Source: a virus
Reading direction: 5' to 3' (one strand)
Length of the DNA stretch: 34,188 nucleotides
Virus record (IMG/VR): IMGVR_UViG_3300023284_002089
Coordinates: 1-34,188 of that record
Of the stretch, positions 1-34,188 are shown in pieces. The notes beneath the pieces were generated by a model. The model did not search any database and was not told the DNA's origin. It saw only the letters and a list, made by a program, of their open reading frames with translations. Both the position numbers and the translations under genes were made by a program. How positions within the stretch are numbered: position 1 is the first letter of the stretch; every line of letters starts with the position of its first letter.

Positions 1-257
1 GGCAGATCTGGTTAGGTCTATTGAGACCCTGAATGCCACATTCAATAACCTGAGCAGAACAGTAAAGGCCGCCACGCTAGATGCCATTAACCCGGCAGCG
101 GTCTCTCAAAACGTATTCAACCTACTTGCGGGCCAGGTTGAATACGTTTTGAGAGACCGCTGCCGGGTTAATGGCATCTAGCGTGGCGGCCTTTACTGTT
201 CTGCTCAGGTTATTGAATGTGGCATTCAGGGTCTCAATAGACCTAACCAGATCTGCC
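1..257. repeat. 123-bp perfect inverted repeat at the window edge
   Basis: Positions 1-123 are the exact reverse complement of 135-257, separated by an 11-base loop (124-134). The right arm is the continuing tape-measure gene. The left arm is the same coding sequence turned round. A perfect 123-bp palindrome inside a structural gene, lying at the very end of the sequence, is the usual signature of a fold-back chimera or assembly artefact and not of biology. A hairpin genome end cannot be fully excluded. Confidence 0.95.
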
Positions 258-1126
258 GTGGCCCTGATACCGACGATGATGGATTTTGAAATGAATTCCT
301 GAATGGCTTCCTGGTTGTCATCCACGATCATCTCAAGCTCAGCAAATATATCTGTGAGCCCCTGAATGGTTTGAATCGCAGTATCGTTTTTGACTATCGA
401 CTCACCAGTCGCCTCAGTCAGATCCCCAAAGGTATTTGAAAGCTGGGCCATGGAGCCTGAGAAGGTTTGCACCTGAGCTTGAGCCGCGCCTCCAAATTTT
501 GTTTCTAGTGCAGTGAGGGCTTTCTCAAAGGTCTCCGCATTCGTGGCTCCCTTTTGGATAATGAGACCGTATCTAGAAAAGGAACTGATTTCACCGCTCG
601 CGGCCTTACCAACTAAAAGGGCGGCCGCTTTGAGATCAATCCCAAGGGCGGCAGACAGATCTAGCGTGGCAGCGGTAGCTCGCTTCAGTCCCTCTTCTTC
701 GAGTTGCCCTAAGGACTGGATGAGAGCCTGTGTTTCAAGAATAGCTTCATCTCCGAAGGTAGTGACGGATTGTAATTCCGATGCGAAATCTTGTAGGGAT
801 TGAGAGGCCTCAGCGCTAAACTTTCCAGAGAGCTGAAGCGCAGTGTTTAGCTTATTGACGGCATCTTCCTGGGCTTGAGCGGCACGAATGCCATCGACGA
901 TGAAAACATCAAAGAGCTTACGAGCTGCGCGAGACGCGACATTGAACGCGCCAACGACGGCCGCGCTTCCTATGTTGGCTACGAAGTTGTCAAAGATTCT
1001 GCCTAGGCTGGCAAACCCCTTCTTCGTGTCTTTCACAAAGTTATCTGTGGTCTTATCGAGCTTCTTGATTTGCTTGGCCGCATTTCCCTCGACGTCTATT
1101 TCTATGATAATTTTATCCGTTGCCAC
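122..1126 (-). CDS. Tail tape measure protein, 3' end missing
   Basis: N-terminal part of the protein that sets tail length and is packed inside the tail tube. It lies directly after the tail tube and G/GT chaperone genes, the standard place. Residues 1-40 are basic and helical, followed by Ala-rich helices. The segment GKAASGEISSFSRYG is typical of lambda gpH-like tape measures. The start is GTG at 1126, behind AAGGGGAATC, overlapping the T frame by 14 bases. Genuine coding reaches only to about 135. The last few codons and the stop at 122 come from the loop of the terminal inverted repeat, so the stop is not real. Tape measures are normally far longer than 334 residues, so most of this gene is outside the window. 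Confidence 0.88.
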   Translation of the reverse strand: MATDKIIIEIDVEGNAAKQIKKLDKTTDNFVKDTKKGFASLGRIFDNFVANIGSAAVVGAFNVASRAARKLFDVFIVDGIRAAQAQEDAVNKLNTALQLSGKFSAEASQSLQDFASELQSVTTFGDEAILETQALIQSLGQLEEEGLKRATAATLDLSAALGIDLKAAALLVGKAASGEISSFSRYGLIIQKGATNAETFEKALTALETKFGGAAQAQVQTFSGSMAQLSNTFGDLTEATGESIVKNDTAIQTIQGLTDIFAELEMIVDDNQEAIQEFISKSIIVGIRATADLVRSIETLNATFNNLSRTVKAATLDAINPAAVSQNVFNLARK

Positions 1127-1613
1127 GATTCCCCTTTGCGACAGAAGACTTGAAGTTATTTCTGGCCTGATCGCGTCTTAGTTGCTCAATCTTAAATCCC
1201 TGAACAACGCGCATGGCTTCCACCGCCTTATTGGGTTGATCCATGAACCCACCGGGGAAGGGGAGAATGCCCTTGTCGTAAAGCTGATGAGCCTCAATCC
1301 ATTGAAGCGCTGAATGTGAGAAGTAATTTCCTACGCACTTGGAATAGCCGAAAGTATCGTCATTGATCTGGACTTTGTGAAGCGTGGAACCAAAGTCCTT
1401 TTTACATGCCATCTGAGCCTGTCTCATCTCCAGCTTCTCCTCTGCGCCATTACCCTTGAATTGGGAAACACAATCAGAGCAAATAAACTTCCTATTGTTG
1501 AGGGCATGCAGAGTGGAGTTCAAAGAAACAAACTCCCCAGATGAAAGCGTTGAGATTTTCAGGATCGTATAGTAAACGGTTTTTACGCCGAGGCTACTAC
1601 CGATCCCCGTCTC
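1113..1613 (-). CDS. Tail assembly chaperone, T extension made by -1 frameshift
   Basis: This frame stays open from the nine-A run at 1622-1614 to the stop at 1113. It has no good start of its own: the first candidate is a TTG at 1523 in mid-frame. A -1 slip on the A run joins it to the upstream G frame, and the fused G-T product would be 301 residues. G and GT chaperones of lambda-like phages coat the tape measure and recruit tail tube subunits. Near residue 15 after the TTG there is a CxxC (CSDC), and the C-terminus is basic. The frame overlaps the tape-measure start by 14 bases, the classical arrangement. The family is assigned from position and frameshift architecture and not from sequence similarity. 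Confidence 0.8.
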   Translation of the reverse strand, partial: ETGIGSSLGVKTVYYTILKISTLSSGEFVSLNSTLHALNNRKFICSDCVSQFKGNGAEEKLEMRQAQMACKKDFGSTLHKVQINDDTFGYSKCVGNYFSHSALQWIEAHQLYDKGILPFPGGFMDQPNKAVEAMRVVQGFKIEQLRRDQARNNFKSSVAKGNRGNG

Positions 1614-2017
1614 TTTTTTTTTGTGCCAGCACGCTTCCCAATGACAGCCACCCCTTCGGGTGTATCGTCAGCGAATTTATTGAGTAGAACCTTTTCAGCT
1701 AACTTGTTCATTTCAGGCGCACCCAAAACCTGAGTCAATCCATAGATTGATTCATCGGTGAGTTTGCCAGATTCATCTTGTTGAAGTTTGAATTTGGTTC
1801 CGTCTCGATATTCTATCGGGACATTGCTTTCTACATCTTTGACAGCAAACTTAAGGGCCATCATCGACATAGCGGCACCGTCGCTAATCTCCACGCCGCC
1901 TGACATGCTTTTTTGACTCATTAGGTTTGCATATTGCCCCTGTGAGAGCGGCGATACATAAACCGTAATGTGCCCCAACTTAATGGGAATTCTTTCATCA
2001 GTTCTGTAAATAATCAT
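1583..2017 (-). CDS. Tail assembly chaperone G-like protein
   Basis: A 144-residue protein placed between the tail tube and tape measure genes, the position of lambda gpG and its analogues. It is soluble, with mixed alpha and beta character and no signal peptide. Near the C-terminus is a Lys/Arg run (GTKKKRRG) encoded by the slippery A tract, after which the zero frame ends. The start ATG overlaps the tail tube stop by one base (TAATG), suggesting translational coupling. It is expected to be made in excess over the GT fusion and to be absent from the mature virion, by analogy with lambda. Confidence 0.82.
   Translation of the reverse strand: MIIYRTDERIPIKLGHITVYVSPLSQGQYANLMSQKSMSGGVEISDGAAMSMMALKFAVKDVESNVPIEYRDGTKFKLQQDESGKLTDESIYGLTQVLGAPEMNKLAEKVLLNKFADDTPEGVAVIGKRAGTKKKRRGSVVASA
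1614..1622 (-). other. Programmed -1 frameshift slippery site
   Basis: On the minus strand this is nine consecutive A residues, read in the G frame as ACA AAA AAA AAG. After a -1 slip the ribosome continues through GAG ACG GGG into the T frame without meeting a stop. The zero frame stops 11 codons later, at 1583. The A-rich heptamer and its place near the 3' end of G match known tail-chaperone frameshift sites. Confidence 0.82.
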
Positions 2018-3210
2018 TACGTCATACCAATGAACATTTCGTCCTTGTCTCCTTGGCCTCCTCTTGTTGCCCTGAAACTTAAATCATCCACCAGGATTCC
2101 CTCAAGGTCCCCTGTGACAAACTCAGTCGTAAAACATTGGGGTAGCCAGATGCTCACAATAGAACCCAGGTCTAGCTCACCGGGTGATGCACCTGGGTTG
2201 GCTGCCGAGACAAACAAAGAAAACTCAGTCCCGTTCGTCCAATCATCAAAGAAGTTGGTAAAGCTGTCATCCTTATGTGGATTGATAGTTCCTAAGATCT
2301 CCCTATTGGTAACTCGACTGGATACCCTGCCGTTGGGGGAGCACATGTCGGTAAGAAACCCTAGCGTATTTGCGAGGTTTAGACCGAAGGTGTTCACTGG
2401 GATGAGCAAGCCGTTTCGGTACATGCACGCCGATAGAATGAGAGGGGGCAACTCATCATCGAAAACAGGCGTGAATGGTGCGGCCTCAATCGCTTCATCT
2501 CTGTAGCTGAGTGATTCGAGCCCAAAGTTGAAACCAGCTACCTGGCCCGTCACAAAATTATCAAGCGATAGGCTTGCGATTTTTGCCCCAATGAGAGCTT
2601 GTGCGACAGCGTTGGCCCAGAAATAGGTGACACTGAAAGAGGGGTGTCCTGTTGCCGCTGGGTGATAGGTTTGAAAAGCTGAAATGTCTACGTTGTCAGC
2701 CGGTGCGCCTGCCGTTAATGCAAAAGCCAAAGTGATGTTTGCTGCGCCTCCAGTGGTATCGACCGCAACGATTGGCCTGGATTCAAAGGCCCCAGACTCT
2801 TCAACAACAACAATGTCCCCCACTGCGTATTTAGAAATATCCGCATCTTCGATTTGTAAGACCGTAGCGGTATTCCCGATTTTAGTGGTTGAGCCGGTGC
2901 TGTTTCGTCTTGCTCCGAGTGCGCCCTCAAGTAGCTTTGAAAAATCTGGTTCGCCGCCCTCAACGCCTGAGCCTCTAAATTCTACAGGCAATTCACCTGC
3001 GCCCGTTTTGGTTCCGAGCCGTGGGGTGGGCTTTCCTGGGGAGGCGTTTAGCACGTTTCGGTCAATGATTTCTCTTGCGGGGCTCATGCCGAAGCCGTCC
3101 TCAAGGGGTTGAATGAAACTTGTATCAGCGGCCGGGGCTAGATAGGTTCCCTCGGTCGCTTCGGTTTCACATCCGATCACCGTGTTATTCTTAATAAGTC
3201 CTGTAGCCAT
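2017..3210 (-). CDS. Major tail (tube) protein
   Basis: A 397-residue protein starting MATGLIKNNTVIGCETEATEG, a style typical of phage tail tube subunits of the long (about 400-residue) class. Its composition is rich in beta strand, Gly, Thr and Ser, with domains such as FRGSGVEGGEPDF near residues 75-90. It lies just upstream of the tail chaperones and downstream of a tail-completion gene. A GGGGGG ribosome site precedes the ATG. It would polymerise into the tail tube around the tape measure. The identification rests on gene order, length and composition. Its length leaves room for an extra surface domain. Confidence 0.8.
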   Translation of the reverse strand: MATGLIKNNTVIGCETEATEGTYLAPAADTSFIQPLEDGFGMSPAREIIDRNVLNASPGKPTPRLGTKTGAGELPVEFRGSGVEGGEPDFSKLLEGALGARRNSTGSTTKIGNTATVLQIEDADISKYAVGDIVVVEESGAFESRPIVAVDTTGGAANITLAFALTAGAPADNVDISAFQTYHPAATGHPSFSVTYFWANAVAQALIGAKIASLSLDNFVTGQVAGFNFGLESLSYRDEAIEAAPFTPVFDDELPPLILSACMYRNGLLIPVNTFGLNLANTLGFLTDMCSPNGRVSSRVTNREILGTINPHKDDSFTNFFDDWTNGTEFSLFVSAANPGASPGELDLGSIVSIWLPQCFTTEFVTGDLEGILVDDLSFRATRGGQGDKDEMFIGMT

Positions 3211-3219
3211 AGGCCCCCC

Positions 3220-3669
3220 TTAAAGTAGTTGGCTTCTATATTTCACAATAACACCCATACGCACCAGTATGATCGTGTTGGATTCGAAAATCTCAGGCTC
3301 AGACAAAGACGGCCCGTTGATGTTGAGCACAATGCCTGGGATTCCAATCTTGGTATTTACCATTGCTTTGAAAATATCATCCGCCTTATCGTAAATGACT
3401 ACTAGCGCCTCTTCCCGTTGAACATCATCATGAGTCCTAGGAACTGTGTCGGCTAGTAAAATCTCAAATCCCTGATCGAGCGTGAAACTTCTTAGCAAGC
3501 TTTCGGCCGGATCAGCCGCTAGGGGCTTCACTCCAAATGAAAGCTTGGACGTCCTACTGTCATTTTTCTCCATGTCATAGATGTATCTCAGCTCGCTATA
3601 AGTCGAACCCAGTGTAGTGGAGATCGTGGACTTCATTCCAGCAATAATGGCTCCAACAAGGTTCGACAT
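3220..3669 (-). CDS. Tail completion / tail terminator-like protein
   Basis: A 149-residue protein between the head connector and the tail tube gene, the usual place of the tail-completion (terminator) protein that caps the tail and joins it to the head. The N-terminal helix (MSNLVGAIIAGMKSTI) is followed by a beta-rich core and ends in VIVKYRSQLL. The start codon directly abuts the connector stop (TAA then ATG) behind GAGGGG. There is no membrane segment. The role is inferred from context, so connector or neck protein is the alternative. Confidence 0.6.
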   Translation of the reverse strand: MSNLVGAIIAGMKSTISTTLGSTYSELRYIYDMEKNDSRTSKLSFGVKPLAADPAESLLRSFTLDQGFEILLADTVPRTHDDVQREEALVVIYDKADDIFKAMVNTKIGIPGIVLNINGPSLSEPEIFESNTIILVRMGVIVKYRSQLL

Positions 3670-4482
3670 TTAACCCCTCAACAAAACTATATTTCCCTGA
3701 TCCTCTTCGGCTTCATCAATGGTGCCTGACTCATCCCAATCGAGATCTATCTTCACCTTGCTGAGTTCATAGTCTGCGTTTTTCCGCGCCTCATCTCTGG
3801 CCTCTATATCGCCCTCATCTCTGGCGATTGGATTCCAAATGATCCACGCAGCGAAATGAGTGGCCGCCACAGACACCTCGTTGATATCAATTATCTGGGA
3901 TTCGTCTGTAATGAGCTGGTCGCGTTTGAGCCTCAATATTACCCGGTCTTTTGCGGCTATATATTGTTCAAGAAAATCGTTGCGCCCTGGAGGTAGAAAT
4001 CTTGTGTCCGTAATGAGATCGGGGTAGTAGCTACGAAGACACGAATCATCACAGTATATGTTGAGCACAGACTGAAGGACAGTCCCAGCGCTTAAATTCG
4101 CATCAACGGTAATCTCGACATAGAACAGCTCTCTATCGTCGATAGGGGCAAGCGTGGTTTTCTTCCAGTCGGTGATGTTTATCCAAGACAGGAATCCGTT
4201 CTGAGTGAATCCGCTGGTTTCATCAATCACGTCCTCTACTGGCTGGAAGCTGGTGCCATCAAAATATTTGACGGTGACCTTAGCTGGGTTGGTATTGAGT
4301 GTGCCTAAGTTGAAGTGTCGGGTTGAGAATTTCTCTTTCATTCCGATGAAGAACTTGCTCGCTGTGGTCAGTGGGAATGCGAGAGTCTTATCAGCGGGCG
4401 TGCGAGTTTGCTCAGTGGTTTCAACCGGCGTTCCGGATAGATCTAAGATCGTTCTTGTAATATTTCGTCCGATCGGTGGCAT
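3670..4482 (-). CDS. Head-tail connector protein with C-terminal EF-hand-like loop
   Basis: A 270-residue protein. Residues 1-130 are a beta-rich domain (FFIGMKEKFSTRHFNLGTLN, VKYFDGTSFQPVEDV) resembling carbohydrate-binding or virion surface folds. Residues 165-240 form a helical segment (LRLKRDQLITDESQIIDINEV, then a long acidic/basic helix) like adaptor proteins of the gp6/gp15 connector type. Residues 248-259 read DWDESGTIDEAE, an exact match to the EF-hand calcium-loop pattern (D1, D3, S5, G6, I8, D9, E12). It lies between the decoration protein and tail completion genes. Connector is the best call from order; calcium binding is inference. Confidence 0.55.
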   Translation of the reverse strand: MPPIGRNITRTILDLSGTPVETTEQTRTPADKTLAFPLTTASKFFIGMKEKFSTRHFNLGTLNTNPAKVTVKYFDGTSFQPVEDVIDETSGFTQNGFLSWINITDWKKTTLAPIDDRELFYVEITVDANLSAGTVLQSVLNIYCDDSCLRSYYPDLITDTRFLPPGRNDFLEQYIAAKDRVILRLKRDQLITDESQIIDINEVSVAATHFAAWIIWNPIARDEGDIEARDEARKNADYELSKVKIDLDWDESGTIDEAEEDQGNIVLLRG

Positions 4483-4498
4483 GGCTTAAAAGTAGTGA

Positions 4499-4544
4499 GG
4501 GCCAAAGGCCAGGAACAAGGAAGTGTAAAACCAGCCTTGGGCCC
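4499..4544 (-). terminator. Hairpin between decoration and connector genes
   Basis: In the 82-base gap after the decoration gene, the arms GGGCC/AAGGC (4499-4509) and GCCTT/GGCCC (4534-4544) pair over 11 positions with one central mismatch, enclosing 24 bases. On the minus strand a short CTTTT tract follows some bases later. A weak terminator or RNA-stability hairpin after the strongly expressed capsid genes is likely. The poor U tract keeps confidence moderate. Confidence 0.5.
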
Positions 4545-4564
4545 CCACCGTATCTATTTAGTTT

Positions 4565-5002
4565 TTAGGACGGCAAGTAGTAGCTGCACATAACCGCTAG
4601 TTTCCCGGCAGTCATATCGGCAGCGCCCACTGAAGCGACAACCTGACCACTAGCCACATCCGAAACTACAGGATGGAGTTTGTGATCATTGGTATCGTCC
4701 CATAACAATGCGGCTGCATTGTCATAGCCGTTGAGTGATGCGTTTAGGGTTAGTGCGGCCAGCGCATGCGCTACCCCACTGTACCCATCGGCATCACTAC
4801 CGTTACCCCATTCAAGAGTGCCCGCACCGCCTGAGGTGAACGCTACTTGAACGAGTGCGACTATTTCAGCGATTACAGCTCCTAGGGGAAGCGGTTCTTT
4901 TCGAGCCTTGGCAGACAGATCGAAAGCACCCTGTGCCCCACCGTCTTCGCTGACGTCGTACACATATTGCTCATAGTGCATTAGATTTTCACTAGGTGGC
5001 AT
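4565..5002 (-). CDS. Probable capsid decoration / head protein
   Basis: A 145-residue, Ala/Gly-rich, beta-leaning protein immediately after the major capsid gene, where many phages encode a head-decoration protein. Segments include GAVIAEIVALVQVAFTSGG and a C-terminus ending CSYYLPS. There is no signal peptide or membrane segment. The start is ATG at 5002 behind GAGGATATGTAA. A hairpin downstream separates it from the connector genes. The sequence alone does not identify it, so the call is based on order and size. Confidence 0.5.
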   Translation of the reverse strand: MPPSENLMHYEQYVYDVSEDGGAQGAFDLSAKARKEPLPLGAVIAEIVALVQVAFTSGGAGTLEWGNGSDADGYSGVAHALAALTLNASLNGYDNAAALLWDDTNDHKLHPVVSDVASGQVVASVGAADMTAGKLAVMCSYYLPS

Positions 5003-5024
5003 TTACATATCCTCGGTTAAAAGT

Positions 5025-5873
5025 TTAGGAAACAGTGACCACTCGAACGTCAGAAGCCTGAACATCACCGAATAGAACCGTCGAGTTCACTCGCTGTGCT
5101 CTGGATCCAACAACGCCCTCATCGAACACCCTGGTATCCATTCCTCTTTGCACAGCCAACTGTAAATAGCTGGGGTGAAAGAAGAACGAAACGGCATTGG
5201 CTTCCGTAGTCATCTTCGGGTTGAAGCCTAGAACTCTAGCCGGTAATGCAGCACTGACTAGAGGCTGTGCTCCGTCTCCGACGAAGTCTCTGGAAGTTAG
5301 CCCAGTGATGTTGAAGATATCGTTCCACTGAGGAGAATCGAGAATCATGCAACGGCTGCCATCATCTGGCACGTTTGCATTATCCAAGAGTTCCTTAGCG
5401 TTTAGGATATCAACAAGCGCCAACGTGGTACCTGTATCATAGGCTAAGGTGTGATCCGGGGTCGCTCCACTGGGAATCGTGTCATCGATGATGATCCTCT
5501 GCATCTTCTTCATGATGCTGTTGATTGCCAGATCCCTTAGAGCATTCTGCGAATCAATGGTTTGAATGAGCGCCTTGTCTGTAACGATGTAATCCTTAAC
5601 AACCTGATGGTTGATAACCAGCGGGATGTTAGAGGCCGTGATCGCTTCAGCGTCTACCTTCTGACCTTCTAGGATATCCTCGGCTTCATCGAACTCTGGA
5701 AACTGAGTGATGTTGACCTGGTTTCCTAGCGCCTTAATATCTCCCTCATAAGTGCGGGCGACCACACTGTTGAAGGGGTGCGCAGCCAAAAGAGTAGAGT
5801 AGAAAACGCTACTCCACAGCTCTGGCCTCAGGGCCAGAAGCTCTGGACTGGACCGCATTTTTTGATCAGCCAT
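5025..5873 (-). CDS. Major capsid protein
   Basis: A 282-residue protein that forms the icosahedral shell. The N-terminal helix (LRPELWSSVFYSTLLAAHPF) is followed by a strand-rich region (GNQVNITQFPEFDEAEDI), a long helix around 95-130, a segment with MILDSPQWNDIF and a C-terminal strand region ending VLFGDVQASDVRVVTVS. This pattern fits HK97-fold capsid proteins of the compact class. It is preceded by a scaffold gene and has the strongest ribosome site in the module (AGGAGGAACAA before ATG), as expected for the most abundant virion protein. Confidence 0.85.
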   Translation of the reverse strand: MADQKMRSSPELLALRPELWSSVFYSTLLAAHPFNSVVARTYEGDIKALGNQVNITQFPEFDEAEDILEGQKVDAEAITASNIPLVINHQVVKDYIVTDKALIQTIDSQNALRDLAINSIMKKMQRIIIDDTIPSGATPDHTLAYDTGTTLALVDILNAKELLDNANVPDDGSRCMILDSPQWNDIFNITGLTSRDFVGDGAQPLVSAALPARVLGFNPKMTTEANAVSFFFHPSYLQLAVQRGMDTRVFDEGVVGSRAQRVNSTVLFGDVQASDVRVVTVS

Positions 5874-5882
5874 TTGTTCCTC

Positions 5883-6614
5883 CTAAGTTTGGGTTTGTGA
5901 CTGGGCCTTCCCGGCATCATATTTTGCATAGGCGGCGTTTCTATCTTGCTCACTTATGCGTCCGGCTGCGTAGTCCCGGTCAATTTTCATTATGTCGTTT
6001 TCAGTCACCTTAGAATCACCTGGGGGAGTTCCACCTCCACCGCCGTTGATAATAGGGGGACCGTCCGTTTTGTACCAATGAGGACGCGACTGTTTGAGGG
6101 AGTCAGCAAATTCCTTAGCCCCTTTTACAGTGATGTGTCCTCTAGCCGACACGTCAACCTCAACCCCCTTGAAATCTAGGAGCTCGAGATCTGATATGGC
6201 TTCACTTCTTAACCCATCTTTTAAGGCGTGCTTTTGCACTTCTTGGAACTTGTTCTGTCTGATCACAGCTACGTTGAGCTTGTCGTATTCACCTTTTGCA
6301 GCTTCAGCTTCAGCTTTGTACTTGTCAGCCAGCCCCTTGAAATCCTCTTTTGCCCTAAGCTTTTCGGATTCCACATCACCCAAAGTTGTTTCGAGTTCCT
6401 TGCGACGTGTCTTCTCTTTGTGCATGTCATCAAGGACTCTCTGATGATTTTCCCAGGACACCATCCTAGGGGAACCTCCAGCACCGCCGGGGGTTTCATC
6501 AGTCTTTCCTGTGGGATTGGGTTTTGTATTCGCCGAAGAATCATCGGTCTGAGTCGATGGAGCACCGCTACCATCGGGGGGAGCACCGCTTTCCCCTACT
6601 TTAGTTTCAGCCAT
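5883..6614 (-). CDS. Capsid scaffolding protein
   Basis: A 243-residue, highly charged protein directly upstream of the capsid gene. Residues 1-50 are disordered and rich in Ser, Pro, Gly and Thr. Residues 55-125 are predicted coiled coil (HQRVLDDMHKEKTRRKELET and following). The C-terminal part is Gly-rich and ends with a short charged helix region (RISEQDRNAAYAKYDAGKAQ), typical of the capsid-binding tail of scaffolds. It would nucleate procapsid assembly and leave before packaging. The AAGGAGAT ribosome site is good. The type is known from many phages; the assignment here is from order and coiled coil. Confidence 0.75.
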   Translation of the reverse strand: MAETKVGESGAPPDGSGAPSTQTDDSSANTKPNPTGKTDETPGGAGGSPRMVSWENHQRVLDDMHKEKTRRKELETTLGDVESEKLRAKEDFKGLADKYKAEAEAAKGEYDKLNVAVIRQNKFQEVQKHALKDGLRSEAISDLELLDFKGVEVDVSARGHITVKGAKEFADSLKQSRPHWYKTDGPPIINGGGGGTPPGDSKVTENDIMKIDRDYAAGRISEQDRNAAYAKYDAGKAQSQTQT

Positions 6615-6651
6615 TATTTTATCTCCTTTTGGGTTTTATTGAAAGCATGTG

Positions 6652-7197
6652 TCAATTCCTTTTCTTGGTAATCTTGTCAAACTTCTTAAGTAAAACCTTA
6701 AAATATTCATCCCTTACCTTCGCTGCGAACCGTTCTTTTCGCCTTGGATTCGGGATGGTTGGCCGCTTAGGTTGGGAGTTGGCTCCCTCACGGTGGCCCT
6801 TTTCTTTCAAGATAGATTCTGCCTTATCGTAACCGATTTCAATCCTTATATTTTTTCCACGTTTGCCGCCCTGCAAAACTTTGTGCCCTAGGTCTTTCAT
6901 GAAGGCTCCAGAGAGTTTTAAATTCACTGGGCGCTTTCTTTTACTGGGAAATCTGCGCTTCACTGTATTCGGATATCCGCGAGGATCGTTCGCCCGCTTG
7001 TACCTAGGAAACCGCTTAGGCCAGCCTCCTCCACGGATAGGGAAGATCCCCTTAGCTATTAGGCGCTTCATGGCCTTCACCATGTTTTTGCCTATCTTAT
7101 TTGTTTCGGCTGAAGTCAGTGGAGTTTTCAGTTTGTTGAGTTTGCGCTCAAGCCCCCGAACGGCCTTGTCATTGAATTTGGCCTTGAAGCTTCCCAT
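6652..7197 (-). CDS. Head-tail joining / minor virion protein (gp10-like)
   Basis: A 181-residue, very basic protein (Lys/Arg about a quarter of residues). The N-terminus has a helix of the type seen in HK97 gp10-like and Mu gpG-like virion-morphogenesis proteins. A later segment, NLKLSGAFMKDLGHKVLQGG, matches the common layout of a conserved L-S-G-x-h turn followed by beta strands. The start overlaps the upstream gene's stop (TAATG), so the two are probably coupled. It lies between the portal and scaffold genes. Function is inferred from family resemblance and position. Confidence 0.5.
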   Translation of the reverse strand: MGSFKAKFNDKAVRGLERKLNKLKTPLTSAETNKIGKNMVKAMKRLIAKGIFPIRGGGWPKRFPRYKRANDPRGYPNTVKRRFPSKRKRPVNLKLSGAFMKDLGHKVLQGGKRGKNIRIEIGYDKAESILKEKGHREGANSQPKRPTIPNPRRKERFAAKVRDEYFKVLLKKFDKITKKRN

Positions 7198-7634
7198 TAC
7201 TCATCCTCTTGAGAGGCGCGAATGATTCGGGCCACCCCCCGCATGATCTCGGCATTCCAGGTTTCTTTGGTTTGAGGGATGAATCGGCTTCGATCATTGT
7301 TGCCCTCAGCCTTACCTCCTTCCTTGCCCCCTATCTGTGTCTTGATATTGGTTCCAGCGACAGTCACCTTTAGGGCATCCAGCATATCGCCCGTGAGTTC
7401 CAGATCCCTCGTTCCACTGCCACCCTGCGAGCGTTTGAATTTCTTGTACTCTTTTGACAGGCGCTTGAATTTGCCGTGTCCAGAGACGGGGGAAGTCGCT
7501 GCACCCACTTCATCAAGAATAGATTCAGCAATGAAATCCGCAATGTCTTCTCGCACCTCTTCCTTCTTCCCTCTCGGAATGGTGAGCCCAGTCGCCTCCT
7601 CTGGATCAAAGACGTATTTGACGGTGGTCGCTAT
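7197..7634 (-). CDS. Virion morphogenesis protein, apparent ATA start
   Basis: The family pattern is of small phage head proteins with HGKFKRLSKEYKKFKRSQ, then DLELTGDMLDALKV, then a beta region and FIPQTKETWNAEIMRGVARI. The first standard start codon is GTG at 7556, but protein-like sequence continues in frame upstream (VKYVFDPEEATGLTIPRGKK) and matches the usual N-terminus of this family. The best-placed start is ATA at 7634, behind GAAGGGCAGGCG, giving 145 residues. ATA is an extremely rare initiator, so a substitution of an original ATG is equally possible. The same frame holds the portal, separated by two TAA stops. Confidence 0.6.
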   Translation of the reverse strand: MATTVKYVFDPEEATGLTIPRGKKEEVREDIADFIAESILDEVGAATSPVSGHGKFKRLSKEYKKFKRSQGGSGTRDLELTGDMLDALKVTVAGTNIKTQIGGKEGGKAEGNNDRSRFIPQTKETWNAEIMRGVARIIRASQEDE

Positions 7635-7652
7635 CGCCTGCCCTTCTTAGGT

Positions 7653-9353
7653 TTATTCGGGTTCTTCGGCTTCGTTGGTTTTCTCGGCTTCGTTGCCTTG
7701 TATCCCTTTACTACTGGCATTTTTGATCCCCTCCGTTTCCATTCGGTTTTTGATTAGACCGCCTCCAAATTGCTCCATCTTTTCTTTCTTCTCCTCGGTC
7801 AGCTTTTTGATGCGTTCCTTGGCCTCATCTTCGCTTAGGTCTGGATTGTCTTTCATCAAAAGCTCAGCCATGGAATTGATGCCCAGTTCTTTCCTGATCT
7901 TAATCTCTTCCAGCTTCTCCTTCTCAGAGATCGGGGCTCTGAATTCGTTGAACTTGAGCCGCACATCTGCATCTTTGAATGGGTTGATCTCCTGAAGGTT
8001 TTTGACAAGGGCGTCCGGCTTAGCGAAGAGTTCATGCCATCGCCTCAGGATTTCCCAGATTTGAGGCTCCTTGTCTCGATACATTTCCTGAAGGTTTCTG
8101 ATATCGTCCAGGGATTCACTGTTTTCTATGAGTAGAGCAATCCCACTGGCAGCCGTGGCAGCGTCTAGTTTTGTCGCGATATTTCTCACCGACAGGTTGT
8201 TAGTGGAAAGAATCATTGCAAGCGTGGTCATGATGGTATCTAGCCAGCCCTGGATGGGTGGATTACTGGTGGCGTAGAAAACCTGGGGAACGGGATCCCC
8301 TTCTTGGATATCAAAGATGAAGGCGTTGTCTGGGCCGCCCTTGATTTTCTTGGGCACGTCTTTGGCTGAGATTACTAGTTGCCCCCAGCCCTGGATAAAG
8401 GTGATGAAGTTCACATCAGTCAAAATCTTGTTGATTAGAATTGAACCGTCGGTCACGTCTTCTCCACCTTGAGCCCAGTATTGGCCGTCCTGATCGCCTG
8501 CAATGTTTTCCCATGGGAGTAGGCCAATAGGGTTGGTGACTTGCTCTCTGAACGTGGCGGCGTCTTTGCTGGGAACGTCAACAATAGCGCCAGTGTTGTC
8601 GGTTGTGAAATGATACTCATCACTCCACCAGATAAATCTCCTGTGTTTCTCATCGGTGCCCGCGTCCTCTGGGGAATCGGCAATGTGTTGCTCGCTTCTA
8701 TCCCCGCGCTCGCGACTGGACGCACTTGGATCTCTTGTTCGAACGCCCGCTGCGCCTTGAATGAGGGACTGGAAATCTGACTGAAATCGGTAGCGTTCTG
8801 GGAAGTCGGTCAGGATAACAACCCTTGGTTTCGTGTGGTCAAAGTTGTCTTCTAATACGTCGTATTCCCATGGGGCTAGCACCCTCATTTCGAGATCCCA
8901 CTTTGTAGATTTCGCCTCTCTGCTTTCCCTGTTTGAGGGATTTGGAATCACCCCGACTAGCGTGTTTCTAAAGAGCTGCCTGTATCTGTCAGCCTTCTTC
9001 ATGTGGGTGGTCACATCAAGCTCTCTCTCAAGCTTGTCGATTGATTCCTGATCCCCCTCGGTTTTCACCTCTCGCAAGACGCCGCCGATGTAGGCCCTGG
9101 CTAGCTTGTTCACAATCTTTCTACAGATGGAAATATTCGAAGCCCGGTTTCGCATCTGTTCAATAGTGACTTGCCTGAAGCTCTCTTTCTGGATGGCATC
9201 CATTACCCATTTCGAATTCTTGTCTCGGTAGATATCGTGCTTTCTGAGTTCACGGATTTTCCTCAGGAGGTTTTCCTGATCGTCGATCATGTCACTGATG
9301 ACTTCTTTTCTGAACTTCTCCTCTAAAATCATGTCGATGTTTTCAAGCTGCAT
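7653..9353 (-). CDS. Portal protein
   Basis: A 566-residue protein that would form the dodecameric ring at the packaging vertex. It follows the large terminase by only nine bases. The N-terminal helices (residues 1-75) are followed by a domain with VLAPWEYDVLEDNFDHTKPR (about 155-175), a mid-region with NPIGLLPWENIAGDQDGQYW, and a helical crown with NLSVRNIATKLDAATAASGI, a recognisable portal feature. The C-terminus is acidic and repetitive (EEKKEKMEQ, EKTNEAEEPE). Length and order fit SPP1-like portals. AAGGGGGCACC precedes ATG. Confidence 0.85.
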   Translation of the reverse strand: MQLENIDMILEEKFRKEVISDMIDDQENLLRKIRELRKHDIYRDKNSKWVMDAIQKESFRQVTIEQMRNRASNISICRKIVNKLARAYIGGVLREVKTEGDQESIDKLERELDVTTHMKKADRYRQLFRNTLVGVIPNPSNRESREAKSTKWDLEMRVLAPWEYDVLEDNFDHTKPRVVILTDFPERYRFQSDFQSLIQGAAGVRTRDPSASSRERGDRSEQHIADSPEDAGTDEKHRRFIWWSDEYHFTTDNTGAIVDVPSKDAATFREQVTNPIGLLPWENIAGDQDGQYWAQGGEDVTDGSILINKILTDVNFITFIQGWGQLVISAKDVPKKIKGGPDNAFIFDIQEGDPVPQVFYATSNPPIQGWLDTIMTTLAMILSTNNLSVRNIATKLDAATAASGIALLIENSESLDDIRNLQEMYRDKEPQIWEILRRWHELFAKPDALVKNLQEINPFKDADVRLKFNEFRAPISEKEKLEEIKIRKELGINSMAELLMKDNPDLSEDEAKERIKKLTEEKKEKMEQFGGGLIKNRMETEGIKNASSKGIQGNEAEKTNEAEEPE

Positions 9354-9362
9354 GGTGCCCCC

Positions 9363-10667
9363 TTAAAGAACCTTCTCCACTCTCATAGGTCTTTTGCGCC
9401 GGACTGGAAACTCATAATCCATCATATTTTTGATCCCGTCTAGGTGATGGCTACGCTTGGGATTGGATTTGTCGATTTCGAAGATGCCCTTCTTAAATAT
9501 ACACTGCTCCAAGTCAGCAATCACGTCTGAGCATTTCTTGTTGATTATGGCCCCATCGTTCTTAAACGTCCTGTTGACCGCGTTTATGCAGTCTCGGACG
9601 GAAAGCTTGGTTTTATATTTTAAAACTCGGTACCCATGCTCACGAAGGATATCAAAGTCTGTGTAGTGACTCTTGGTGGATCTGCCCACACCAGCCGGAT
9701 CGGGGTAAATTGTGATGCCAGGCCAGTTGCCTGCGCCGTCTTTTCTGACGCCGAGCGCCGTAAGCTTTTCGTCGAGGACCTTGCAGAACTCCCAGGTGTT
9801 GGAGTCCATGATTTGGATTTGATCAAAGCACTGCAAGCGGCGCGTGGTGTACTTGCTAGTTCTATGGTCATAGCCTGTCTGCCTTAGCTGCCAAAGAGAG
9901 CCGCACATAGGAGCCACGTTGAAATCTAATGGCACCCAGATATCTTCAGCTTCCAAATAGTTCACTCCATCAGCGGTGTGCTTCATCCGGTCAAAGGCAT
10001 GAACGCAGCCCTTACCAGAGAGATTCACCCACTTGCCCCCGATGTACATTTCAGCTTCAGGCCCGTCATAGTCTTCTGTGAGTTGATCAAAGTAGGTTTC
10101 GTGAACGTATTTGTTTTCCCTGGCGTCCCCGATGATGAGATCAGTGTCAGGGCGGGGCTTCTCGATGAAATAATCGTACGTCCAGTTAAAGCCTTCGGGG
10201 GTGCCGCTTGCAATGAACTGGAGGCGCTTTGCTTTCTTGTGCCTTATCCTGCCCATCAACATTTTCACGGCCATCTCTGTACAGGACGCTATTTCATTCA
10301 CGGCTCCCCAGGCGTAGTTAGGCCCCTTGATAGAGGCTCCATCATCTTCGGAGTGGTGGATGTACATAGTGGCCTGAGCGTTTGGGAAAAACCAAACGAG
10401 ATCAGTCTTGTTGTATTTGTAGCGGATTTTATTCTCAGCACAAATTTCTCTAAAGAGGGGGAGAACGTCCCGCTTGTACATCTTGATGCTTGGGCAGAGC
10501 ATACCGCCTGGAAGCCCCCGGTTTAGATCCATGAGCTGAAAGCATTTCATGTCCAGGGAATATGTCTTGCCTCCACCGAATCCCGTCGATAGAAGGGCCT
10601 TAGGCTTAGTGGATTCGTGAAACTTCTTTTGGTAGGAGATCGACCTGTAATCGTAGTCTATCTTCAT
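9363..10667 (-). CDS. terL: Terminase large subunit
   Basis: The 434-residue DNA packaging motor. Walker A is GFGGGKT at residues 29-35. Walker B is YAWGAVNE at 118-125, with catalytic Glu125. The coupling motif SGTPEG is at 154-159. The C-terminal RNase H-like nuclease contributes acidic residues in PLDFNVAP (about 248), YPDPAG (about 320) and HHLDGIKNMMDYEF (Asp410, Asp417). It pumps DNA into the procapsid through the portal encoded next door. Only a weak AGG lies before the ATG, so translation may be coupled to the small upstream gene. All required motifs are intact. Confidence 0.95.
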   Translation of the reverse strand: MKIDYDYRSISYQKKFHESTKPKALLSTGFGGGKTYSLDMKCFQLMDLNRGLPGGMLCPSIKMYKRDVLPLFREICAENKIRYKYNKTDLVWFFPNAQATMYIHHSEDDGASIKGPNYAWGAVNEIASCTEMAVKMLMGRIRHKKAKRLQFIASGTPEGFNWTYDYFIEKPRPDTDLIIGDARENKYVHETYFDQLTEDYDGPEAEMYIGGKWVNLSGKGCVHAFDRMKHTADGVNYLEAEDIWVPLDFNVAPMCGSLWQLRQTGYDHRTSKYTTRRLQCFDQIQIMDSNTWEFCKVLDEKLTALGVRKDGAGNWPGITIYPDPAGVGRSTKSHYTDFDILREHGYRVLKYKTKLSVRDCINAVNRTFKNDGAIINKKCSDVIADLEQCIFKKGIFEIDKSNPKRSHHLDGIKNMMDYEFPVRRKRPMRVEKVL

Positions 10668-10673
10668 TCATGC

Positions 10674-10859
10674 CTATTGTGGAAACCTCGTCATAGTACA
10701 GTCTGGGCAATAGCCGGGGTACTTCACACTCTCATTAAGCGCTGAGAAAGGATCCTTGCAGACAAGGCAAATCAACTTCTGTCTTTGGGGATTGCGTCTT
10801 AAGCTTTCACGAAACCATTGCCGTATACGGCTGGCCCTACTAACCAAACTGGAATCCAT
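10674..10859 (-). CDS. Small zinc-ribbon protein
   Basis: A 61-residue protein starting MDSSLVSRASRIRQWFRESL. The start at 10859 is chosen because GGGGGAGGAGAAGTCG lies directly upstream. A longer in-frame version from 10901 would overlap the previous gene more. It has two Cys pairs, CLVC and CPDC, spaced as in a zinc ribbon, and a basic N-terminal helix. It overlaps the small terminase gene by 20 bases and abuts the large subunit. A packaging accessory or regulator is possible; no function is recognised. Confidence 0.6.
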   Translation of the reverse strand: MDSSLVSRASRIRQWFRESLRRNPQRQKLICLVCKDPFSALNESVKYPGYCPDCTMTRFPQ

Positions 10860-11199
10860 CGACTTCTCCTCCCCCGTCTCCACTGACTGTGAACCTGTCA
10901 CCCCAGCCTAAAATGTTTTTACTGAGCCAAATGCACATGCGGGTGTCGCCCTTCAGTGCTCGGTCAGCCATGACTGCTCTCAGCTTACATCTGAATTTAT
11001 CCCTGCCTGTGTTTATGGCCTTTGCATAATTGCGTCGCAGCGTAGCGAAGCTGCACCCAAAAAATGAAGAGATCTCAGCATTGGGTGCGTTCATACCGAT
11101 GAGGGCCTGGAGGAGGAGTATCTGCTTATCATCAAGCTCAATTCTTTTCTTGGGGCCTCTCTTCTTCCCTTTTCTTTTCTTTCGCTTACTCACGGTCAT
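10840..11199 (-). CDS. Terminase small subunit-like DNA-binding protein
   Basis: A 119-residue protein with a strongly basic N-terminus (KRKKRKGKKRGPKKR), then a helix-turn-helix (IELDDKQILLLQALIGMN, then EISSFFGCSFATLRRNYAKA). The C-terminal segment ALKGDTRMCIWLSKNILGW resembles the pattern (A-h-x-G-N/D-x-x-h-x-h-W-L-K-x-x-x-G-W) common in small terminase-type phage proteins. Its gene lies one short gene before the large subunit. It would recognise viral DNA and load the large subunit. The start has GAGGTGC upstream and overlaps the previous gene by 14 bases. Confidence 0.7.
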   Translation of the reverse strand: MTVSKRKKRKGKKRGPKKRIELDDKQILLLQALIGMNAPNAEISSFFGCSFATLRRNYAKAINTGRDKFRCKLRAVMADRALKGDTRMCIWLSKNILGWGDRFTVSGDGGGEVDGFQFG

Positions 11200-11548
11200 G
11201 CACCTCGCGAATGCCGTCTTTGGCCTTTATCCGCTCTTGCATCTCTCGCATCTTCTCGTTAGGATCTTTGGCCTTCTTCTGAGCCATCGCAGATTGCACC
11301 CTCAACTTCGCCTCCTTAAAGGCTTGATCGATAAACATATTCGCGCACGCTGAGATGATTTTGTTTCTGTTTTCGAGTGTTTTTAATCCCTTGAATCGCT
11401 TTTCAAATTGCTCCACCTGCTCGCACATGTTTTTCAAAACGATGTAGCGCCTGGGGTGGTCGTGAATGAAGCGGATCAGGTCCTTATTGCCCTTGAGGGC
11501 TTTGGACACATGGAGATTGAATAACTTCGTTACATCGAAGTGGAGCAT
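11186..11548 (-). CDS. Hypothetical helical protein upstream of terminase
   Basis: A 120-residue, mostly helical, basic protein. The N-terminal part (MLHFDVTKLFNLHVSKALKG) and middle (RYIVLKNMCEQVEQFEKRFK) suggest a small helical bundle. The C-terminus is highly charged (KMREMQERIKAKDGIREVHD). AAGGAGTAGATT precedes the ATG, inside the stop of the upstream gene. Being in the terminase operon suggests a packaging or late role. No family is recognised. Confidence 0.75.
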   Translation of the reverse strand: MLHFDVTKLFNLHVSKALKGNKDLIRFIHDHPRRYIVLKNMCEQVEQFEKRFKGLKTLENRNKIISACANMFIDQAFKEAKLRVQSAMAQKKAKDPNEKMREMQERIKAKDGIREVHDRE

Positions 11549-11551
11549 AAT

Positions 11552-12229
11552 CTACTCCTTAACTAGTGGTTTAGCTTTGTTTGCTGAATCCTCTAGGGTT
11601 TGAGCTGCTAAGTGCTGCGTTGCTGGCTTGGTTCGATCCATTAACGCTGATACTTTTGCACGCTCCAGTTCACTACGGGCGCTTCTTGAAGCTTGGGTGA
11701 TGGTTTCTGAATGCCTGTAGCTTATTTCGTGCTCATGGGTGTCTACGATATCTGGCTCGCCTGATTTCGGGTGCGTGAGATACTTCACGGCTTCTACTGA
11801 GGACACGATTTTATTGCCCCTTAGCCCAGGAATCATTCTCTTCTTTCGGGAAAGAGGGGGGCCGCACTTAAGGCTGACAATATTGTCACCGTCCCACACA
11901 ACAGATACCTCATGAAAGTGCCCCCCTACAGGTGTGCAGTATTTGTTTGGAAGTCCGTTTTTCTCGTTGTGAGAATGAAAAATGTGGCAGTGCTCTAGAG
12001 TCTCAATCCTTGGCGCAAGGTATTTCCAAGAAACGTTTTTCTTCATCTGCGCAACTTCGAGTTTGTACAAGTCGTGCCTAACTTCTGTGTGTCCCTTTCG
12101 GGTGAGCTCGTAGAGATGCTTCTTCACCTTGGGGGGTGGATTTTTTGGGGGTGTTTCGTCTTCGGATTCCGTTTTCTGTGTAGATAATTCGGGTTCTGGT
12201 GTGGGTGGTTTGGTTTTTTTCTTAGACAT
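11552..12229 (-). CDS. His-rich hypothetical protein of the late operon
   Basis: A 225-residue protein. Residues 1-40 are a Pro/Lys/Glu-rich disordered leader (KKKTKPPTPEPELSTQKTES). The core has three His clusters: HCHIFHSH (about 80-87), GGHFHEVSV (about 102) and DTHEHEISYRH (about 163). These would be able to bind a metal ion. The C-terminus is helical. It lies just upstream of the terminase genes. The spaced His-x-His pairs suggest a metal-bound beta structure, but no named family is recognised. Confidence 0.75.
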   Translation of the reverse strand: MSKKKTKPPTPEPELSTQKTESEDETPPKNPPPKVKKHLYELTRKGHTEVRHDLYKLEVAQMKKNVSWKYLAPRIETLEHCHIFHSHNEKNGLPNKYCTPVGGHFHEVSVVWDGDNIVSLKCGPPLSRKKRMIPGLRGNKIVSSVEAVKYLTHPKSGEPDIVDTHEHEISYRHSETITQASRSARSELERAKVSALMDRTKPATQHLAAQTLEDSANKAKPLVKE

Positions 12230-12272
12230 GTGCCCTCCAACCTAATCGGTCTTTGAGTTTTCGCCTGGCTAG

Positions 12273-12467
12273 TTAAGCCGCTGGGCGTGTTTTCGTGGCG
12301 GTGGATTTTTTCCAGGCCGCCTTGCCTTGGACTCCCTTGCTTGCTGACTTCTTCTTGAGGGGAGCGGCTTTTGCTTTTGGAGCCGCCGCCTTTTTACCCT
12401 TCGGTGATTTTGCCAGCTTTGCTAAGTTTTCCTTGGCTTGCTTTCTCTGTGCTTTGTTACCTGCCAT
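12273..12467 (-). CDS. Lys/Ala-rich histone H1-tail-like protein
   Basis: A 64-residue protein made almost entirely of Lys, Ala, Pro, Ser and Thr (KKAAAPKAKAAPLKKKSA), like the C-terminal tails of histone H1 or bacterial histone-like proteins. It has no acidic counterpart and would bind nucleic acid non-specifically. It sits at the head of the packaging operon, so a role in DNA condensation or packaging is plausible but not shown. Low complexity prevents a firm family call. Confidence 0.65.
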   Translation of the reverse strand: MAGNKAQRKQAKENLAKLAKSPKGKKAAAPKAKAAPLKKKSASKGVQGKAAWKKSTATKTRPAA

Positions 12468-12507
12468 TTCATGAATCTATCTGGCTGGTTTTCGTTAATC
12501 AACCCTT

Positions 12508-12633
12508 TTATGCATCAAGGCTCGTATTAGTAGACGAAACCAAAGTCAGATCTGTGACTTGTTCGCCTGCATTTACTCCAACCGCGAGATCAGCATCATC
12601 ATGCGTCGTTGCTGGGTTTTTAGGTCCATACAT
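12508..12633 (-). CDS. 41-residue hypothetical protein
   Basis: A short frame starting MYGPKNPATTHDDADLAVGV and ending TSLDA. It has a good ribosome site (AGAGGTGCAAT before ATG) that overlaps the stop region of the upstream zinc-ribbon gene. The composition is acidic and polar, with no membrane segment. The tight coupling to its neighbour and the good start region support expression. Function unknown. Confidence 0.55.
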   Translation of the reverse strand: MYGPKNPATTHDDADLAVGVNAGEQVTDLTLVSSTNTSLDA

Positions 12634-12642
12634 ATTGCACCT

Positions 12643-12927
12643 CTAGTTCCAGTGTAGCAGATCGATTATGCGTTGTTCATCAGAAATTTCATCATCGTCG
12701 CTAAAGAAAACAGGCACTAGGCCGTTTTCGGTTTCCACTATCTTCAGGCAATCGAGCACAGGCTCTAGGGCCTCATCGGTTTGGGCGATGTATTCGACTA
12801 GGTCCAGATTTTGAGAGGAGCAATAGCCGCATTTTGCGTAGCGGGTATCCACGAAATCGTGGGAGTCGTGCTGGAAGACTACAGTCCACCGCCTGCAATC
12901 CATACATTTGAAGTCATATTTTGGCAT
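12643..12927 (-). CDS. FmdB-like zinc-ribbon protein
   Basis: A 94-residue protein from the ATG at 12927. A longer frame from 12978 runs across a promoter-like sequence and is not preferred. MPKYDFKCMDC at the start resembles FmdB-type putative regulatory proteins. The second Cys pair is CGYC near residue 35, together forming a zinc ribbon. The C-terminal half is acidic (FFSDDDEISDEQRIIDLLHW). An extended -10 box lies 20 bases upstream and there is no clear Shine-Dalgarno. It may be the first gene of the late minus-strand operon. Confidence 0.65.
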   Translation of the reverse strand: MPKYDFKCMDCRRWTVVFQHDSHDFVDTRYAKCGYCSSQNLDLVEYIAQTDEALEPVLDCLKIVETENGLVPVFFSDDDEISDEQRIIDLLHWN

Positions 12928-12946
12928 GGTGTGTAGGGTTTGGTTT

Positions 12947-12952
12947 ATTATA
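12947..12952 (-). promoter_or_regulatory. Extended -10 promoter for the late minus operon
   Basis: On the minus strand the sequence reads TGTTATAAT, a perfect -10 box with an upstream TGn extension. The expected start point is about 10-13 bases before the ATG at 12927, leaving almost no leader. There is no good -35 box at the usual spacing. This is the best promoter candidate seen for the head and packaging genes. Confidence 0.55.
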
Positions 12953-12970
12953 ACACGGTGGGGTAAGTGT

Positions 12971-13007
12971 GGGGGCACCCTTGCGGGGTTAGCGACCGAG
13001 TGCCCCC
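12971..13007 (-). promoter_or_regulatory. 10-bp inverted repeat upstream of the late promoter
   Basis: GGGGGCACCC and its near-complement GAGTGCCCCC flank a 17-base spacer. The stem is 10 positions with one G-T pair. It sits just upstream of the -10 box at 12947-12952 and has no T tract on either side. An operator, or a hairpin ending the upstream small-gene transcript, is more likely than a standard terminator. Confidence 0.45.
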
Positions 13008-13029
13008 TGGGGAGGTGAAAACTTTCTCC

Positions 13030-13191
13030 CTATTCTAGCATGGGGGGTAGTCCCTTGCTGTCGCGGCCCAGCCCAATCAAGTACAGGAGATAATTGGTTA
13101 GGCTGCGCCGCTCCAGTTTCGCCTCCTCTTCAAGTGTGGTGCGTTCGAGTTCCTTCACCCGCATCGGTGGAAGAAATTTGTCTTTTGTCAT
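13030..13191 (-). CDS. Ribbon-helix-helix-like small protein (53 aa)
   Basis: A 53-residue frame starting MTKDKFLPPMRVKELERTTL, with an amphipathic helix and then RRSLTNYLLYLIGLG. This is the strand-helix-helix layout of Arc/CopG-type DNA-binding proteins, where the strand is PMRVKEL. The start overlaps the stop of the 27-residue gene upstream by one base (TAATG), suggesting translational coupling. A regulator of the small-gene cluster is likely but unproven. Confidence 0.6.
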   Translation of the reverse strand: MTKDKFLPPMRVKELERTTLEEEAKLERRSLTNYLLYLIGLGRDSKGLPPMLE

Positions 13192-13274
13192 TAAGGGCCC
13201 CCGATCAGGTAAATCGTCATGGCCATGAAAATTCCAAGAACCGTACTGATTTCAATAATCATCGATGCTTCCAT
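13191..13274 (-). CDS. 27-residue membrane miniprotein
   Basis: A frame encoding MEASMIIEISTVLGIFMAMT and ending YLIGGP, essentially one transmembrane helix. An excellent ribosome site (GGGGAGGGTGGC) precedes the ATG. It overlaps the lipoprotein gene upstream by 16 bases and the next gene by one base, so the three are coupled. A lysis or membrane-modulating role is possible. The quality of the ribosome site is the main support. Confidence 0.55.
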   Translation of the reverse strand: MEASMIIEISTVLGIFMAMTIYLIGGP

Positions 13275-13585
13275 GCCACCCTCCCCACGGTAAATTGACA
13301 ATTTCCATGCCAATGCAGTCCATCTTCCAATTCGATGAGTTCGGGGCCATATTTTTCATCTTCGTTCACGATTTCCCAGGTTGAGCCATCGATTTTGACG
13401 ATTGGGACTTTGCAAACTCTGCCAAGCCTCATCTGCTCGGTTCCGGTGGGGGGCCTGATGTGTGCGAGTGGGTTCAGTGTCGCACAGCCCGTGAGCGCGC
13501 TAATCACTATGTACATGAGTGCCATCAGCATAATTTTGAAAAACTCTTCCCGCCAGTTACCGTGCGGTGACTTTCGTTTTCTCAT
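13259..13585 (-). CDS. Small lipoprotein
   Basis: A 108-residue protein with a long basic n-region (MRKRKSPHGNWREEFFKI), a hydrophobic stretch and the lipobox ALTGC at about residues 30-34. After lipidation about 74 residues would remain, ending in a basic VGRVAWKHR. AAGGAGGTAAGCA precedes ATG, a strong ribosome site. Phage lipoproteins of this size include outer spanins and superinfection-exclusion proteins. Its distance from the endolysin argues against a classical spanin pair. No family is recognised. Confidence 0.7.
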   Translation of the reverse strand: MRKRKSPHGNWREEFFKIMLMALMYIVISALTGCATLNPLAHIRPPTGTEQMRLGRVCKVPIVKIDGSTWEIVNEDEKYGPELIELEDGLHWHGNCQFTVGRVAWKHR

Positions 13586-13643
13586 TGCTTACCTCCTTAA
13601 CCGGCTTGATTTCAAAACAATTTATGCATTTTTTTACGTCCAT
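13557..13643 (-). CDS. 28-residue Cys-pair miniprotein (tentative)
   Basis: A short frame, MDVKKCINCFEIKPVKEVSN and following, behind CTTAAGGAA. A CxxC motif near the start resembles half a zinc ribbon. It overlaps the start of the lipoprotein gene by 29 bases, so its translation may tune that gene. It is too short to be sure. Confidence 0.35.
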   Translation of the reverse strand: MDVKKCINCFEIKPVKEVSNEKTKVTAR

Positions 13644-13666
13644 TTCCTTAAGCTCCAGTGATTCAA

Positions 13667-13687
13667 TTGTGACACAATGCATCACAA
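13667..13687. promoter_or_regulatory. Inverted repeat TTGTGA-N9-TCACAA between divergent units
   Basis: Six-base arms TTGTGA and TCACAA separated by nine bases, lying between a minus-strand unit (start 13643) and a plus-strand frame (start 13730). The half sites recall CRP, but the spacing is three bases too long. A phage or host repressor operator is a possibility. Confidence 0.35.
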
Positions 13688-13717
13688 AGTGCTACAAATC
13701 AACTGTGTGATTTCTGG

Positions 13718-13723
13718 CATAAT
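13718..13723 (+). promoter_or_regulatory. Extended -10 box, near-leaderless
   Basis: TGGCATAAT ends six bases before the ATG at 13730. Transcription would start at or next to the start codon, so the mRNA would be leaderless. No ribosome site is present. No convincing -35 box is seen. Confidence 0.4.
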
Positions 13724-13729
13724 TGGGCC

Positions 13730-13879
13730 ATGGATAGGCTCTATCGTTTGTCTGTGATTGCGACTTGCGGATTCGTATTACTGGTGGGCTTACTTGCCCT
13801 TGCTGGGCGGCTCACTCTTACCTGCGACAAGCTTGGCGCACTCGACGTCTGTTATCTCAAGATGCGTTCGATCCAATAG
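13730..13879 (+). CDS. 49-residue membrane protein (tentative)
   Basis: Encodes MDRLYRLSVIATCGFVLLVG, continuing hydrophobic to about residue 28, then a short Cys-containing tail (LTCDKLGALDVCY). This fits a single-pass membrane protein or a signal-anchored peptide. It has an extended -10 box immediately upstream but no Shine-Dalgarno. It overlaps the 3' end of the opposing secreted-protein gene by 90 bases, which lowers confidence. Confidence 0.4.
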   Translation: MDRLYRLSVIATCGFVLLVGLLALAGRLTLTCDKLGALDVCYLKMRSIQ

Positions 13880-14101
13880 AAAAGGTTTTTCTGGAGGGCA
13901 GTCTCCTCTTACAACTCTGTCTAGGCAGGCTTGTGCGAAAACCCAGAGTGTCGACATGGGGCCCACGTAGGACTCAACTATTTTGAATTCTCTGTTGAAG
14001 GAAAGCCACATGCATCTCTCAGCGTGGGCTGAGATACCAAAGCAGGCCAAGCACGATAAGACTGAAATAAAGCGGAATATCCTCCACATTATTTCCCCCA
14101 T
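13790..14101 (-). CDS. Secreted Cys-rich small protein
   Basis: A 103-residue protein. MWRIFRFISVLSCLACFGIS and the following AHA form a Sec signal peptide, with cleavage expected after AHA near residue 27. The mature part has four Cys (in ERCMW, AQACLD, GDCPP and DVECAK), suggesting two disulfides in the periplasm. The gene is divergent from the secreted-protein gene at 14139. No family is recognised. Some phages make exported proteins that block entry or act in lysis, but there is nothing specific here. Confidence 0.6.
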   Translation of the reverse strand: MGEIMWRIFRFISVLSCLACFGISAHAERCMWLSFNREFKIVESYVGPMSTLWVFAQACLDRVVRGDCPPEKPFLLDRTHLEITDVECAKLVAGKSEPPSKGK

Positions 14102-14124
14102 GTCTCATTGTATCAGAGGGGTGC

Positions 14125-14130
14125 TATACT
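14125..14130 (+). promoter_or_regulatory. Extended -10 promoter, leaderless
   Basis: TGCTATACT carries the TGn extension and a strong -10 box. It ends eight bases before the ATG at 14139, so the mRNA would have essentially no leader. No Shine-Dalgarno sequence is seen before this gene, in line with leaderless translation. Confidence 0.55.
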
Positions 14131-14138
14131 AGATCCCA

Positions 14139-14867
14139 ATGAAACCCCCATTCATTGCCCTTATTCTTTTTGCCGTGCCCCTCTTCGCTGATTCATCTCT
14201 ACTTGAGCTTGACGCTGATAGGGCGACGGATCTCGAAATGGAAGCCCAAAGCGATGGCAAAAGAATGAGCGCAAGGCGTGAGGCCTATGCCCTGCAAAAA
14301 GATGTTTTAAATGGCAAGCTCGCTAAGCGCACAGATAAAGCAATCGGTGCCATCTTGGCCCGCACCGTTCGGGAACTCAATAAGCGCAAACACTACTACG
14401 AAGCCGAGCGCATTGAGCATGAGTGGCGGGTGTACCACCGTGGGTTTATCTATGCCATCCAAGCCTCAGGAGGGCGCGACGTCGGGGATCATCCGGGCCT
14501 CAAGTTTTTGATAGACGTTCATAAAAAGGCTGAAGACCTCCTTGGGGAAACGCTTTGTAGGGGATTGCGAATACATGACCTATGGACTCTGGCCTACACC
14601 ATTCCTCTGGTGTTTAAATGCAATGGGAACTACTTCATTGACCTTGAGGAATACACAAAGCACCTAAGCCCCTTCGTTGGGATAATCGGTTATTGGGGGG
14701 CTTTCATTGCGTGCTCGGCAGCCACCAGCGGGATCGGTGCTTTCTTTGTTTGCCCCATTCTCTCAAAGGGAGTCGAGGTCATCTTGGTGCGCTATATCGT
14801 TCCAAGAATAGACAATCCGCTCTTTAAGCGGGCTTGCGGGAAATCTGAAAAGGTTCCGCCAACCTAA
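14139..14867 (+). CDS. Exported protein of unknown function
   Basis: A 242-residue protein. MKPPFIALILFAVPLFA is a Sec signal peptide, cleaved before DSSLLELD. Residues 20-110 are charged and helical (RREAYALQKDVLNGKLAKRT; RKHYYEAERIEHEWRVYHRG). Around 175-215 there is a hydrophobic, Gly/Ala/Cys-containing segment (VGIIGYWGAFIACSAATSGI) that could insert in a membrane. It is a lone plus-strand gene in a minus-strand region and converges with the helix-turn-helix gene, overlapping it by four bases. This looks like an independently transcribed accessory (moron-type) gene. Function unknown. Confidence 0.75.
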   Translation: MKPPFIALILFAVPLFADSSLLELDADRATDLEMEAQSDGKRMSARREAYALQKDVLNGKLAKRTDKAIGAILARTVRELNKRKHYYEAERIEHEWRVYHRGFIYAIQASGGRDVGDHPGLKFLIDVHKKAEDLLGETLCRGLRIHDLWTLAYTIPLVFKCNGNYFIDLEEYTKHLSPFVGIIGYWGAFIACSAATSGIGAFFVCPILSKGVEVILVRYIVPRIDNPLFKRACGKSEKVPPT

Positions 14868-14888
14868 CCTGATTTATAATCAGTTTTT
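14862..14888 (-). repeat. Intercistronic element copy fused into a gene end
   Basis: A copy of the ACTGATT...AATCAGTTTT element. On the minus strand it encodes the last residues (KTDYKSG) and stop of the helix-turn-helix gene. This is the leftmost copy of the family. Confidence 0.7.
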
Positions 14889-15181
14889 CCCGTGCTACAT
14901 TCTTCAAATAATCGAATAATCAAATAGGCAACGCCACCAAAGCCGACCGATGCCCTTGAATATTTAATAACATTTGCCCTGGTTTTTGGCCTTCTCAGGG
15001 CTTCACGTAGCCCAAACAACACGGCGCAATGGGATGCTGTCGGTTTCTTATTTCCTCCCTCCCATGCAGCGATTGTTCTTTTGTCTGCTCTCATAAATTC
15101 GGCGAAATCGCCTATAGCCATTCCAAGGTCATCCCTGATTCTTTCTATCTCTAGCGGCTCCATTGCAGCTGTTTTAGGCAT
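14864..15181 (-). CDS. XRE-family helix-turn-helix regulator
   Basis: A 105-residue protein. Residues 10-65 form an XRE/Cro-type domain: ERIRDDLGMAIGDFAEFMRA, then DKRTIAAWEGGNKKPTASHC, where the recognition helix and the W-E-x-G-x-x-x-P motif are clear. This layout resembles the DNA-binding domain of MqsA-type antitoxins and of phage regulators. The C-terminal 30 residues are a short extension ending in element-derived sequence. It would be the last gene of the accessory operon and may control it. No partner toxin is recognisable next to it. Confidence 0.8.
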   Translation of the reverse strand: MPKTAAMEPLEIERIRDDLGMAIGDFAEFMRADKRTIAAWEGGNKKPTASHCAVLFGLREALRRPKTRANVIKYSRASVGFGGVAYLIIRLFEECSTGKTDYKSG

Positions 15182-15386
15182 CGCTTTTGTCCTTGGTTCC
15201 TCTCAATCCGAAATCATGTGCGCCCAGGTTATTGAATAGATCCCCAATCTCGCGGGCCTTCTGATCTACCGCGTCGTGAATTTCTGGATGAGATCTCTGA
15301 AGATCTTCGATCTTGTCGTACATAAAATCGGTTATTGCAGCTAGTTCGTTGCCAGCCTCCCAATCTGTAAGTTTGTGCTCTTTCAT
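15174..15386 (-). CDS. 70-residue hypothetical protein
   Basis: An acidic helical protein (AGNELAAITDFMYDKIEDLQ, then IHDAVDQKAREIGDLFNNLG). It overlaps the start of the helix-turn-helix gene by eight bases, so translation is likely coupled. A GAGGGAGA ribosome site precedes the ATG. Pairing with the regulator could mean a two-gene regulatory unit, but no family is recognised. Confidence 0.65.
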   Translation of the reverse strand: MKEHKLTDWEAGNELAAITDFMYDKIEDLQRSHPEIHDAVDQKAREIGDLFNNLGAHDFGLRGTKDKSDA

Positions 15387-15393
15387 TCTCCCT

Positions 15394-15645
15394 CTAGGGT
15401 GTTGTAAAACTGTTGTCTTTCAGGGTCCGCTCTATCTGGTGGAATGCCCAATCGAATTTTGACCGCGACATTTCATCTACCGACTTATACATTCTTTTAA
15501 AAATCCCTCGCTGGAATTCTGTGCATTTGGCCAACATCTCCTTCATTTGGCTTCTTAAGAGCGCCTCATTTTCAACCATCTTTTCGCTAGAATGCGGAAA
15601 ATCATTTTTCCTCAGCGCGTCTTTCATCCACCGTTCTTCAATCAT
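15394..15645 (-). CDS. 83-residue hypothetical helical protein
   Basis: Starts MIEERWMKDALRKNDFPHSS and continues as charged helices (ENEALLRSQMKEMLAKCTEF). The first codons (MIEERWM) are built from sequence nearly identical to the intercistronic element copy at 17,996-18,019, so the N-terminus seems derived from that repeat. A GGAGAAAAGG ribosome site precedes the ATG. Function unknown. Confidence 0.65.
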   Translation of the reverse strand: MIEERWMKDALRKNDFPHSSEKMVENEALLRSQMKEMLAKCTEFQRGIFKRMYKSVDEMSRSKFDWAFHQIERTLKDNSFTTP

Positions 15646-15655
15646 TGACCCTTTT

Positions 15656-15685
15656 CTCCATAAACTGATTACGAATCAGTTTTTT
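15656..15685 (-). repeat. Intercistronic stop/start element copy
   Basis: On the minus strand: AAAAAACTGA, then TTCG, then TAATCAGTTTATGGAG. It holds the TGA of the upstream gene, a small ACTGATT/AATCAGT hairpin and the ribosome site of the next gene. Confidence 0.85.
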
Positions 15686-15930
15686 GCAAATTTGGCCCAT
15701 ACTGGAGGATCGAGCCCTTTTGGCAGACAATCACACCAATACAAAAAATTCCCAAGATTTCCACCCGGTGCTATGAAATCACCATGAGAATTCCGGTAAC
15801 CAACAATGGCAGACCCAGGTAGTCCCTCCTTGGGAGATGGGCCTTGGCCAATCAAAATCAATTTATATTTTTCCGGCTTTCTAAGACGCCTAACCGCATC
15901 TTGGTTTTCCGGGATCTCTTCCCAGTGCAT
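15676..15930 (-). CDS. DUF551-like small protein
   Basis: An 84-residue protein starting MHWEEIPENQDAVRRLRKPE, with GYRNSHGDFIAPGGNLGNFL and YWCDCLPKGLDPP in the C-terminal half. An N-terminal W-x-x-I-P and a C-terminal h-x-W-x-x-LP give the general layout of DUF551-type phage proteins. The match is suggestive only. The ribosome site TATGGAGGAGT comes from an intercistronic element. Function of such proteins is unknown. Confidence 0.65.
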   Translation of the reverse strand: MHWEEIPENQDAVRRLRKPEKYKLILIGQGPSPKEGLPGSAIVGYRNSHGDFIAPGGNLGNFLYWCDCLPKGLDPPVWAKFAKN

Positions 15931-15932
15931 AC

Positions 15933-15965
15933 TCCTCCATAAACTGATTATGAGTCAGTTTTTTT
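15933..15965 (-). repeat. Intercistronic stop/start element copy
   Basis: The minus strand carries AAAAAAACTGACTCATAATC, then AGTTTATGGAGGAGT. It supplies the final residues KKTDS and stop of one gene and the GGAGGA site of the next. Confidence 0.85.
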
Positions 15966-16136
15966 CACTGTCTCCTTGGTTACCGTTACCCCGCCCCTTT
16001 CAAATCCAGGGCAGTGTTCGCAGTGAAACCCGGTGAGCGGATTAAAATAATAAATCACTTGTTCGTTTATTGACTTACCGCATTCGATACATTTCAATTC
16101 GCTTTTAAAGTGGATGACATTTTTTTTATCGTCCAT
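15948..16136 (-). CDS. Zinc-ribbon small protein
   Basis: A 62-residue protein with Cys pairs CIEC (residues 16-19) and CEHC (39-42) that should form a treble-clef or ribbon zinc site. The sequence between them, GKSINEQVIYYFNPLTGFHC, resembles small phage-encoded treble-clef fingers. It ends in element-derived KKTDS. The ATG directly follows the upstream stop. Confidence 0.7.
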   Translation of the reverse strand: MDDKKNVIHFKSELKCIECGKSINEQVIYYFNPLTGFHCEHCPGFERGGVTVTKETVKKTDS

Positions 16137-16337
16137 TCAGTTTTCCTCCCTAAACTGATTCTTTCCCTGGTCAGTTTTTGACTTATGTTTTGTGCACACG
16201 CATTTTCTATCTGCGTGGACATATTTTGCCGAACGAAAGCCATGTTTCAAGCAGGTCTCCACGCAAAGAGATGCTCCAGATTCAAATATGCAACTAGAAA
16301 ACAACAATAATGTGGCAACCATCAGCTGTCTCAACAT
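16137..16337 (-). CDS. Small Cys-rich exported lipoprotein-like peptide
   Basis: A 66-residue protein. MLRQLMVATLLLFSSC has a signal sequence with a plausible lipobox (LFSSC, Cys16). The mature region has four further Cys (CVETC, CVC) in a compact, positively charged fold-like segment. The C-terminal residues KTDQGKNQFREEN are encoded by a copy of the intercistronic element that has lost its stop. Function unknown. A small toxin-like or surface-exclusion peptide is conceivable. Confidence 0.65.
   Translation of the reverse strand: MLRQLMVATLLLFSSCIFESGASLCVETCLKHGFRSAKYVHADRKCVCTKHKSKTDQGKNQFREEN
16145..16179 (-). repeat. Intercistronic element copy read through as coding
   Basis: Same core (AAACTGATT...AATCAGTTT-type arms), but the stop at the usual place has become GAC CAG. 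The upstream frame therefore reads through and ends 13 codons later, just before the next ATG. Confidence 0.75.
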
Positions 16338-16344
16338 GTCTTTC

Positions 16345-16397
16345 CCTCCTAAACTGATTAGCAGTCAGTTTTTGCCACTGTTACCTAATGAGTGGCG
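16345..16397 (-). repeat. Two adjacent intercistronic element copies
   Basis: One copy of the CCACT-type (16,374-16,397; on the minus strand GCCACTCATTAGGTAACAGT) is followed directly by one of the AACTGA-type (16,345-16,373). Together they fill the gap between two genes and provide GGAGG before the ATG at 16337. Confidence 0.85.
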
Positions 16398-16575
16398 GCA
16401 AACCCATTGAGTGCCTTCTAACAAACCACAATAAAAAATCACCAAGCACGTCCCTGAGGATCAGCCCCTCGCCGGAGACAATCCCTTTGAACTGCTCGTA
16501 TAGTTTCCGGTCAACGTAGAAACGTACTTGAATCTCGTTTTTATTGCCGCGCTTACGGAAAGTCGGTTCGTTCAC
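16381..16575 (-). CDS. Ribbon-helix-helix-like DNA-binding protein
   Basis: A 64-residue protein. KNEIQVRFYVDRKLYEQFKG, then LILRDVLGDFLLWFVRRHS, gives the strand-helix-helix order of Arc/CopG-type repressors, with EIQVRFYV as the paired strand. It begins at GTG, overlapping the previous stop (GTGA), behind GGAGACAA. It is a good candidate for an autoregulator of the accessory operon. Confidence 0.65.
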   Translation of the reverse strand: MNEPTFRKRGNKNEIQVRFYVDRKLYEQFKGIVSGEGLILRDVLGDFLLWFVRRHSMGLPPLIR

Positions 16576-16778
16576 TTGTCTCCTTTGTCCGATGATATAG
16601 AATCAGTGGCCTCATTGTCAGCAAGCCCCCACTTGTCCAAAAACTCTTTTGCGTAGCCCTGATAGGTTTCTGCACCAGAACTGCGGGACCAGTCTCCAGC
16701 CCAAAGGTTGAACATGAATTCTTCAGTTTCTTGAACGAATTCCCCAATTTCATCTGCCAGTAGATGTGCGTTTGGCAT
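16572..16778 (-). CDS. 68-residue acidic hypothetical protein
   Basis: Begins MPNAHLLADEIGEFVQETEE and is strongly acidic and helical, with aromatic residues (FNLWAGDWS, YAKEFLDKW). The last 13 residues (EATDSISSDKGDK) are encoded by an element copy at 16,586-16,609 that has become coding. It overlaps the next gene by four bases. Function unknown. Confidence 0.65.
   Translation of the reverse strand: MPNAHLLADEIGEFVQETEEFMFNLWAGDWSRSSGAETYQGYAKEFLDKWGLADNEATDSISSDKGDK
16586..16609 (-). repeat. Intercistronic element copy inside a coding end
   Basis: Minus-strand GCCACTGATTCTATATCATC aligns with the CCACTGATT...CAGCGGACA copies at 17,422 and 17,745, but lies within the reading frame and encodes ATDSISS. 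Confidence 0.75.
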
Positions 16779-16783
16779 TCATT

Positions 16784-16807
16784 TGTCTCCTGTTAAGTAA
16801 TGAGTGG
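16784..16807 (-). repeat. Intercistronic stop/start element copy
   Basis: Minus-strand CCACTCATTACTTAACAGGA, then GACA, leading straight into the ATG at 16778. It supplies the ribosome site. Confidence 0.8.
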
Positions 16808-16810
16808 ACA

Positions 16811-17023
16811 TTAATCCGCTACCGAATCATCAATATACGACGGGCCGCAATCGGGGCACGAATGTCCTGTGTCGCCGCATTCCCCCGCTGCAGTGGTCCT
16901 TTCCATTTCCCCGAGATACCCGTTGCCACAGTGCCGGCAGATCCATTCGTATTCTGGGCTATGATTCAGCCCGATGAATCTAAACTTGCAACATCTGGTT
17001 AAGAAGACCCTAAGATCAGCCAT
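16811..17023 (-). CDS. Zinc-ribbon small protein
   Basis: A 70-residue protein with CCKF near the start and two Cys pairs, CRHC (about residue 29) and CPDC (about 56), with CGD between them. It probably folds as a zinc ribbon. GGAGACAAAG from an intercistronic element precedes the ATG. One of several Cys-pair proteins in this accessory region. Function unknown. Confidence 0.65.
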   Translation of the reverse strand: MADLRVFLTRCCKFRFIGLNHSPEYEWICRHCGNGYLGEMERTTAAGECGDTGHSCPDCGPSYIDDSVAD

Positions 17024-17026
17024 CTT

Positions 17027-17075
17027 TGTCTCCTGTTAGATAATCAGTGGCATAACCTGTTAAGAATCAGTTTTT
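17027..17075 (-). repeat. Two tandem intercistronic element copies
   Basis: On the minus strand an AACTGATTCTTAACAGG copy (17,056-17,075) holds the TGA of the 54-residue gene. It is followed by CCACTGATTATCTAACAGGA (17,027-17,050), which gives the ribosome site of the next gene. Confidence 0.85.
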
Positions 17076-17231
17076 GTCAGTTGGGCTATCCATCCCTTGT
17101 GCTTTAATATATTCACCCCTATCATCCTCAATTTTGACCCGTAGCCAATCTATTGCCCTTCTCTGCGCATCATATGTGAGGGCCTCCAGTTTGGCCCAAC
17201 AAAATTCAATGACTTCTATTTCTTTGTTCAT
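17067..17231 (-). CDS. 54-residue hypothetical protein
   Basis: Encodes MNKEIEVIEFCWAKLEALTY, then an amphipathic charged helix (QRRAIDWLRVKIEDDRGEYI), ending SPTDKN at an element-borne stop. A very good ribosome site (GGAGGAGG) lies upstream. It is a helical protein of unknown role. Confidence 0.6.
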   Translation of the reverse strand: MNKEIEVIEFCWAKLEALTYDAQRRAIDWLRVKIEDDRGEYIKAQGMDSPTDKN

Positions 17232-17249
17232 TCATCCTCCTCCAGAAGG

Positions 17250-17411
17250 CTAATCCCATCGTTCTGAGGGCTCTTTCCACCCCGACAACAAAGCTAACAA
17301 CGCAAGCTGTGACCAGCCGCCAAAAATTATTACAACCCTTGCCCAAGGCCCCCAACCCCAAGCTTCTTTCATCATTGCTAGGTACGCCTTTAGCATTCTA
17401 ATTATTATCAT
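17250..17411 (-). CDS. 53-residue single-pass membrane protein
   Basis: Encodes MIIIRMLKAYLAMMKEAWGW, followed by one hydrophobic helix (VVIIFGGWSQLALLALLSG, about residues 27-44) and a short polar tail. GGGAG lies a few bases before the ATG, just after an intercistronic element. A tiny inner-membrane protein, perhaps acting on host membrane processes. Function unknown. Confidence 0.55.
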   Translation of the reverse strand: MIIIRMLKAYLAMMKEAWGWGPWARVVIIFGGWSQLALLALLSGWKEPSERWD

Positions 17412-17421
17412 TCATCTCCCT

Positions 17422-17445
17422 TGTCCGCTGATATACAATCAGTGG
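17422..17445 (-). repeat. Intercistronic element copy
   Basis: Minus-strand CCACTGATTGTATATCAGCG, then GACA, placed between the stop at 17449 and the ribosome site of the gene starting at 17411. CCACTG and CAGCGG can form a short hairpin. Confidence 0.8.
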
Positions 17446-17448
17446 CAC

Positions 17449-17745
17449 TCACCAAAGATCCTCACTCATGAGGATTTCCACCCTTGGCCCCTCGCTATCA
17501 TCAACCTGGCCAGCCACCTTTGCGATACGTAGTGCCTGCTTCCTGGTGTAAAAATTTCCGTACTGGTCAACAAAGCCTTGTTTCCATTCCGAATTGATCG
17601 TCTTAACTCCGAAAATTTGAACGGCCCTATGGATCACAGCATCGTGCCTAAACGGCCTTGGCATTGAAAGCATACGACAGTCATCATGCTTTATCGCTAC
17701 GCCAACTATTCTTGATTCCTCAGTCTCTTCTTCCATGTCATTCAT
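17449..17745 (-). CDS. 98-residue hypothetical protein
   Basis: A 98-residue protein: MNDMEEETEESRIVGVAIKH, then a basic middle with RPFRHDAVIHRAVQIFG, and VDQYGNFYTRKQALRIAKVA. The latter part (F-V-D-x-x-G-x-F-x-x-R-x-x-A-h-x-h-A) is a recurrent pattern in small phage and plasmid proteins of unknown function. The ATG directly follows an element copy. Soluble, no signal. Confidence 0.7.
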   Translation of the reverse strand: MNDMEEETEESRIVGVAIKHDDCRMLSMPRPFRHDAVIHRAVQIFGVKTINSEWKQGFVDQYGNFYTRKQALRIAKVAGQVDDSEGPRVEILMSEDLW

Positions 17746-17768
17746 GTCCGCTGTTCCTTAATCAGTGG
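17745..17768 (-). repeat. Intercistronic stop/start element copy
   Basis: Minus-strand CCACTGATTAAGGAACAGCG, then GACATG. The TAA ends the 59-residue gene. The final ATG overlaps the start region of the next gene. Confidence 0.85.
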
Positions 17769-17937
17769 AAGCGGTAACCGTGGCAACAAACGAGTACCAA
17801 GCATCGGTTGGCCCGCTTGTCGATCCGAGCTTATTCGCACGGCCCGCTCCCATAAAATCCGCAGTGGGGCCGGGCTTGCACCGGCTTTGGCATCTATCTC
17901 CCAGAAAATCCTCTAGGCTCCCCTGGTCCTTCATCAT
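17758..17937 (-). CDS. 59-residue hypothetical protein
   Basis: A short frame starting MMKDQGSLEDFLGDRCQSRC and ending in SFVATVTASTD. An in-frame TGA sits three codons before the first ATG, fixing the start. It fits exactly between two element copies and its stop lies in one of them, as with its neighbours, which is the main support. Two Cys in CQSRCKPG. Function unknown. Confidence 0.5.
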   Translation of the reverse strand: MMKDQGSLEDFLGDRCQSRCKPGPTADFMGAGRANKLGSTSGPTDAWYSFVATVTASTD

Positions 17938-17995
17938 GCCAATTCAGTTCCTAGAAACTGCCGCTCATTCACGGTCACCCCTGCCACAAAAAAAA

Positions 17996-18019
17996 TGTCC
18001 ACTGTTCTTCAATCATTGG
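17996..18019 (-). repeat. Intercistronic element copy (rightmost)
   Basis: Minus-strand CCAATGATTGAAGAACAGTG, then GACA. The TGA is the stop of the 289-residue gene. A closely similar sequence encodes the start of the gene at 15645. Confidence 0.75.
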
Positions 18020-18878
18020 CCGTATAAACAATATCGTCAATTGAGGCCCCATCAATCAATTGTCTCGCATCAAAAGACGCCACACTTTGGCCATCGCCTT
18101 CGTTGTCTTCTATGATTTTCCTCACCATTTCCACCATTTTCTTAACGTTTTTTTCAGCATCTCGCCACAACACTAGTCGATGAATTTCATCGCAGGTATA
18201 CCAATCGGGGTTCATATATGCGGGAAACCTGGTTTGGTAACCAAGCGTTGGCCTGGTGACGTGTCTTTTTAGAAAAGTGGTTTCTCGAATAATGGAATCC
18301 CAACTCCACAAATGACCTGAGCCAATTTGAGGAGTAGCCTCGATATAAGTGCGCACGCCTAGGCTTTTTAGCATTTTCATGAAATGAAACTGATAATGAT
18401 CCGGGCCACACTTTTGGGAAGCATCAAAGCCTATGGAGCATCCCGCATTGATAGAGGCTTTGTAGCTAATCCAAAGCTCTCGAACGATGTTGTCTTGGGT
18501 GTTGCTGTATGGATTGTTTATAAGCGAGATGTAGTAAGGATCGATGACGGGTGATCCCAGGTAAGAAATCACCTCCACGCCTTGCTTCACTAATTTCTTG
18601 ATAGGGGCTTGAAAGCTATAGGCAAGCCAAAGGAGCTTGGCCCTTACGGCATCTCTGTATTGAGTTGCCCGCATGGTGGGCCATTGGGCAACGACGCCGA
18701 AGGGGTTGTGAAACTGAACTCTGGGTTTCACCTTACCCTTTAGCCATTCAATATCTTTCATCACTACATCTTCAATAAAAACTGGCCAGGGTTTTTCTGG
18801 GGAAATGATACCGACATATCTCTTCTCTGGATCTCTTCCCGTCCAACCGATGGCATATCTCAAAACGATAGAATTCAT
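18009..18878 (-). CDS. Hypothetical protein, possible TIM-barrel enzyme
   Basis: A 289-residue soluble protein. Repeating strand-helix blocks are seen: VKPRVQFHNPFGVVAQW (about 50-66), GVEVISYLGSPVIDP (about 100-114), INAGCSIGFDASQKCGPDHY (about 145-164), SLGVRTYIEATPQIG (about 172-186). Conserved-looking acidic residues at strand ends (D114, D154, E181) are what would be expected of a barrel hydrolase, for example a glycoside hydrolase. This is pattern recognition only. It lies downstream of the ceramidase-like gene in the same orientation, which makes a joint surface-modification role thinkable. Confidence 0.6.
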   Translation of the reverse strand: MNSIVLRYAIGWTGRDPEKRYVGIISPEKPWPVFIEDVVMKDIEWLKGKVKPRVQFHNPFGVVAQWPTMRATQYRDAVRAKLLWLAYSFQAPIKKLVKQGVEVISYLGSPVIDPYYISLINNPYSNTQDNIVRELWISYKASINAGCSIGFDASQKCGPDHYQFHFMKMLKSLGVRTYIEATPQIGSGHLWSWDSIIRETTFLKRHVTRPTLGYQTRFPAYMNPDWYTCDEIHRLVLWRDAEKNVKKMVEMVRKIIEDNEGDGQSVASFDARQLIDGASIDDIVYTAND

Positions 18879-18888
18879 TATGGTCTCC

Positions 18889-19122
18889 TTAAGTAGTTTT
18901 GTTGTTTTTGGCTAATAATTGAATTGCATCATAGGTCGCCACATCTATTCTTGCGATCTGAAACAAAAGAAAGGCGCTCTGACACTCTCTTTGTGTCATC
19001 GATGGGCTAGCTTTTTTTGTGTGCTTTACGTCTCTTTCCATGATGACTCTTAGTTCCAGAAACCGGTCCCTGATTCTCACTGCTAATTTCTCTGCATCTG
19101 ATAGCGGTTTGCTTCCACTCAT
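18889..19122 (-). CDS. 77-residue hypothetical protein
   Basis: A helical, basic N-terminal half (EKLAVRIRDRFLELRVIMER) and a C-terminal helix (FLLFQIARIDVATYDAIQLL). No Cys pairs or signal. It starts inside the 3' end of the upstream small membrane protein gene in another frame (116-base overlap), so one of the two may be mis-started. Function unknown. Confidence 0.55.
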   Translation of the reverse strand: MSGSKPLSDAEKLAVRIRDRFLELRVIMERDVKHTKKASPSMTQRECQSAFLLFQIARIDVATYDAIQLLAKNNKTT

Positions 19123-19207
19123 TTAGTACCTCTGTGAATTGCCAGATCAAAACCATGAGCCCCATGGTCGTGATTAAGAATCCGGCTATGGCAAGTTGCT
19201 CAGTCAT
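19007..19207 (-). CDS. 66-residue single-pass membrane protein
   Basis: Starts at ATG 19207 (MTEQLAIAGFLITTMGLMVL), chosen because it overlaps the upstream stop in an ATGA. One hydrophobic helix spans about residues 5-25, followed by a basic tail (KSHHGKRRKAHKKS). GGGGAAAAC precedes the start. An N-out/C-in small membrane protein of unknown function. It overlaps the next gene heavily, which is unusual even for phage. Confidence 0.55.
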   Translation of the reverse strand: MTEQLAIAGFLITTMGLMVLIWQFTEVLNEWKQTAIRCREISSENQGPVSGTKSHHGKRRKAHKKS

Positions 19208-19398
19208 GTTTTCCCCGGCCAATGCTCGGCATACTTAAACTTAAGGCTTACCCCTCTGTTTCGGCAGAGATTGCTACATGTTGCTCGCCGCCGCTTAAGC
19301 CCCCGGTGGTCTCTAAATTTAAACGGTTTCCCGCACACCACACAACGTAGTTTGAATTCGTGATAAGGCAGTTCGCATTTGGGGCAATACTTCTTCAC
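19204..19398 (-). CDS. Zinc-finger small protein
   Basis: A 64-residue protein, MKKYCPKCELPYHEFKLRCV and following, with three Cys pairs (CPKC, CVVC, and CSNLC near residue 45). The first two form a ribbon; the overall Cys layout resembles small phage zinc-finger proteins. It overlaps the ceramidase-like gene by four bases (ATGA), so is translated with it. A nucleic-acid-binding regulator is plausible. Confidence 0.7.
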   Translation of the reverse strand: MKKYCPKCELPYHEFKLRCVVCGKPFKFRDHRGLKRRRATCSNLCRNRGVSLKFKYAEHWPGKT

Positions 19399-20117
19399 CT
19401 TATCCCCTTATAGAATACATAGGCGTAGTAAAATGCCCAACTATTGAGCAAATGCCAAGAGCTGTGCCAGGTAAACCAGTGGTTATCAGGAGTGCAAACC
19501 AGGCCTAACTGATCTACCCACCACAGGATATAACTGGCTGCAAAGACCATGCCTAGGGCGATGAGGGGTTTGTATTGAGTCATCACCATGGTGCCGCTAG
19601 ACAACCTGTATTGATTGAGTATTTCTATTGTGAGAGTGTCACCATTCAATATCTTTTTTAGTTTAAACCAAAGCACCGCCTCCAGCACTACCCAAGCGAC
19701 CGTCTGAGCAATAAATAGATTGATGCCAATAGGATGGCTAATAAGAAGTGTGACAGCGGATCCAATGACTACCCCCCAGTAAAGAAGTTTCGGGCGCTTC
19801 AGCCCAAGCCTCGCAGCATTTTTCGCAATGAAGAATGCTGAAAACATAAACATCGAACTCACATCTAGGAACTCCCCCCAGAATGTATTTGTGGCATGGA
19901 ATAGGGTGCTCCCAATAGCGACCGCAAGGGCCGACACTGGGAGCATGAACAGTCCGAGTTTCTTGTCTCGTTTGACAAGCCTAAATAAAACGATGGCTAC
20001 AATGAAATAGCCCAGGTTTGAAACCGTGTCAGCGGGGTGAACTATCCAACCGCATAGATCGGCTTCGCAGAAAGAGACTGAGCCGCGTTCGAATTGGGAA
20101 TAGGGGCAGCTAGACAT
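19395..20117 (-). CDS. CREST-superfamily membrane hydrolase (alkaline ceramidase-like)
   Basis: A 240-residue protein with about seven hydrophobic helices. The ATG at 20117 is chosen because GGATGGAGTTATTGGC lies before it; a longer TTG start at 20150 is less likely. Superfamily hallmarks are all present: CEADLC...PADTVSN near the N-terminus (the calcium-site region of alkaline ceramidases), Ser70 and His74 in GSTLFH, Asp85 in EFLDVSSM, and His218/His222 in HSSWH. Ser, Asp and three His form the zinc hydrolase site in this family. Known members cleave ceramide amides; related ones are receptors. The substrate here is inferred. The gene is embedded among zinc-finger genes and overlaps both neighbours. 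Confidence 0.85.
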   Translation of the reverse strand: MSSCPYSQFERGSVSFCEADLCGWIVHPADTVSNLGYFIVAIVLFRLVKRDKKLGLFMLPVSALAVAIGSTLFHATNTFWGEFLDVSSMFMFSAFFIAKNAARLGLKRPKLLYWGVVIGSAVTLLISHPIGINLFIAQTVAWVVLEAVLWFKLKKILNGDTLTIEILNQYRLSSGTMVMTQYKPLIALGMVFAASYILWWVDQLGLVCTPDNHWFTWHSSWHLLNSWAFYYAYVFYKGIR

Positions 20118-20385
20118 GCCAATAACTCCATCCTCTCTTCCACATATCAAGAGGGATTGTGCATAGCTTACAAAAGAATCTGTCTATCTCGCCGTCATGG
20201 TACCAATGGTGCATGCAGCTCTTGCGCTTCAGCCGCCTGGCGTCTCGTTGATGGGGGAAGTCCTGCCAAGTGAGTTGGTGCCCGCAATCGGGGCACCTTC
20301 TCTGTCTGTTGGTTACACCAGTTTTGAGGACTGGTAAGTCAGACTTATTAACACAATCCATCCACGAACAATAGGCGAAACTCAT
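20110..20385 (-). CDS. Zinc-binding small protein, first gene of the minus accessory operon
   Basis: A 91-residue protein with CPDCGHQLTW in the middle and further Cys/His (KSCMHHWYHDGEIDRFFCKL), then CTIPLDMWKRGW. This gives two probable zinc sites. The start has AAGGAAGAG upstream and is divergent from the replication module across a region of repeated AGTAAAT sites. It overlaps the next gene's ATG by eight bases. A regulator is plausible; no family is recognised. Confidence 0.7.
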   Translation of the reverse strand: MSFAYCSWMDCVNKSDLPVLKTGVTNRQRRCPDCGHQLTWQDFPHQRDARRLKRKSCMHHWYHDGEIDRFFCKLCTIPLDMWKRGWSYWHV

Positions 20386-20400
20386 CTCTTCCTTGGCAAA

Positions 20401-20450
20401 TAGTAAATCGGTGATTAGGGTAGGATTTACTAAAGCGTATAGAGTAAATA
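20401..20450. promoter_or_regulatory. Three AGTAAAT-type operator repeats between divergent genes
   Basis: TAGTAAATC (20,401-20,409), its exact reverse complement GATTTACTA (20,424-20,432) and GAGTAAATA (20,442-20,450) lie in the region shared by the minus accessory operon and plus replication operon. A weak -10 (TATAGA, 20,438-20,443) is overlapped by the third site. This arrangement suits a repressor switch controlling both directions. Confidence 0.5.
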
Positions 20451-20455
20451 CCTGG

Positions 20456-20485
20456 GGGCCCGCAAAGAGTCAAGCTTTGGGGCCC
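20456..20485 (+). promoter_or_regulatory. Strong leader hairpin before the replication operon
   Basis: GGGCCC-G-CAAAG (20,456-20,467) pairs with CTTTG-GGGCCC (20,475-20,485), 11 base pairs with one bulged G and a seven-base loop. No T tract follows, so it is not a normal terminator. It lies in the 5' leader 17 bases before the first ATG, where it could affect translation or mRNA stability. Confidence 0.55.
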
Positions 20486-20501
20486 TCAGAGACTTTGGAT
20501 T

Positions 20502-20795
20502 ATGAGGCCCACCAGAAACAAGGAACTCCTTAAATTGATAGCGAAAAAAGCCTGTCTAGTTTGTTCAAAGGGCCCCTGTGATCCCCATCATGTTCAAAGT
20601 CGGGGGGCAGGGGGTGAGGATTCAGAAGAAAATGTGAACCCGCTTTGTCGCGATCATCACACCGAATGGCACACGAAGGGGGCCGTCACCTTTTGCTTGG
20701 ATCATCCTGCGGCGTGGGCTTACCTTTGGGCCATGGGCTGGGAGTGCGATGCCAAACAAAAGAAGCTATTCAGGCCAGTGGAGGTTCCCCAATGA
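20502..20795 (+). CDS. HNH endonuclease-like protein
   Basis: A 97-residue protein. CLVCSKGPCDPHHVQSRGAG contains Cys pairs and the first His pair. NVNPLCRDHHTEWHTKG holds the Asn and C-terminal His of the HNH motif. The layout resembles DUF968/DUF1364-type phage HNH proteins often found in replication regions, which may act in recombination. It is the first gene of the plus operon and overlaps the ParB-like gene (ATGA). No clear ribosome site is seen before its ATG. Confidence 0.8.
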   Translation: MRPTRNKELLKLIAKKACLVCSKGPCDPHHVQSRGAGGEDSEENVNPLCRDHHTEWHTKGAVTFCLDHPAAWAYLWAMGWECDAKQKKLFRPVEVPQ

Positions 20796-21274
20796 AAGTT
20801 CACTGCACCTTCGATGAGATGGTTGATATTAAGATTCTCAATCCCCACCCCAAGAATAGAAACCTCCACCCCACGGATCAAATCAAAAGGTTGGCAAAAA
20901 TCCTAGACTACCAGGGCTGGCGCTACCCCATCAAAGTTTCAAACCGTTCTAAATTCGTCACTAGCGGGCATGGGAGATTGCTCGCTGCCAAACTATTGGG
21001 GTGGAAAAAAGCCCCTGTGAACTTCCAAGACTATGAAAGTGAGGAGCAAGAATATGCCGATATCGTCGCAGATAATGCTATCGCTAGTTGGGCTGAGTTG
21101 GATCTCAGTGGTATCAACAATGACCTTGGGGATCTGGGGCCTGACTTTGATGTTGATAACCTTGGAATTTTTGATTTCCGGGTAGACGTTGCAGAGAAGG
21201 AAACGAAGAAACCCGAAGATATTGACGCCGAGAAGTGCCCCGAATGTGGAGGCCCCTTACCCGTAAACAAGTGA
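20792..21274 (+). CDS. ParB/sulfiredoxin-like domain protein
   Basis: A 160-residue protein from ATG 20792, with GGAGGTTCCCCA upstream; an apparent longer frame is an artefact of the HNH gene. VDIKILNPHPKNRNLHPTDQ, YPIKVSNRSKFVTSGHGRLL and AAKLLGWKKAPVNFQDYESE are the hallmarks (N-P-R/N, G-H-G-R) of the ParB-like nuclease domain. VADNAIASWAELDLSGIN follows, and the C-terminus has CPECGG. Phage proteins of this group are often encoded near DNA methyltransferases or terminases. An intact zinc knuckle is not expected from one CxxC pair. Confidence 0.85.
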   Translation: MKVHCTFDEMVDIKILNPHPKNRNLHPTDQIKRLAKILDYQGWRYPIKVSNRSKFVTSGHGRLLAAKLLGWKKAPVNFQDYESEEQEYADIVADNAIASWAELDLSGINNDLGDLGPDFDVDNLGIFDFRVDVAEKETKKPEDIDAEKCPECGGPLPVNK

Positions 21275-21397
21275 TATCAACAGGGCCCAAAAAGATGCCA
21301 GCACCATAAACAAAGAAAAAACTTGCCCATGCGTTTCACCTCCCCAATACCGGCACCCGCAAACGAGAAACACTAGCAATGTAATTAATACCCACAT
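21257..21397 (-). CDS. 46-residue membrane protein, antisense to the ParB-like gene end
   Basis: Encodes MWVLITLLVFLVCGCRYWGG, then QVFSLFMVLASFWALLISLV. The two hydrophobic stretches flank a short hydrophilic turn. The N-terminal VCGC could be a lipobox. AGGG lies seven bases before the ATG. It overlaps the convergent ParB-like gene by 18 bases. A terminator-like hairpin sits directly upstream on the same strand, so expression would need readthrough or an internal promoter. Confidence 0.45.
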   Translation of the reverse strand: MWVLITLLVFLVCGCRYWGGETHGQVFSLFMVLASFWALLISLVYG

Positions 21398-21407
21398 TCT
21401 AAACCCT

Positions 21408-21445
21408 AAAAAAGCCCCGATTGACTTTTCAATCAACCAGGGCTT
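21408..21445 (-). terminator. Rho-independent terminator reading minus
   Basis: On the minus strand AAGCCC-TGG-TTGATTG pairs with CAATC-GGGGCTT across AAAAGT, followed directly by TTTTTT. It is the best terminator in the window. Its orientation means a minus-strand transcript enters from 21,450-21,880, where no large minus gene exists. Confidence 0.75.
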
Positions 21446-21884
21446 ACATCACATAATCAAATAGTAGTTGAATCCAAACTGCCCTATTCTGTGCAGCAAT
21501 TCAACTAATTAATGATCGAGGACTGGCACCCATAAACTCGTAAACCTGGGTGCTCATAAGTTGGGGCCCCTTGATCGAAGGGGTAAAGATAGCTCTTACG
21601 AAGGTATGATTTTGGCCGAGATCATTTTGGGGGCCGAGGAGCTATTGGGAACTGATTGGCAATTGGTTCCTGACCTGGTTCCAAGTCTCTGGGATTAGGG
21701 TTAGCACAGGAATGGGGGAATGCCCCCGCTATTCTATCGATTGCCTGAGTTGTGCGACGGGTATACTGGATTGGCCGGTGTACGCATTCTCATCGCTAAT
21801 GGGTTAGGAATACCGAATACTCCTAGCCTCTTAGCCCTCGTATGCTCTGGGTACCTGGATTAGGGGGATTAGAGAAATAAGATC
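21446..21884 (+). other. Structured region of about 440 bases without a large gene
   Basis: Hairpins in order: GCACCC/GGGTGC (21,526-21,553); CCCCTT/AAGGGG (21,567-21,583); GGAACTGATT/AATTGGTTCC (21,648-21,670), which pairs fully only as RNA, with two G-U pairs; GGGGG/CCCCC (21,714-21,727). GATTAGGG recurs at 21,693 and 21,857, and also at 20,413 before the HNH gene. Two micro-frames with ribosome-like sites exist: 21,606-21,698 (30 residues, MILAEIILGAEELLGTDWQL) and 21,712-21,807 (31 residues, with three Cys). It could be a leader or regulatory RNA, an origin, or tiny genes. Confidence 0.5.
21762..21767 (+). promoter_or_regulatory. Possible -10 box for the second HNH gene
   Basis: TATACT with a weak -35 (TTGCCT at 15 bases, or GATTGC at 17). 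It would start a leader of about 115 bases before the ATG at 21885. Confidence 0.35.
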
Positions 21885-22175
21885 ATGATAAAGATCCAGA
21901 CAGAAGAGATACAAAGGAAAATAGAGAGAGATGGCTACCTGATCGAGAATGGGAGAATAAAGCATCGGGTTATCTTTGCAACAAAAGTAGGAAAACTGAA
22001 TGGGGGTTGGCATGTTCATCATATCGACGGGAATAAAACAAACAATGCTGTTTCAAACCTGATTCAAGTTCCTCCAAAACTGCACAGACTTATCCATAGA
22101 TTTGGGAGAAAATTCGGCAAACTGCCGAGCATTGCCCAGATAAGATTTGCCGTTTGGATTTGGCAAAGAAGCTAA
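21885..22175 (+). CDS. HNH endonuclease (homing-type, free-standing)
   Basis: A 96-residue protein. GWHVHHIDGNKTNNAVSNLI is the classical HNH motif (H-H-x-D-G/x-x-x-N-N), followed by VPPKLHRLIHRFGRK with the third His. N-terminally it has the short beta unit DGYLIENGRIKHRVIFATKV seen in HNH_3-type phage proteins. Such genes are frequently selfish insertions. It sits next to the non-coding structured region, which may be the site it occupied. RBS AGAGAAATAAGATC is moderate. Confidence 0.85.
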   Translation: MIKIQTEEIQRKIERDGYLIENGRIKHRVIFATKVGKLNGGWHVHHIDGNKTNNAVSNLIQVPPKLHRLIHRFGRKFGKLPSIAQIRFAVWIWQRS

Positions 22176-22244
22176 AATATTGTCTTGCCTGATGGGAGAA
22201 ACTGATTTAGAAGGTTCGGTACCAAAACAACTAGGGGGTATTTT

Positions 22245-22526
22245 ATGGGCGATAAATGGAAGAAGCGCGTTGTCGTAGGTGGCGGTTTAACAGTGGGTGC
22301 CTGGCTTGTGGGAGGCAGCACTTACCTGGGACTCAAAGTAAATAAAGCATTGCAGCCTAGGCCAGTGAGACAGGCCGTTCCAGTTGTAAAAGTCACAAAA
22401 CAACCCATCAATATCAACTGCGATGGCATTTCACATATTGCTTTCAAAGATGGGAAGAAAAGATTTGTTGTTGAGGATGCATGCGGGACTCTGAAGAGAG
22501 TTCTGAAAGCGAAATTGACTCCATGA
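22245..22526 (+). CDS. Small membrane-anchored protein
   Basis: A 93-residue protein. Residues 8-32 (RVVVGGGLTVGAWLVGGSTY and on) form one Gly-rich transmembrane segment. The rest (INCDGISHIAFKDGKKRFVV) is a small soluble domain with two Cys. AGGGGGTATTTT precedes the ATG. It is coupled (ATGA overlap) to the replication-initiator-like gene, hinting at a membrane-linked replication role, but this is only inference. Confidence 0.6.
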   Translation: MGDKWKKRVVVGGGLTVGAWLVGGSTYLGLKVNKALQPRPVRQAVPVVKVTKQPININCDGISHIAFKDGKKRFVVEDACGTLKRVLKAKLTP

Positions 22527-23014
22527 GAATGACTCAGGAGTTGAGAAAACAGACCGCAATACTTACTGAGATCCGAAACTTATTGCGGTCTCAAGTGAAA
22601 CCAAGAAGCAAAAAAACCACGGGGAGTTCGTATCACCGAAGAAAGGTGTACGGGCTCCCACCCTTAGCCGAGCTTTGGAATAAATGGAAGCATGAGGGCT
22701 TAAGTGCCGTTGAGGAATCAGGACCGGCTTCTCTCAGGATGAGACAAGCAAAGGCCAGATGGGATGAGCGCCCAGAGGAAGAATACTGGGTGAAGGTCAT
22801 TCTGAGAATCAACAAATCTACGTTTTGCCTTGGGGAGAATTCGAGGGGGTGGAAGGCCGACTTTGGTTTTCTCATCAGGCCCGATACGGCAGCTAAGGCG
22901 CTTGAGGGCAAATACGATGCGCCTGAAAAATTCAAAAAGCCTGTGCCTCAAATTCGAACCCAGACGGATAAGGACGGCAGGGAGCACTATAGCGTTAAGG
23001 ACGGAATAGGGTGA
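22523..23014 (+). CDS. Replication initiator / helicase-loader-like protein
   Basis: A 163-residue protein from ATG 22523, overlapping the upstream stop in an ATGA. Residues 1-30 are a short helix region, 30-55 basic. The C-terminal half has RMRQAKARWDERPEEEYWVK, then NKSTFCLGENSRGWKADFGF and LIRPDTAAKALEGKYD. The pattern F-x-x-G-x-x-x-x-G-W-x-A-x-F-x-h-L-h...L-E-G-K-Y is a hallmark of the C-terminal domain of phage replisome organisers and DnaT-like helicase loaders. No N-terminal winged-helix origin-binding domain is present, so the protein is short for an initiator. Confidence 0.75.
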   Translation: MRMTQELRKQTAILTEIRNLLRSQVKPRSKKTTGSSYHRRKVYGLPPLAELWNKWKHEGLSAVEESGPASLRMRQAKARWDERPEEEYWVKVILRINKSTFCLGENSRGWKADFGFLIRPDTAAKALEGKYDAPEKFKKPVPQIRTQTDKDGREHYSVKDGIG

Positions 23015-23073
23015 GTGAATTTGACACGGCGCTAAAGAGAGCCTATGAAAGCTGGGGGTATCTGTGGAAGTGA
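23011..23073 (+). CDS. 20-residue coupled mini-ORF (tentative)
   Basis: GTG overlapping the previous stop (GTGA) opens MSEFDTALKRAYESWGYLWK, ending ten bases into the next gene. It may be a true microprotein or just a ribosome-carrying linker that couples translation of its two neighbours. Too short to judge. Confidence 0.35.
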   Translation: MSEFDTALKRAYESWGYLWK

Positions 23074-23291
23074 CTCGAGAAGAAATCGAAGCCATTAGAA
23101 GCCGCACTGAGGGCCGCGTTCAGCAAATCGTGGAAATCTCAGGAAAGCTTGAGCAAAAGATTATCGACGCCGAAGCCCACATGCAGCGATTACATAGGGA
23201 GCTTCAGAGAATGCGTAGTGAAGCACAGACCTGGGAGAGGCATTCTAGGGCCGATTTACAGTTTTTAAGGGATCTCAAGCACAGACACTAG
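23064..23291 (+). CDS. 75-residue coiled-coil protein
   Basis: A single long charged helix: EEIEAIRSRTEGRVQQIVEI, then EQKIIDAEAHMQRLHRELQR, with regular hydrophobic spacing. It begins at GTG behind GGGGGTATCT. It lies between the initiator-like protein and ERF genes and so probably takes part in DNA replication or recombination. No catalytic motif is seen. Confidence 0.65.
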   Translation: MEVTREEIEAIRSRTEGRVQQIVEISGKLEQKIIDAEAHMQRLHRELQRMRSEAQTWERHSRADLQFLRDLKHRH

Positions 23292-23309
23292 GCACTAGGA
23301 GGAAGAAAA

Positions 23310-24083
23310 ATGGAACCAAAACACGCCGAAATACCCCCCGCACCGGGGCCAACCATGCCTACCAGTAGGGTTGTACACAGGCCCCAGATCCCCATAAACA
23401 AGCCTGGGAAGATCGACAAGCTCATTCCGCTAATCATGAATGATATCAAAGCGGTGGGGAAGGAGGGCAAGAATGCCCAACAAGGATTTGCCTTTCGCAA
23501 GGTGGATGATGTTTATAACCACATCAATCCCATCATGGCCAAGCACGGGGTGTATACGACTCACATGATAATCAGTCGCAGCGAAAAACCAATTAAATCA
23601 AAGCAGGGAGCACTCGGTGTTCACAGAATCAATACCTACATTTTCTTCTACCGCGCTGATGATGGTTCCTATGTCACCACTGAAGTTGATGGGGAGGGGA
23701 TTGATTATGGGGATAAGTCTAGCAACAAGTGCCTTTCTATCGCAGACAAATATGCGCTTGTGACCACCTTCAAAATTCCAGTAAAAGACATTCAGGATCC
23801 AGATGGAGAAACGCCCGAAACAAATGTGGGTGGCAAGCCGGGGAAGAATGCGCCCAATACCGAGGCTCTTAGTAAGTGCATTTCCAAAAAGCAATTAAGC
23901 AGGCTTTATGCGATTGCCAAAAAACAGGGCTGGGATGATGCCGCCCAGAAGGAGCTACTCAAGAAATGGTCTTTCACAAAATCGAGAAGTGAGCTTCCTG
24001 ACGGCATCTATCAATCCTTTTGCGAATACATGGAAAAATATCTAGGGCCAGCGCAAATGAAAAAAGGGACTCCCACTAAGTAG
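23310..24083 (+). CDS. erf: ERF-family single-strand annealing recombinase
   Basis: A 257-residue protein. Residues 1-35 are Pro-rich. The ERF domain follows: IPLIMNDIKAVGKEGKNAQQ, GFAFRKVDDVYNHINPIMAK, then a variable segment, DGSYVTTEVDGEGIDYGDKS, and SIADKYALVTTFKIPVKDIQ. F-x-F-R-x-x-D-D-V-Y-N and G-x-G-x-D-x-G-D-K-S are diagnostic. ERF rings anneal single-stranded DNA and help circularise or recombine phage genomes. The C-terminal 60 residues are helical. GGAGGAAGAAAA precedes ATG. It is the last gene of the plus operon. Confidence 0.9.
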   Translation: MEPKHAEIPPAPGPTMPTSRVVHRPQIPINKPGKIDKLIPLIMNDIKAVGKEGKNAQQGFAFRKVDDVYNHINPIMAKHGVYTTHMIISRSEKPIKSKQGALGVHRINTYIFFYRADDGSYVTTEVDGEGIDYGDKSSNKCLSIADKYALVTTFKIPVKDIQDPDGETPETNVGGKPGKNAPNTEALSKCISKKQLSRLYAIAKKQGWDDAAQKELLKKWSFTKSRSELPDGIYQSFCEYMEKYLGPAQMKKGTPTK

Positions 24084-24228
24084 AAGCCCCGATTTACCTG
24101 CTAAGTACATATTGTTCTAATAATGGATTCAGTTGTAGAAATTTCATCCCTCTGCTAATCGCAGTTACTATCAAGCATACCCCTAGGGATTGCCACAAAA
24201 CAAGTCTTGCAACTCCCCCATCTACTGC

Positions 24229-25002
24229 TTAATTAATCTCGAACGGAACGTGAATCGAAATAGGCGAACCTGTCCCCTGTACCCTGAACCTTCTTAAAAT
24301 TCGGGTTGCACCCACGCCACCCCCTGGATCTGTACCGAAGGGTAAGTGGACAACAGCAACTTCCATAATTCCAAGACTGTTATTTGCCGAAAGGTTCCCA
24401 GCGTAAGACAAGTTCAGTGAACCCGTACTATAATCGGTTTCTGAAATTCTCCAATCACCAAAAATTTCCACCTTGCTGCCGGTTGTAACTTCACCCGCTT
24501 GAAGGCTATCGGGTGCCGTGAAATACCCAACACGCATGATACCCCCGTGAGCGTTACCCGTATTGCCCATATTTCTCTTTTTAAGGATATGATTGGCCGC
24601 TGAAGTTTCCACGTCGTTTTTATCTACTAACCAAGTCTCAATCACCCCAGCCGCCTGGAGTAAATCGGAATTGTAAAACCCAAATCCAAGAGACAGGTCT
24701 GAGAATTGGGAATAATTACGTGCATCTAATGACGAAGACTCGCAAGTTGAAAATTCAGCTGCGGCTGTGGGGCCAACCTGAATGGCGATGGCACCTAGTT
24801 GATCTAAGTTTAGAATCCCTTCAGAGACAGTAGGGTGGTCGCAACCGTTATTTGTTAGATCTAGAAAAGCCCTGTTGCCTGGATCAAAAACGACTTGAGA
24901 GCCCGTTACTTTAAGTTGCAGCCCAAAGGACGTACTCGCCCAAAGGCACAGCACCAGCACCGTTGAAAATAATATTTTTTTCATTTTAGTAAATAGTTCC
25001 AT
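24229..25002 (-). CDS. Sec-exported virion-domain-like protein
   Basis: A 257-residue protein. MKKILFSTVLVLCLWASTSF (from residue 7) is a clear signal peptide. The start at 25002 is kept because AAGGAGAGTGGGAA lies just upstream. The mature part is beta-rich, ending RRFRVQGTGSPISIHVPFEI. Acidic and Gly/Asn-rich strands (SLGFGFYNSDLLQAAGVIET, GSLNLSYAGNLSANNSLGIM) suggest a surface or adhesin-like structure. It is the last gene of the five-gene exported cassette. Two early Cys (NNGCDHP, STCESSS) could form a disulfide. Confidence 0.65.
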   Translation of the reverse strand: MELFTKMKKILFSTVLVLCLWASTSFGLQLKVTGSQVVFDPGNRAFLDLTNNGCDHPTVSEGILNLDQLGAIAIQVGPTAAAEFSTCESSSLDARNYSQFSDLSLGFGFYNSDLLQAAGVIETWLVDKNDVETSAANHILKKRNMGNTGNAHGGIMRVGYFTAPDSLQAGEVTTGSKVEIFGDWRISETDYSTGSLNLSYAGNLSANNSLGIMEVAVVHLPFGTDPGGGVGATRILRRFRVQGTGSPISIHVPFEIN

Positions 25003-25075
25003 TTCCCACTCTCCTTGGTTTTCATGGCCTGAGCCAGTTTTAGTTTACAATAAAAAGTGTTTTTTAGCTTACCTA

Positions 25076-25501
25076 TTATTGGTCTACGCGACCACGTTCA
25101 ACCCAGTGGCTCCCCGTCCATTGGATTTCTAGATTATCCCATTTCTCAGTACATGCCCAGTCACCTTCGAGCTTCATATTCCCAAGGGAAGGGATAGGGG
25201 CACCGTCTAAAATTTCCGCTTTATCACTTCCCGTCACAAAACACATTACAAGTAGCAGTGCCCCAACTTCATTGCCTGCGCCTACTACAAAGCTTCGATC
25301 GGCAGCCACGGTAGAATCAGAGGTTATTAAAAGTGCGGCATTATCAATCGGATCAACCAACTGATCGTCGGCTGTAATAGAGACGTTTTTTTGAACCTTA
25401 AGATTGAGGCTTCCAACGTTTAGGGCGTTGCCCTTCCAACCGACTTCTTCAGCTCCGATGGCAAGCAATGAAACAACTAATAAGGGGAATAGATATTTCA
25501 T
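25076..25501 (-). CDS. Sec-exported protein with phage fibre-type domain
   Basis: A 141-residue protein from ATG 25501, behind GGAGTAATC; a longer reading frame starts upstream without a ribosome site. MKYLFPLLVVSLLAIGA is a signal peptide. The mature protein has ADRSFVVGAGNEVGALLLVM, LDGAPIPSLGNMKLEGDWAC, and DNLEIQWTGSHWVERGR. The last part (W-x-G-S-x-W-V-E-x-x-R) is a common ending of phage tail-fibre and virion-surface proteins. Fibre-like domain plus export signal is the striking combination in this cassette. Confidence 0.7.
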   Translation of the reverse strand: MKYLFPLLVVSLLAIGAEEVGWKGNALNVGSLNLKVQKNVSITADDQLVDPIDNAALLITSDSTVAADRSFVVGAGNEVGALLLVMCFVTGSDKAEILDGAPIPSLGNMKLEGDWACTEKWDNLEIQWTGSHWVERGRVDQ

Positions 25502-25503
25502 GA

Positions 25504-25935
25504 TTACTCCAACTTTTGGGTTTGTATGGCACACCTAAAATCTACCGTCTCACTCGCCGCACCCGTTACCTTAACTTGTAAATCATTACCGCTAACAGCA
25601 TAGGTCATCGCATAACTAGTTCCAGACTGACTGAAGTCATTGACTATGGATCCCTCAATGGCCGCCGCTCCGCCTGAACGATAGGCCAATACGGTTTTAA
25701 TAAAACCTTCTCGTTTAGTGCCATCAGATTTTCTTGCTTCACAGTTTGCCCTAACTAAGTAGGTTGAGGGATCGGGCAGAGCAATTGAATGCATCACGGT
25801 TTCGGTGGCATCGGTGGTTTGAACGTCTGGGAGTTTTTCAAACGATAGGTGCTCAGTAAGTGCAAAGCCATTCCAAAGCTGTCCAACACCAAACGCATTC
25901 ATACTTAAACAAGCGAACAGAAGAAATTTAATCAT
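25504..25935 (-). CDS. Sec-exported protein with tail-fibre C-terminal domain
   Basis: A 143-residue protein. MIKFLLFACLSMNAFG is a signal peptide. The mature domain, with TYLVRANCEARKSDGTKREG, then YAMTYAVSGNDLQVKVTGAA and ETVDFRCAIQT, is a fold widespread at the ends of phage tail fibres. The two Cys (in ANCEA and FRCAI) are suitably placed for a disulfide. The C-terminal domain of the upstream 674-residue protein has the same order of elements with Cys at the same points, so the two are probably paralogous. It overlaps the upstream gene by four bases (ATGA). Confidence 0.75.
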   Translation of the reverse strand: MIKFLLFACLSMNAFGVGQLWNGFALTEHLSFEKLPDVQTTDATETVMHSIALPDPSTYLVRANCEARKSDGTKREGFIKTVLAYRSGGAAAIEGSIVNDFSQSGTSYAMTYAVSGNDLQVKVTGAASETVDFRCAIQTQKLE

Positions 25936-27956
25936 ATTGTATTCCTCTCAATGGTAGAGACACATTCCCAATCAATAGTTGAAGTAGCTTCCCCGCTGAT
26001 TAATACGAGAGCGCTGGCCGGTGTAGTAATCCCCATTGTTATCTCACATGCGTTAGCGCCTGCGCCACAATCTTGATTCATCACAAGGGTAGTGGTGGTT
26101 CCCACCTGAACAAGATCGGCCGCGCCGTCTTTTCTAAACGTGCCAACAGAAAGAAGACTCCCTCCACTTGAGCCGTCTGTCTCAATGGCTGTACATTTGG
26201 CGCTCACATCTATTAATTCATCGTTCGATAAAACTACTGTGGTAATAGTGGTTACTGTGTTATCCGTTGTGGTCGCCGTATCTGCAACAACTTCGCCCAT
26301 CCCGGCTAGGGCGTTATCAATTCCTTTTAGGATGGCGCTAAGCTCAGCTACCGTTGTCACTTCAGCGGGGGAAGTGTCTGCAACAATATTAACCAATGTC
26401 AGATCTATATCTAAAACGTCACCATCGACTTCATCAGATGCTAAAGATTCATGAGTGGAAGCGTGTGAAGCAGTACCGCCCAGGCTTGTATCAATTCCCT
26501 TTAGATGAGCGCAGAGTTGATCAGTCGCAGAGCATCCCGCCTCAGCGGTTGAGGGAGTGTAGTTGGCTGGAGTTAGCGTGCTGATAGCTCCCTGCAATTC
26601 AACATCCAGCTCATCTGATCCGCCGTCCAAGTGTGTTGCGGCGTGAGTGGTGGACGCCTTACCAAGTAAGTCTGCATCATGAGTGAACTGGGTCATCGCG
26701 TCTTGGGCGAAGACTGAATTACCCATACCGGTAATTCTGCCCCCGGCAGCCATATCTAAAGTATTGTCATGTTTAAAACAAATCCTTTTCGTAGGGAATC
26801 CACCTATTGATGTGTTGGAGCCATAACAAATATCTCTTTGGTCAAAACCAGCGTCCCCGTCCGTGGTACGAAAAGAGGAGGCGAAAAGAGTGTCTGCAAA
26901 AGCAAACCCAATGACAGAGTTAGAAGTAGAGCTTCCATCAGGGCTCCCTATAATTACACCATTGTTTACGTCTTCCCCAACCGAGACAGCTCCAGCCCAA
27001 ATCTGAAATCCTAGCAGTGTAAATAAAGCGGCGTGTACTCCCGTACTTCCTGCGACAACCCCCGATTTAGCGTAATAAATCTCAGGTCGGTTTTGCCCTG
27101 TGGTACTTGAATTTGGGGAACCGAAGGTACAAGTACCATCCCCACCCGCACAGCCTATCGCTGTCGTTGATGGGGTAGATGCCCCTGTTTCATCTTCCAT
27201 TTTCAAGACCGGATCTCCACCCATATTAATGGATAGAATTAAATCACCCGTCCCACTCAATGCCCCAGTCATGAAGTTTGTTCCATCGCGCCTTAGGTTG
27301 AGTGCGTCTGCCGTATCTTGTGACAGCTTGGTGGCAGCATCCTGAGCCAACACTGGGTTGGCAACATCGGTGATTCTGAAATTGCCCCAGGAAATATTAG
27401 CTGTAGGAGAATTTCCGCCGCCCACCTGCAAATAATTACTGTCTCCTGTGTTTAGGTTGAGTGCGTCTTGTGGGCTTGTGGCATCAGCCAATCCGGTTAT
27501 TTTATTACTGCCCCAAGGAATATCTGCAACAGGTGAATTAGTGCCGTTTAAATTTAGTTGAAGCGCTTGATTGGCATCGGCCCTGAACTGGGTCATCGCG
27601 TCTTGGGCGAAAATGGGATTGGCTAAGTCGGTAAGCCTGAAGTTGCCCCAGGAAATATTAGCCGAGGGGGAGTTGTCTCCGTTGAGATGGATTGAGAGGG
27701 GATCGGTTTCTGCACCCCCAACGACAGAATCCACGTAGGCTTTGGTGGCTCCGTGTTGTGGACTCGTTGGGTCCACTAGGTCTATGAGTTTATTCGTGCC
27801 CCAACTGATATCAGCCGTGGGCGGCCTGGATCCGTCTCTTGCAATAGAGGTAGCATCAGGCCCGCCCGCGCCGCCGCCCAGGGAACCGCCACCTGAGCCA
27901 TAAGTTGTTATTGAAAAGAAGAGCGTGAAGAGTATGGCAAAAAGGAACCTGCGCAT
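25932..27956 (-). CDS. Tail-fibre-like protein with an N-terminal signal peptide
   Basis: A 674-residue protein. MRRFLFAILFTLFFSITTYG is a strong signal peptide, then a Gly-rich linker. Residues 40-220 hold four imperfect repeats of about 40 residues (core SPxANISWGNxRxTDLAxP...QDA), as in many fibre shafts. The middle contains a Cys/Gly-rich beta domain. HAATHLDGGSDELDV is a fibre motif. The end (TTTDNTVTTITTVVLSNDEL, then STIDWECVSTIE) matches the domain of the neighbouring 143-residue protein. Two nucleotide stretches of 28 bases (26,684-26,711 and 27,584-27,611) are identical. Phage fibres normally lack export signals. Confidence 0.75.
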   Translation of the reverse strand: MRRFLFAILFTLFFSITTYGSGGGSLGGGAGGPDATSIARDGSRPPTADISWGTNKLIDLVDPTSPQHGATKAYVDSVVGGAETDPLSIHLNGDNSPSANISWGNFRLTDLANPIFAQDAMTQFRADANQALQLNLNGTNSPVADIPWGSNKITGLADATSPQDALNLNTGDSNYLQVGGGNSPTANISWGNFRITDVANPVLAQDAATKLSQDTADALNLRRDGTNFMTGALSGTGDLILSINMGGDPVLKMEDETGASTPSTTAIGCAGGDGTCTFGSPNSSTTGQNRPEIYYAKSGVVAGSTGVHAALFTLLGFQIWAGAVSVGEDVNNGVIIGSPDGSSTSNSVIGFAFADTLFASSFRTTDGDAGFDQRDICYGSNTSIGGFPTKRICFKHDNTLDMAAGGRITGMGNSVFAQDAMTQFTHDADLLGKASTTHAATHLDGGSDELDVELQGAISTLTPANYTPSTAEAGCSATDQLCAHLKGIDTSLGGTASHASTHESLASDEVDGDVLDIDLTLVNIVADTSPAEVTTVAELSAILKGIDNALAGMGEVVADTATTTDNTVTTITTVVLSNDELIDVSAKCTAIETDGSSGGSLLSVGTFRKDGAADLVQVGTTTTLVMNQDCGAGANACEITMGITTPASALVLISGEATSTIDWECVSTIERNTI

Positions 27957-27964
27957 CGTGCCCC

Positions 27965-28309
27965 CTAGTTGTTCGTATTAACCGAAAGCTCAATCGTGCC
28001 CGCTGAAATGGCAGTGTCACCCCTCAGGATAACAGTGCTTGGCAAGACAGCCCAGTCCTTGAAAATGAAAGAGGACGCGGGGATATAAGCCCCGTCCGTG
28101 CAGCCCGCCGCTGGGCCATCGGTTAAACAGAGAAAGGCATCGACAGCGGAGTTGTTTATCACGCTCCACCCCCGGCCCCCCACATTGTCAATTTGAAGTA
28201 CCCCAGCCGAAACATAGTCGCCCGGAACGGTTGTCACAGCGGCGTCTCTGATCACCGTTGCCGCAAAAATGTTTGATGAAATGAAAAGTAAGGCAAGTAG
28301 AACTCTCAT
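27965..28309 (-). CDS. Small Sec-exported protein
   Basis: A 114-residue protein. MRVLLALLFISSNIFA is a signal peptide. The mature domain (YVSAGVLQIDNVGGRGWSVI, NNSAVDAFLCLTDGPAAGC, STVILRGDTAISAGTIELSV) is a compact beta sandwich with three Cys, resembling small phage head or fibre decoration proteins. GGAGGGGTTA precedes the ATG. It is the first gene of the exported cassette and divergent from the nuclease operon. Confidence 0.65.
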   Translation of the reverse strand: MRVLLALLFISSNIFAATVIRDAAVTTVPGDYVSAGVLQIDNVGGRGWSVINNSAVDAFLCLTDGPAAGCTDGAYIPASSFIFKDWAVLPSTVILRGDTAISAGTIELSVNTNN

Positions 28310-28344
28310 TAACCCCTCCAGTTTTTACCCCGAAAATATACAGG

Positions 28345-28372
28345 TTGGATTTGTTGCCTACAACATTATAAC
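28345..28372 (+). promoter_or_regulatory. Promoter and operator of the plus nuclease operon
   Basis: TTGGAT (-35), 16 bases, TATAAC (-10, 28,367-28,372). The inverted repeat TGTTG-CCTA-CAACA (28,352-28,365) fills the spacer and could bind a repressor. The ATG lies eight bases after the -10, so the mRNA would be almost leaderless. Confidence 0.5.
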
Positions 28373-28380
28373 ATTGAGAC

Positions 28381-28629
28381 ATGAACTTATTAAAATTAAT
28401 GCGTCGCAATAGGCAGAATCGAAAGGCGTCTATCAAATACTTCAGCGAAGTGAAATCCATTCGTCAACTATGTTCACAGCTTGCAAAGCTTGAGGGCAAG
28501 AAATCTGAGTCCAGTATCGGCAACGTGAGGGAGCTAGTAAAACTCTTGGCAATCGCCTTGCAAAACCCTAAGGTCCTCAGACTAATGAAAGATTATGGCA
28601 AGCGCACGGCGAAAAAAAAGCTCCGCTAA
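28381..28629 (+). CDS. 82-residue basic hypothetical protein
   Basis: Basic and helical (MNLLKLMRRNRQNRKASIKY, then IRQLCSQLAKLEGKKSESSI). No signal, no membrane segment. It would have almost no leader: the promoter -10 is eight bases upstream. It overlaps the nuclease gene start by 35 bases. A nucleic-acid-binding role is likely from charge alone. No family is recognised. Confidence 0.65.
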   Translation: MNLLKLMRRNRQNRKASIKYFSEVKSIRQLCSQLAKLEGKKSESSIGNVRELVKLLAIALQNPKVLRLMKDYGKRTAKKKLR

Positions 28630-29095
28630 AGAACGAGACATTCTAGCCCCCATAAAGATCTGGCTCGCATGGCATCAGAAGATGGGACTTCTTAAGTTCC
28701 AGCGTGTACATGTGGGGCCCATCTTTGTGAGCAAGGGATTCGGAACCAAATTCGTTCCCAATGAAGACATGGCTGGTACCTGGGATCTGTGGGTACTGGC
28801 TAATGGCAAATGGGGTATCATAGAAACTAAGAGGGAGGGGGAATACCTAACGCCTGATCAAACCGACTTCGGGTTAGATTGCCTCAGGCACGGAGCCAAG
28901 CTACTCGTAGCCAGAAACCCCCAAATAGCCATCGAATTTGTGGAGGAGGTTTTACTTGATCGAGTTATTCAAAAGCCTCGAAGCAGGCCATTTACTCATT
29001 CTTGGGACTCTCTGGCTAGTGCTGAACTTCGCAAAGGTCTTAGTAGCTCTCGTTATAAAGAGAAGAGGGGTAAATGGAAACGGGGGAAGCGCTGA
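28595..29095 (+). CDS. VRR-NUC-type nuclease
   Basis: A 166-residue protein. Within a restriction-enzyme-like fold: NEDMAGTWDLWVLANGKWGI (catalytic Asp in the G-T-W-D motif), then IETKREGEYLTPDQTDF (E-x-K and the Q/D after it), and RHGAKLLVARNP. This is the VRR-NUC pattern found in phage recombination or Holliday-junction nucleases. It overlaps a basic small gene upstream and a membrane protein gene downstream. The C-terminal 40 residues (SRPFTHSWDSLASAELRKGL) are basic and less conserved-looking. Confidence 0.85.
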   Translation: MASARRKKSSAKERDILAPIKIWLAWHQKMGLLKFQRVHVGPIFVSKGFGTKFVPNEDMAGTWDLWVLANGKWGIIETKREGEYLTPDQTDFGLDCLRHGAKLLVARNPQIAIEFVEEVLLDRVIQKPRSRPFTHSWDSLASAELRKGLSSSRYKEKRGKWKRGKR

Positions 29096-29252
29096 GGGCT
29101 ACGGCATAGCCATGCAATTAATCTCAGGCAATCAAAGAGATCAAGCACACCTAATAAAAGAGATCGTTGCTGAGCAACTTCAAATCAGACAGGTGATGGA
29201 AGGCATTATGGAAAGAGTCAATGTCGTTGAGAAAAGCAATATGATCAACTAG
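28956..29252 (+). CDS. Small membrane protein overlapping the nuclease gene
   Basis: A 98-residue protein from TTG 28956, chosen because GGAGGAGGTTTTAC lies exactly before it; a TTG 18 bases upstream has no such site. It starts MIELFKSLEAGHLLILGTLW. The transmembrane segment spans about residues 10-32, then a basic hinge and a C-terminal charged helix (QRDQAHLIKEIVAEQLQIRQ). The topology resembles small holin-like or membrane scaffold proteins. It overlaps the nuclease gene by 140 bases in another frame. Confidence 0.55.
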   Translation: MIELFKSLEAGHLLILGTLWLVLNFAKVLVALVIKRRGVNGNGGSAEGYGIAMQLISGNQRDQAHLIKEIVAEQLQIRQVMEGIMERVNVVEKSNMIN

Positions 29253-29439
29253 CCTTCCATGGGTTTTCTTTCATCCACTTCAATTGCTTTTCAGAGGACT
29301 CCATGAGCCTCACCGAACCCATATCGCTTCCAGCCATCTTAACCCACTTATAGAATTCTTTCACATTCTCTTCACTTACCTTGCCTCGCTTAATAAAAAA
29401 CATCAGGATTGAAAGAATCCCTTCAATGATTACGCTCAT
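29245..29439 (-). CDS. 64-residue membrane-associated protein of the lysis region
   Basis: Starts MSVIIEGILSILMFFIKRGK, a short hydrophobic helix followed by basic residues, then a charged helix (NVKEFYKWVKMAGSDMGSVR). It overlaps the lipoprotein gene by four bases (ATGA) and is third in a unit with the endolysin. An inner-membrane lysis accessory is possible. The length and single N-terminal helix would suit a small inner-spanin-like protein, but this is inference. Confidence 0.6.
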   Translation of the reverse strand: MSVIIEGILSILMFFIKRGKVSEENVKEFYKWVKMAGSDMGSVRLMESSEKQLKWMKENPWKAS

Positions 29440-30152
29440 TGTGCCTCCCTAACTGGAACGCCCTCAAACCCGACAAAGGTTATTTTAGCCTTCCTCTTAT
29501 CCCTGGTGTCGAAATGATAGTGACATTTACCTGGGCTCACCTTCAGATCAAAGCTATGGGGGGCCACCTTTTTGAAGGAATTGCAGGGGCCCCTGTCGCT
29601 TGGCTCGGGGGACACCAGTCTAATGTCTTCTTTGAATACAATGCGCTGATAACTATCTGCTTTGGCCTGGCAACTTCCCACGCCGTTGATTGTTGCCCTC
29701 GGCATCCAATTGCAAAGAAGATCGACCTTCAGTTTGTAGTTGGGATCCTCAAAGAAAATCAACGCCCAGGAATGCCTGGCCTTTTGTGAGGATTCATAAA
29801 CGTCTATCATAAGCGGGCAGGTCCTCTCTATTTCCACGGGGCTTAGGTTTTCATAGGTCCACGCAAACTTCCTGGGCCCTACTCTTATGCCAAGAAATTT
29901 CTTTGTTTTCTTCTCGGCCGAAAATGTGCCATGGCATGACTTGATGATGATCAAATCCACATCGCCTCTGGGCTCTATCAGTATGTGATATTTCTTAGCC
30001 CTTGGTACCGTAGCCACGCCTTCAAAGTAGACGCCGTTAATGGTGAGCCCTACATCCTTCTTCCAGAAAACTTTTCTATCTAGTATCTGGTGCGTAGACG
30101 CACAGGAACACAGCAATAGAACCAAGAATAAGTAGAAGAAACTTTGCTTCAT
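29436..30152 (-). CDS. Lipoprotein of the lysis cassette
   Basis: A 238-residue protein. MKQSFFYLFLVLLLCSCAST ends in a lipobox (LCSC; Cys17). The mature protein is beta-rich with Cys in IIIKSCHGTF, ERTCPLMID, LLCNWMP, GSCQAKAD, GPCNSFK and PGKCHYHF, giving several potential disulfides. It overlaps the endolysin gene by four bases. Outer spanins are lipoproteins encoded next to endolysins, but they are usually far smaller, so a different envelope role must be considered. No family is recognised. Confidence 0.65.
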   Translation of the reverse strand: MKQSFFYLFLVLLLCSCASTHQILDRKVFWKKDVGLTINGVYFEGVATVPRAKKYHILIEPRGDVDLIIIKSCHGTFSAEKKTKKFLGIRVGPRKFAWTYENLSPVEIERTCPLMIDVYESSQKARHSWALIFFEDPNYKLKVDLLCNWMPRATINGVGSCQAKADSYQRIVFKEDIRLVSPEPSDRGPCNSFKKVAPHSFDLKVSPGKCHYHFDTRDKRKAKITFVGFEGVPVREAQ

Positions 30153-30595
30153 CGAATGACACCGTAGTATTTAAGGTTCGTTTGGTTTAAACCTGTTTGA
30201 TGAAACTTACCAGATAGATCTGTGATGCCTATCCACAGTGCGCGATGATTGGATTCCCTGCTGTCTACATGAAACCCTATGGGGGATTTCATTCCTGACG
30301 CCGCATGGTTTGGGTACACCCCCACCCCCATAAAGGGGAATCTCAGGATATCGAAAATCATATTGAGCTTTCCGTATTCATAGCACTCCACCACGAAATC
30401 AACGGCCTTGCCGCTTGGGTGTTGCGAGCCAGAGGTTTCGCGTTTGCCTATACCAGAAGTGACGATGATCTTTCTTTCGATGTATTCCCTGAAGGCGTCT
30501 AGGATGAAGATAACCCCGAACTCCATTTTAGTCGGATCTCCCCAATTCTCATTGGGTTTGAAATGTTTGATGTGATTCCAGTCAGATGGCTTCAT
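30149..30595 (-). CDS. Peptidase M15-family endolysin
   Basis: A 148-residue protein. It starts MKPSDWNHIKHFKPNENWGD, the usual beginning of phage M15_3-type peptidases. SGSQHPSGKAVDFVVE supplies the zinc-binding His and Asp (S-x-H-x-x-G-x-A-x-D) and GFHVDSR supplies the second His. These enzymes cleave peptide crosslinks in peptidoglycan (D-Ala-D-Ala or L-Ala-D-Glu). No signal peptide, so a holin or other release step is needed. The gene lies in the same unit as two membrane-related genes. Confidence 0.85.
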   Translation of the reverse strand: MKPSDWNHIKHFKPNENWGDPTKMEFGVIFILDAFREYIERKIIVTSGIGKRETSGSQHPSGKAVDFVVECYEYGKLNMIFDILRFPFMGVGVYPNHAASGMKSPIGFHVDSRESNHRALWIGITDLSGKFHQTGLNQTNLKYYGVIR

Positions 30596-30656
30596 AAAAG
30601 AGGGGCCCCACCACAGAGCCCCCCAACCTCAAAACATAGACCTTAAGTCTAGGTTA
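30596..30656 (-). terminator. Hairpins between helical-protein and endolysin genes
   Basis: On the minus strand, first TAGAC/GTCTA with TTTT after it (near 30,635-30,655; weak), then GGGGC-N11-GCCCC followed by TCTTTT directly before the endolysin ATG (30,596-30,622). No ordinary ribosome site is visible in this gap. The second hairpin could be an attenuator that limits early endolysin expression. Confidence 0.4.
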
Positions 30657-30674
30657 TGTATTCAGAATATAATA

Positions 30675-31001
30675 TCACAGAATTTTTCCAAGGAATTGCC
30701 CGATGTGTAGAGCAACACCTAGGGCTGCCTCGACTTTCTTTTCAACCTCATCATCGGCAATATTATAACCAGCCTTGGCCCAGGCGTGGACTTCCTTTCG
30801 TTCCTGATCACTTAGGTCAGCCATTTGTTTAGGTGCGTCTTTGAGTGCCTTAATAAAGGGGACTACTTTCATGACAGGTGCCAACACAAGACCGAGATCA
30901 TTAGCGTCGATCTTGCCATCTGCTTTTGCTAGGTCCACCATCATATGAAGACTCATCGGTAGAGCCAACACGTCTTTTAATGCCTGTGTTCCTTCTTCCA
31001 T
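30675..31001 (-). CDS. Helical hypothetical protein before the endolysin
   Basis: A 108-residue protein, almost all alpha-helical: MEEGTQALKDVLALPMSLHM, LAKADGKIDANDLGLVLAPV and a C-terminal amphipathic helix VALHIGQFLGKIL. The segment ADGKIDANDL looks like a single short acidic loop, similar to TerB- or EF-hand-type turns. Such small helical proteins often precede phage endolysins, and holin-like action is possible although no clean membrane segment is present. AAAGGAGATAATA precedes ATG. Confidence 0.6.
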   Translation of the reverse strand: MEEGTQALKDVLALPMSLHMMVDLAKADGKIDANDLGLVLAPVMKVVPFIKALKDAPKQMADLSDQERKEVHAWAKAGYNIADDEVEKKVEAALGVALHIGQFLGKIL

Positions 31002-31012
31002 TATTATCTCCT

Positions 31013-31702
31013 TTAGGTTTTGATTATAAAATTGTGCGTGATCGATGGATCCAAATGAGCATTCGTGCTGTTGGTTAATCCCGTTGAATTGGTTGTGGGG
31101 TTTTTGTTGTTGGTATGAGAGTTTGTGTTGTAATTGGTTCCTGCCCCGTCACCAGCCTGAATATTTACTCCACCTAAAACTCCTCCAGTAGTTATCCCAA
31201 TTTGTGTGCCCCCCGAATTAAAAGTATCATCGGTACCAACTTTAGCCACATACCATTGATGATTATGGGACGGGGTTGTGTGGGAATGGCTGGGGAGAGT
31301 GTGTGTGTGGGTTTCATTCCCGAATTCGTCTCCAACTACCCTAGTAGTCAGTCCCCCTCCACCCGCTGCATTATCTCCTACTGGACCGCGTGATCTGTGA
31401 TCAGGCACGTTAAAAGTCGTGGAACCATCTCCAGCCCCATAGGTTTCACCAATGACTGCGAACAAGTCAGAAAAGGTAGTTCGGCTGATTGCTTGCCCGT
31501 CACAAATTATCCACCCAGTCGGGGCACTAGCTCCCCCGTACATTCTGATTTCACCCACCAGAAGGGAGACCGCACTAGAGGTTTCCAGGTCTCCGATTCG
31601 TGTTTCGTGATCATCAAAGTTGAGCCTGACTGTATCAAAAAGCTCTTGAGTTACCGGATCGCCTGCCTCAATTTGTGTTGGATCAATTGGACTGAAGGCC
31701 AT
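31013..31702 (-). CDS. Phage tail collar-domain protein
   Basis: A 229-residue protein. Residues 45-105 are the tail collar domain: VGEIRMYGGASAPTGWIICD, GQAISRTTFSDLFAVIGETY, then GDGSTTFNVPDHRSRGPVG. The C-terminal part is rich in His, Thr and Asn (THTHTLPSHSHTTPSHNHQW), a beta-helix or fibre-tip style seen in short tail fibres and microcystin-dependent-like proteins. It has no signal peptide, unlike the cassette at 24,229-28,309. It would take part in receptor binding at the tail tip. Confidence 0.85.
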   Translation of the reverse strand: MAFSPIDPTQIEAGDPVTQELFDTVRLNFDDHETRIGDLETSSAVSLLVGEIRMYGGASAPTGWIICDGQAISRTTFSDLFAVIGETYGAGDGSTTFNVPDHRSRGPVGDNAAGGGGLTTRVVGDEFGNETHTHTLPSHSHTTPSHNHQWYVAKVGTDDTFNSGGTQIGITTGGVLGGVNIQAGDGAGTNYNTNSHTNNKNPTTNSTGLTNSTNAHLDPSITHNFIIKT

Positions 31703-31711
31703 AGTTCACCC

Positions 31712-34188
31712 CTACCAAATAAGGTTTATACCAAACGTCTTTGAATCGTTGTCAATCATTCCGTTGTTATCTGTGATGTACCCATTCAAAAGTAATTCCT
31801 TGTCGGGGGCCTCTGAGAAATCCTTCGCGTCGTTTTCCGTGATGGCCCCGCACCGCGAAAACGCATTAGACAAATCATCAAAGATTATCTCCGTATTTGG
31901 AACCCCCCGCTTGACGGTGCTGGCCATCCCTATTTTAGATTTTAACTCACCGCCTATGCGCTCATAGAGATCGGGATGGTTGAATGTCACCTTGTCATTG
32001 ATATCCGATAGTTGGCCCTGGAGTTTCAACTGCAACGACACCAGCGTTCTAGAAAGCTCAAGCAAGAAGGCCCACCTCGTAGAGAAGATCCTCGCAGAAT
32101 CCTCACTCACCAGCACGGTATCGACAGTCAATTCCTTATCGGTGTCAGCCAGGAACGTCGCTACATCTGATGTATGGGATCGAACATCAGAGACTGAAAC
32201 TAGAGAATCCTTATCAAACTCACGTGTGTTAAATGTAATGTTCACGGTTTTCACAATGGATCGACTGTCACTTTTAACAAAGAAGTTTAATACGTCTTGC
32301 CTGGAAAGCGTGAGATTGCTGGCAGTGCGGGCTGGGCTTAGAACTCCATACTCAAGCTCAAAGTCTGTGTTTTGAAACAAGACTCCAAAGACACTCCTAC
32401 TCACCTTGTTCACAATGTCCCGAAGCTTAGAGGAATCTTGGGCTGTGACCGAAGTCGGGATGGTCAGCCCTATGATGTGCGGGATATCGATGTTTGCCTG
32501 ATCAAAGGTTGAATCAAGTAGCAGTGCCCCCAACCCCGCCGTATTTAAAATGTCTTGCACAATTTCTGGCCCACGCTCCAGCCCTTTATTGCTAGTAATA
32601 TCATCAACGGGTTTGCCCACCATATCGACAGAGAGCGTTTCAGAATCTAGGTAGTTGGGACGCCTTCTAAGCTTTTCTGTTTGGTTGTTACCGCTAGTGG
32701 ATTTATCGATCATCACAGCACTGGAATCACTGAGCACAGAAACTATCTGCCTCCAGTTATTTATTCCATCTAGAATGAAATCACCAGGCTCAAGCTCCTC
32801 TGTAAATAAAGAGGGCCCCCCGTTTGAAACCACATTGCTGCCAACCGAGAAGTTCATATCAGTGCCAGAGATCGATACCGTTGTGCTTTCCTTAAACTCG
32901 TAGGAGTCTACCCCACGGTTAAGCATCAACACCCTTTCGGATATGTCTACGATGAAGTCTTCATTTTCTATGATCTCAAGGGAATCTATATAGGCCGCCC
33001 TAATGGGTTCTCTGAAAACAGAGAGACCAAGCGATGGCAGAAAAGAATAGCTCAGCACGGTCTCAATGATGTTGTCTCCAAAGATTGCATTTATGAACTG
33101 GGTTTCTCCGCTGATGGTGATGGCATCGTCTACTCTCAAATCCTCCGCGTTTGAAACCCCAAAGAGTCTTGAAGTAAAGGGTGCGGTAACGGTCACGGTT
33201 GGCCTAGAAAGATTGTGTTCTGAGATGAAATAGAATCGATTAAATCTATCGTCGATAGTTTTTGGAAAAACCGTGATGCTGGCGTCCCCAGTATCCCCGG
33301 TAAAAACCTCGGTCAGCGTAGTATCGTCAACATCAGCGTCGGGGCTACCGATATTTTCTATTTGGTATTTGACGCCTGGCTGAGTGGAGAATTCCACCTC
33401 ATCCCCCTGCCGCAAGTCTTCGGCCGTGAAGGTGCCAGATGATGGGGTGACGTCGGCAGAGCCTTCGGTAAGAGAAAACGTGCCCCGAACGGGGTAGCCC
33501 GCTGTAGTAATCTGATCGATATTAAATAGCTTCACCCCGTTTGGCCTACCGTAGACGGTGCGCTGCCTGGCTTTTTTCCCGCTTTCAGAGGCCAGAGGGG
33601 AGATGCTTCCAAACTTATCGTGGGTATAGCTCACGCCACCAATCAACGCCTGTGGAAGCGGGGCCCTAAGTTCATTAAGCGTGTCCTTTAGGGTGAATCC
33701 AATTTTCTTCGTGCTATAGCTTTTGCCCTGGACTCTGCCCCTGAAAATCAGCTTAGCCTCTGTGATATCTAGCCCTCGGTTCCATGAATAAATGAAGATT
33801 CTTTTATTCTCAAATACCAGCTTGTCATATCTGGGAACCCAGAATTCTGAGTCGTTAATGAATTCAATGGAGCCTGCGCCTTCAATCGCGCTTCCAAGAT
33901 TGGTATCCCTATTGTCTAGCTGGACGGCGAACTTAGAGGTCCTTGAGATGAAGGGGTTCCAACAAACCTCAAACCCGGTCGCTAGATCATGGGGGGCATT
34001 CGTTGGCCTATCTGAAAAGAATAGCCTGAAGGTGAGTGCAATGAACTTAGTGTTGGGATCCACCGAATCAGAGGTTTCCATGTAAAGCTTTTTGTTGGCC
34101 CTGTCGTGGAAGTAAGTGCCCGCAACTACGCTTCCCAAATCAGAGACAGACGTCACGGGGGTTTCTGAATCCGCAATGAGTATGATCA
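31712..34188 (-). CDS. Tail hub / tip protein, 5' end missing
   Basis: At least 824 residues, open to the window edge. A GTG at 34156 is not the true start: in-frame sequence before it (IILIADSETPV, 34,157-34,188) reads naturally into VTSVSDLGSVVAG. Early region: FIALTFRLFFSDRPTNAPHD and FRGRVQGKSYSTKKIGFTLK, typical of siphovirus tail-tip hub proteins whose first domain carries the tail-tube attachment ring. The centre is a series of beta domains, and the C-terminal domain contains SVSDVRSHTSDVATFLADTD. It lies before the collar-domain gene, as expected for a baseplate hub. Confidence 0.75.
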   Translation of the reverse strand, partial: IILIADSETPVTSVSDLGSVVAGTYFHDRANKKLYMETSDSVDPNTKFIALTFRLFFSDRPTNAPHDLATGFEVCWNPFISRTSKFAVQLDNRDTNLGSAIEGAGSIEFINDSEFWVPRYDKLVFENKRIFIYSWNRGLDITEAKLIFRGRVQGKSYSTKKIGFTLKDTLNELRAPLPQALIGGVSYTHDKFGSISPLASESGKKARQRTVYGRPNGVKLFNIDQITTAGYPVRGTFSLTEGSADVTPSSGTFTAEDLRQGDEVEFSTQPGVKYQIENIGSPDADVDDTTLTEVFTGDTGDASITVFPKTIDDRFNRFYFISEHNLSRPTVTVTAPFTSRLFGVSNAEDLRVDDAITISGETQFINAIFGDNIIETVLSYSFLPSLGLSVFREPIRAAYIDSLEIIENEDFIVDISERVLMLNRGVDSYEFKESTTVSISGTDMNFSVGSNVVSNGGPSLFTEELEPGDFILDGINNWRQIVSVLSDSSAVMIDKSTSGNNQTEKLRRRPNYLDSETLSVDMVGKPVDDITSNKGLERGPEIVQDILNTAGLGALLLDSTFDQANIDIPHIIGLTIPTSVTAQDSSKLRDIVNKVSRSVFGVLFQNTDFELEYGVLSPARTASNLTLSRQDVLNFFVKSDSRSIVKTVNITFNTREFDKDSLVSVSDVRSHTSDVATFLADTDKELTVDTVLVSEDSARIFSTRWAFLLELSRTLVSLQLKLQGQLSDINDKVTFNHPDLYERIGGELKSKIGMASTVKRGVPNTEIIFDDLSNAFSRCGAITENDAKDFSEAPDKELLLNGYITDNNGMIDNDSKTFGINLIW

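Follow-up and report, generated by a model that had tools for sequence, protein, structure and literature searches.

Tailed phages are taught to be assembled wholly in the cytoplasm. Why, then, would a phage encode proteins that resemble tail fibres and yet begin with export signals? This question is raised by a locus in IMG/VR virus record IMGVR_UViG_3300023284_002089, of which positions 1 to 34,188 were analysed in full (34,188 nt, hereafter the window). No published description of such exported phage fibres was found, nor was a near relative of the window phage.

The Five-Gene Cassette and Its Predicted Signal Peptides

Five adjacent minus-strand open reading frames, p1 to p5, were confirmed at 24229-28309, each with a predicted Sec-type signal peptide at its N-terminus, as the original prediction had held. 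Signals were called by a simple rule and not by SignalP, the rule being a basic n-region, an uncharged h-region of 8–15 residues and small residues at positions -3 and -1. The signals, with an arrow at the predicted cut, are MRVLLALLFISSNIFA↓ATV (p1), MRRFLFAILFTLFFSITTYG↓SGG (p2), MIKFLLFACLSMNAFG↓VGQ (p3), MKYLFPLLVVSLLAIGA↓EEV (p4), and MELFTKMKKILFSTVLVLCLWASTSFG↓LQL (p5). All five cassette genes pass, compared with 2/39 of the remaining window genes (Fisher p = 2e-5), namely 14139-14867 on the plus strand and a lipoprotein gene at 29436-30152. Shuffled cassette N-termini still pass in 5–16% of cases because composition alone holds much of the signal.

The genes p1–p4 are tightly spaced (8-bp gap, 4-bp overlap, 2-bp gap), and p5 follows 91 bp further on. 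Upstream of p1 lies a single promoter-like TTAATA-17-TATAAT site with an extended -10 (28365-28393, minus strand), of a type whose total is not above that in shuffled sequence, and downstream of p5 a terminator-like hairpin with a T-run (24066-24090, minus strand), likewise of a type no more numerous than in shuffles. Inspection of the sequences revealed no lipobox after the signal in p1–p5. The neighbouring minus-strand gene 29436-30152 has one (LCSC), overlaps the gene of an M15-type peptidase and probable endolysin (30149-30595, minus strand) and likely has a lysis or envelope function.

Fibre and Knob Domains

Judged by its sequence, p2 (25932-27956, minus strand; 674 aa, 10 Cys) is a tail fibre, matching PHROG tail-fibre families (PHROG 2710 tail fiber, 4.5e-14) and Pfam Phage_T7_tail (3.7e-7). 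Its signal peptide (27897-27956, called by the same rule) and a Gly-rich linker run straight into ISWG/ATKAYVD repeats (about 27282-27860), the first of them near precursor residue 33; no tail-anchoring domain was recognised in the protein, which ends in a C-terminal knob (25935-26282). There is no usable codon for an unsignalled p2 from a later start, the next in-frame start being residue 61, which lacks a Shine-Dalgarno sequence. The nearest p2 relative among the fetched fibres (E 1e-49) is encoded by IMGVR_UViG_3300037422_000484 (L008) and is also signalled. In contrast to p2, it has an additional N-terminal region and a length of at least 1124 aa, and beyond the fibre almost nothing in the two phages is related.

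In p3 (25504-25935, minus strand), a signal peptide (25888-25935) precedes a beta-sandwich fibre knob of the TTDATVTT type, which stands alone and shares homology with the C-terminus of p2. Its AlphaFold model has a pLDDT of 89, the fold matches in the PDB and among viral models are phage fibres and tailspikes, and as modelled p3 is a fibre-knob domain. Knob proteins of ordinary phages (L278–L287) contain this same domain, but 0/10 have a signal peptide or a Cys pair. Both p3 cysteines, Cys49 and Cys119 in mature-chain numbering, are present in 2/2 exported relatives of the domain as opposed to 0/10 unexported ones; p3 has them in common with the exported fibre alone.

The remaining cassette genes, also on the minus strand, each encode a mature chain with two cysteines. 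The 114-aa p1 (27965-28309; signal 28262-28309) has a small mature domain of 98 aa, p4 (25076-25501; signal 25451-25501) one of 124 aa with a WTGSHWVERGR end, and p5 (24229-25002; signal 24922-25002), whose start at 25002 has a good Shine-Dalgarno sequence, a mature protein of 230 aa. By eye only, the p4 ending looks like a fibre tip. A comparison of p1 with Mx9_p15 and with the IMG/VR phage L081 brought no evidence of kinship to their small exported domain. None of the three has a database match, and their fibre character is a matter of sequence appearance only. The fibre-like domains claimed at the outset are borne out for p2 (PHROG and Pfam) and p3 (homology to the p2 C-terminus). Searches by tblastn with p1, p3, p4, and p5 against isolate phages returned nothing useful, and single-protein IMG/VR scans with p5, p2, and TerL no relatives.

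The paired cysteines described earlier for the mature domains are indeed present, with counts of 2, 10, 2, 2, and 2 for p1 to p5, all even. Cysteine makes up 1.46% of the mature cassette proteins (18/1233) versus 0.31% of the window virion proteins (12/3873; p = 3e-5).

Signalled Fibres in Other Phages

Signals are rare on comparable fibres. Two unselected IMG/VR surveys revealed them on 2/74 repeat-type fibres (L008 and L081) and on 3/80 fibres with the Mx8-type N-terminal domain (L102, L103, and L138), here termed N-domain fibres; most Myxococcota prophage relatives also carry signalled fibres. The fold of the N-domain is predicted at low confidence (pLDDT 66); the Mx9 row was left out of structure prediction. 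Unsignalled genes of this family begin M[PSA]RN..G.Y[ST]LP.GNPV and signalled genes read ALA↓ARN, ASA↓TRN or AWA↓SRN; the predicted cut therefore restores the ordinary N-terminus. In fact, the Met of unsignalled homologues in the Mx8 family sits exactly at the signal cut point. Among isolates, Mx8 p64 and Mx9_p14 are signalled, and the homologues in Stenotrophomonas phage BUCT555 and Bradyrhizobium phage ppBjS10J-1 begin at the mature N-terminus. Homologous phages starting downstream without a signal, named in the original prediction as a refutation, do exist, but their coding sequence begins there. Since the signalled genes have no start codon at that position, the signal was gained by some phages and is not a misread start. 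The gene order tubeB, GNAT, p54, internal virion proteins, fibre is the same with and without the signal, and the L102 fibre start overlaps the stop of the preceding gene (ATGA). In the N-domain tree, 11/13 signalled rows fall in one clade and parsimony requires at least four changes; as the tree is compatible with a single origin, many independent gains are not claimed. Cysteine content is 0.79% in signalled and 0.30% in unsignalled N-domain fibres, a weak difference drawn from six related rows.

These data bear on whether the cassette proteins are exported at all. Their N-termini could belong to virion proteins as buried helices or membrane anchors, or could be hydrophobic merely by chance, and the rule-based nature of all signal calls is in keeping with this, as is one Myxococcota prophage copy (L264) with a longer membrane helix in place of a classic signal. 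Such a reading is, however, very improbable: each of the five proteins has a basic n-region, an h-region and a cut site, their cysteines are enriched and paired, such starts are rare on comparable fibres and, in the Mx8 family, the cut site lies exactly at the ordinary N-terminus across several different signal sequences.

Signalled fibres occur in Mx8, Mx9 and Myxococcota prophages, and Bdellovibrio phage phi1422 has two signalled proteins beside its fibres. Multi-gene signalled cassettes recur in Mx8 (p64/p66/p67), Mx9 (p14/p15), L081 (the fibre and a second protein) and phi1422 (gp68/gp75). Like the window cassette, Mx8 (AF396866) and Mx9 (OQ709411) have a Sec-signalled fibre at the fibre position of the genome, p64 and Mx9_p14, followed by further exported Cys-bearing proteins (p66 and p67; Mx9_p15). 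They differ in being podoviruses whose fibres have no significant sequence similarity to p2, in an N-terminal domain common to ordinary tail fibres and in an exported GDSL-lipase-like protein. With a signal but without the RN..G.Y[ST]LP.GNPV N-domain, p2 may work like the Mx8-type exported fibres but is not a member of their family. The signalled, Cys-bearing gp68 and gp75 of phi1422 (NC_019525) lie beside unsignalled tail fibres, and one has the size of a single knob; the phage is a myovirus, and both proteins, annotated only as hypothetical, lack significant similarity to the cassette. Three sibling phages, by contrast, have no signalled gene among the 39 of their tail modules (one weak call uncounted).

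The signalled phage fibres seen here cluster in Myxococcota phages and one Bdellovibrio phage. Not every myxophage has the trait, as the fibre candidate of Mx4 is unsignalled. A myxobacterial host for the window phage is not supported, as p2 has no match in 189 Myxococcota genomes and the window G+C of 48% is low for Myxococcota. The capsid protein does match actinobacterial phages, but at a distance too great to point to a host.

Probable Export and Proposed Site of Action

The original prediction is supported in part. Its suggestion of an oxidising compartment gains support from signals that sit on domains unsignalled in ordinary phages, from a cut site that coincides exactly with the N-terminus of unsignalled homologues and from a Cys pair confined to exported copies of one domain. 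The cassette products are very probably genuine Sec-exported fibre-type proteins. We infer export in vivo, disulfide formation, trimerisation and final location as follows. The cassette would encode, as one operon, tail fibres and fibre knobs that are exported via Sec and whose signal peptides would be cut off; the proteins would then acquire their fold and their disulfides in the periplasm, presumably as trimers, and act from outside the cytoplasm. Most likely, they would be receptor-binding fibres and knobs that encounter virions freed from the cell and attach to them, at lysis or later; the next most likely use would be to coat receptors on envelope and debris so that progeny are not trapped. 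As a whole, the reading of exported, disulfide-folded fibres and knobs that act outside the cytoplasm, with virion attachment the leading though not the only option, is somewhat favoured.

Attachment itself has nearly an even chance of being the fate of the cassette proteins. The canonical mature N-terminus, the synteny with virion genes and the hypervariable Mx8/Mx9 tip favour a receptor-binding part of the virion. Outside the tip, the Mx8 and Mx9 fibres are about 98% identical (98–100% in the first 200 columns), whereas identity at the tip is 35%; two neighbours are 91% and 97% identical. A conserved fibre with a divergent tip is typical of receptor-binding fibres. The Mx8 record labels several proteins as virion structural, p64 not among them. 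The missing recognisable tail-anchoring domain of the window's own p2 counts against a virion part.

That same feature fits a receptor shield or superinfection block, in which exported fibres and knobs would remain with the infected cell or cell debris and fill the receptors that the phage itself uses, keeping progeny from being trapped and rivals from entering. The T5 lipoprotein Llp provides a precedent for this role. Tips of the receptor-binding type on exported proteins and several small, shaftless, stand-alone proteins (p1, p3, and p4) also agree with a shield. Furthermore, unsignalled fibres coexist with the signalled proteins in phi1422 (gp67 and gp73) and in the window, where a minus-strand tail collar-domain protein without a signal peptide (31013-31702) is an ordinary cytoplasmic short-fibre candidate; the virion may therefore not need the cassette. 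However, p1–p5 have no outer-membrane anchor and, unlike Llp-type superinfection-exclusion lipoproteins, no lipobox Cys after the signal, and the exported protein of the Mx8 family is the only fibre candidate seen there and bears the N-terminal domain of ordinary tail fibres. On balance, a shield is rather unlikely.

Alternatively, the genes could be morons whose products form fibres on the surface of the infected cell or lysogen, for contact with prey or surfaces. Bdellovibrio encodes 21 exported, phage-fibre-like mosaic adhesive trimer (MAT) proteins, in which a conserved beta-rich domain of about 130 aa directly follows the signal and an S74 autoprotease domain is present in 13/21 and missing in 8/21 (PMC10769870). 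MAT proteins resemble the cassette in being phage-fibre-like with signal peptides, and are displayed outside the cytoplasm. The clustering of signalled fibres in Myxococcota and Bdellovibrio phages and the temperate nature of Mx8 and Mx9 (PMC10386132, PMC10281127) suit such a role. However, MAT proteins are host-encoded and often have S74, whereas the cassette is viral and no S74 domain (PF13884) was matched anywhere in the window; phi1422 is lytic (PMC3391216); and the genes lie within or beside virion operons and immediately follow virion genes in several phages. A host adhesin is thus improbable.

Implications

The virion reading has a general form, namely that some tailed phages, notably those of Myxococcota and Bdellovibrio-like hosts, assemble virions in two compartments and add Sec-exported, periplasm-folded disulfide fibres at or after lysis. 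This is conceivable at a little below the likelihood given to virion attachment of the cassette proteins themselves. Recurring signalled fibres in growable, mutable phages (Mx8, Mx9, and phi1422) make the assumption of cytoplasm-only assembly directly testable. A signal peptide could also mislead annotators of receptor-binding proteins into calling such proteins host adhesins. If true, the finding would provide a route by which disulfide-bonded fibre tips could arise, add either a step of assembly after lysis or a strategy of masking receptors, and tie phage fibres to adhesins of similar build that are exported, among them those of the MAT type in a predatory bacterium.

Genome and Cassette with Predicted Export Signals

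The 34188-base IMG/VR virus record encodes on its minus strand a tape-measure protein with its stop near base 122, a tail protein (2017-3210), a major head protein (5025-5873), a large terminase with distant relatives in many phages (9363-10667), and candidates for the small terminase, portal, and scaffold. A large tail-tip-like protein, a tail-collar protein, an M15 peptidase, and a lipoprotein lie at the opposite end; the two ends have no repeat in common, and no close relative of the phage was found. The lipoprotein (29436-30152, minus strand) contains eight cysteines, overlaps the M15 peptidase gene, and is possibly a lysis (outer spanin-like) or envelope protein. Three further small proteins at 13259-13585 (minus), 13790-14101 (minus), and 14139-14867 (plus) have lipoprotein or Sec-type N-termini, and envelope-directed proteins seem abundant in this phage. 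A ceramidase-like membrane protein (19395-20150, minus strand; PF05875, E 2e-14) is an accessory gene unusual for a phage.

Positions 24229-28309 contain an unbroken run of five minus-strand genes, p1 to p5. Four are tightly packed (p1, 27965-28309; p2, 25932-27956; p3, 25504-25935; p4, 25076-25501) and p5 (24229-25002) lies 91 bases further on, with a promoter-like site bearing an extended -10 element upstream of the cassette and a terminator-like hairpin downstream. The original prediction of a Sec signal on every one of these genes is upheld by a simple rule, used here rather than SignalP: 5/5 are predicted to have a basic n-region followed by a hydrophobic core and a favorable cleavage site, as opposed to 2 of the 39 other window genes tested (Fisher p = 2e-5). 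No later start codon could yield an unsignalled p2, as the first in-frame start after its own lies at residue 61 and lacks a Shine-Dalgarno sequence.

The p2 protein is a tail fiber, matching PHROG tail-fiber families and the Pfam T7-fiber domain; its weak match to a solved tail fiber lies mainly over the repeats of the latter. Whereas a cyanophage fiber with p2-type repeats has an ordinary N-terminal domain, in p2 a signal and a Gly-rich linker stand there instead. Its C-terminus is homologous to p3, whose confident structure model (pLDDT 89) finds its best PDB matches in the Klebsiella phage Kp9 tail fiber and Acinetobacter phage tailspikes, and its best viral-model matches in phage fiber and collagen/YadA-like proteins; as modeled, p3 is a fiber knob. 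Ten knob relatives, recovered from IMG/VR with a two-row domain profile, share up to 39% identity with p3 and all lack a signal. For p1, p4, and p5 no relatives were recognized.

The cysteines come in even numbers, in line with the pairs first proposed, the mature p1 to p5 containing 2, 10, 2, 2, and 2. Cysteine makes up 1.46% of the mature cassette proteins compared to 0.31% of the virion proteins of the window (p = 3e-5). The two cysteines of p3 recur in p2, a pair that each of the ten unexported knob relatives lacks, having Val or Ile at the first position. This pattern would be expected if the cassette domains fold in an oxidizing compartment, with the disulfide pairing putative.

Signals on Other Phage Fibers

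Two IMG/VR scans which were blind to signals served as controls. Among fibers that have p2-type repeats and whose start is intact, 2/74 carry a genuine signal (loci L008 and L081; a third call, L035, was discounted as lying inside the gene), and the nearest fetched relative of p2 is L008 (IMGVR_UViG_3300037422_000484), itself signalled. In the N-domain family, whose members share a conserved N-terminus, three loci among the 80 fibers scanned are signalled (L102, L103, and L138), leaving out three low-scoring calls inside the domain. A later scan aimed at signalled members added L173, which is Myxococcus phage Mx8, as well as L174 and L178.

This family is the cleanest comparison of one protein with and without a signal. 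Unsignalled members start M[PSA]RN..G.Y[ST]LP.GNPV; the signal stands precisely where the initiator Met would be, and the predicted cuts ALA/ARN, ASA/TRN, and AWA/SRN give back the ordinary N-terminus. Gene position is equal in both kinds of phage, following tubeB, a GNAT-like gene, p54, and internal virion proteins (module names as in PMC10386132), and in L102 the stop codon of the gene before the fiber overlaps the fiber start. Homologs starting downstream without a signal, named at the outset as a counter-case, do exist among the unsignalled members, but in those the gene itself opens at the mature N-terminus, a point at which signalled genes have no start codon. An Mx8-like tail module with unsignalled fibers is present twice (L089 and L090) on one 72.8 kb contig, IMGVR_UViG_3300022309_000005. 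In L138, the exported fiber is separated from the internal virion protein by a small unsignalled protein (4657-4929), which shares 41% identity over its first domain with the exported Mx9_p15, a second domain type found with and without a signal.

Laboratory Phages and Hosts

Signalled fibers occur in the laboratory phages Mx8 (p64, which matches PHROG tail-fiber families) and Mx9 (Mx9_p14). The two are 98-100% identical in the first 200 columns and 35% identical at the tip, while two genes nearby show 91% and 97% identity; a conserved body and divergent tip are usual in receptor-binding fibers (PMC10386132). The neighboring p66, p67, and Mx9_p15 also have signal-like starts (p67 by eye, failing the rule), and exported-protein cassettes therefore recur. 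Directly after the exported fiber, p67 (18820-19368 of Mx8 locus L252) and Mx9_p15 (6467-7192 of Mx9 locus L253) are GDSL-lipase-like with export-type N-termini, the Mx9 protein being fused to a small additional domain. The fiber region of Bdellovibrio phage phi1422 encodes two signalled proteins, gp68 and gp75; none of 39 tail-module genes of the related phages 56, CP-T1, and ZF40 is signalled, one weak CP-T1 call being discounted. The Mx4 fiber candidate has no signal, and the trait is therefore not general, even in myxophages.

A family profile run on 195 Myxococcota genomes, the phylum of Corallococcus, revealed five intact prophage copies: four are signalled, and the fifth bears a longer membrane helix. 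The latter (L264, 1-2591), which has no classic signal peptide, is perhaps membrane-tethered. Corallococcus interemptor (L171/L257) contains a decayed, frameshifted gene of an Mx8-type exported fiber. No signal was found in alignable copies from 398 Nitrosovibrio-phylum genomes and four other bacterial loci, and homologs in Stenotrophomonas and Bradyrhizobium phage isolates start at the mature N-terminus. Including Mx8 and Mx9, 6/7 Myxococcota copies are signalled as opposed to 0/9 others (p = 9e-4, for sequences that are related). In the tree, 11/13 signalled copies group together, which is compatible with one origin. No similarity at the sequence level was found between the window/L008, Mx8, and phi1422 fiber types, and the trait therefore looks independent in these unrelated groups.

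Proposed Role of Exported Fibers

No reports of exported or secreted tail fibers or of myxophage signal peptides were found in the open-licence literature. Phage targets of diversity-generating retroelements lack the signal peptides that their bacterial counterparts have (PMC6199706). In the proposed mechanism, the fiber proteins would be exported via Sec, a predicted step which is strongly indicated, and would then undergo disulfide-assisted folding in the periplasm, which the cysteine pattern supports. For the window cassette, receptor masking is a serious rival to a role on the particle: the phage encodes an unsignalled collar protein too, and the cassette includes several small single-domain proteins. 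For temperate phages, host adhesion is possible by analogy with the Bdellovibrio MAT proteins (PMC10769870). We infer, as the preferred last step, that exported fibers would join particles at or after lysis, because the Mx8 family keeps the N-terminus of other phages' tail fiber, sits amid virion genes, and varies at the tip. Finished particles of T4 and P22 take up fibers or tailspikes spontaneously in vitro. These are tail fibers, a known kind of protein, and constitute no new family; their predicted export is the new feature.
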